From the NCBI GenBank assembly GCA_007376195.1, contig VMFT01000008.1, forward strand, positions 1-36,033: a stretch of 36,033 nucleotides of DNA, given 5' to 3'. The position numbers and the translations under genes are program-made. Positions 1 through 36,033 of this stretch are shown piece by piece. The notes beneath the pieces are model-generated. The model was not told where the DNA came from. It made no database searches and saw only the letters and a list, made by a program, of their open reading frames with translations. Each line of letters begins with the position of its first letter. Positions within the stretch are counted from its first letter, which is position 1. Source of the stretch: Parcubacteria group bacterium Gr01-1014_29. GTDB taxonomy: Bacteria; Patescibacteriota; Minisyncoccia; Ryanbacterales; 2-02-FULL-48-12.

Positions 1-90
1 AATATAGGTGAGTACGACCATGAGAGTCAGTAGTAGAACAAGTATAATTGGTATCAGGATTCCGGACATACGACAAGTGTGTTTATCCAT
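1..90 (-). CDS. 5' end of a divergent gene with an N-terminal membrane or signal segment (partial)
   Basis: Read on the minus strand, an ATG at 90-88 opens a frame with no stop up to the window edge (30 codons). After a short polar start (MDKHTCRMSG) the peptide is almost purely hydrophobic (ILIPIILVLLLTLMVVLTYI), so it is a signal anchor or first transmembrane helix. An AAGGA ribosome-binding motif lies about 9 nt before the ATG. Only the N-terminus is present, so no family can be named. It is divergent from the ATP synthase genes. Confidence 0.5.
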   Translation of the reverse strand, partial: MDKHTCRMSGILIPIILVLLLTLMVVLTYI

Positions 91-162
91 AGATGTATCC
101 TTTTGAGAACATGATTTTCTAGTGTAAGGGTAGTATTTTTTATAAAAAAACACAATGCTCTA

Positions 163-333
163 AGCGAATTTTCTTGCCGGGTCTATGCTATTGTTTCCCA
201 GATACCACATGGTGAGACGTGTACTTACAAAGAGGTTGCGGTGAGCACCGGACGGCAAAAGGCGTGGCGCGCGGTAGGGAATATTCTTAACAAGAATTAT
301 AATTCCTCTCTTTATGGATTTTATTTTGTGTGA
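163..333 (+). pseudogene. Decayed fragment of an O6-alkylguanine-DNA alkyltransferase (Ogt/MGMT, ATL-like) gene
   Basis: The frame from 163 to the TGA at 331-333 encodes residues typical of the DNA-binding domain of the Ogt/MGMT family: VYAIVSQIPHGETCTYKEVA, then a GRQKAWRAVGNILNKNYN stretch matching the helix-turn-helix and the conserved RAVGN motif. In the family this is followed by PCHRV, which contains the alkyl-accepting cysteine. Here the frame continues as SSLYGFYFV and stops, so the active site is gone. There is also no in-frame start; an ATG nearby at 153 is out of frame. It is a non-functional relic holding roughly the 5' half of the domain. The family assignment rests on motif recall only. 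Confidence 0.6.
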
Positions 334-382
334 TACGATAAAACTGGTCGAAAAGAAGTTATTAGACTAAGAACAAAAATAT

Positions 383-493
383 ATGGATTTCGAGTCTTTA
401 AAAAATATGCCGCAAGGGGAACCTAGTAATAAGCAGGAAGAATCAAAAGAAAAGCAAGATACTCCAGCTGAGGTACTGTCTGAGGCAAGATGA
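383..493 (+). other. Short open frame of unclear status (36 codons)
   Basis: ATG at 383 opens a 36-codon hydrophilic frame (starting MDFESLKNMPQGEP, then Lys/Glu/Gln-rich) that stops at 491. In the same frame another 13 codons follow before the next stop. There is no clear Shine-Dalgarno. It may be the 5' stub of a decayed gene ahead of atpB or may be non-coding. I do not recognise it. The rest of 494-638 shows nothing gene-like. Confidence 0.2.
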
Positions 494-638
494 GAAAAGG
501 CTTCAGAGTCTAAAAGAAATGGTGAGTGGTTATGATGTCGTACTGAAAGAGAGAGAGGAGAAAGGAGAGTAGAACAGTAAACCAATTTCGCGATGCGAAA
601 GTGAAAATGATAGTCACGAGCGGCGGGATGGAGCAATC

Positions 639-667
639 TTGTAAATTGGTTCTAAACATGATATAAA
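639..667 (+). promoter_or_regulatory. Likely promoter of the ATP synthase operon
   Basis: TTGTAA at 639-644 and TATAAA at 662-667 are separated by 17 nt, a good sigma70-type match. Transcription would start near 674, only about 3 nt before the atpB ATG at 677, so the mRNA would be nearly leaderless. A 9-bp inverted repeat (AACCAATTT at 580-588, AAATTGGTT at 643-651) has its right arm over the -35 region and could be an operator; that is inference only. Confidence 0.4.
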
Positions 668-676
668 AAAGAGGCA

Positions 677-1417
677 ATGCATGAGATATTTCTTAGCGCG
701 GAGCCCCTTTTTTTTATAGGCACCTATCCATTTACCAACACATTGCTGGTGTCGGTTCTTGCGGTCGGCCTTATTGCGATGGGCGGCTACCTGTTGCAAA
801 GGAAATACGCGGAAGTTCCCGGGACCGCACAGGGAATTGTAGAAATTGTATATGAAGAGTTGGTGAAATTGATGGACTCGGTTCTCAACAACCAGAAGAA
901 GTCGGAACAGTACTTGCCATTTGTTGCGACCATTTTTATTTTCATACTGGTATCAAATTGGCTTGGCATTCTTCCCGGCGTGGGGTCGCTTGGCATTGAA
1001 GATGCGCATCATCATTTTACGCCGCTGTTGCGGTCTCCCGCGAGTGATCTTAATTTCACGCTTGCGCTTGCTGTCATTACCGTTGTAGCGGTGAACATAT
1101 TTGGAATTACCGCAATGGGCGCCTGGCGCCACGCGTCAAGGTTTTTTAATTTCACAAGCCCCATTAATTTTTTTGTGGGCATCCTTGAATTTATATCGGA
1201 AATTGCTAGAATGATTTCATTCGCGTTTCGCTTGTTTGGCAACGTGTTTGCGGGAGAAGTTTTGCTTGTGGTGATTGCGTTTCTCGTGCCATTTATTGCC
1301 CCGGTGCCGTTTTTCTTCCTTGAGATTTTTGTGGGGTTTATTCAAGCGTTTGTGTTCGCCATGCTCGCGTTAGTGTTTATTGCGATAGCGACAGTAGAAC
1401 ATGGTGAAGAACATTGA
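677..1417 (+). CDS. atpB: F1Fo-ATP synthase subunit a
   Basis: Fo subunit a forms the half-channels that bring ions to the c-ring in the cytoplasmic membrane. The 246-residue protein has the expected series of hydrophobic helices. The best landmark is the helix with ARMISFAFRLFGNVFAGEVL, which carries the essential arginine of the a/c interface (the R in FRLFGN). The C-terminal helices (FFFLEIFVGFIQAFVFAMLA) also fit the family. The start MHEIFLSAEPLFFIGTYP matches the usual N-terminus. It is the first gene of the atp operon, 114 nt before atpE; the gap contains an inverted repeat. No atpI-like gene is seen upstream. Confidence 0.95.
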   Translation: MHEIFLSAEPLFFIGTYPFTNTLLVSVLAVGLIAMGGYLLQRKYAEVPGTAQGIVEIVYEELVKLMDSVLNNQKKSEQYLPFVATIFIFILVSNWLGILPGVGSLGIEDAHHHFTPLLRSPASDLNFTLALAVITVVAVNIFGITAMGAWRHASRFFNFTSPINFFVGILEFISEIARMISFAFRLFGNVFAGEVLLVVIAFLVPFIAPVPFFFLEIFVGFIQAFVFAMLALVFIAIATVEHGEEH

Positions 1418-1420
1418 GTC

Positions 1421-1494
1421 AGGTATTAGGCACTAGGCGTTAGGCGCTAGAATTTATAATTTTCTAAAGCCTAACGCCTAGAGTCTAATGCCTT
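1421..1494 (+). repeat. Type-A iterated-word inverted repeat between atpB and atpE
   Basis: Two arms built from variants of the word TTAGGC/CTAGGC: the left arm reads about 1421-1450 and the right arm, as its reverse complement (CTAAAGCC, TAACGCC, TAGAGTC, TAATGCC), about 1464-1494. They would form a roughly 30-bp imperfect hairpin with an AT-rich loop. Related copies lie at 2721-2784, 7294-7380 and around 24834-25088. Confidence 0.85.
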
Positions 1495-1515
1495 GAAAGG
1501 TCATTACTGTATTAA

Positions 1516-1758
<243 letters not shown>

Positions 1759-1763
1759 TAATC

Positions 1764-1800
1764 AACGAATAGCGAATTTTTTACGAATATACGAATACAC
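1764..1800 (+). repeat. Iterated ACGAAT-type repeat between atpE and atpF
   Basis: Words ACGAAT, GCGAAT, ACGAAT and ACGAAT occur in a row at AT-rich spacing. It differs in sequence from the TAGGC-type repeats at other junctions of the same operon, but has the same style: a short degenerate word repeated in an intergenic gap. Confidence 0.6.
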
Positions 1801-1839
1801 AAACAACATGACGATCGCCGGTAATTATTCGATGATTAT

Positions 1840-2346
1840 ATGGAAGAATTCATAAAACAATTCGGCATTGATTGGCGCCTCTTGGTAAGTCAGGCGGTGA
1901 ATTTTCTTATTGTGCTCACGGTGCTTCGCATGTTTGTGTATAAGCCGGTTGCAACTATTCTTCGTGAACGCCGGCGGAAGGTAGAGGAAGGCATTGCAAA
2001 GTCCGAAGAGGCGGATCACCGGTTACACGATGTTCAGGAAATGGCGCGCGAAAAAATGAGAGAAACCGAGGAACGCGCGGTCGTACTTCTTCGTGAAGTT
2101 GACGCGCGAGCAAAGGAACGCGAAGCGATATTGCTTGATAGTTCTCGTAAAAAAGGCGAGGTGCTATTGCAGGAAGCGGGGAAATCCATAGAGGCAGAGC
2201 GCATGAAAGCGCGCGCGGAGCTTGACCGCGAGGCGCGTACGCTTGTGCGTTCTGCTGTGGTGCGAGTAGTTGGAATGGATGCAGAGAAAGTTGACGAAGC
2301 GATGATTGAAAAAGCGCTTAGGGGTGCTGTAGCAAAACAGGCATGA
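1840..2346 (+). CDS. atpF: F1Fo-ATP synthase subunit b
   Basis: Subunit b is the peripheral stalk. The 168-residue protein has one N-terminal membrane helix (about residues 13-33, LLVSQAVNFLIVLTVLRMFV) followed by a long charged helix with the family's conserved start of the stalk (YKPVATILRERRRKVEEGI) and continuous Glu/Arg/Ala-rich coiled coil to the end. Length is normal. Its stop codon overlaps the atpH start (ATGA at 2343-2346), indicating translational coupling within the operon. Confidence 0.93.
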   Translation: MEEFIKQFGIDWRLLVSQAVNFLIVLTVLRMFVYKPVATILRERRRKVEEGIAKSEEADHRLHDVQEMAREKMRETEERAVVLLREVDARAKEREAILLDSSRKKGEVLLQEAGKSIEAERMKARAELDREARTLVRSAVVRVVGMDAEKVDEAMIEKALRGAVAKQA

Positions 2347-2720
2347 AAGTCATTACTCCATTGCTCTGGGCCCGTGCGTTTCGGAAAGCTCTGAAAGAGG
2401 ACAAAGGACAAGAGGAAAAATTAGTGCAAAATCTCGGTAAAATTGTGCGGCACCACGGCGCCATGAGGCATGCCGATACTATTATCCGCAGGATTTCAGA
2501 GGAGATCGTGCATCATAACGGCGGCCGGTGGATTATGATATTCACCGCACGTCCCCTGGCGAGCGTACTGCGGGAAAAAGTTCGCGGCGCGTTTTCTCCT
2601 ACAGATTATGTGGAAGAACGCGTGCGCCCAGAGCTTGTTGCCGGTTTGCGTATTCTTGTTGATAGGGAAAAGGAGTTCGATGGAAGTTTGAAGAGGAAGC
2701 TGGATCAGCTATTTATATAG
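2343..2720 (+). CDS. atpH: F1Fo-ATP synthase subunit delta (short form)
   Basis: Subunit delta joins F1 to the peripheral stalk. The gene follows atpF with an ATGA overlap and precedes atpA, the usual place for atpH. The C-terminal signature is clear: ELVAGLRILVDREKEFDGSL and then KRKLDQLF, matching the conserved glycine-rich strand and DGS motif. At 125 residues it is well below the usual 175-180, so much of the N-terminal helical domain that contacts subunit alpha is missing or very short. I see no frameshift upstream, so this looks like a natural short form. Confidence 0.85.
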   Translation: MKVITPLLWARAFRKALKEDKGQEEKLVQNLGKIVRHHGAMRHADTIIRRISEEIVHHNGGRWIMIFTARPLASVLREKVRGAFSPTDYVEERVRPELVAGLRILVDREKEFDGSLKRKLDQLFI

Positions 2721-2784
2721 GCTCTAGGCATTAGGCTTTAAAAAATTATAAATTCTAGTGCCTAAAGCCTAACGCCTAATACCT
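2721..2784 (+). repeat. Type-A iterated-word inverted repeat between atpH and atpA
   Basis: The left arm (GGCTCTAGGCATTAGGCTTT) directly follows the atpH stop; an AT-rich loop follows, then the right arm built of CTAGTGCC, TAAAGCC, TAACGCC and TAATACC. The right arm ends 8 nt before the atpA ATG, so a hairpin here would leave little room for a conventional ribosome-binding site. Confidence 0.85.
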
Positions 2785-2791
2785 GATTTAT

Positions 2792-4339
2792 ATGTCTTAT
2801 GAAATTATAGAAAAACTAAAAAAAGAAATTGCCGGGTACAAAGACGAACCAAAGTGGCAAGATACGGGTGAGGTTATTGAAGTTGGGGATGGCATTTTGA
2901 AGGTTTCTGGTCTTCGCAATGCGGTAAGCCAAGAGTTGCTTCGTGTAGAGACACACGATGGCGGAGAGTGTATGGCGCTTGCGTTGAACCTTGAAGAGGA
3001 AATAATCGGCGCGCTGGCGCTCGGCGAATATAAGGGCATCCAAAGTGGGGACGCAGTGCGAAGTACGGGAAAAGTTCTTTCACTGGAAGTGGGGCCCCAA
3101 ATCGCCGGGCGGGTAGTGGATCCGCTGGGAAATCCTGTGGATGGCAAAGGGCCGCTTTTTTCGAGTAGTACCGCGAAAAACGAAAGAAAACAGATGCTTC
3201 TTGAAGAGCGCGCGCCATCAGTGATTGACCGCGAATCAGTGAACACCCCGCTTCACACCGGTATTAAGGCAATTGATTCCATGATTCCCATCGGACGTGG
3301 ACAGCGCGAACTTATCATCGGCGACCGCCAAACGGGCAAAACGGCAATTGCGCTTGATATCATTGTAAACCAGCAAAAAGAACAGAGTGAGCCGCCGATT
3401 TGTATTTATGTTGCTATTGGGCAGAAAGAGTCAAAGATTGCGCGTATGGTGGAGACGTTGAAAGAACACGGCGCTATGAACTACACCGTGGTAGTTTCAG
3501 CACCCGCATCCTCAAGCGCTGCATTTTGGTACCTAGCGCCCTTTGCGGGGTGCGCCATCGGTGAGTATTTTCGCGACCTTGGCAAAGACGCGGTAGTGAT
3601 ATATGACGATCTCTCAAAACACGCGTGGGCGTATCGTCAGATTTCTCTGCTTTTGCGCCGCCCGCCGGGCCGCGAGGCATATCCGGGTGATGTGTTTTAC
3701 TTGCACTCGCGGCTGTTAGAACGCGCGGCAAAACTTTCCAAAGAAAAAGGCGGCGGCTCTTTGACGGCGCTTCCTATTATAGAAACACAGCTCGGCGATG
3801 TGACGGCATATATTCCCACGAACGTTATTTCTATAACCGACGGGCAAATTTATCTGGAAGCGGATTTGTTTAACAAAGGCATACGGCCTGCGATCAATGC
3901 AGGGCTTTCCGTTTCGCGCGTGGGGTCTTCCGCGCAGACGAAAGCCATGAAGAAAGTCGCAGGTAAGCTCCGTCTTACCTTGGCGCAGTTTCGGGAACTG
4001 CAATCATTTGTGCAGTTTGCGTCTGATGTGGACGATGAAACTCGAAAACGTATTCAGGAAGGAATGGTAATGACGGAACTATTGAAGCAATCCGATTTAT
4101 CACCAATCCCGTTTGAAAAACAAGTCGTGCTGTTTTACGCGGCAATCAATGGATATCTCCAAAACGTGCAGCCCAAGGACGTTCAGAAATTTGAAGTGTC
4201 ATTTATGGAACATATCGAAAAGTTGCACGAAGAAGATTTGTTAGCTCCGCTTCGCGAAAAGAAAACGATTGATGAGGAGATTGAGGCGAAGATGAAAGAG
4301 ATACTTATAAACTTTATTGAGTCTTATAAACTACCATAA
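2792..4339 (+). CDS. atpA: F1Fo-ATP synthase subunit alpha
   Basis: F1 alpha carries the non-catalytic nucleotide sites of the hexameric head. The 515-residue length is normal. Visible landmarks are the Walker A motif [13 protein letters not shown] (about residues 176-188), the Walker B region [13 protein letters not shown] (about 268-280), the arginine-finger region ([17 protein letters not shown] is the equivalent family stretch, here [17 protein letters not shown] at about 371-387) and the C-terminal helical domain ending [19 protein letters not shown]. The start [16 protein letters not shown] fits the stalk-binding N-terminus. Instead of atpG, a run of small accessory genes follows. Confidence 0.97.
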
Positions 4340-4343
4340 AACC

Positions 4344-4634
4344 ATGCAAAAAGGCATCGGAACAATTCAAATATTTGTTATTTTCGCTCTTCTAGTTTTG
4401 GTAGGAAGTATAGCGTACTATTTCGCAGGAGTTGTCCCAGTAATATTTATTTTACTTGGATTTATCATTACAGTATTTTTGCCTAGATTTTTAAAAAGCA
4501 CTAAAAATTCACTACAGCAAAATAATGAAACCGAGCGTTATAAGAAGATAGGCGAACTCATAGGAATTATTTCGGTTATCATAACTTTTGTTTTGTTGGC
4601 GATATTAATTTTGCGAATACTACAGATAATTTAG
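4344..4634 (+). CDS. Small membrane protein with a prepilin-like N-terminus, inserted in the atp operon
   Basis: The start chosen is the ATG at 4344, five bases after the atpA stop; a longer frame from 4317 overlaps atpA and is unlikely. The 96-residue product starts MQKGIGTIQIFVIFALLVL, like a type IV prepilin leader (short Lys-Gly leader and then a hydrophobic stretch), although the Glu at +5 is absent. Two further hydrophobic helices (about 29-49 and 73-95) surround a charged segment (KSTKNSLQQNNETERYKK). No function can be assigned. Its first bases (ATGCAAAAAGG) resemble the start of the gene at 5561. Codon use is more AT-rich than in the flanking atp genes. Confidence 0.6.
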   Translation: MQKGIGTIQIFVIFALLVLVGSIAYYFAGVVPVIFILLGFIITVFLPRFLKSTKNSLQQNNETERYKKIGELIGIISVIITFVLLAILILRILQII

Positions 4635-4673
4635 TTTTATGATCTATAGAATTAGCAAAAAAGTTTTCAAATC

Positions 4674-4796
4674 ATGAAAATCCTCATCACCCGGCAGATT
4701 CTTAATAAGGGAATTAATTTATTTAAAGAGAAAGAGTACAAAGTTACCATAAGCCCTCATAATCGAATCCTCTCCACCTTCAAATTCATCAACTAA
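4674..4796 (+). pseudogene. 5' stub of a D-2-hydroxyacid dehydrogenase gene joined to the 3' tail of a PsbP-like gene
   Basis: The ATG at 4674 opens 40 codons. Residues 1-30 read MKILITRQILNKGINLFKEK and then EYKVTISPHN, the standard N-terminus of D-glycerate/2-hydroxyacid dehydrogenases (K-I-x-[VI]-T-R-x-I-x-x-x-G-x-x-L-x-E-K-x-Y-x-V). The frame then changes abruptly to RILSTFKFIN-stop, the C-terminal tail of the PsbP-like proteins in this window. From 4764, 26 nt are identical to 27391-27416. The product is a chimera of two gene fragments and is unlikely to be functional. No intact dehydrogenase occurs in the window. Confidence 0.7.
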
Positions 4797-4797
4797 T

Positions 4798-4834
4798 TTC
4801 CAGTTTCCAGATTCTAGTTTCTAGCATCCAGAGT
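4798..4834 (+). repeat. CCAG/CTAG-word repeat before the atpG stub
   Basis: This stretch consists of the words CCAGTTTCCAGATTCTAG and TTTCTAGCATCCAGAG. It closely resembles the DNA that encodes the linker of the two PsbP-like proteins (26960-26993 and 28369-28402: ATCCAGTCTCCGGATTCTAG, then CAATCCAGAG). The same repeat type is therefore intergenic here and coding there. Confidence 0.5.
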
Positions 4835-4835
4835 T

Positions 4836-4853
4836 ATGCAATCCCTTCAAACA
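4836..4853 (+). pseudogene. Stub of the atpG 5' end (first six codons)
   Basis: ATGCAATCCCTTCAAACA encodes MQSLQT, identical over 17 nt to the start of intact atpG at 6349 except that the start codon is ATG here and GTG there. After this the two diverge completely. Both copies are preceded by the same PsbP-like 3' tail (4764-4796 and 6311-6340). The most economical reading is that this was the original atpG start, separated from the gene body by insertion of 4854-6348. Confidence 0.65.
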
Positions 4854-4867
4854 CTATCTGCGGATTA

Positions 4868-4896
4868 TTGTATAATAGACGAACATGTAATATAAT
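4868..4896 (+). promoter_or_regulatory. Promoter of the DUF5678/retropepsin cassette
   Basis: TTGTAT (4868-4873), 17-nt spacer, TATAAT (4891-4896). The consensus -10 box ends 6 nt before the ATG at 4903 and no Shine-Dalgarno is present, so a leaderless mRNA is expected. A second TATAAT occurs at 4871-4876. Confidence 0.6.
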
Positions 4897-4902
4897 ATTG
4901 CC

Positions 4903-5103
4903 ATGCAACAAAAAATTCCTATCATAGACATCAAGAAATATGGCGGTAAGCAAGTAGCTGTTGTAAATGGTCGCATAGTTGCTTTTGGAGAAACAACGCG
5001 GGAGGTTCTTGAACGCGCAAGGAAGAAAACAGCGCATTCCCAATGGAAAGAAATACTGCTTATTACTGTACCGAGAGGATTGACGGTGGTGTATCGTCTA
5101 TGA
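4903..5103 (+). CDS. DUF5678-like small protein, partner of the retropepsin-like gene
   Basis: The 66-residue protein starts MQQKIPIIDIKKYGGKQVAV and continues VNGRIVAFGETTREVLERAR, the layout I associate with DUF5678: a short beta-rich segment (the KYGGKQVAVVNGRIVA portion) followed by a helix. It ends with the ATGA overlap (5100-5103) that starts the aspartyl-protease gene, so the two are translated together. Similar pairs recur in Parcubacteria-type genomes, and the small first gene resembles antitoxin-sized partners, but no activity is established. The family call is from memory and should be treated as probable. Confidence 0.65.
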   Translation: MQQKIPIIDIKKYGGKQVAVVNGRIVAFGETTREVLERARKKTAHSQWKEILLITVPRGLTVVYRL

Positions 5104-5543
5104 AAAACATTGTATTCCCATACGGCATTCGTTTTCAAGAAGATACTAGAATGGCAGTATTTCCGGCCGCCGAAGCGCGTATACAGGGGAGTCGATCTTC
5201 TGAAACGCTGTATAGTATTTTTCTCATAGACTCCGGGGCGACCGTGAGTGTTTTGCCTGCGGGTGACGCTGAACTGCTTGGTATCCCGCTCACGAAGGGC
5301 AGAAGAACAGTAGTTCGTGGCCTCGGCGCGACAGATTTTTTGGGGTATAGGCATGTGATAACATGCACGTTTGAACGTGCTACGATTCGCTTACCAGTTG
5401 TATTTATTGATCATCCAGCGACATTGAGGATTTTAGGAAGAGAAGGTTTATTTGAAAAATATCTGATCGTGTTTGATGAATCAAAACGTCGCACGTTGTT
5501 TCTCAATCCGAAAGAAAGAACACATATCGATAAACTTGTTTAG
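5100..5543 (+). CDS. Retropepsin-like aspartyl protease-family protein
   Basis: The start at 5100 overlaps the stop of the preceding gene; an upstream in-frame ATG at 5043 lies inside that gene and is less likely. The 147-residue product has one retropepsin-type active-site motif, FLIDSGATVSVLP (Asp-Ser-Gly-Ala, about residues 41-53), followed by a flap-like segment (VRGLGATDFLGYRH) and the conserved end RILGREGLFEKYLIVFDE. With a single DSGA it would act as a homodimer, as retropepsins do. No signal peptide is seen, so it is cytoplasmic. Targets are unknown. Context: the second gene of a two-gene cassette between the atpG stub and atpG. Confidence 0.75.
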   Translation: MKNIVFPYGIRFQEDTRMAVFPAAEARIQGSRSSETLYSIFLIDSGATVSVLPAGDAELLGIPLTKGRRTVVRGLGATDFLGYRHVITCTFERATIRLPVVFIDHPATLRILGREGLFEKYLIVFDESKRRTLFLNPKERTHIDKLV

Positions 5544-5560
5544 CAACTAGGCATAAAAAC

Positions 5561-6340
5561 ATGCAAAAAGGATTCGGTCTTATAGGGATACTGCTTGTAG
5601 TCGGTACTATTGCCATTTTACTTGTTGTTGATTTTTTTGTTCCATTGCGGTTCCCACTTCCATTCCCATCGGCAAAGTATTGGTTTCGTGATCCTGTTTC
5701 GTTTGAGGAATGTGGTGAGGCAACGCGTAGAGGTAAAGAAGGACTTTTTATAACATTTTCCCCTCCATTTTGTGAATTTAGAGGGAAAGAGTTTTCTTTT
5801 GGGGGGTCGAATAAGAAGGAACCAGAGCACCTTAGAGAAATTGTCGGGGATCAACAAAAAGAAGAAATAGCAAATTGGAAAACCTATCGCAACGAGGAGT
5901 ACGGGTTTGAGTTTAAGTATCCCAAAGATTGGATGGTTAGAGAGAAACAGGTTAGCAATGATAACCCCGATAGTAATCTAAAAGTATACATTCTTGTATC
6001 AAATAGTGCTACGGATCAAAAGTTGACTCAAGAAAATATAGAAAGTGTTTCAGGCTTTCAAGTTACGTTTCATGGGAATGAAAATCCTCAAGAGCTAGAT
6101 ATCGAAAAGTGGTACGACCTTACCCATGAGAAAGATTCTGAAGATGTGCGAAGGTCAAAAATCGTAGTTTCTTTGGCAAATAAAAAAGCAGTTCGCACCG
6201 AGCTCCCCTGGGTAGGCACTACCTACCATTATTTTATAGCTAATACAACATCAGTTATTGAATTAGCTTACTCTGTGTCCCAACCAAAGTTTAAAGAATA
6301 TTACGATCAGATTCTCTCCACCTTCAAATTTATAAAATAA
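5561..6340 (+). CDS. PsbP-like protein with a prepilin-like N-terminal anchor
   Basis: The 259-residue protein starts MQKGFGLIGILLVVGTIAIL, a leader plus hydrophobic stretch like a type IV prepilin, so it is probably membrane-anchored and exported. The C-terminal half begins WKTYRNEEYGFEFKYPKDW (about residues 106-124), the hallmark of PsbP-like domains in this window, and ends QILSTFKFIK. Two cysteine-containing segments (FEECGEA, PPFCEF) precede the domain. It is one of three clear paralogues here (with 26758 and 28176) plus a tail fragment at 4764. Function is unknown. Its stop lies 8 nt before the GTG of atpG, so atpG is likely read through from this gene. Confidence 0.7.
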   Translation: MQKGFGLIGILLVVGTIAILLVVDFFVPLRFPLPFPSAKYWFRDPVSFEECGEATRRGKEGLFITFSPPFCEFRGKEFSFGGSNKKEPEHLREIVGDQQKEEIANWKTYRNEEYGFEFKYPKDWMVREKQVSNDNPDSNLKVYILVSNSATDQKLTQENIESVSGFQVTFHGNENPQELDIEKWYDLTHEKDSEDVRRSKIVVSLANKKAVRTELPWVGTTYHYFIANTTSVIELAYSVSQPKFKEYYDQILSTFKFIK

Positions 6341-6348
6341 GTTACCCT

Positions 6349-7290
6349 GTGCAATCCCTTCAAACAATCAAACGACGTCTCCGGGGTGTCAAAAGTATCG
6401 GGCAGATTACGAAGGCCATGGAGTTGGTGGCGGCTACAAAAATGCGTAGAAGTCAGGCGGTGGCGCTTGCATCGCGACCGTATGTGTATGCGGCGCTTGA
6501 GCTTTTGGCGAATCTTTCGCGTGCCTCAACAAACTATACTCCTGCGCTTTTGCAAAAACGTCCCATTAAAAAAACTGCAGTGGTAGTGGTTGCTTCCGAC
6601 AAAGGACTTACCGGTTCTTTCAATAGCGCAGTGTTCCGCACGTTTGAAAAACTATCATTATCTTCTACTTGGAAACCGGACGTCCAAGTTATAGCGGTGG
6701 GGCAGAAGGCGGTTTCGTATATAGAACGGCGCATGGGTGGTGTTGCGGAAACATTCACAAAGTTTGGTGATATAACTACTCTTGAAGAGACTAAGCCACT
6801 TGCGGACTTACTCGTGCAAGGATATTTGCAGATGCGATGGGATAGGGTTACCGTGCTCTACACAAATTTTAAAAGTGCTTTGCAGCAGGAAGTGATATTG
6901 CGCGATATACTTCCGGTGGATTTTGCTTCACTAAAGCGCACGGCCGAGGAAATAATTCCGCGGACGGGGAGGTTTGCCGAGGAGTTTCAGGAAAAAGGAA
7001 TCCAGTTTTTTGCCGATTCGAAAGAAGGAGAAAAGGAATATCTTATTGAACCGTCTCCCGAAGAGGTACTTGAAATGGTGGTGCCATATCTGGTAGTAAT
7101 GCAGGTGTACCATATTATCTTGGAAGCGAACGCGTCGGAGCATGCCGCGCGCCGCATGGCAATGAAAAATGCCTCGGATAATGCAACTGATATTGCAGAA
7201 AGTCTTACGCTTGAGTATAACAAGTCCCGGCAGGCAGGTATCACACGGGAGTTAACTGAGATTGTAGGAGGAGCGGAAGCGTTAATATAG
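6349..7290 (+). CDS. atpG: F1Fo-ATP synthase subunit gamma, with a GTG start
   Basis: Gamma is the central rotor shaft. The N-terminus (MQSLQTIKRRLRGVKSIGQI, then TKAMELVAATKMRRSQ) and the C-terminus (ARRMAMKNASDNATDIAESL, then TLEYNKSRQAGITRELTEIV and GGAEAL) carry the family signatures of the coiled-coil shaft. The length of 313 residues is about 25 above the common size, with the extra residues in the globular middle (around IPRTGRFAEEFQEKGIQF). The start codon is GTG; an identical first-codons stub with ATG lies 1.5 kb upstream at 4836. The gene is separated from atpA by about 2 kb and from atpD by a type-A repeat. Confidence 0.94.
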   Translation: MQSLQTIKRRLRGVKSIGQITKAMELVAATKMRRSQAVALASRPYVYAALELLANLSRASTNYTPALLQKRPIKKTAVVVVASDKGLTGSFNSAVFRTFEKLSLSSTWKPDVQVIAVGQKAVSYIERRMGGVAETFTKFGDITTLEETKPLADLLVQGYLQMRWDRVTVLYTNFKSALQQEVILRDILPVDFASLKRTAEEIIPRTGRFAEEFQEKGIQFFADSKEGEKEYLIEPSPEEVLEMVVPYLVVMQVYHIILEANASEHAARRMAMKNASDNATDIAESLTLEYNKSRQAGITRELTEIVGGAEALI

Positions 7291-7293
7291 CTT

Positions 7294-8742
<1,449 letters not shown>

Positions 8743-8760
8743 TTATGCCCATCTATTTTG

Positions 8761-8780
8761 AAATAATAATAATAATAATA
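8761..8780 (+). repeat. AAT/TAA trinucleotide microsatellite
   Basis: Six tandem TAA/AAT units follow atpD in the 84-nt gap before the surface-protein gene. A possible -10 (TATAGT) lies just downstream at 8784-8789. Unit number could vary by slippage and alter promoter spacing for 8827; this is inference. Confidence 0.7.
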
Positions 8781-8826
8781 AGGTATAGTAAAGTAATTAA
8801 TGGAATCTTATTTGTAAAAGAATTGT

Positions 8827-11800
8827 ATGCAACATATATATAGAAAGAACGTGTTTTTGTTTGTATTGGTGTGCATGATGGCGCTAACCCCAACTTTTTT
8901 TGTCTCTGCCGACCACACGCAAGCCCATACTATTCAGCAACTGCAGGCGCAGATTACGTCATTGCTGGCGCAAATTACTGCTCTACAAGAGCGGTTGGCG
9001 GCATCGGGAGGAAGTGGGGGCGGATCCGGCGGAGTACCGCCCGTAGCTGCATGCCCGCGCCTTACCTATAATTTTTATCTTGGCAGTACTGATACAGACA
9101 CCGAAGAGCAAGTAAGCGAACTCCAAAAGTTTCTTGCGAGCGATTCTTCTATTTATCCCGAAGCTTCTGTAACGGGTTATTTTGGGCCTCTTACGGAGCA
9201 AGCGGTAAAGCGTTTCCAGGAAAAGCACAGCATTGTTTCCTCCGGCTCCCCGGACACAACCGGCTATGGCGTGGTGGGACCGTTGACTCGCAGAAGATTA
9301 TTGCAAGGTTGTCAGCAGACTGTAGTGCCGCCTGTGCCGCCCATTAGGTACCTAAATTATTCGGTAACTCCTTCACGTGGTTTTGTGTTAGGGCAGCAGT
9401 ATTATGTAACTGCCAAAATTACAGACGCTGTACCTAATAGTCCAATCTACTTCAGTTTGCAGCGTCCGGACGGGACTATAAAATACGACATTGAGGCTCT
9501 TTACAGCGCTCGTTACACGGACCAGAGTGGTTCATATACGATTTCTGATACAGTATCATTGGCAAACGAGGGACAGCAGGGTACCTGGGTTTCCTGGGTT
9601 ACGGTAGGCGGTATTGATTCCAACAAAGTGTATCACCAAGTAGAAGGTTTTATAGATGTAGTGCGGAATTCCCGTGATGCGCGTCGCATTGCAGACCTAA
9701 AGCAACTGCAACTCGCCCTGGAATTGTACTATGATGCAAATGGGCAGTCATATCCGGTTTCACTATATGCTTTGGCACCGACTTACATACCCATAGTACC
9801 TACAGACCCGCTGGGTAACCTGTATCATTTGTATCATTATGTGACGATGCCAAATGGCTGTGCCGGCAATGCGGCCAGCCCCTGCACCGGGTATCATATG
9901 GGTTCAAGTCTTGAGGTTGCTAGCAATTCAGCACTCATTTATGATGCAGATTATAATTCAACCACTTTACCCGACGGGATCAACGGCTCCGACCAGATAC
10001 CTTGCCGGCCGACAAGTGCGGGAATTGTGGGGTATTGTTTTGATGTGAAGAAGGGTACTGCACCACCATCGCAGAATCTCCCCCCAACTATTTCCGGCGT
10101 ATCCGGGCCAACGGTTCTAAAAGTAGGAGAAATTGGAAAATGGGAAGTCAAAGCATATGATCCGGAACAGCAATCTCTCAAATATAGCGTTTTGTGGGGT
10201 GACGAGGGTTCTTTTGTGGGGCCGCAGTTTGCTCCCTCTGCGGCAGAAGTCTATACACAAACAACAACATTCACGCATCGTTATGCGAATACAGGAACAT
10301 ATACGCCGACTTTTACCGTAACCGACAATCAGGGGTTATTCGCAAAGACAAGTATTTCGGTGAATGTGGGCAGTGTGGAGTCTGCGTTAAAAGTTACCGC
10401 TCCGAATGGCGGAGAAACTTGGACAAAAGGAACAACACAGACGATCCGGTGGCAGGATAATACACCTTTTCCAACACCTCCACCTTGCCAAGTCGGAACA
10501 ATTTGTCCACAGCAACTTATCGTCAGACTATACAATATCAAATTAGTCCCTTATTATCCGCCGTGCATTGGAGAAATATGCCCCGCCTTATATCCCGCGT
10601 CGTATACGATTGCTAACAGTGTATATGATTCTTCGTATAACTGGTCAGTTGGAAAAATTATGAATTCTGATGGGACCAGTGGCACCGCTCCCGACGGCTC
10701 ATATACGATTCAAATTTGTCAAACAAATTCTACAACTTGCGACTCAAGCGACAGCTATTTCAAGATTGTAATCGGCGGAACAACTACCAATAACTCTCCT
10801 GTCATTAGCCTATTCCCCGCAATCCCTTCCGAAATCAAAGTTGGCCAACCCGTCTCGTTTAGTTGGTGGGCAACCGATGCTGATGGCGACAACCTTGCAT
10901 GGTCAGTTTCATGGGGCGAGGGTATCGGAATGGCAGGCATATGCCAATCTCCAAATCCGCAAAACAAACAAAACTGGGCTTTCACCGCGCCTTACACATG
11001 GCAGAAAGCAGGAACATACACCGTGAAGGCAACGGTAAATGATTGCCGAGGCGGAAGCGCTGAACATGCGTTCAATGTAACTGTGGGCGCTACTACCCAA
11101 CCTTCTATCACCGTCCTTTATCCGAATGGGGGAGAGCAGTGGCAAATCGGTTCCACGCAGACAATACGGTGGGCTAGCAGTAATTTTCCATCTGACCGTA
11201 AAATAGATGTTATAAGGTTGCGGGATGTTTATGGAAAAGAAACAGATCTTTTGTATGGAACGATAAATGATGGCATTGAACAAATCATTGTGCCATCGGT
11301 TCCGTCGATCCACTATACATTAGAAATTAAAACTTATTCAACAAACGGTGAGCTTATTTTTGATGCGAGTGATCGCGCGTTTAGTATTGTGGTGGGGAAG
11401 GCGATCGTTACTTCCTTTGGCGCAAATCCGCAAACCGCTCCTTCAGATGGCATTGTTAAGCTCTCGTGGTCAGGAATATATATTTCTAAATACACGCTTT
11501 TTACACATTGTCCGTTTGGCGTTTCTGTTATGTACGAGAAAAAGGAATGGTGTAATCAAGAGGCGGATATGGGCCAGAACACCTCCATGAGCGGAAAATT
11601 TACTAATACCACCCAGCAAAATCAGTATGTTCAAATAGAACTCCGCGCTTATGGAGCAGCTGGTACTTTTGATCATGCCTGGACTTTAGGCGTAGATGTT
11701 CCTCCTTCCACAACAACAGCTCAGCCTTCTCTCACAATCACTGCGTCCAGTGCTTGGTTGAGTTCACAAAGCGCATTACCTATTCAAGTTGGAGATACGC

Positions 11801-12378
11801 TTACGATAAGTGGCATGCCGCAAAATCTTGGTAGTGGATTTAGTCGCGCATTCTTCTTTGATCCAATCTTCAATGCCTCTTGTACTAATAATAGTGCAAG
11901 TGAAACAATATGGACCATGCAGTGCACTGCGAATCAAGTTGGGACAAGCAACTTCTATGTTGAGATTTACCAGAATGGTCAGACATATCGTTCGAACACT
12001 GTTCAAGTAACAGTTGGTAGAACGCCTGATCTTACGGCGGCAATAGAAGTTTCACCCAATCCAATGATACCCGATCAACCGGTTAAAATAACGAGAACTG
12101 TAAAAAATGTTGGCACGGCAACAGCCTATAATGTGGGCATAAATGTAAAAAATCTCTCAAATAACTGGGAGATGAGTGGTTACGGTGGTGTCACACTCGC
12201 ACCAGGACAGGAATACAAAAATGTTGCAACCCTTTCAGATACCTCTTGGGCAACATGCGCGAACGGCGGTATAAACGCAATTCGATTGATCGTTGATCTA
12301 GAAGGACTTGTGGCAGAATCCAATGAAAGTAACAATGTTGCTACTATTAATGTCAGTTTGTCTGGATGTGGTATTTGA
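8827..12378 (+). CDS. Giant secreted multidomain surface protein (PG-binding, pilin-like, PKD, Kre9/KNH-like, CARDB)
   Basis: The 1183-residue protein is exported: a signal peptide covers about 1-28. Next come a short coiled coil (TIQQLQAQITSLLAQITALQ, 35-54), a Gly/Ser linker, and a peptidoglycan-binding-1 type domain (about 85-161, TGYFGPLTEQAVKRFQEKH). At about 280-410 lies a segment like a pseudopilin C-terminal domain (SRDARRIADLKQLQLALELY, then YIPIVPTDPLG). Two PKD-type domains follow (about 420-515 and 654-755), each paired with a module containing PNGGE(T/Q)W and TQTIRW as in Kre9/KNH-like domains (from about 518 and 757). Further Ig-like parts lead to a CARDB domain (about 1066-1183). 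It probably attaches to the wall and acts in adhesion or as a structural surface protein. It splits atpD from atpC. Confidence 0.85.
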   Translation: MQHIYRKNVFLFVLVCMMALTPTFFVSADHTQAHTIQQLQAQITSLLAQITALQERLAASGGSGGGSGGVPPVAACPRLTYNFYLGSTDTDTEEQVSELQKFLASDSSIYPEASVTGYFGPLTEQAVKRFQEKHSIVSSGSPDTTGYGVVGPLTRRRLLQGCQQTVVPPVPPIRYLNYSVTPSRGFVLGQQYYVTAKITDAVPNSPIYFSLQRPDGTIKYDIEALYSARYTDQSGSYTISDTVSLANEGQQGTWVSWVTVGGIDSNKVYHQVEGFIDVVRNSRDARRIADLKQLQLALELYYDANGQSYPVSLYALAPTYIPIVPTDPLGNLYHLYHYVTMPNGCAGNAASPCTGYHMGSSLEVASNSALIYDADYNSTTLPDGINGSDQIPCRPTSAGIVGYCFDVKKGTAPPSQNLPPTISGVSGPTVLKVGEIGKWEVKAYDPEQQSLKYSVLWGDEGSFVGPQFAPSAAEVYTQTTTFTHRYANTGTYTPTFTVTDNQGLFAKTSISVNVGSVESALKVTAPNGGETWTKGTTQTIRWQDNTPFPTPPPCQVGTICPQQLIVRLYNIKLVPYYPPCIGEICPALYPASYTIANSVYDSSYNWSVGKIMNSDGTSGTAPDGSYTIQICQTNSTTCDSSDSYFKIVIGGTTTNNSPVISLFPAIPSEIKVGQPVSFSWWATDADGDNLAWSVSWGEGIGMAGICQSPNPQNKQNWAFTAPYTWQKAGTYTVKATVNDCRGGSAEHAFNVTVGATTQPSITVLYPNGGEQWQIGSTQTIRWASSNFPSDRKIDVIRLRDVYGKETDLLYGTINDGIEQIIVPSVPSIHYTLEIKTYSTNGELIFDASDRAFSIVVGKAIVTSFGANPQTAPSDGIVKLSWSGIYISKYTLFTHCPFGVSVMYEKKEWCNQEADMGQNTSMSGKFTNTTQQNQYVQIELRAYGAAGTFDHAWTLGVDVPPSTTTAQPSLTITASSAWLSSQSALPIQVGDTLTISGMPQNLGSGFSRAFFFDPIFNASCTNNSASETIWTMQCTANQVGTSNFYVEIYQNGQTYRSNTVQVTVGRTPDLTAAIEVSPNPMIPDQPVKITRTVKNVGTATAYNVGINVKNLSNNWEMSGYGGVTLAPGQEYKNVATLSDTSWATCANGGINAIRLIVDLEGLVAESNESNNVATINVSLSGCGI

Positions 12379-12384
12379 CAGGTT

Positions 12385-12639
12385 ATGAAACTCAACATCT
12401 ATTCTCTTAAACACGTTTTGTATCACGGAGATGCCGAAGCTGTGAATTGTAAGACAGCCTCTGGTGAAATCACCGTGCTCGATCATCACCGGCCGCTGAT
12501 TTCTGTGTTACCGAAAGGTGTTATCAAAGTTACCGATGCGGAACAAAAGGGCCGCTATTTTGAAGTTGCGTCCGGGTTTCTTGAAGTGCGAGACTCTAAC
12601 GATATGCGCCTGCTGGTGGAAGAAGTGTCACACACATGA
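12385..12639 (+). CDS. atpC: F1Fo-ATP synthase subunit epsilon, beta-sandwich domain only
   Basis: The 84-residue product has the N-terminal fold of subunit epsilon: MKLNIYSLKHVLYHGDAEAV (family pattern: hydrophobic strand, then [VL]-x-[YF]-x-G-x-[AV]), GEITVLDHHRPLISVLPKGV, equivalent to the G-E-[LI]-x-[VI]-L-x-x-H-x-P-L-[IV] signature, and FEVASGFLEV. The usual C-terminal helical hairpin, about 45-50 residues and responsible for inhibition in many bacteria, is absent. It is the last atp gene but is displaced from atpD by 3.6 kb; only 6 nt separate it from the surface-protein stop, so it is probably in the same transcript. Confidence 0.88.
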   Translation: MKLNIYSLKHVLYHGDAEAVNCKTASGEITVLDHHRPLISVLPKGVIKVTDAEQKGRYFEVASGFLEVRDSNDMRLLVEEVSHT

Positions 12640-12686
12640 TTTCCAAAATAACTATGCGATCGCATAGTATATTTGGAAATTGCTTT
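12640..12686 (+). terminator. Long hairpin after atpC, likely transcription terminator
   Basis: A 40-bp near-perfect palindrome (12640-12679) starts at the base after the atpC stop. Its 18-bp core ACTATGCGATCGCATAGT (12651-12668) is perfectly symmetrical and contains GCGATCGC; the outer arms TTTCCAAA/TTTGGAAA also match, with three mismatched positions per arm between. TTGCTTTTT follows the stem. It plausibly ends the atp transcript, though the symmetry could also be a protein-binding site. Confidence 0.6.
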
Positions 12687-12720
12687 TTGGAACGTGTTAC
12701 AGGGTCTCTGTGTTCTTTTC

Positions 12721-12749
12721 TTGCGAGAGATTGTCTGATGTGCTATGTT
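12721..12749 (+). promoter_or_regulatory. Promoter of the PLP-enzyme gene
   Basis: TTGCGA (12721-12726), 17-nt spacer, TATGTT (12744-12749), with an extended -10 TG at 12741. The start near 12756 gives a 24-nt leader containing a GAAGGGAG ribosome-binding site before the ATG at 12780. TGTTACAGG occurs at 12695-12703 and again at 12746-12754, a possible direct-repeat operator over the -10. Confidence 0.45.
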
Positions 12750-12779
12750 ACAGGTAAATTTGAGAGAAGGGAGTATGTG

Positions 12780-14033
12780 ATGAATCCAAAAATAACTCTT
12801 GGGCCGGAACAATCGATCATAAGAAACAGGCAAGATTTAAAGACAGTTTGTATTCGCGGGGGCTACGATCCCTTTGATGATCCGCATGGCGCAATCTTAC
12901 CGCCGCTGTATCGTGGAGTTACTTATGTCATGCCTGATACGGAAACGGCTGAGCGAATGGTGCGGGGAGACGAATATGGCTATGTGTATGGCCGATTTGG
13001 CAACCCAACAGTAGCAATACTAGAGCGTTGCGTCGCCGAATTGGAAGGATCGAATGCGGAAGATTTTCTTCTCAAAGGTGTTGACGCGCTTGCATGCGCA
13101 TCAGGAAATGCGGCGCATCGTCTGTTGATTACCCATTTTTGCAGTAGCGGCGATAACATCGTTCTCTCTCCGTATTTATACGGAGGAACTCGGCATTTGG
13201 TTGAACACCGTGTTTCGTTTGCAAACATAGAGGCTCGGTTTGTTGAAGATCCAACTGACATTGAGTCGTGGCGGCGATTGATAGATGATAGAACCCAATA
13301 TCTCTTTGTGGAGGTCCCAACAAATCCTCACGGCTATATGTATGATATTCAGTCTCTTGCCGACCTCGCGCATAGTTTCGGAAAGCCGCTTGTGGTGGAT
13401 AGCACTATTGCCACACCCATTCTGTTGCGGCCATTGGAATTCGGGGCGGACTTTGTAACACATTCCCTTACAAAATGCGCGGCCGGATATTCTCAAGGCA
13501 TGGGCGGTATTATTGTTGGCAGCCGAGAAGCTATACACCACTGCCGGATGAGTGAAGCACGTGATGAAGGTTCCGTATTAGCTCCTGATGTGGCATGGCT
13601 CATACGCCTTGGTATTATGACGTTGTATGAGCGTGTTATGGCGCATGCGCGTAACACATATTCGTTGGTGTCAGCGTTGCAACAGCACCCGCGTATACGG
13701 AAGGTATGGCATCCGCTATCTTCCGACCACCCCACGTATGATGTCGCCGCGCGATTACTGGAAGGATATCCGTCGCTTGTGTACGTGGAAGTTGATGGGG
13801 GAGAACAAGAAACACGGCGCTTTATGGATGCTCTCCGGTTTTGCCGTAATTGCGTACATTTGGGCGATTCCAATACCTTTGCTACGCATTGCTGGTCTAC
13901 CACACATGGTGTGTTGCAGCCGAAAGAGAAAGAAAGTAGCGGCATTGTTTCTAATGGGGTACGGTTTTCTGTGGGGATCGAAGACATCATGACAATCATC
14001 CCGGATATTATGCAAGCTCTTGAAAAGATCTAG
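12780..14033 (+). CDS. Cys/Met-metabolism PLP-dependent enzyme (cystathionine synthase/lyase or methionine gamma-lyase-like)
   Basis: The start at 12780 is set by a GAAGGGAG ribosome-binding site 6 nt upstream and by the onset of homology-like sequence; an open frame from 12636 overlaps the terminator hairpin and is rejected. The 417-residue protein has the fold-type I landmarks of this family: YGRFGNPTVAILERCVAELE (about 70-89), the substrate/PLP stretch SPYLYGGTRHL (130-140), the conserved Asp207 in VVDSTIATP, and the PLP lysine Lys232 in THSLTKCAAGYSQGMGG. C-terminally, LGDSNTFATHCWSTTHG resembles the family LGxxxSLxxHPxxMTH motif but lacks the usual Ser-Leu and Met, so exact substrate (cystathionine, methionine or O-acyl-homoserine) cannot be set. 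Confidence 0.85.
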   Translation: MNPKITLGPEQSIIRNRQDLKTVCIRGGYDPFDDPHGAILPPLYRGVTYVMPDTETAERMVRGDEYGYVYGRFGNPTVAILERCVAELEGSNAEDFLLKGVDALACASGNAAHRLLITHFCSSGDNIVLSPYLYGGTRHLVEHRVSFANIEARFVEDPTDIESWRRLIDDRTQYLFVEVPTNPHGYMYDIQSLADLAHSFGKPLVVDSTIATPILLRPLEFGADFVTHSLTKCAAGYSQGMGGIIVGSREAIHHCRMSEARDEGSVLAPDVAWLIRLGIMTLYERVMAHARNTYSLVSALQQHPRIRKVWHPLSSDHPTYDVAARLLEGYPSLVYVEVDGGEQETRRFMDALRFCRNCVHLGDSNTFATHCWSTTHGVLQPKEKESSGIVSNGVRFSVGIEDIMTIIPDIMQALEKI

Positions 14034-14045
14034 AAGTGAGTTATT

Positions 14046-14076
14046 GGCGGCTTTAGCAAGTCGCCTTTTTTCTTTG
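14046..14076 (+). terminator. Rho-independent terminator after the PLP-enzyme gene
   Basis: An 8-bp stem GGCGGCTT/AAGTCGCC (one G-T pair) with loop TAGC is followed by TTTTTTCTTT. It lies 12 nt after the stop codon at 14033. Confidence 0.85.
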
Positions 14077-14101
14077 TTTGGTAGGATTTTTGTGATACCA
14101 T
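14074..14101 (+). promoter_or_regulatory. Promoter of the FAD/NAD(P) oxidoreductase gene
   Basis: TTGTTT (14074-14079), 16-nt spacer, TACCAT (14096-14101), preceded by TGTGA. The -10 box ends 6 nt before the ATG at 14108; no ribosome-binding motif is visible, so the mRNA is probably leaderless. The -35 overlaps the T-tract of the preceding terminator. Confidence 0.45.
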
Positions 14102-14107
14102 TTCTCC

Positions 14108-15385
14108 ATGTCTGATGGAGCGAGGCATAATGTAGATTATCTTATTATTGGTGGAGGCATTGCAGGAACCGCGGCCGCCGAAGTCATACGCGACAACGAC
14201 GAGAGAGGCTCTATAGCCATCGTAAGTAAAGAGCCGCATGAGTTGTATTCGCGGGTTCTTTTGCCCAAGTATGTTGAAGGGAATGTCTCGCGCGAGCAAG
14301 TTTTTTTACGGTCCGCGGAGAATTACAACGCGCGCAATATCAGTCTCTATGCCGGCCAGGAGGTTACTATTGTAGACCCCGCGCATCAGGAAATCCGTAC
14401 GCGCGAAGGTAAAACGTTTTTCTATAAACAACTTTTGATTGCGGCAGGCGGACGAGTAAAGCCGTGGCGCGTTCAGGGTTCCAATTCCGTTCTTGTTTCC
14501 CGGTTTCAAACCATTGATGATGCAGACGCCTTGCGGGAGCAGTTGGCGTCTTTGCCGGCACCGGAAGTTGTAATTGTCGGTGGCGGCTTTATTACCCTTG
14601 AATTATTGAACGCGCTAGTGCCATTGCGTCTGCCAATACGCGTTCTGATGTCCGAAAAGAGATATTGGGATCAGTTTTTGGATGAAACAGGGAGCGCATT
14701 TCTTGAGGCGCGTATTGAGCAGAGCGGTGTTACTATCAGCCACCAAGAAGTTGTCACACATGTTACACTAGGGAAGGAACGGCGTTTCGCACTGTCTACA
14801 AATCGACGCAATACCCATACAACCGACATCATAGCTGTCGGTATCGGACTTGATCGTGAAATAGAATTGTTTTCCGGCATTGGCATAGAAATAGATACGG
14901 GAATAAAAACAGATGAGTACATGGAAACTGCGGTTGAGGGAATTTGGGCGGCGGGAGATATTGCAGAAGTGTTCCATCCGGTATTTGGCAAGCACATGTG
15001 TATTTCAAACTGGAGTAACGCGTTTTTACAAGGGCGTGCGGCCGGATATAACATGGCAGTGCGTCTGACACAGACAGGAGCGAGCCAGCCATACGTGCGT
15101 ATTCCCCTGTATGCTGTAGATGTGCTTGGATTACATATTGCGTGCGTCGGAGATGTGTTTAGCAAGGAATATGATGGGCGTGAATTTATAGCTCGGTCTC
15201 AAAATGGGCAGTACTATGAACAATTTATTATGCAAGGCGGCAAACTTATTGGTGCGGTGCTCATGAACAAATTTGAAGATCAGCGAATTATTGAACGGCT
15301 TATCAGCGAAAAACGCGATGTAACGCCGTATCTTTCATATTTTAAAGACGAAAAAATTAATCTTTCTCAAGCATTGCAGTCATGA
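14108..15385 (+). CDS. FAD-dependent NAD(P) oxidoreductase (rubredoxin reductase / nitrite-reductase NirB N-domain-like)
   Basis: The 425-residue flavoprotein has two dinucleotide-binding motifs: FAD-binding YLIIGGGIAGTAAAEVIR (about 11-28) and NAD(P)-binding VVIVGGGFITLELLNAL (about 153-169). The second FAD motif, EGIWAAGDIAEVF (about 277-289), is clear. The segment ELYSRVLLPKYVEG is the family's substitute for a redox-active disulfide; there is no CxxC or CxxxxC pair, so it is not a lipoamide-dehydrogenase or thioredoxin-reductase type. It probably passes electrons from NAD(P)H to a small acceptor such as rubredoxin or ferredoxin. The ATGA overlap at 15382 couples it to the next gene. Confidence 0.8.
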   Translation: MSDGARHNVDYLIIGGGIAGTAAAEVIRDNDERGSIAIVSKEPHELYSRVLLPKYVEGNVSREQVFLRSAENYNARNISLYAGQEVTIVDPAHQEIRTREGKTFFYKQLLIAAGGRVKPWRVQGSNSVLVSRFQTIDDADALREQLASLPAPEVVIVGGGFITLELLNALVPLRLPIRVLMSEKRYWDQFLDETGSAFLEARIEQSGVTISHQEVVTHVTLGKERRFALSTNRRNTHTTDIIAVGIGLDREIELFSGIGIEIDTGIKTDEYMETAVEGIWAAGDIAEVFHPVFGKHMCISNWSNAFLQGRAAGYNMAVRLTQTGASQPYVRIPLYAVDVLGLHIACVGDVFSKEYDGREFIARSQNGQYYEQFIMQGGKLIGAVLMNKFEDQRIIERLISEKRDVTPYLSYFKDEKINLSQALQS

Positions 15386-16578
15386 TATCTTATTCGCAAA
15401 GCCGGATCGTCGCAGCAGCGGGTGGTACAGCGGTCATCGCGGCGGCAGTGGTTCTGTGGGGTTTTGGGAGATATGCCGAAGTGGAATTGCACCCGCCGGA
15501 AGGTTATCTTGCGGCAACAGTTTCCGAGATGGTTTCAGTGCCTCCGCCGCCAGTTCACCTTCCAACACCGTCTCCGGTCTATGCAATCTATATGTCAAGC
15601 TGGGTCGCAGGTACGCCGTCATTTCGTGAAAACCTTGTGGAGTTTGCGCATACTTCTGAAATAAATTCAATTGTTATTGATGTGAAAGATTATACCGGCA
15701 AAGTCGCGTTCAAGACGGGAGATGCAGCGATAGAGGCGTTGGGTTCAGAAGAGAACCGAGTTCCGGATATGCGGGCATTTATAGATGGGCTCCACAAGAA
15801 TAATATATATGTTATTGCGCGCATCAGTGTGTTTCAGGATCCGCATATGACATCGCGCCGATCGGACATTGCTATCAAGCGCGGTGATGGTTCGGTGTGG
15901 AAAGATCGCAAAGGAATTTCTTGGATTGATCCTGCCTCCAAGGACATGTGGGCATATATTGTCCGCATCGCGCGCGCATCCGAAGCTGTCGGGTTTGACG
16001 AGCTGAATTTTGATTATGTTCGGTTTCCATCAGACGGCAATATGAACGATATAAAGTTTCCTGTGTGGGACGGTATTACGCCGCGGAGCGATGTAATTGC
16101 CAACTTCTTTGCATATCTTGATACCAAGCTTTCCGATCTTCCTGTTCCCATCTCGCTTGATCTGTTTGGCATGACTATGACAAATACGGACGACTTGAAT
16201 ATCGGGCAGGTGCTTGAAAAAGCAGCACCCTATGCCGACTACATCGCGCCGATGGTATATCCTTCGCATTACCCGAACGGATGGAACAACCTTTCAAATC
16301 CAGCAGCATATCCATATGAAGTGATTCACTATGCCATGACGGAAGGCGCGCGGCGGCTTGAGGTATTACGGGATTTAGTCGCAAGCACTACGTCGCTATT
16401 TTACGGAAAACAAATCGCAAATCTACGTCCTTGGATTCAAGATTTTGATTTGGGCGCGGACTATACGGCGGATATGATTCGAAAACAAAAACAGGCAATA
16501 TATGATGTAGGGCTTGACTCTTGGATGGCATGGGATCCGAAGAATATATATACGAAGGAGGCGTATAAAACTGAATAA
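15382..16578 (+). CDS. Putative glycoside hydrolase of the DUF4015 type, membrane-anchored
   Basis: The start overlaps the previous stop (ATGA). An N-terminal hydrophobic helix (about 9-27, IVAAAGGTAVIAAAVVLWGF) precedes a proline-rich linker (VSVPPPPVHLPTPSPV), so the catalytic part lies outside the membrane. The domain from about residue 65 shows DUF4015-like features: IYMSSWVAGTPSFRENLVEF, then INSIVIDVKDYTGKVAF, VIARISVFQDPHM, SWIDPASKDMWAYIVRIA, GFDELNFDYVRFPSDG and DYIAPMVYPSHYPNGW. These fit a TIM-barrel glycosidase with acidic residues in the FDELNFDYVRFP strand. Substrate is unknown; a cell-surface or wall polysaccharide is plausible. Confidence 0.82.
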   Translation: MISYSQSRIVAAAGGTAVIAAAVVLWGFGRYAEVELHPPEGYLAATVSEMVSVPPPPVHLPTPSPVYAIYMSSWVAGTPSFRENLVEFAHTSEINSIVIDVKDYTGKVAFKTGDAAIEALGSEENRVPDMRAFIDGLHKNNIYVIARISVFQDPHMTSRRSDIAIKRGDGSVWKDRKGISWIDPASKDMWAYIVRIARASEAVGFDELNFDYVRFPSDGNMNDIKFPVWDGITPRSDVIANFFAYLDTKLSDLPVPISLDLFGMTMTNTDDLNIGQVLEKAAPYADYIAPMVYPSHYPNGWNNLSNPAAYPYEVIHYAMTEGARRLEVLRDLVASTTSLFYGKQIANLRPWIQDFDLGADYTADMIRKQKQAIYDVGLDSWMAWDPKNIYTKEAYKTE

Positions 16579-16585
16579 TGTGACT

Positions 16586-16636
16586 AACCGAGCTCTACAC
16601 ATTTCGTGTGCAGACGGAATTGTGGATAGCTCGGTT
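16586..16636 (+). terminator. Inverted repeat after the DUF4015 gene, possible terminator
   Basis: AACCGAGCT (16586-16594) and AGCTCGGTT (16628-16636) form a perfect 9-bp stem; inside it CACA-TTTCG-TGTG adds a small second hairpin. A T-rich tract (TTTGGTTTTT) follows about 13 nt later. It may end the 14108-16578 transcript or be a cruciform binding site. Confidence 0.45.
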
Positions 16637-16649
16637 CGGCACATTCCAT

Positions 16650-16679
16650 TTGGTTTTTATGAATACCTTGTGATATATT
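16650..16679 (+). promoter_or_regulatory. Promoter of trxB
   Basis: TTGGTT (16650-16655), 18-nt spacer, TATATT (16674-16679) with an extended TG at 16671. The -10 ends 6 nt before the ATG at 16686 and no ribosome-binding motif is seen; a leaderless transcript is likely. Confidence 0.5.
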
Positions 16680-16685
16680 TAAAAC

Positions 16686-17606
16686 ATGTACGACGTTACT
16701 ATAATTGGTGGGGGTCCTGCTGCTGCGGGTGCTGCGGTGTATGTTGCGCGCAAAAAATTAAAAACATTACTTATCGCGGGCGAGTTTGGAGGGCAGTCTA
16801 TTGTATCTGCGGACGTACAAAATTGGATAGGTACGAAGTCTCTTTCGGGTTTTGACCTTGCCAAAAATCTGGAAGAACATATTCGCAACTATCCGGAGGA
16901 AGTAGAGATCAAAGCGCCCGAACTTGCAACAAAAATTTCTAAAAAAGGAAGCGGTTTTTTGGTGGAAACTGACAAGGGCGGTGCGTATGATACCAAGACC
17001 GTTATTATTACGTCGGGTGCGCGGCGGCGAAAGCTCGGCATCCCGGGCGAAGAAGAATTCAACGGGAAGGGGGTTGCATATTGCTCCACGTGTGATGCGC
17101 CGTTGTTTGGCGGGAAGGACGTTGCGGTGGTGGGCGGGGGCAACGCGGGGCTTGAAGCAGTTGTGGATCTCTTTCCGTACGCAAGTAAGGTGTATCTTTT
17201 GGAATATTCTGATGGGTTAAAAGGGGACACCGTAACGCAGGAGCGCGTAAAAAATTCCGAAAAGGTACATATAATTTTTAACGCGGAAACGAAGGAAGTG
17301 AAAGGAGAGAAGTTTGTAACCGGACTTGCATATAAAGACCGTGTGTCGGGTGAGGAAAAAACACTTTCGGTGGGCGGTATATTTGTGGAGATCGGTTCTG
17401 TACCAAATTCCGAGTTTGTGAAGGATCTGGTAGAATTAAACAAGGCAGGCGAAATCCTGATTGACCACAAAACGGCGGCAACCTCATGTGAAGGCATTTG
17501 GGCCGCGGGAGATGTTACGGACGAGATGTACAAGCAAAACAACATCTCGGCAGGGGACGGAGTAAAAGCGGCATTGTCAGCGTATAGTTATCTCAATAAA
17601 AAATGA
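16686..17606 (+). CDS. trxB: Thioredoxin reductase
   Basis: This enzyme reduces thioredoxin with NADPH through FAD. The 306-residue length is typical of the low-molecular-weight type. Motifs: FAD-binding VTIIGGGPAAAGAAVYVARK (about 4-23), the redox-active pair in AYCSTCDAPLFGGKDVA (Cys-Ser-Thr-Cys, about 137-140), the NADPH-binding VAVVGGGNAGLEAVVDL (about 152-168) and the second FAD motif EGIWAAGDVTDE (about 269-280). GGQS at about 37-40 also fits. It supports a cytosolic thiol system; no thioredoxin gene is in the window. A small membrane-protein gene follows 24 nt downstream. Confidence 0.94.
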   Translation: MYDVTIIGGGPAAAGAAVYVARKKLKTLLIAGEFGGQSIVSADVQNWIGTKSLSGFDLAKNLEEHIRNYPEEVEIKAPELATKISKKGSGFLVETDKGGAYDTKTVIITSGARRRKLGIPGEEEFNGKGVAYCSTCDAPLFGGKDVAVVGGGNAGLEAVVDLFPYASKVYLLEYSDGLKGDTVTQERVKNSEKVHIIFNAETKEVKGEKFVTGLAYKDRVSGEEKTLSVGGIFVEIGSVPNSEFVKDLVELNKAGEILIDHKTAATSCEGIWAAGDVTDEMYKQNNISAGDGVKAALSAYSYLNKK

Positions 17607-17630
17607 TTTAATATTAACTAAGTAAGATTT

Positions 17631-17927
17631 ATGATCAAGCATGGTTTTTTAATGAAAGCTCTGAATATGATTTGTTGGTTATTTTCTGTTCTCGTATTTA
17701 TTGATGTGTTAGTAATTTTGTTTGTGGGTGACAGTGACACTCCCTTTTTTCTTGCAGGACTTCTTGCTATGGGAAAACTTTGGTTAGGGCACCCTATGGG
17801 GTATGTTTTGTACAAGTCAGGTTTTAACAATCCTTCCATCGCATACGAAGCGGCATATATAATTTACGCGATAATTCTATGGGTTATATTTTTAGGATTG
17901 AGAAAAAGCAAAAACCTTAAATCATGA
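17631..17927 (+). CDS. Small membrane protein, unknown
   Basis: The 98-residue product is mostly hydrophobic, with three likely membrane helices (about 10-33, 38-52 and 72-91) and a basic end (RKSKNLKS). An internal ATG at 17652 is an alternative start. I do not recognise a family. It lies between trxB and the gap stub and is AT-rich. Confidence 0.55.
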   Translation: MIKHGFLMKALNMICWLFSVLVFIDVLVILFVGDSDTPFFLAGLLAMGKLWLGHPMGYVLYKSGFNNPSIAYEAAYIIYAIILWVIFLGLRKSKNLKS

Positions 17928-17937
17928 ACTCTCTTTT

Positions 17938-18006
17938 ATGAAAATCGCAATTAATGGGTTTGGCCGCATTGAGGCATCTTTCATGAAGCGAAAAAATATG
18001 CTCTAA
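17938..18006 (+). pseudogene. Stub of the gap 5' end
   Basis: From 17938, 34 nt encode MKIAINGFGRI and match the start of intact gap at 18902 with one mismatch (position 17958, G versus T). Homology stops after the codon for Ile11; the frame continues for 11 unrelated codons to TAA at 18004. It is separated from the intact gene by exactly the MNT/HepT pair. It cannot encode a functional enzyme, but translation of the 22-codon peptide is possible. Confidence 0.85.
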
Positions 18007-18013
18007 TGCCTGT

Positions 18014-18490
18014 ATGAAACTTCAAGATTTTGAACAACTGCATGCTATTTTTCAGGAGCACCATGTCGCGTTAGCGTATGTGTTTGGTTCTGTTGCGCAA
18101 GGCACAGAAGGTCCATTATCAGACATAGATATCGCGGTGCTCTTCGATGAAAGTGTGTCAAAAGAACTGCAAGCAGAGCAGGAATTTAGTTTGGTGAATT
18201 CGATTGGACAAGTATTAAAAAAAGAGCGCATAGATATTATAAATCTTGGAAGAATACGAAGTCCTGTCTTAAAACATCGCGCCATATTTTTGGGGCGCCC
18301 CATTTTTGCGGCGGACGAGCATTTGCGTGTACGATTTGAGAAGCAAGTTTTAGAAGTATACGAAGACACGAAGCATCTACGGCACGTTACCCATACGACC
18401 ATGAGGCGACAGATAAGGGAAAGGACTTTTGGAAATGGAGCTTTGTCTCCGCGAGAAAAGTATATAATACAAAAACATGCCACTCGATAA
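18014..18490 (+). CDS. mntA: MNT-type nucleotidyltransferase antitoxin of a MNT/HepT module
   Basis: The 158-residue protein has the minimal nucleotidyltransferase motif GSX10DXD: Gly25-Ser26 in AYVFGSVAQG and Asp37/Asp39 in LSDIDIAVLFDE. In characterised MntA/HepT systems this enzyme adds AMP groups to the HepT toxin and so neutralises it. The C-terminal part (RQIRERTFGNGALSPREKY) extends beyond the core. It overlaps hepT by 14 nt, the usual antitoxin-first order. A -10-like TCTAAT (18002-18007) ends 6 nt before the ATG, just past the gap stub, so the module probably has its own leaderless promoter. Confidence 0.88.
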   Translation: MKLQDFEQLHAIFQEHHVALAYVFGSVAQGTEGPLSDIDIAVLFDESVSKELQAEQEFSLVNSIGQVLKKERIDIINLGRIRSPVLKHRAIFLGRPIFAADEHLRVRFEKQVLEVYEDTKHLRHVTHTTMRRQIRERTFGNGALSPREKYIIQKHATR

Positions 18491-18905
18491 AGAATCAATT
18501 CAGGAAAGGATCGGGAAACTTTCTCAGATTATAAAGCTGTTGGATCAATATAAAGGGGAATCCGAAGAAGATTTTCTCGTAGATTTTACTATCAATAGCG
18601 CGGCGCAGTTCAATCTTATTATCGGTATAGAAATTATAGTTGACATAGGCAGCCATATATTGAATGAGCTGTATCAGGTTCGTCCTAAAGAATATCAAGA
18701 AGTAATTACTGCGCTTGGCGAACAAGAAATAATTTCAAAAGAATTTGCGGTTGAGAACAGCGACATGCCAAAGTTTCGGAATTTTGTTATTCATCAGTAT
18801 GAGGATGTTGATATGAAACAGGTACATGCATATCTTCAAAAGGCCCCCAATGTTTTTAGAAAATTTGCAGAATATTTTATGGATTTATTAGAAAAACAAG
18901 CATGA
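18477..18905 (+). CDS. hepT: HepT-like HEPN ribonuclease toxin
   Basis: The 142-residue all-helical protein has the HEPN signature RX4HXY as RNFVIHQY (Arg101, His106, Tyr108), the active site of HepT RNases and, in known systems, the tyrosine AMPylated by MntA. The upstream region (QFNLIIGIEIIVDIGSHILN) is typical of DUF86/HepT. The stop codon overlaps the ATG of gap (ATGA at 18902-18905), so translation of the glycolytic gene is probably coupled to that of the toxin. Residues for activity look intact. Confidence 0.88.
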   Translation: MPLDKESIQERIGKLSQIIKLLDQYKGESEEDFLVDFTINSAAQFNLIIGIEIIVDIGSHILNELYQVRPKEYQEVITALGEQEIISKEFAVENSDMPKFRNFVIHQYEDVDMKQVHAYLQKAPNVFRKFAEYFMDLLEKQA

Positions 18906-19933
18906 AAATCGCAATTAATGGTTTTGGCCGCATTGGCCGTTCATTTTTCCGAGCCGCATTTGGCGCTACGCCCTCCGAAGCTTTAGCGAAGGACGGGGAG
19001 TTTGATATTGTGGCTGTGAACGATTTAACAGATACAAAAACTCTCGCGTACCTTTTGAAATATGATTCTGTCTATGGCCGGTATGCAAAAGATGTAAAGG
19101 CGGAAGATGGCACATTGACAGTTGATGGGAAATCAATTCAAGTACTTGCCGAAAAAGATCCGGCTTTGCTCCCGTGGAAAAAGTTAGGGGTTGATGTGGT
19201 AGTGGAGTCAACAGGGTTTTTTACGGATGGCGCAAAAGCCAGAGCGCATATAGATGCGGGCGCAAAGCGCGTGGTTATTACCGCGCCCGCAAAGGGTGAT
19301 GCGCCTACTCTTTTAGTTGGAGTGAATGATGATGATTTCGGGAAAAACTCTTATCCTATTACATGCAATGCTTCTTGTACTACCAACTCGGTAGCGCCTG
19401 TGATGCGGATTTTGATGGACGAGTTTGGAGTTGAGAAAGCCGGCATGGTTACGGTGCATGGCTACACGGCAACACAAAAACTGGTTGATGGGCCGGACGC
19501 GAAAGATGTGCGCCGAGGGCGGGCTGCTGCCATCAATATCGTGCCTTCCACCACGGGAGCTGCGGAAGCGGTAATTCAATCCATTCCGGAATTGGAAGGA
19601 AAATTTGACGCCATTGCCATGCGGGTCCCTGTTGTCGCCGGTTCTCTGAGCGCCATAACTGCCCTACTTGGACGTCCGGTTTCCAAGGAGGAAGTAAATG
19701 ATGTATTCAGAAAGGCGGCGCAAGATTTTCGTTGGTCAAAAATACTTACTGTTACGGAAGACCCCATTGTGTCTACGGACGTTATTGGTCAGCCGTATGG
19801 CGCAATTATTGATCTCGCGCTTACTAAAGTGGTGGATAGTAATTTGGTAAAAGTATTTTCATGGTATGACAACGAAGCGGGCTACACGGCAACCTTAGTG
19901 GAGCATGTGAGGAGGATTGGAGAGAAGCTATGA
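18902..19933 (+). CDS. gap: Glyceraldehyde-3-phosphate dehydrogenase
   Basis: This enzyme oxidises glyceraldehyde-3-phosphate to 1,3-bisphosphoglycerate with NAD(P)+. The 343-residue length is standard. Landmarks: the NAD-binding start MKIAINGFGRIGRSFFRAAF; the catalytic Cys in ITCNASCTTNSVAPV (second C, about residue 159); a downstream HGYTATQKLVDGP with the catalytic-base histidine region; and the C-terminal SWYDNEAGYTATLVEHVRRI. Asp at the end of strand 2 (VAVNDLTD) fits NAD preference. The start overlaps the hepT stop and the end overlaps the next gene (ATGA at 19930-19933). A stub of its own 5' end lies 964 nt upstream. Confidence 0.97.
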   Translation: MKIAINGFGRIGRSFFRAAFGATPSEALAKDGEFDIVAVNDLTDTKTLAYLLKYDSVYGRYAKDVKAEDGTLTVDGKSIQVLAEKDPALLPWKKLGVDVVVESTGFFTDGAKARAHIDAGAKRVVITAPAKGDAPTLLVGVNDDDFGKNSYPITCNASCTTNSVAPVMRILMDEFGVEKAGMVTVHGYTATQKLVDGPDAKDVRRGRAAAINIVPSTTGAAEAVIQSIPELEGKFDAIAMRVPVVAGSLSAITALLGRPVSKEEVNDVFRKAAQDFRWSKILTVTEDPIVSTDVIGQPYGAIIDLALTKVVDSNLVKVFSWYDNEAGYTATLVEHVRRIGEKL

Positions 19934-20142
19934 AAACATTAAAATCAGCAATAGGAATTGTCTTGTGTTTCGCTGGAGGATATATTGGAAGCTTATTGGT
20001 TATTACAATAGCGAACATTTTCGTAGACAAGTCAGCTACTGAAGGTCTCGGATATGGAGTCATGCTTTATGGATTTTTACCAGGCATGGCTATAGCTTAT
20101 TTCATTCTTAAAAAGTATAGACCTGACTTCATAGGTAAATGA
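19930..20142 (+). CDS. Small two-helix membrane protein
   Basis: The 70-residue protein has two hydrophobic helices (about 5-31 and 43-60) with a short polar loop and a basic end (KKYRPDFIGK). ATGA overlaps at both ends, with gap at 19930-19933 and with the rpiB stub at 20139-20142, suggest that gap, this gene and the former rpiB once formed one translationally coupled operon. Function is unknown. Confidence 0.6.
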   Translation: MKTLKSAIGIVLCFAGGYIGSLLVITIANIFVDKSATEGLGYGVMLYGFLPGMAIAYFILKKYRPDFIGK

Positions 20143-20177
20143 CCATCTACATCGGGTCCGATCACACTGGGGTTTAA
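20139..20177 (+). pseudogene. Stub of an rpiB 5' end
   Basis: The ATG at 20139 opens MTIYIGSDHTGV-stop, matching the RpiB N-terminus (intact copy at 20637: MKIYLAADHAGF). About two thirds of the bases match over 36 nt, and the shared residues include the active-site Asp-His pair. The divergence indicates that the stub comes from a different rpiB allele or xenologue rather than a recent copy. It lies immediately upstream of a DUF6922/AbiEii-type cassette. Confidence 0.7.
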
Positions 20178-20185
20178 TCCGTCGT

Positions 20186-20214
20186 TTGGAACGAGAGATA
20201 CAATATGCTATACT
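20186..20214 (+). promoter_or_regulatory. Promoter of the DUF6922 gene
   Basis: TTGGAA (20186-20191), 17-nt spacer, TATACT (20209-20214). Transcription would start near 20221, with AGAGG (20215-20219) and the ATG at 20225 just after the -10. It begins 8 nt beyond the rpiB stub. Confidence 0.6.
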
Positions 20215-20224
20215 AGAGGTATCT

Positions 20225-20476
20225 ATGGTTTCAAAATCCTCTAAAAAACCTATCAAGTTTCGGCAATCTTTGTTTTGGGATGTGGATCCAAAAACAATAG
20301 ATCCGAAGAAGAACGCCAAATATATTATTGAGCGGATACTTGAGTTTGGCATGATTGAAGAACTTACGTGGATGTTTCATTACTATCCATTATCTCTGAT
20401 TCGCGATCGCGTGTATCATTCCCGAGGAGTCATCCGTAAAAAATCAAAAGCTTTATGGTCGCTCGTTCTCCGCTAG
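20225..20476 (+). CDS. DUF6922-like protein, likely partner of a lost AbiEii-type gene
   Basis: The ATG at 20225 (MVSKSSKKPIKFRQSLFWDV) is preferred because a good -10 box overlaps the alternative upstream start at 20186. The 83-residue product aligns by eye with the protein at 29088: F-x-x-x-[LF]-[FL]-W-[DS]-V, then [KN]-x-x-Y-I-I-[EN]-[RQ]-I-L-x-F-G, L-x-W-[MI]-F-x-x-Y and [LH]-x-L-[IR]-[RD]. I associate this with DUF6922, usually encoded just before an AbiEii-family nucleotidyltransferase. Here that partner survives only as a fragment. The gene may now be an orphan antitoxin-like protein. Confidence 0.6.
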   Translation: MVSKSSKKPIKFRQSLFWDVDPKTIDPKKNAKYIIERILEFGMIEELTWMFHYYPLSLIRDRVYHSRGVIRKKSKALWSLVLR

Positions 20477-20623
20477 AAACTATTTTACCTGAAGACTTGC
20501 ATATACAGTGTTTGCTGCCGCCTACGCAGCAAGCTTTTTTTGCGGTGAGTTTGGAAAACCGTCAAAGCCTATTTTCAAAAAGAAATTCATAAGATCGCAA
20601 AAGAATTATTGCGGTTAGAATAA
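20455..20623 (+). pseudogene. Remnant of an AbiEii-type nucleotidyltransferase gene
   Basis: An ATG at 20455, overlapping the DUF6922 3' end as in the intact pair at 29386, opens MVARSPLETILPEDLHIQCL and LPPTQQAFFAVSLENRQS, which resembles the N-terminus of AbiEii partners of DUF6922 genes. The frame stops at about 20590. A second frame, to TAA at 20621, reads FQKEIHKIAKELLRLE, a plausible C-terminus. The catalytic core (GGT and DFD motifs) is missing, so an internal deletion with frameshift is inferred. The toxin half of this cassette is dead. Confidence 0.5.
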
Positions 20624-20636
20624 GAAATCATACTCT

Positions 20637-21077
20637 ATGAAAATTTATTTGGCAGCTGATCACGCGGGGTTTGGGCTGAAAGAAGAAATTCGGCATTTTT
20701 TGGTTGCGGAAGGGTACGACGTGGCAGACTTAGGCGCGAACCGTGAATCACGTGATGACGACTATCCGGATTTTATGCGGCCGGTTGCCGAACATGTTTC
20801 CCGCGAGAAAGATGCGGTGGGGATATTGTTTGGCGGTTCAGGCCAAGGGGAGGCGATGGTTGCGAACCGATTTCCCGGGATACGCGCGGTTGTGTGGTAT
20901 GGAAAGAACGATCGCATCATAACGCTTTCTCGCGAGCACAACAATGCGAATGTGCTTGCCATAGGCGCGCGGTTCGTAAGCGCGGAAGAAGCGAAACGCG
21001 CCATTCAACTGTGGCTTACCACGCCATTCTCGGAAGACCCGAGGCACAAGCGGCGGGTTGACAAAATCGATAATTAA
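20637..21077 (+). CDS. rpiB: Ribose-5-phosphate isomerase B
   Basis: RpiB interconverts ribose-5-phosphate and ribulose-5-phosphate. The 146-residue protein has the family landmarks: MKIYLAADHAGFGLKEEI with the Asp-His pair (8-9), DDDYPDFMRPVAEHV (about 40-54), the anion-binding loop GILFGGSGQGEAMVANRFPG and the segment LSREHNNANVLAIGARFV. The usual nucleophilic cysteine in the GGSGQG(N/E) loop region is absent, as in RpiB relatives that carry GGSGQGEAM. It follows the decayed cassette by 13 nt; a diverged stub of another rpiB 5' end lies at 20139. Confidence 0.9.
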   Translation: MKIYLAADHAGFGLKEEIRHFLVAEGYDVADLGANRESRDDDYPDFMRPVAEHVSREKDAVGILFGGSGQGEAMVANRFPGIRAVVWYGKNDRIITLSREHNNANVLAIGARFVSAEEAKRAIQLWLTTPFSEDPRHKRRVDKIDN

Positions 21078-21126
21078 TGATAGCATAAAAGAAATTATCT
21101 TTTAGATGAGATGAAAGGGGGATCTA

Positions 21127-21567
21127 ATGTCTTACTGGCGTCAGAAGGAATATCCATTCGGGGAATTATACAGGGCATTTCAGGATGTTGGTGTAATCCT
21201 CGGGGAAGAAATTTTTAACTGCAGTGAGTTGGGGTTGCATGATGAAGAAAAGGGGAGCGACGAGTTAATTTTACGTGTTTTGCTGAAGCGGCTTTCGGGA
21301 GCAACAGTTTCATTACCTGATAACCACGGTGGAAAGCTTACCGTAGAATCTGGCCAATTTAGGTGGAAACATGGGGTTGGGAAGGATGAAATGTATTGCA
21401 TGTGCCGAATGGTTCCGACAGGTTGGCTGTTTGAAGTTGGAGGATCCGACGATTTTGGCATTGCGGTTAACTTCGGATGGCGAAGATTGAGTTATGAACA
21501 TCCGCTTTCGGGAACTACTATAACCGCTGGACCATCTCGACACTTGGGTCTCTGTCGGAATTACTAA
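21127..21567 (+). CDS. Conserved-looking hypothetical protein
   Basis: The 146-residue cytoplasmic protein has no signal peptide or membrane helix. It has a strong AAAGGGGG ribosome-binding site, unlike most neighbours, which look leaderless or coupled. Sequence features are a helical start (YPFGELYRAFQDVGVILGEE), then beta-like segments with several Gly/Trp residues (GWLFEVGGSDDFGIAVNFGW). I do not recognise a family. It pairs with the small membrane protein at 21582, 14 nt downstream. Confidence 0.6.
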   Translation: MSYWRQKEYPFGELYRAFQDVGVILGEEIFNCSELGLHDEEKGSDELILRVLLKRLSGATVSLPDNHGGKLTVESGQFRWKHGVGKDEMYCMCRMVPTGWLFEVGGSDDFGIAVNFGWRRLSYEHPLSGTTITAGPSRHLGLCRNY

Positions 21568-21581
21568 GAAGGAGGTATGAC

Positions 21582-21770
21582 ATGTTTATGAATATGGTCT
21601 TGATTGGATCGGCGGTTTTAAATGCCGCAATCTTTGGCGGAATTGGGTGGTTAATTGGGGGGCCGAGATGGTGTGCAATTGTGTTTGCGGTGGCATTTTT
21701 CGGCTCGCTTTTTGCTTTTAGTCTTTGTCAAACAGCGAGTGATGATGAGCCGTTACTCAAATCGGAGTAA
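21582..21770 (+). CDS. Small membrane protein, unknown
   Basis: The 62-residue product has two hydrophobic helices (about 4-25 and 30-49) and an acidic end (SDDEPLLKSE). A strong AAGGAGG ribosome-binding site lies upstream of the ATG. With 21127 it forms a two-gene unit ended by the terminator at 21781. Function is unknown. Confidence 0.6.
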   Translation: MFMNMVLIGSAVLNAAIFGGIGWLIGGPRWCAIVFAVAFFGSLFAFSLCQTASDDEPLLKSE

Positions 21771-21780
21771 GAGGACTTTA

Positions 21781-21812
21781 AAAAGGCGTCGCGAGCAGAT
21801 GCCTTTTTCTTT
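21781..21812 (+). terminator. Rho-independent terminator
   Basis: AAAAGGCGTC (21781-21790) pairs with GATGCCTTTT (21798-21807), with one G-T wobble and a 7-nt loop, followed by a T/C-rich tract. It lies 10 nt after the 21770 stop. Confidence 0.8.
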
Positions 21813-21832
21813 TGTCTTTTTCTTTTTTCCTT

Positions 21833-21838
21833 TATACT
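21833..21838 (+). promoter_or_regulatory. -10 box of the rpe promoter
   Basis: TATACT ends 6 nt before the rpe ATG at 21845, and the intervening TTCTAT is not a ribosome-binding site. The -35 region is a T/C-rich tract shared with the preceding terminator and gives no clear hexamer. A leaderless transcript is likely. Confidence 0.45.
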
Positions 21839-21844
21839 TTCTAT

Positions 21845-22489
21845 ATGCGCGAAGTAGAAATCATCCCCTCAATAAACGCCGAAACATTTGCGGAAGTGCA
21901 GAAAAAAATCCGTCTGGTGGAGCCCTACGTCTCCTGGGTTCATTTGGATGTTGCCGACGGATCGTTTACGGATATCACGCTGTGGCATAATCCGGATGAC
22001 TTATTGGAATTTCAGACGCCGTTGTTTATTGAGGTGCATCTCATGCTTGACCGTATTGATGAGCGCGCGGATGAGTGGCTCAAGCCCAACGTGCGGCGCT
22101 TGATATTTCACCGCGAAGCCTCGCGCGACCCCGACACGGTTATAGAAGCATGTCGCCGGGCGGATATACAGCCGGGTATTGCTATTCGGCCCGACACACC
22201 CGTGGAGGATGTGTTTCCATATCTCGCGAAAATTGATTTGGTGCAGACGCTTGCGGTAGTGCCGGGTCGTGCGGGGCAGAAATTTATCCCCGAGACACTT
22301 TCTAAGATTTCGGCACTGCGTTATGCCTGCTCCGCATGCCGCGTGGAGGTGGACGGCGGCATTGATACCAACACAGCGCTGCAGGTTGTGCGCGCGGGCG
22401 CTGATACACTGGTTGTCGCAAGCGCAATTTTTAACACTTCTGACATTAAAAAAGCTGTAGAGGAACTGCGAAGTCATGCGAATATATAG
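21845..22489 (+). CDS. rpe: Ribulose-phosphate 3-epimerase
   Basis: Rpe interconverts ribulose-5-phosphate and xylulose-5-phosphate. The start at 21845 (MREVEIIPSINAETFAEVQK) is preferred over 21812, which lies in the promoter. The 214-residue TIM barrel shows WVHLDVADGSFTD (HxDxxDG-type metal/active-site motif, about 35-47), FIEVHLMLDR (about 66-75), GIAIRPDTPVEDV and the final VDGGIDTNTALQVVRAGADT (about 178-197) with the catalytic Asp. LAVVPGRAGQKFIPETLSKI matches the flexible loop (the family usually has a Met-rich VNPGFGGQ form). The 3' end overlaps the next gene by 14 nt. Confidence 0.88.
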   Translation: MREVEIIPSINAETFAEVQKKIRLVEPYVSWVHLDVADGSFTDITLWHNPDDLLEFQTPLFIEVHLMLDRIDERADEWLKPNVRRLIFHREASRDPDTVIEACRRADIQPGIAIRPDTPVEDVFPYLAKIDLVQTLAVVPGRAGQKFIPETLSKISALRYACSACRVEVDGGIDTNTALQVVRAGADTLVVASAIFNTSDIKKAVEELRSHANI

Positions 22490-24833
22490 TACGTCCTCAT
22501 ATATTGTGTGGAGTTTATTCGTGCTTGTATCAGGCGGCGCGCTTGTTTCCATTCCGTTTATTCTTACTGACTACATTACGACACCCTCTGCTTTGTCATT
22601 TGAGTCCCAAAAAACACCGAACGGCGCAGAGTCCGGCGTATTGGCGAGCAGTGATATTGTTGCGGTTGCTGACACGTCGCTTATGCAAAACCGCGCCGAG
22701 ATATACCAGACGCGCACTCTCGAAAGTTTATCGTTTTCTGTTCCCAAGACTGGTAGGGCAATCTTTGCCGATTTGGCCGAGATGATGCTCCGGGTGTATC
22801 GCGATGGGGCGGAAATTTCGGCATATCCTATTCTCTCAAAAGGTAAGCCTGGGTCGCTGTGGGAGACGCCGACTGGGGTGTATGCCGTAAAGACAAAAGA
22901 AGAAAATCATTTTTCAACTATCGGGGAGGTTTGGATGCCGCACAGCTTGCAGTTTTTCGGAAATTTTTTCATACACGGGTGGCCACATTATTTTGATGGA
23001 AGGCCGGTTCCCGAAGGTTTTTCCGGCGGATGCATACGCCTTTCAGCTCAAGATGCCGAGCAGGTATTTAAAGCAGTAGATATTGGCGTACCGGTGTATG
23101 TGACAAATGGCGCTCTGCCGGCAGTTCTTGCGGCGACTGACGCGCCGGAAGAGGAACAATTTGGGTATCGCGGACGAGAATCATTTACGCCGCCGCCGGC
23201 TCTATCCGGTGAGGCTGCCATTGTTGGCGATCTTGAAAATGGTTTTCTCTTTTTTGAAAAAAATCAGGATACCGCGCGTTCGCTTGCTTCTCTCTCAAAA
23301 CTTATGACTGCCCTGATTTCAGTGGAGACGGTTAATCAATTCCACACGGCGACGATTACCGAAGAAGATGTAGAAATATATGGAGATGCTGGCGGGCTCC
23401 ATGCCGGAGACCGCTTTGAAGTAGGCGAGTTACTCTGGCCGCTGCTTCTTACGTCTTCCAATGACGCGGCGCATGCTATAGCGCGCCAAATCGGCGCAAA
23501 ACAATTCGTGCGGCTTATGAATGAAAAAGCCGCGAGTTTGGGGCTTGGCAATACCTTGTTTGTGGAGCCATCCGGTCTTGACCCCGCAAACACATCAACT
23601 GCGATTGATACGTTTCGGCTGGTACAGTATTTGTGGTCAAACAAACGTTCGCTTCTAGAGATGACGGAAAAACGGAGTTATAAGACATGGCGCAACATTC
23701 ATCCGTTTGTTTCCAAGAGCACTTTTTTGGGCGGGAAGACCGGTTATATTCCGGAAGCAAAACGAACTATTGTCTCTGTTTTTTCTATGCCATTCGGTGA
23801 GTTTGGCAAGCGATCCATTGCGGTTGTCGTTCTTGGTTCTGATGCCATTCAGTCTGATGTCGAGCGCCTGCGCATATGGGCAAAAAATAATTTTATGTAT
23901 GATTTGCAACTTCCGCAGGAAAACCAGCGCATAGAGTATGCCGCGCGTGATTTGTCCAACCCATCTTCGGCGCTTTCCTTACTGTTTACGGGGGACATCA
24001 TGCTCAACCGCGGGGTGAAAGCTGTTATCCAGAAAAACGGCGGCGATTGGTCTTTTCCGTTTGCTCATGTGGCGGAAGTAATAAAATCAGCGGATATTAC
24101 GTTTGGCAACATGGAAGGCCCCGCGTCTGATGTAGGGGAAAACGTCGGGAGCGTCTACTCGTTCCGTATGGATCCACGCGTACCCGAAGCGTTTGCGAGC
24201 GCCGGGTTTGATGTTGTTTCGCTTGCGAATAATCACATGGGTGATTGGGGCCGCACAGCATTTGAAGATACCATGCGCCGTCTTCGCCGGGCTGGCGTTG
24301 CATACGCCGGCGCCGGATGGAACAGCGCGGAAATTCTAAAACCAACGGTTGAGGAGAGAAACGGAATGCGCGTTGGGTATCTTGCGTTTAGCGATGTGGG
24401 GCCGGGTTTTCTTCGCGCGGGAGAAGCGCTGTCGGGAATTGCCGTAGTGCCTGCGGGAAACCAAGGACTTTCCTATGTGGAAAAAGCCGTCTTACAAGCT
24501 TCGCGCGATGTTGATATACTGGTAGTGTCGTTCCATTTTGGTGAGGAATACGAGCCTTTGCCAACCCTGCGCCAGCGCGCGCTTTCGCGTATTGCCATTG
24601 ATGCCGGGGCTCGAGTTGTCATTGGACATCATCCTCATGTAGTGCAAAGCGTGGAGGAATATGGCGGCGGTGTTATTGCTTATAGTCTGGGAAATTTCGT
24701 GTTTGATCAAAACTTCTCACCCGAGACGATGGAAGGCCTGATGCTCAAAGTGGAGTTTCAAGGAAAAGACATAACTGCCGTAATCCCGATACCCATTAAG
24801 ATGAATGAATTTTATCAGCCAGAGGTAGAATAG
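22476..24833 (+). CDS. Cell-wall fusion protein: L,D-transpeptidase + D-Ala-D-Ala carboxypeptidase + CapA-like domain
   Basis: The 785-residue protein starts with a signal anchor (about 9-31). Domain 1 (about 90-211) is a YkuD-type L,D-transpeptidase with His167 in FFIHGWP and Cys186 in FSGGCIRLS, the HXn-SGGCIRL signature. Domain 2 (about 244-476) is a peptidase S11/PBP-type DD-carboxypeptidase with SLSK (272-275), SSN (327-329) and KTG (421-423), all three catalytic motifs. Domain 3 (about 497-775) is a CapA/PgsA-like metallophosphatase fold: FTGDIMLNRGV, FGNMEGP, SLANNHMGDWG, VVSFHFGEEYE and GHHPHVVQ. All domains would sit outside the membrane. The first two act on peptidoglycan peptides; the third is linked in other proteins to poly-gamma-glutamate. 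The gene overlaps rpe by 14 nt. Confidence 0.9.
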   Translation: MRIYSTSSYIVWSLFVLVSGGALVSIPFILTDYITTPSALSFESQKTPNGAESGVLASSDIVAVADTSLMQNRAEIYQTRTLESLSFSVPKTGRAIFADLAEMMLRVYRDGAEISAYPILSKGKPGSLWETPTGVYAVKTKEENHFSTIGEVWMPHSLQFFGNFFIHGWPHYFDGRPVPEGFSGGCIRLSAQDAEQVFKAVDIGVPVYVTNGALPAVLAATDAPEEEQFGYRGRESFTPPPALSGEAAIVGDLENGFLFFEKNQDTARSLASLSKLMTALISVETVNQFHTATITEEDVEIYGDAGGLHAGDRFEVGELLWPLLLTSSNDAAHAIARQIGAKQFVRLMNEKAASLGLGNTLFVEPSGLDPANTSTAIDTFRLVQYLWSNKRSLLEMTEKRSYKTWRNIHPFVSKSTFLGGKTGYIPEAKRTIVSVFSMPFGEFGKRSIAVVVLGSDAIQSDVERLRIWAKNNFMYDLQLPQENQRIEYAARDLSNPSSALSLLFTGDIMLNRGVKAVIQKNGGDWSFPFAHVAEVIKSADITFGNMEGPASDVGENVGSVYSFRMDPRVPEAFASAGFDVVSLANNHMGDWGRTAFEDTMRRLRRAGVAYAGAGWNSAEILKPTVEERNGMRVGYLAFSDVGPGFLRAGEALSGIAVVPAGNQGLSYVEKAVLQASRDVDILVVSFHFGEEYEPLPTLRQRALSRIAIDAGARVVIGHHPHVVQSVEEYGGGVIAYSLGNFVFDQNFSPETMEGLMLKVEFQGKDITAVIPIPIKMNEFYQPEVE

Positions 24834-25088
24834 GCATTAGATGGTTAGGCTCTAGGCTTTAGCAAAGATGGTAGGATACATGCATAAAGATTTAATTTCA
24901 CAACAGTTGTGTCATTTTTACTCAATAACTTTTAATTACGAAATCCCTCCCAGCCTCCCTTTTCCAAAGGGAGGAGCGTATGTCCCCCCTTTGGAAAAGG
25001 GGGATGAAGGGGGATTTTTATAGGAGTTTCGTAATTCAAAGTCAATAAAAAATATTTTTGCTAGAGCCTAAAGCCTAGCGCCTAGTAA
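24834..25088 (+). repeat. Nested repeat: a MITE-like palindrome inside a type-A inverted repeat
   Basis: The outer arms are type-A words: TAGGCATTAG, TTAGGCTCTAGGCTTTAG (24834-24862) and CTAGAGCCTAAAGCCTAG, CGCCTAG (25061-25084). Between them lies a second palindrome with arms AATTACGAAA (24933-24942) and TTTCGTAATT (25027-25036), then purine/pyrimidine arms of the CCCTTTTCCAAAGGGAGG / CCCCTTTGGAAAAGGGGG type. The inner unit looks like a small non-autonomous element or REP-like sequence. It fills the whole 258-nt gap; no gene is seen. Confidence 0.75.
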
Positions 25089-25091
25089 CCT

Positions 25092-25973
25092 ATGTTATCT
25101 GACGAAAAAACGCAATTTCTGGAACAGAAAGCCAACGAAATTCGCGTTTCCATTATCGAGATGCTTATTGAAGCAAAGTCCGGGCACACGGCGGGGCCTT
25201 TGGGCATGGCTGATATATTCACCGCGATGTACTTTCATATATTAAAGCACGATCCAAACAACCCCGATTTAGAAGAACGGGATCGTTTGGTGCTTTCCAA
25301 TGGGCATATTTGCCCGGTTCTCTATGCTACGTTGGCGCACGCGGGATATTTTCCGGTGGAAGAGTTGCAAACATTGCGTAAGTTAGGAAGCCGTCTGCAG
25401 GGGCATCCGCACCGCACTTCACTACCCGGACTTGAGACGACATCCGGTCCGTTGGGATCCGGTTTGTCGCAAGCAGTGGGAATGGCAATTGCTCTGCGAA
25501 TTGATGCAAAGCTGAATCAGGTATACTCTTTTACATCAGACGGCGAGCACGACGCCGGAAACACGTGGGAGGCGGTTATGCTCGCTGGCAAGCTCAAGCT
25601 CGCGAACCTGACAAATCTTATTGACCGCAACAATATTCAAATAGATGGCATGACAGAAGATATCATGCCGTTGGAGCCTCTTCGCGAAAAATATGAAGCA
25701 TTCAACTGGCACGTGCTTGAGATAAACGGACATGATTTCCATGAAATAATAAACGCGTACGAAGAAGCGCGTGCTATCTACGAGCGCCCTGTCTGCATTA
25801 TCGCGCATACCATTCCCGGCAAGGGTATTCCCGAAATTGAGTTTGACTACCGGTGGCATGGGAGCCCGCCTGGAAAAGGCCCCGGAGATAAAATTCCGCA
25901 AGAGGAGCAAGGAAAGCGATTTTTGGCGGAACTACGCACGCTGGGCGGTAAAATAACAAGCGAACATGAGTAA
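25092..25973 (+). CDS. tkt: Transketolase, N-terminal (ThDP-binding) subunit
   Basis: Transketolase moves two-carbon units between sugar phosphates. This 293-residue protein is the pyrophosphate-binding half, encoded separately as in archaea and many CPR bacteria. Visible features: HTAGPLGMADIFTAMYFHIL, RDRLVLSNGHICPVLYATLA, GHPHRTSLPGLETTSGPLGS, GLSQAVGMAIA, the ThDP motif SDGEHDAGNTWEAVMLAG (GDG-type; here S-D-G-E-H) and the downstream LIDRNNIQIDG. The partner half is normally adjacent but here begins 4.06 kb further on at 30035. The stop overlaps the next gene by 8 nt. Confidence 0.93.
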   Translation: MLSDEKTQFLEQKANEIRVSIIEMLIEAKSGHTAGPLGMADIFTAMYFHILKHDPNNPDLEERDRLVLSNGHICPVLYATLAHAGYFPVEELQTLRKLGSRLQGHPHRTSLPGLETTSGPLGSGLSQAVGMAIALRIDAKLNQVYSFTSDGEHDAGNTWEAVMLAGKLKLANLTNLIDRNNIQIDGMTEDIMPLEPLREKYEAFNWHVLEINGHDFHEIINAYEEARAIYERPVCIIAHTIPGKGIPEIEFDYRWHGSPPGKGPGDKIPQEEQGKRFLAELRTLGGKITSEHE

Positions 25974-26634
25974 GTTTTCAAATAATTTTACAAGAAGTCA
26001 GCGCTCTGCTTTGATGTTCTTTATTATGACGGCTATTGCGGGATATGTTACATTGTATCTGCTCAAAACGGCAAATGATACCGTTGAAAAACTTGACGTG
26101 CTTTCTGAAACACCTCATTTTCAGCTTCTTCGGGAACTTGAAAAGGATCTCAGCGGGGCTGGAGAGGGGAAGGAGACGCGTCTATACAACAGCTCCGTGT
26201 TCTCTGTTGCTTTTTCCTACCCTGTGCAATGGCAGCTTGAGGAGATTCCGAAAAAAAGAAAAATTGTATTTCATGACCCTCTGTTTCAGGAAAAAAAGTT
26301 TGTTAATGATGCAGCAAGCGTGGAAATTTTGGAAGATATGACACAAGCTGAAGCGCTTCAAAAAGCATTTTTTGTAGAAAAGAACGGTCTCTATTTTGTG
26401 ATTAGCAGATTTGGTCAAAAAGGCGACCCCGCAGTGGATTATATACGCAATGGAAATAATGTTCTCATTGGTAATTCAATGGTTGCTATATACACACTTA
26501 CGGGGGAATATGCGGGCACACTGCGTAACTATCGCGTACTCGTCTCAAGAGACAATCGGCATGCTATTATAAATGTATTGGGAAGTCGGGAAACTCTTGA
26601 GAAAATTATATTTTCCTTCTCATTTATCAACTAA
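25966..26634 (+). CDS. Membrane-anchored protein distantly like the PsbP-like family
   Basis: The 222-residue protein has one N-terminal membrane helix (about 15-34, SALMFFIMTAIAGYVTLYLL) and an external domain. The segment SVAFSYPVQWQLEEIPKKRK resembles the EFKYPKDW core of the PsbP-like proteins, and the end KIIFSFSFIN matches their ILSTFKFIK tail, so it is probably a distant member. It overlaps the transketolase stop by 8 nt and is thus co-translated with it. Function is unknown. Confidence 0.6.
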   Translation: MSKFSNNFTRSQRSALMFFIMTAIAGYVTLYLLKTANDTVEKLDVLSETPHFQLLRELEKDLSGAGEGKETRLYNSSVFSVAFSYPVQWQLEEIPKKRKIVFHDPLFQEKKFVNDAASVEILEDMTQAEALQKAFFVEKNGLYFVISRFGQKGDPAVDYIRNGNNVLIGNSMVAIYTLTGEYAGTLRNYRVLVSRDNRHAIINVLGSRETLEKIIFSFSFIN

Positions 26635-26648
26635 GTCTATATAATCAT

Positions 26649-26750
26649 ATGATCGAAAATGAAAAAACCATTCATTGGGTGACCGTGGTGTTGGTACTGC
26701 TCGCTACAGCGATGGTATTTTTTGTGACTGTTGCGAAAAATAACATGTAG
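26649..26750 (+). CDS. Tiny single-helix membrane protein
   Basis: ATG at 26649 opens a 33-codon frame, MIENEKTIHWVTVVLVLLAT and then AMVFFVTVAKNNM, with one clear membrane helix. It is 14 nt after the previous stop and 7 nt before the next gene, and the frame is clean. It may be a genuine micro-protein or the membrane-anchor start of a lost gene. Confidence 0.4.
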   Translation: MIENEKTIHWVTVVLVLLATAMVFFVTVAKNNM

Positions 26751-26757
26751 AGTGCGT

Positions 26758-27423
26758 ATGTTTACTCAAGAAAAACTTAGCCACATCGTAGCCGTAGCGC
26801 TTCTTATTATTGCCGTGCAGGTTATTGCCGTTGTTGAGTATTTTGACATTCCCGATCGCAAAGAAAGTTCTTTTCAAGACAGCACTGCATGCACCCAAGA
26901 AGCAAAACTCTGCCCCACACTAGAAAGCCAGAAGCTGGATACTGGCGAGCTTGAAAATCCAGATATCCAGTCTCCGGATTCTAGCAATCCAGAGTGGCAA
27001 ACCTACCGCAACGAGGAGTATGGGTTTGAGATGAAGTATCCTCTGGACTGGATTATAGGAGAAGAAAATTATGTAATACCCCAAAAAGAAGTCCGTGTTG
27101 TACGTCTCCAATCAAATAATAATAGGTTGGCATTTACCGTACGTGTAAGAACAAGCGATCCACGTGAAGATAAAGAAGAATTTCTTTTAGACCGTGGATT
27201 AATAAATTCTTCCTTCAAGATCGAAAGTGTATCCTACCCAGTAAGCATATTCCCGAAAGGGTACGAGTGTTATGAACCAGCTACCTTTGATGAGTGTTCA
27301 AGATTTTACCTCGTAATCGACGATAAAGAGAAATGGTACATTCTACAAGGCGATGGTGGCCTTACCGAAGGTATTAAAACACCATATACACGAATCCTCT
27401 CCACCTTCAAATTCATTAAATAA
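26758..27423 (+). CDS. PsbP-like membrane-anchored protein (paralogue 1 of a near-repeat pair)
   Basis: The ATG at 26758 is chosen because MFTQEKLSHIVAVALLIIAV matches the start of the paralogue at 28176 (MFKQEKPIHIIAVGFLLIAV); an upstream in-frame ATG at 26731 has no counterpart. The 221-residue protein has a membrane helix (about 9-27), a linker CTQEAKLCPTLESQKLDTGE..., the motif EWQTYRNEEYGFEMKYPLDW and the tail RILSTFKFIK. The linker and motif DNA (26890-27030) is almost identical to 28299-28439. The domain probably faces outward; role unknown. Confidence 0.65.
   Translation: MFTQEKLSHIVAVALLIIAVQVIAVVEYFDIPDRKESSFQDSTACTQEAKLCPTLESQKLDTGELENPDIQSPDSSNPEWQTYRNEEYGFEMKYPLDWIIGEENYVIPQKEVRVVRLQSNNNRLAFTVRVRTSDPREDKEEFLLDRGLINSSFKIESVSYPVSIFPKGYECYEPATFDECSRFYLVIDDKEKWYILQGDGGLTEGIKTPYTRILSTFKFIK
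26890..27030 (+). repeat. 141-nt direct repeat within PsbP-like genes, copy 1
   Basis: The same 141-nt segment occurs at 28299-28439 with 4 mismatches, three of them silent-looking. The flanking parts of the two genes are much more diverged. This points to recent gene conversion or transfer of this segment only. It encodes the linker and the start of the PsbP-like domain. Confidence 0.9.
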
Positions 27424-27427
27424 TATA

Positions 27428-27444
27428 CGGAAGTGGGACTTCCG
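27428..27444 (+). terminator. Perfect hairpin between the PsbP-like gene and vapB
   Basis: CGGAAGT-GGG-ACTTCCG, a 7-bp perfect stem starting 4 nt after the stop at 27423. There is no long T-tract, so it may be a weak terminator or an operator just upstream of the vapB promoter. Confidence 0.5.
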
Positions 27445-27446
27445 CA

Positions 27447-27474
27447 TTGACACACATTAATACAATGATACAAT
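27447..27474 (+). promoter_or_regulatory. Promoter of the vapBC-like pair
   Basis: TTGACA (27447-27452), a perfect -35, 16-nt spacer, TACAAT (27469-27474). The -10 ends exactly 6 nt before the vapB ATG at 27481, so the transcript should begin at or next to the start codon. No ribosome-binding site is present. Confidence 0.75.
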
Positions 27475-27480
27475 TGTAGT

Positions 27481-27753
27481 ATGCGAACTGAAGAATTGGT
27501 GACAACTAATATACGATTGCCCAAAAATCAATTGCGGGCGTTGAAACAGGAAGCGCTGCAAAAAGAGAAAAGCGTCGGTTTTTTGTTGCGGGAGCTTATC
27601 CGTATGCATGTGCAGAGTGGAACTCATAAAATCCATAAAAAAAGAAAAATTACTTCTATCTGGGATCTTCCAAAACTTGCTGTGGATATGGGTGATTCTA
27701 CACTAGCATCCCATATAGACGATATTGTATATGGAAACAGAACAGTTGGATAA
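27481..27753 (+). CDS. vapB: Ribbon-helix-helix antitoxin (VapB-like)
   Basis: The 90-residue protein begins with an RHH DNA-binding fold: TTNIRLPKNQLRALKQEALQ (strand and helix 1), then KEKSVGFLLRELIRMHV (helix 2). The C-terminal part (KITSIWDLPKLAVDMGDSTL) is the likely toxin-binding extension. It overlaps the PIN-domain gene by 23 nt, the usual antitoxin-toxin order. It probably represses its own promoter at 27447; the hairpin at 27428 may be the operator. Confidence 0.82.
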   Translation: MRTEELVTTNIRLPKNQLRALKQEALQKEKSVGFLLRELIRMHVQSGTHKIHKKRKITSIWDLPKLAVDMGDSTLASHIDDIVYGNRTVG

Positions 27754-28162
27754 AGTTTTTGTGGATTCCAACGTATTTATCGGCGTTCTCAATACACACG
27801 ATGCGTTGCACGAAAAGGCGCTTAATCTGTGGGAGACGTTGAAAAAAGAACAATGCGGTCTTGTGGTATCCAATGGCATAATAAGCGAAGTTATTACGGT
27901 GTTATCCCAACGAGTAGGCAAACAAAAGGCACTCGATTTCGCATATAGCATTTATTTTGATGACAAGCATGAAATTGAGATAGTGCGGCTTGATGAAACG
28001 ATAGAACTCAAGGCACTTGAACATATAGAGGTGATTTCTTCAAAAAACGTTAGTTTTATAGATGCAACCAATATCGCAATTATGGAACTTTATGGTATCA
28101 AGAAACTTGCTTCATTTGATAAAGAATTCCGTAAACAGAAGGGCATAGAAGTACTTTTTTAA
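27731..28162 (+). CDS. vapC: PIN-domain ribonuclease toxin (VapC-like)
   Basis: The ATG at 27731 is preferred over the TTG at 27725. The 143-residue PIN protein has the acidic quartet pattern: Asp12 in VFVDSNVFIG, Glu in NGIISEVITVL, Asp in VSFIDATNIAIM and Asp in LASFDKEF. All needed for Mg2+-dependent RNase activity appear present. Overlap with vapB and shared promoter indicate a type II toxin-antitoxin module. It sits between two PsbP-like paralogues inside the split-transketolase gap. Confidence 0.85.
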   Translation: METEQLDKVFVDSNVFIGVLNTHDALHEKALNLWETLKKEQCGLVVSNGIISEVITVLSQRVGKQKALDFAYSIYFDDKHEIEIVRLDETIELKALEHIEVISSKNVSFIDATNIAIMELYGIKKLASFDKEFRKQKGIEVLF

Positions 28163-28175
28163 TTACATAAAAAAT

Positions 28176-28883
28176 ATGTTTAAACAAGAAAAACCAATTC
28201 ATATTATAGCAGTCGGTTTCCTGCTTATTGCAGTGGAGATTATTGCTATTGCAAGTTATTTTGATCTTCCTGACCATAGCATTAGCCAACGGGTCGCTTG
28301 CACCCAAGAAGCAAAACTTTGCCCCACACTGGAAAGCCAGAAGCTGGATACTGGCGAGCTAGAAAATCCAGATATCCAGTCTCCGGATTCTAGCAATCCA
28401 GAGTGGCAAACCTACCGCAATGAGGAGTATGGGTTTGAGTTTAAGTATCCAAAAGAATATATTTTTGAGGAAAATGAAATCAATAATAACGAGCGTCTAT
28501 CTTTAAATTTTGGCGTGAAGAATACATCTGGTGGATTAAATCCTAAACTGGGAATAATAGTAACAGAACTTCAGAATATAACTCTCAATGAGTGGTTAAG
28601 TAGCCTTAGTTGGATTGCTGAAGGCGATCATTCAGGTCCGCTTTTACAGGAAGCAAAAGTAAGTAATGTTTTGGTAGATGGTATAAATGCTAAGCGAGTT
28701 ATACCAAGATATGGACAGGGCAAAGTACCGAGAACATATGTGCTAAGGGATGGGCTTGGATATACAATTTGGGTGACAGATGGTGTATGGGATTACGGTG
28801 ATTACGCGGGTGATATGGATATTGAGGAGTATTATTTATTAGTTGAGAATCAAGTTCTTTCTACCTTCAAATTTATACAATAA
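28176..28883 (+). CDS. PsbP-like membrane-anchored protein (paralogue 2 of a near-repeat pair)
   Basis: The 235-residue protein mirrors 26758: MFKQEKPIHIIAVGFLLIAV with a membrane helix, the Cys-containing linker CTQEAKLCPTLESQKLDTGE, WQTYRNEEYGFEFKYPKEY, and the tail QVLSTFKFIQ. The central domain differs strongly from paralogue 1 (here GGLNPKLGIIVTELQNITLN, and GYTIWVTDGVWDYGDYAGDM), so only ends and linker are shared. It starts 13 nt after vapC. Function is unknown. Confidence 0.65.
   Translation: MFKQEKPIHIIAVGFLLIAVEIIAIASYFDLPDHSISQRVACTQEAKLCPTLESQKLDTGELENPDIQSPDSSNPEWQTYRNEEYGFEFKYPKEYIFEENEINNNERLSLNFGVKNTSGGLNPKLGIIVTELQNITLNEWLSSLSWIAEGDHSGPLLQEAKVSNVLVDGINAKRVIPRYGQGKVPRTYVLRDGLGYTIWVTDGVWDYGDYAGDMDIEEYYLLVENQVLSTFKFIQ
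28299..28439 (+). repeat. 141-nt direct repeat within PsbP-like genes, copy 2
   Basis: Counterpart of 26890-27030 (137 of 141 bases identical by direct comparison). Confidence 0.9.
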
Positions 28884-28889
28884 GGTACT

Positions 28890-28912
28890 GGATTCCCGCC
28901 TTCGCGGGAATG
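28890..28912 (+). repeat. Short palindromic repeat (TTCCCGC-CTTC-GCGGGAA type)
   Basis: ATTCCCGC-CTTC-GCGGGAAT forms an 8-bp stem 8 nt after the stop at 28883, within GGATTCCCGCCTTCGCGGGA and then ATGACA. This is a palindrome type widely dispersed in bacterial genomes; its minus-strand translation gives the familiar FPRRRES string. It may serve as a terminator here. Confidence 0.65.
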
Positions 28913-28926
28913 ACAATAGCAATAGT

Positions 28927-29078
28927 ATGTCCACAAACCCAAAGCAAAACTCGTTTCTAACATCCTCGACCTCAAATCCCTTGAGCAAAAGCCTATTCGC
29001 GAAGGCTATGGCTTGAGGTTGGCTGAAGCCGGAGAAGAAAATCATAATGTGGTCGCGCTTTGCGCGGATTTGTGGTAA
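28927..29078 (+). pseudogene. Frameshifted stub of a transketolase C-terminal-subunit gene
   Basis: The ATG at 28927 and following 146 nt align with the first 49 codons of intact tkt-C (30035), with one base lost near codon 5. The restored frame reads PKAKLVSNILDLKSLEQKPI, REGYGLRLAEAGEENHNVVA and LCADL; 33 of 49 residues match the intact protein, while many third positions differ. It is therefore a stub of a diverged allele or xenologue, not a fresh copy. The homology ends at 29072 and a TAA follows at 29076, which also begins the -10 box of the next gene. Confidence 0.88.
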
Positions 29079-29081
29079 AAT
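29076..29081 (+). promoter_or_regulatory. -10 box of the DUF6922/AbiEii cassette
   Basis: TAAAAT ends 6 nt before the ATG at 29088. It lies exactly at the end of the transketolase stub. No convincing -35 or ribosome-binding site was found. Confidence 0.4.
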
Positions 29082-29087
29082 GAAAGC

Positions 29088-29405
29088 ATGAAAAATGTAG
29101 AAGCTGAACAAAAGATTAAGCAAAAGATTCCCCATTTTTTGCAACCGTTTTTGTGGTCGGTAAATATAGATGGTCTCGATGTTAATGAAGATAAAGTATA
29201 TATCATTAACCAAATTCTGGCTTTTGGGGATATGAAGGCCTTAGCGTGGATTTTTAAAACGTACTCCCTCCATGAGTTACGGGATGTGTTTTCACGCCAC
29301 GGCATGAGGATATACAGAGAAGCAGGATTTTATTTTGTTAAGGATATCCTTTTGGGTATTCGCGAGGTTTTTGATCCTACAAAATATGTCTCAACCAAGT
29401 TTTGA
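29088..29405 (+). CDS. DUF6922-like protein, probable antitoxin partner
   Basis: The 105-residue protein contains PFLWSVNIDGLDVNEDKVYI, INQILAFGDMKALAWIFKTY, LHELRDVFSRHGMRIYREAG and FYFVKDILLG, the pattern I associate with DUF6922. A shorter relative is encoded at 20225. The gene overlaps the AbiEii-type nucleotidyltransferase by 20 nt. Such pairs are commonly viewed as toxin-antitoxin or abortive-infection modules, though the biochemical role of DUF6922 is not established to my knowledge. It begins right after the transketolase stub. Confidence 0.75.
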   Translation: MKNVEAEQKIKQKIPHFLQPFLWSVNIDGLDVNEDKVYIINQILAFGDMKALAWIFKTYSLHELRDVFSRHGMRIYREAGFYFVKDILLGIREVFDPTKYVSTKF

Positions 29406-30021
29406 TATTCTCAATAAACCGCAAAGGGAAATTTTTGAAAAATTGACTTCTTTGAAAAAAGAAGCTGTTTTGGCCGGAGGGACCGCCCTTTTGCTGCAAA
29501 TTCAGCATCGACAATCATTTGATTTTGATTTGTTTTTCGCGAGAGAATTAGAAAGAAATGATTTGATAAAATTAAAAAAAACGATATCAATAAAGGAAGT
29601 TGGACTTAATACGAAAGAACAGATTAACATTATCACTGCAAACGACGTTTTGATTAACTTAGTATTTTATCCGTTTCCGTTCATATTCCCGCAAGAAAAG
29701 ACAGCTGTTATACCTCTTGCTTCCATTAAAGATATTGCTTTGGACAAAGCGTATACAATAGGTCGTCGTGCTCTCTGGCGCGATTATGTTGATATGTTTT
29801 TTTTGTTGAAAGATAATCATATTACTCTTTCAGAAATATCCGCCTCAGCGCCAAAAAAATTTGGTCCTGAGTTTAATGAGCGGTTGTTCTTAGAACAGCT
29901 TATCTTTTTTGGTGACATAGAAATTGTAAAAATTTCTTTTCTCAAAGAGCAGTTTGAGGAGGAAGAGATTAAAAAGTTTTTTACCAGCTCCGTGCAAAGT
30001 TACCGACAAAAAATTTTGTAA
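29386..30021 (+). CDS. AbiEii/AbiGii-family nucleotidyltransferase (toxin-like)
   Basis: The ATG at 29386 is chosen, giving 211 residues (MSQPSFDILNKPQREIFEKL); the frame from 29335 lies deep inside the previous gene. The core motif AVLAGGTALLLQIQHRQSFD and then FDLFF (about 28-52) has the GGT and DFD catalytic elements of AbiEii-type nucleotidyltransferases; RALWRDYVDMFFLL (about 128-141) matches the conserved RDY-x-D motif. In AbiEii systems this fold is the toxin. It appears intact. Its stop is 13 nt before the transketolase C-half start, so that gene is likely co-transcribed. Confidence 0.85.
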   Translation: MSQPSFDILNKPQREIFEKLTSLKKEAVLAGGTALLLQIQHRQSFDFDLFFARELERNDLIKLKKTISIKEVGLNTKEQINIITANDVLINLVFYPFPFIFPQEKTAVIPLASIKDIALDKAYTIGRRALWRDYVDMFFLLKDNHITLSEISASAPKKFGPEFNERLFLEQLIFFGDIEIVKISFLKEQFEEEEIKKFFTSSVQSYRQKIL

Positions 30022-30034
30022 TATTTTTAAAAGT

Positions 30035-31066
30035 ATGCCCATACATCCCCAAGCAAAACTTGTAGAAAACATTCTTGATTTCAAGTCGTTGGACCAAAAG
30101 CCTATCCGTGAGGGGTTTGGTATTGGGTTAGTTGAAGCTGCGGATGCGAATCCGAATGTAGTGGGATTGTGCGCTGATCTTACGGAATCTACCAAGATGG
30201 ACGCGTTTGCTAAAAAATACCCAGAGCGGTTTGTGCAAATAGGTGTTGCCGAACAAAATCTTGCGGCGGTTGCGTCCGGCATGGCCGCGGTAGGGAAAAT
30301 CCCCTATATCTCGTCGTACGCCATGTTTAGCCCGGGGAGAAACTGGGAGCAGATCCGCACAACTATCTGCTACAACGAACGGCATGTGATCATCGCGGGG
30401 TCGCACGCGGGGATTTCGGTCGGGCCCGATGGTGCCACACACCAGGCTGTTGAAGATATTGCCCTCATGCGGCCTATCGCCAATATGACGGTGATCGCGC
30501 CGTGTGATGTGCACGAAGCAAGGAAAGCCACAGTGGCGGCGGCAAATTTGCCTGGGCCGGTGTACATTCGCCTCGCACGCGAGAAAACACCTATGTTTAC
30601 CACCCCTGAAACGCCGTTTGAAGTAGGAAAGGCATATGAAGTTTGGCGCTCGGATGGTAGTCCTTCGGCCGACTCAGGACGATCAAAACCACAGGTGGTT
30701 TTGATCGCTTGCGGGTCGCTTGTGCATAATGCCATTCTTGCGGCGGCTGAACTTGAGGAACAGGGTGTAGGAGTTGTTGTTGTGAATAACCATACCATAA
30801 AGCCGATTGATGAACGTGCTATAATAAAAGCGGCAAAAGAAGCGGGCGCGGTGGTTACGGTAGAGGAGCACCAGGTTATGGGGGGCATGGGATCTGCCGT
30901 TGCGGAAGTTCTTGCGAGAAATCATCCGGTGCCTATGGAGTTTGTTGGTGTGCAGAATCGGTTTGGCGAGTCGGGCGAACCCATAGAACTTATTGAAAAA
31001 TTCAATATGCATCCAGCCGCTATTGTGAAAGCGGCGCAAAGAGTGATACAAAGAAAGAAAGGATAA
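30035..31066 (+). CDS. tkt: Transketolase, C-terminal (pyrimidine-binding) subunit
   Basis: The ATG at 30035 is supported by the matching stub at 28927; the longer frame from 29954 overlaps the nucleotidyltransferase. The 343-residue protein has the Pyr domain (FVQIGVAEQNLAAVASGMAA with the catalytic Glu), RHVIIAGSHAGISVGPDGAT, HQAVEDIALMRPIANMTVIA and the C-terminal domain (TVEEHQVMGGMGSAVAEVLA, VQNRFGESGEPIELIEKF). With 25092 it forms one transketolase. Around residues 205-218 an unusual SDGSPSADSGRS insert is encoded by palindromic DNA (30660-30706). The gene ends 11 nt before a secreted-protein gene. Confidence 0.94.
   Translation: MPIHPQAKLVENILDFKSLDQKPIREGFGIGLVEAADANPNVVGLCADLTESTKMDAFAKKYPERFVQIGVAEQNLAAVASGMAAVGKIPYISSYAMFSPGRNWEQIRTTICYNERHVIIAGSHAGISVGPDGATHQAVEDIALMRPIANMTVIAPCDVHEARKATVAAANLPGPVYIRLAREKTPMFTTPETPFEVGKAYEVWRSDGSPSADSGRSKPQVVLIACGSLVHNAILAAAELEEQGVGVVVVNNHTIKPIDERAIIKAAKEAGAVVTVEEHQVMGGMGSAVAEVLARNHPVPMEFVGVQNRFGESGEPIELIEKFNMHPAAIVKAAQRVIQRKKG
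30660..30706 (+). repeat. Palindromic DNA inside the transketolase C-half coding sequence
   Basis: Two adjacent hairpins: GTCCT...AGGAC (30660-30680) around TCGGCCGA, and GATCAAAACCAC-AG-GTGGTTTTGATC (30681-30706), a perfect 12-bp stem. They encode the low-complexity stretch SPSADSGRSKPQVVLI between domains. This looks like an in-frame insertion of a small palindromic element. Confidence 0.6.
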
Positions 31067-31077
31067 AATAATACTAT

Positions 31078-31842
31078 ATGCATTCTGTTATATATAAGAA
31101 GTTTTATAGAACGTTCGTCTTGCTTCTTGTTCTTGGCGGGTTTGTGGTTTTATTTACCGTGCCAGTTTCATCATCTTCGTTGGCAGACAGCGCGCACGCG
31201 GTTACGTTAGAAAGCATTCAGCAGCAATTAAACGAAATCTTTGCGGTACTAAAACGCATAAGCGATAGAATAGCAATTCTATTGCAAGAAGCACAGGGCA
31301 AAAAAACACCCGTATCAACAGAAACACAGATAGCAGATACCGTTTTACCACCGGCGGAACCAGTGGAGGTGTCTATTGTCCCTACTGTTGTGCCTGTTGC
31401 ATCTGTGTCAGAACCAGTATGGAAATTTATAGAAGTTCCCTCGCGATCGTTTGCGGGCGGATTGATAATTTTATATCGGTACTCAATTACTGCGGGTGAT
31501 AAGGACTTTACCGTATTTTCAGCTCGGTTTCATGTAGCGTTTGGCGACGTTTCTGTAAAAGATTTGGAAGTGCATGCATTCAAGGATGAATATTTTTCAA
31601 CGAGAGCTTACAAAATAGGTTCAGCGTACAACAATATGCTTTATGTTGGCAGACGCAAGGGGTTTTTGGAAAGCGGCAAGCAAGATGTTGATATTTCATT
31701 CGAGAATGGCGTTTCCGCAGGCCTTCTTATTCCTGCGAGAGAGACAAGATATTTCGAGCTTCGCGGTTTTACGTCTGGGAAAAACACGACTGCATATTTG
31801 GAAGTTTCCGGGGAGGGGCTTTCAAAAGTCGTATTTGAATAA
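31078..31842 (+). CDS. Secreted protein with coiled coil, unknown
   Basis: The 254-residue protein has a signal peptide or anchor (about 13-36, FVLLLVLGGFVVLFTVPVSS), a short coiled coil (LESIQQQLNEIFAVLKRISD), a Pro/Val-rich linker (about 84-112) and a beta-rich domain from WKFIEVPSRSFAGGLIILYR to the end. The coiled-coil after the signal peptide resembles the layout of the giant surface protein at 8827. No known domain is recognised. It lies 11 nt after tkt and 11 nt before the PfkB gene. Confidence 0.65.
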   Translation: MHSVIYKKFYRTFVLLLVLGGFVVLFTVPVSSSSLADSAHAVTLESIQQQLNEIFAVLKRISDRIAILLQEAQGKKTPVSTETQIADTVLPPAEPVEVSIVPTVVPVASVSEPVWKFIEVPSRSFAGGLIILYRYSITAGDKDFTVFSARFHVAFGDVSVKDLEVHAFKDEYFSTRAYKIGSAYNNMLYVGRRKGFLESGKQDVDISFENGVSAGLLIPARETRYFELRGFTSGKNTTAYLEVSGEGLSKVVFE

Positions 31843-31853
31843 CATATTCTATA

Positions 31854-32837
31854 ATGCGAGAAGACGAATTTGATTTTGTTGCCATAGGCGATACCGTAAC
31901 CGACGCGTTTATCCGCCTTGAAGATGCCATGGTAGACAAAGACAAGAACATGCTCTGCATGCGGTTCAAGGATAAAATACCCTACAAGGAGGTGGTAATT
32001 GTTCCCGCTGTGGGTAATAGCGCAAACGCTGCGGTCAGCGCGGCGCGTCTTGGTTTAAAAACTGCTTTTATAACCAACCTTGGGGCGGATGATTGGGGGG
32101 AAGAATGTAAAAATAAGCTCGTAGCTGAACATGTTGATACGAAATTTGTTGTGCAACAGCAAGGGAAAAAAACGAATTACCACTATGTGCTCTGGTTTGA
32201 GGACGACCGCACTATTCTTGTAAAACATGAGGAATATGATTATGTCCTGCCTGATTTCGGAACGCCTAGATGGGTGTATCTTTCATCTGCGGGCGGTAAT
32301 TCACTACCGTTTCATATGGCTCTCGCGGATTATCTTGACGCGCACCCTGATATTAAACTTGCGTTCCAGCCCGGTACCTACCAGATGAAATTCGGCAAGG
32401 AAGCATTAGAGCGAATATACAAGCGCGCTGATTTTTTTGTGTGCAATAAGGAAGAAGCAGAGCGCATTTTGGAAACAGGGGAGAGCGATATAAAAAAACT
32501 TTTGCATATGATGGCAAGTCTCGGCCCAAAACTCACGGTTATAACCGATGGCAAAATAGGAGCATTTGTGTATGACGGAAAAGATGTATGGGTGATGCCT
32601 TCGTATCCGGATCCAAAACCACCCTATGAGCGTACCGGCGCGGGGGATGCGTTTTCTTCCACGTTCGCGGCATTTCTTGCGTTGGGTCTTAGCATGGAGG
32701 ATGCTTTAACACGAGCGCCTATCAATTCCATGTCGGTTGTACAGTATGTGGGTGCGCAGGAAGGGCTTTTATCGCGCGATAAAATTGAAGAGTATCTCAC
32801 TAAAGCGCCGGAGGACTATAAGCCGCAGAAAGTCTAA
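31854..32837 (+). CDS. PfkB-family carbohydrate kinase
   Basis: The 327-residue ribokinase-fold protein has DFVAIGDTVTDAFI at the start, the substrate-side motif VGNSANAAVSAARLGLKTAF (about 52-71), FVCNKEEAERIL (about 196-207) and the PfkB signature 2 region ERTGAGDAFSSTFAAFLALG (about 261-280), with catalytic Asp in GAGDAF. It phosphorylates a sugar or nucleoside with ATP; which one (ribose, fructose-6-phosphate, adenosine or other) cannot be told from sequence by eye. Its position next to transketolase and near rpiB/rpe suggests feeding the pentose-phosphate pool. Confidence 0.85.
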   Translation: MREDEFDFVAIGDTVTDAFIRLEDAMVDKDKNMLCMRFKDKIPYKEVVIVPAVGNSANAAVSAARLGLKTAFITNLGADDWGEECKNKLVAEHVDTKFVVQQQGKKTNYHYVLWFEDDRTILVKHEEYDYVLPDFGTPRWVYLSSAGGNSLPFHMALADYLDAHPDIKLAFQPGTYQMKFGKEALERIYKRADFFVCNKEEAERILETGESDIKKLLHMMASLGPKLTVITDGKIGAFVYDGKDVWVMPSYPDPKPPYERTGAGDAFSSTFAAFLALGLSMEDALTRAPINSMSVVQYVGAQEGLLSRDKIEEYLTKAPEDYKPQKV

Positions 32838-32893
32838 AACGTAAAGTGTAAGTCCTCTTCCACTTTTGCGTCGGATATGGTACGCTGAACATT

Positions 32894-33583
32894 ATGTTGG
32901 AGTTAGCAGTAAAACCTCGAAAAGAACTTGGAAAAAAGGCAAAAAATGTGCGTAAAACCGGTACTATCCCGGCTATTTTATATGGGTATGGAGTTAAACC
33001 ACAGCCGCTCCAGGTAGAGTTGCGCGCGTTTCAAAAAGTATGGCAATCCACAGGCGAATCATCTTTAGTTTCGCTTCAGCTTGAAGGAGGCAGTACGCAA
33101 ACTGTTCTTATCTATGACGTCGCGCGTGATGTATTAAAAGATATACCCATGCATGTTGATTTCTACGCTGTGCGAATGGATAGGCCGCTGGAAGCTCATA
33201 TACCCATTACGTTTACCGGTGAGTCCGATGCCGTAAAATCGCTCGGTGGCATATTGGTAAAAGTAGCGCATACGCTCGAAATTCGGGCGCTCCCGCAAAA
33301 CTTGCCGCATGAAATCAGCGTAGATATCACGCCCCTCCATGCTCTTGACGACCAATTGTTTGTAAAAGATATTACACTGCCAGAAGGCGTGGAAGCGCTT
33401 GCCGATCCTGAGCAAGTGCTTGTTTTGGTGGAAGCGCCGCGCACGGAGGAAGAACTTTCGGCAATGGAACAACCTTCTGAAGTATCTCTTGAGAACATTG
33501 AGGTTGCTGGAAAGAAGGAAAAGGAAGAAGAACCCGAATCTGAAGAAGTTGTAGATGTACAGAAGAAAGAGCAAAAAGAATAA
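32894..33583 (+). CDS. rplY: Ribosomal protein bL25 (CTC/TL5 type)
   Basis: bL25 binds 5S rRNA in the large subunit. The 229-residue two-domain protein starts LELAVKPRKELGKKAKNVRK and TGTIPAILYGYGVKPQPLQV, the canonical L25 N-terminal domain, and continues with the TL5/CTC C-terminal domain (DVARDVLKDIPMHVDFYAVR, HIPITFTGESDAVKSLGGIL, LPQNLPHEISVDITPL). The end is strongly charged (EKEEEPESEEVVDVQKKE). TTCCAC (32858-32863), a 17-nt spacer and TACGCT (32881-32886) could be its promoter, ending 7 nt before the ATG. Confidence 0.93.
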   Translation: MLELAVKPRKELGKKAKNVRKTGTIPAILYGYGVKPQPLQVELRAFQKVWQSTGESSLVSLQLEGGSTQTVLIYDVARDVLKDIPMHVDFYAVRMDRPLEAHIPITFTGESDAVKSLGGILVKVAHTLEIRALPQNLPHEISVDITPLHALDDQLFVKDITLPEGVEALADPEQVLVLVEAPRTEEELSAMEQPSEVSLENIEVAGKKEKEEEPESEEVVDVQKKEQKE

Positions 33584-33595
33584 GAAGTTAGATTT

Positions 33596-34936
33596 ATGAA
33601 AAAATATATTTTTTTTCTCGGGCTTGCTTTTTTCGCACTAGCCGGTTTTAACGTACACGCTCAAAATGCGAGTGATGCTGTAGAGACGCGTCGGGCGCAG
33701 TTGAAAGTGGAACTCGACCAGCTTGAACAACAGATTGCCGGTTTCGATGTTCTCATTAAGAATAAACAGGGCGAAGCTGCGTCGCTTGAGCGCGATATTG
33801 CCATAATTGACGCAGAAATTAAGCGCTCAAAGCTTGAAATCCGCCGTCGCAACCTTGCTATTTCTGAACTTGCTTCTTCCATAGACAAAAAATCTTTATC
33901 CATTAAAGATATGTCCGGAAAGATAGATCGCGAACGGGCATCTCTTGCTGAAGCTCTGCGGAGGATTCACGAGTACGATGATATATCACTCGTGGAGATG
34001 TTGCTCGGATACAACGATCTCTCTGATTTTTTTGTGGAAATAGACACCATAGACTCCCTTCAGCTCGCGATACAGACTTCATTTGAAGAATTGCGTACGG
34101 ATATAGAGTTAACGGAGAGGGCGCGGGAAAATCTATTTACGGAAAAACAAGATCAGGTTGAACTGCGGGCTTTGCAAGAGATAGAAAAACGCCAACAGGA
34201 AGCAAAAGAAAATGATAAACAGAATATTTTAAAGACAACGCGCGGCCAGGAGGCAAATTACCAGGCGCTTGCAAACCAGCGCAGGGCGCGCGCGGCATCC
34301 ATCCGCAGCGAGTTGTTTATTCTACAGGGCTCGCCCGCAATTCCGTTTGAAGAGGCCCTGCGGCATGCGGAGTTTGCTTCTTCCCAGACGGGAGTACGCG
34401 CCGCGTTTATTTTGGGAATTATTGCGCAAGAGTCCGAATTGGGCAGGAACATTGGCCAATGCAATCTTCCTGAAGATCCGCCAAAGTATAAATGGCAAAG
34501 TGTCATGAAGCCAAGTCGCGATCATGCGCCGTATCTTGCGGTAACACAAGAGTTGGGGCTTGATCCCAATGCCATGCCGGTTTCTTGTCCCATGCGCGAT
34601 TCAAGCGGTAACCGAGTAGGATGGGGCGGCGCTATGGGGCCCGCACAGTTTATACCGTCTACCTGGGTCTTGTATAAGGATGCGGTCTCACGGATTACAG
34701 GAAATACTCCGGCAAATCCGTGGATGCCTCGCGATGCATTTGTTGCCTCCGGATTGCTTTTGCGCGACAACGGCGCCGGGGGCGGCAGAGATGCGGAACT
34801 TAAAGCGGCGGCAAAATACTTTGCCGGCGGAAATTGGAACTCGTATCTCGGCCGTTCCTACGCAAACCAAGTACTCGCGAAAGTGGACAAGTATCAGGAG
34901 CAAATTACATTTCTAAAAAGTTTAGCCCAGCAATAG
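33596..34936 (+). CDS. Secreted lytic murein transglycosylase with coiled-coil region
   Basis: The 446-residue protein has a signal peptide (about 1-22, ending NVHAQ), a long helical coiled coil (about 25-235, EdsB/FtsX-partner-like: VETRRAQLKVELDQLEQQIA, RASLAEALRRIHEYDDISLV, EMLLGYNDLSDFF) and a C-terminal transglycosylase domain. The catalytic glutamate is probably Glu279 in ILGIIAQESELGRNIGQ; GWGGAMGPAQFIPSTWVLYK is the typical MltB/SLT-like motif, and AAAKYFAGGNWNSYLGRSYA closes the fold. The coiled coil resembles those of FtsEX-regulated peptidoglycan hydrolases, so activation at division is possible (inference). It cleaves glycan strands outside the membrane. Confidence 0.85.
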   Translation: MKKYIFFLGLAFFALAGFNVHAQNASDAVETRRAQLKVELDQLEQQIAGFDVLIKNKQGEAASLERDIAIIDAEIKRSKLEIRRRNLAISELASSIDKKSLSIKDMSGKIDRERASLAEALRRIHEYDDISLVEMLLGYNDLSDFFVEIDTIDSLQLAIQTSFEELRTDIELTERARENLFTEKQDQVELRALQEIEKRQQEAKENDKQNILKTTRGQEANYQALANQRRARAASIRSELFILQGSPAIPFEEALRHAEFASSQTGVRAAFILGIIAQESELGRNIGQCNLPEDPPKYKWQSVMKPSRDHAPYLAVTQELGLDPNAMPVSCPMRDSSGNRVGWGGAMGPAQFIPSTWVLYKDAVSRITGNTPANPWMPRDAFVASGLLLRDNGAGGGRDAELKAAAKYFAGGNWNSYLGRSYANQVLAKVDKYQEQITFLKSLAQQ

Positions 34937-34979
34937 CAGAAGTAATAGTATGAGGTGAGGATTGACCCCCAATTATCAA

Positions 34980-36033
34980 TTATTTTCCCAGGACATCAAA
35001 ATTCTTGCCGGAAATGTCCAGATCATGGCCGCGCGCCGAAGTATATAACTCTAAATGATTGATCTGTGCATTCGCATAAGAACAGTTACCAGGAGGAGGT
35101 GGAAATTTATTTTTATAGAGGGACACAACATCAATATCATAATTTTGATAGCTGGTTGTCAGCACTGGAATCCCCAATTTCGTGCCATGGAACTGCTTCA
35201 TACAGAAGATGCCGCCCTGCAGTGTTGAAGCCGATGCGGGAGCGGGACAACTTTCAAAGGCAATATCGTCCCTTGGGTTACCATTTCCATCAAACCCTGT
35301 CCCGTTGTAAAGCCAAATACTCATGATATCGCTATTACGCGCAACCTTGCCTCCTGCGGCACGCGTATCGCATCCCACATAGGTCACCACAAAATCAGCA
35401 TTCACATTGGCAGTGTTAAATGACGGGCACCAGGGGCGATTGGTCGCAGGATCCTTTAAACTTCCAAAATGATCTAGTTTGGCGGAAAACTTATGATGCA
35501 ACTCTGTGAAGTCTCCTACCTTATAGGAGTCTCCGTTTGACTTCACCTTAAAGGAATGCCCGGGAAAACTCCAATCAAAGGAAACCTCATACAACATGCA
35601 CTTATCAGATATTTCCGGTGATGGGTTTGCAGAATGATTTAGCAATCTTACCTCTATTGGCTGTCCGTTGCCTCCGGTTATTCCAAAATCCCAGCCAGGC
35701 CCTTTTCCTTTTCTGGCTAAACTCCATGCATGCGTTATGATTTCAAATAAAAACTTGTTACCATTGGCTGGGATACACTCGCTATAATCAGACAACGAAG
35801 TAAACCCGATAGGATCCGGTACCCCTGGTGCCGTATAATTATTTTGATGTTGCCAACAGCGTTGTGTTGGTCCCGGACTGTATAATATGCCAAAGAATCC
35901 TCTAGTGGGGATGGTACACTCTTCAAGGAGGACCGAGTTATCGGCTGGATCGCCGTCAGCAGTGGTGGTATCTTGGCTTACCGTGTAAGTATTTTTTCCA
36001 AAGGTGATCGTTTGCGGTCCAGGGGCAATAGCG
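34980..36033 (-). CDS. 3' part of a secreted-type, cysteine-containing protein gene (partial)
   Basis: On the minus strand the frame ending at TAA (34982-34980) stays open to the window edge, well beyond the TTG at 35795, so the gene is 5'-truncated by the window. At least 350 residues are encoded. The sequence is rich in Asn, Gly, Pro, Tyr and spaced Cys (for example EECTIPTRGFFGILYSPGPT, FESCPAPAS, GNCSYANAQ), with no membrane helix and no recognised domain. The composition fits an extracellular beta-rich protein. It converges with the transglycosylase gene; the 43 nt between them show no clear terminator. Confidence 0.65.
   Translation of the reverse strand, partial: AIAPGPQTITFGKNTYTVSQDTTTADGDPADNSVLLEECTIPTRGFFGILYSPGPTQRCWQHQNNYTAPGVPDPIGFTSLSDYSECIPANGNKFLFEIITHAWSLARKGKGPGWDFGITGGNGQPIEVRLLNHSANPSPEISDKCMLYEVSFDWSFPGHSFKVKSNGDSYKVGDFTELHHKFSAKLDHFGSLKDPATNRPWCPSFNTANVNADFVVTYVGCDTRAAGGKVARNSDIMSIWLYNGTGFDGNGNPRDDIAFESCPAPASASTLQGGIFCMKQFHGTKLGIPVLTTSYQNYDIDVVSLYKNKFPPPPGNCSYANAQINHLELYTSARGHDLDISGKNFDVLGK

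Follow-up and report, generated by a model that had tools for sequence, protein, structure and literature searches.

Does the window, the whole 36,033-nt stretch of DNA analysed here, truly encode three cell-wall enzymes on a single polypeptide, and if so, what might such a protein do to the wall? The window corresponds to an entire contig (C28) of a draft genome of 1.08 Mb in 52 contigs, and the gene in question, 22476-24833 on the + strand, is one uninterrupted frame of 785 aa (ORF check). The gene, its parts and its neighbours are as follows.

16686-21077, +: upstream part of the operon (thioredoxin-reductase-like protein, MNT/HepT pair, GAPDH, RpiB)
21812-22489, +: ribulose-phosphate 3-epimerase, rpe (Pfam PF00834)
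22476-24833, +: YkuD - Peptidase_S11 - PGA_cap (CapA) fusion; single frame, three Pfam domains, full-length in seven genomes
22497-22565, +: hydrophobic N-terminal stretch, residues about 8-30, probable single membrane anchor (sequence reading)
22755-23102, +: YkuD L,D-transpeptidase domain, residues 94-209, catalytic His167 and Cys186 (Pfam PF03734)
23193-23900, +: Peptidase_S11 D,D-carboxypeptidase/endopeptidase domain, residues about 240-475 (Pfam PF00768, phmmer, Foldseek)
23979-24830, +: CapA-like (PGA_cap) calcineurin-fold domain, residues 502-785 (Pfam PF09587, Foldseek, motifs)
25092-25973, +: transketolase N-terminal subunit, the next gene after the fusion (Pfam PF00456)
29954-34936, +: downstream conserved genes (transketolase C-terminal subunit, PfkB kinase, ribosomal L25, SLT_2 protein)

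The initial annotation had read the gene as a fusion of these three domains with intact catalytic motifs, and both parts of that reading hold. Each domain lies above its Pfam cut-off and carries the signature of its family: YkuD (residues 94-209; E = 2.9e-17, 64.1 bits vs. a cut-off of 23.4) has the catalytic His/Cys of HG...S/TxGC.R, with HG at 167, SGGC at 183-186, and H167 and C186 intact; S11 (240-437; E = 2.9e-29, 102.6 bits vs. 27.6) has the SxxK, SxN, KTG triad as SLSK (272-275, with Ser272 and Lys275), SSN (327-329) and KTG (421-423); and PGA_cap (502-745; E = 5.2e-70, 236.3 bits vs. 27) has the metal-site motifs GD (506-507), NME (545-547), NNH (585-587), H687 and GHHPH (717-721), with D507, E547, N586, H587, D590, H687, H719 and H721 as site residues. 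A PGA_cap search of the order's genomes matched at 23979-24710, and a YkuD search gave the same coordinates as Pfam. The CapA motif columns are nearly invariant across 116 CapA sequences, and the catalytic residues, HG..SGGC.R included, are retained in all seven known triples. So is the hydrophobic N-terminus, where the AF2 model places a helix (residues 6-24); from this topology, the three domains probably lie outside the cell behind a single membrane anchor. Model quality (mean pLDDT 66.4, pTM 0.45) is good over S11 and CapA; neither YkuD (2 aligned sequences) nor the arrangement of the domains can be read from it.

Because the source is a draft genome in 52 contigs, sequencing or assembly might have joined separate genes, an event the initial annotation had flagged as fatal to its reading. 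We reject this, because the same open, full-length frame recurs in independent genomes (60-66% identity within the family, 44-51% outside it), and independent genomes also share its operon neighbours. All 4 genomes of the family encode a full-length fusion at 60-66% identity, one of them on contig MHNR01000017.1 of Candidatus Ryanbacteria, as do 2 of the 5 genomes of the order's second family (G005 and G007; 50-51%); the single genome examined from the third family has no trace of it. The seventh triple, counting the source, belongs to another order (G297; 44% identity), where it has an unrelated neighbourhood and adjoins a second S11 gene. Among 380 sampled genomes of the phylum, every match at E ≤ 1e-60 falls within the same class. 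No relative of the triple was found on viral contigs, and no plasmid record covers 80% of it; an A. baumannii match to residues 294-782 is a CapA with an unrelated N-terminus. A search of the openly accessible literature (subscription papers being outside its scope) found no published description of the triple. The initial impression of an undescribed protein is thus sustained to that extent, although the gene is a member of a conserved family and not a singleton. The further worry, that the architecture might already be common and characterised, applies in part: two-domain halves are widespread, whereas the triple is restricted to one order and one outlier.

The home of the fusion gene is a conserved pentose-phosphate operon. 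In this order the genes run trxB-like, gapdh, rpiB, rpe, [slot], tktN, tktC, pfkB, L25, SLT_2, with lineage-specific insertions. The rpe gene is immediately 5' of the slot in every relative of the order that carries it, and in the window its end shares 14 bases with the start of the fusion gene, most slot-carrying relatives having such an overlap as well, while the transketolase N-terminal subunit is kept as a neighbour in all genomes of the order with the slot. The triple occupies this slot in the window and at five further loci (L009, L056, L057, L058 and L060, whose short contig begins at rpe); L062 and L063 instead have a lone CapA of 330-344 aa there, and in G009 the slot is empty. In other families, the junction between gapdh and rpiB contains CapA alone at five loci (L120, L129, L138, L139, L157) and YkuD-S11 at two (L189, L190). 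These seven cases, suggestive as they are, could reflect chance or shared descent, and we give them little weight because neither CapA nor YkuD was present in 60 sampled rpiB neighbourhoods, of which 59 lie outside the order and one is that of G009. The pentose-phosphate operon as a general host of CapA is rejected on the same count (0/60).

Toxin-antitoxin-like insertions also occur in this metabolic operon: an MNT nucleotidyltransferase/HepT pair (18014-18905) ahead of gapdh and an AbiEii-like protein (29335-30021) ahead of the transketolase C subunit, with AbiEii/HepT-like insertions in the same operon in L240, L247 and L249. Three paralogues with weak PsbP_2-like matches are encoded at 5561-6340, 26731-27423 and 28176-28883, and similar proteins lie near the operon in two relatives (L009, L060). 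Directly 3' of the ATP synthase beta gene, 8827-12378 encodes a 1183-aa protein with a peptidoglycan-binding domain, PKD and CARDB repeats.

Most of the about 116 CapA sequences of the class stand alone. Other CapA architectures are YkuD-S11-CapA, S11-CapA (L010-L013, L064-L066, L205, L206), CapA-VanY (L067 and, with one stop, L145), Memo-CapA, CapA-DUF192 and CapA with FG-GAP-like repeats; in L116 and L126 a lone YkuD gene is directly 5' of CapA. YkuD-S11 doubles are frequent, occurring in many genomes of the class. The CapA-VanY gene with the stop codon (L145:1-1369) is either a broken gene or a sequencing error. The Memo-like domain N-terminal to CapA is recurrent in the class (L015, L061, L072, L073, L112, L131). 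One S11-CapA sequence, L010, is labelled Burkholderiales; it groups with Nomurabacteria sequences and probably derives from a mis-binned metagenome contig.

In the CapA tree, the six triples of the order and the CapA-alone proteins L062 and L063 form one clade (100/97), whose sister clade comprises the G297 triple and S11-CapA, CapA-VanY and CapA-alone proteins. L062, whose operon slot is that of the triple L058, is also the sister of L058 (100/98), and its lineage has therefore most likely lost YkuD-S11. The S11-CapA protein L064 (G039) retains a YkuD remnant (20.5 bits, E = 3.4e-6) from which the catalytic end is missing; none of 200 shuffled sequences scored above 4.3 bits. The YkuD-S11 tree recovers the order's triples, the G297 triple and two doubles of family f33 together (90/77); for the YkuD-S11 half of the triples, L068/L069 rank among the nearest relatives. 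A single CapA clade of all triples plus L062/L063 is rejected (p-AU = 0.0026), while a single YkuD-S11 clade of all triples is not (p-AU = 0.139); L189 and L190 as closest kin of the order's triples are rejected (p-AU = 1.4e-6). The simplest reading is a probable single origin of the fusion, predating the separation of the order from its neighbours, with domains lost later; several independent fusions are the alternative.

Profile searches identified the triple as the only YkuD gene and the only PGA_cap gene in each of the 6 genomes of the order that have it. Two other genomes of the order (G004, G008) have CapA and no YkuD, and CapA therefore does not need YkuD. Penicillin-binding proteins were found in 10/10 genomes of the order, so the peptidoglycan substrate is presumably made.

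By both sequence and fold, the CapA domain is nearest to MslH (8gq9; Foldseek 4.2e-22), a lasso peptide C-terminal epimerase that uses Ca together with the His88/Asp91 and His295/Asp11 pairs (PMC10406935). In the alignment, E44, N87, H88, D91, H259 and H295 of MslH correspond to E547, N586, H587, D590, H687 and H721 of the fusion; the counterpart of Asp11, which is outside the aligned stretch, is D507 from the motif only. The MslH catalytic pairs are thus present as H587/D590 and H721 (alignment) with D507 (motif). The metal site differs: the extra ligand His261 of MslH is Gly689 in the fusion and MslH Gly293 is His719, so that the single-Ca site of the MslH type, with His261 and no first His of H-x-H, is absent, and the domain reaches 72.3 bits where the NCBIfam equivalog for MslH demands 700. 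Orthology with MslH is rejected by this score and ligand pattern, while MslH-like chemistry is still conceivable; with His719 the site keeps the H-x-H of two-metal phosphoesterases.

Following that pattern, and in line with the phosphatase-like step suggested by the initial annotation, the domain may be a metallophosphoesterase whose substrate is a wall polymer or lipid carrier in phosphorylated form, the fusion only placing it beside the peptidoglycan enzymes. We regard this as quite possible, if short of probable: it would fit the calcineurin fold and the H719 + H721 pair, which matches the H-x-H of two-metal enzymes such as YmdB where MslH has Gly293 (PMC10406935), yet the nearest solved relative by sequence and fold is an epimerase, and CapA is fused to D,D-carboxypeptidases of two unrelated folds, which points to peptide substrates. 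More tentatively, CapA might be the third of the heads to work on the stem peptide, perhaps as a metal-dependent epimerase or hydrolase at the peptide C-terminus, and serve as a general peptidoglycan enzyme of Paceibacteria, in which case the triple could trim, modify and cross-link one stem. The Pfam family name would suggest something else again, that CapA makes or tethers poly-gamma-glutamate and YkuD attaches the polymer to peptidoglycan. CapA/PgsA of B. anthracis and B. subtilis does have a role in poly-gamma-glutamate. However, CapC (PF14102), chosen as the marker since the CapB ligase resembles Mur ligases, was found in 0/10 genomes of the order by a search that did find it in B. subtilis, the positive control, and no capsule genes were recognised within the window. 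A poly-gamma-glutamate system is rejected on the missing CapC, which also leaves the gamma-linked polymer suggested by the initial annotation unsupported, and we consider this role for CapA very improbable.

On balance, we favor the view that the fusion is a maturation enzyme of peptidoglycan, anchored in the membrane and facing outward, with three catalytic heads, a reading drawn from sequence. Members of the S11 and YkuD families act on successive bonds of the stem peptide. Judged by its family, S11 would remove the terminal D-Ala from pentapeptide stems, or open D-Ala-mDAP bridges, to leave tetrapeptides. Cys186 of YkuD would then attack the mDAP-D-Ala bond of these tetrapeptides to form 3-3 cross-links, or might exchange or attach other groups at this bond; YkuD proteins may be hydrolases or attach proteins rather than cross-link. 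The calcineurin-type metal site of CapA would act on the same wall, most likely on the stem peptide or an attached moiety. The hand-off of substrate from S11 to YkuD, first proposed in the initial annotation, is plausible, given the recurrent YkuD-S11 doubles and E. faecium, where a D,D-carboxypeptidase feeds L,D-transpeptidation according to a study cited in PMC12729407 (its ref. 103). The label 'carboxypeptidase' for S11 is not certain, because its best D,D-peptidase match in NCBIfam is a D,D-endopeptidase, a match that falls far below the cut-off of its model.

The three domains might instead be joined without cooperating, small genomes fusing neighbours for shared anchoring and expression. 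Patescibacteria are ultra-small, mostly uncultured, and do have small genomes; CapA is also joined to Memo, DUF192 and FG-GAP-like domains, partners that keep the hint from CapA fusions from being proof; and in two genomes that lost or lack YkuD-S11, CapA stays in the slot. Against this, CapA repeatedly occurs fused or adjacent to YkuD and to D,D-carboxypeptidases belonging to two folds, and all three active sites are maintained over 44-66% identity. We therefore think a non-cooperative fusion rather unlikely.

VanY and S11 have unrelated folds and the same D,D-carboxypeptidase function, and nothing hints more strongly at action of CapA on peptidoglycan stems than its separate fusion to each. 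CapA-like proteins are widespread and usually annotated as capsule proteins, and we know of no substrate for them in most bacteria. Their repeated fusion to, or adjacency with, S11, VanY and YkuD is a direct, testable hint of action on peptidoglycan, and suggests that the 'capsule' protein CapA may work on the cell wall in these bacteria. The natural series of triple, S11-CapA with a YkuD remnant and CapA alone in the same slot offers ready constructs for each head, and the family bears on how ultra-small Patescibacteria build their cell walls.

Compared with known systems, the fusion has the HG...SGGC.R motif in common with YkuD-type transpeptidases (B. subtilis YkuD, 2mtz/1y7m; 5bmq of the ErfK/YbiS family), but its YkuD domain is joined to S11 and CapA, with no adjoining peptidoglycan-binding domain found. 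The S11 domain resembles B. subtilis DacB (3mfd; phmmer 1.1e-24), has a Foldseek match at 5.6e-14, and shares motifs and fold with S11 D,D-carboxypeptidases generally (DacB; M. tuberculosis Rv3330/DacB1, 4ppr; PBP7-type endopeptidases); it differs in that Pfam detects no separate PBP5_C domain and in its position between two other catalytic domains. With CapA/PgsA (PF09587) the fusion shares the calcineurin-like fold, in genomes of an order without CapC. Its closest architectural counterparts are the YkuD-S11 doubles of Paceibacteria (L033, L034, L068, L069), which have the same first two domains in the same order but, unlike the triple, no CapA, and the S11-CapA proteins of Ca. Nomurabacteria and others, which have the same last two domains in the same order but no working YkuD, L064 retaining its remnant. 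The component families are known; what seems new is their conserved three-domain combination.
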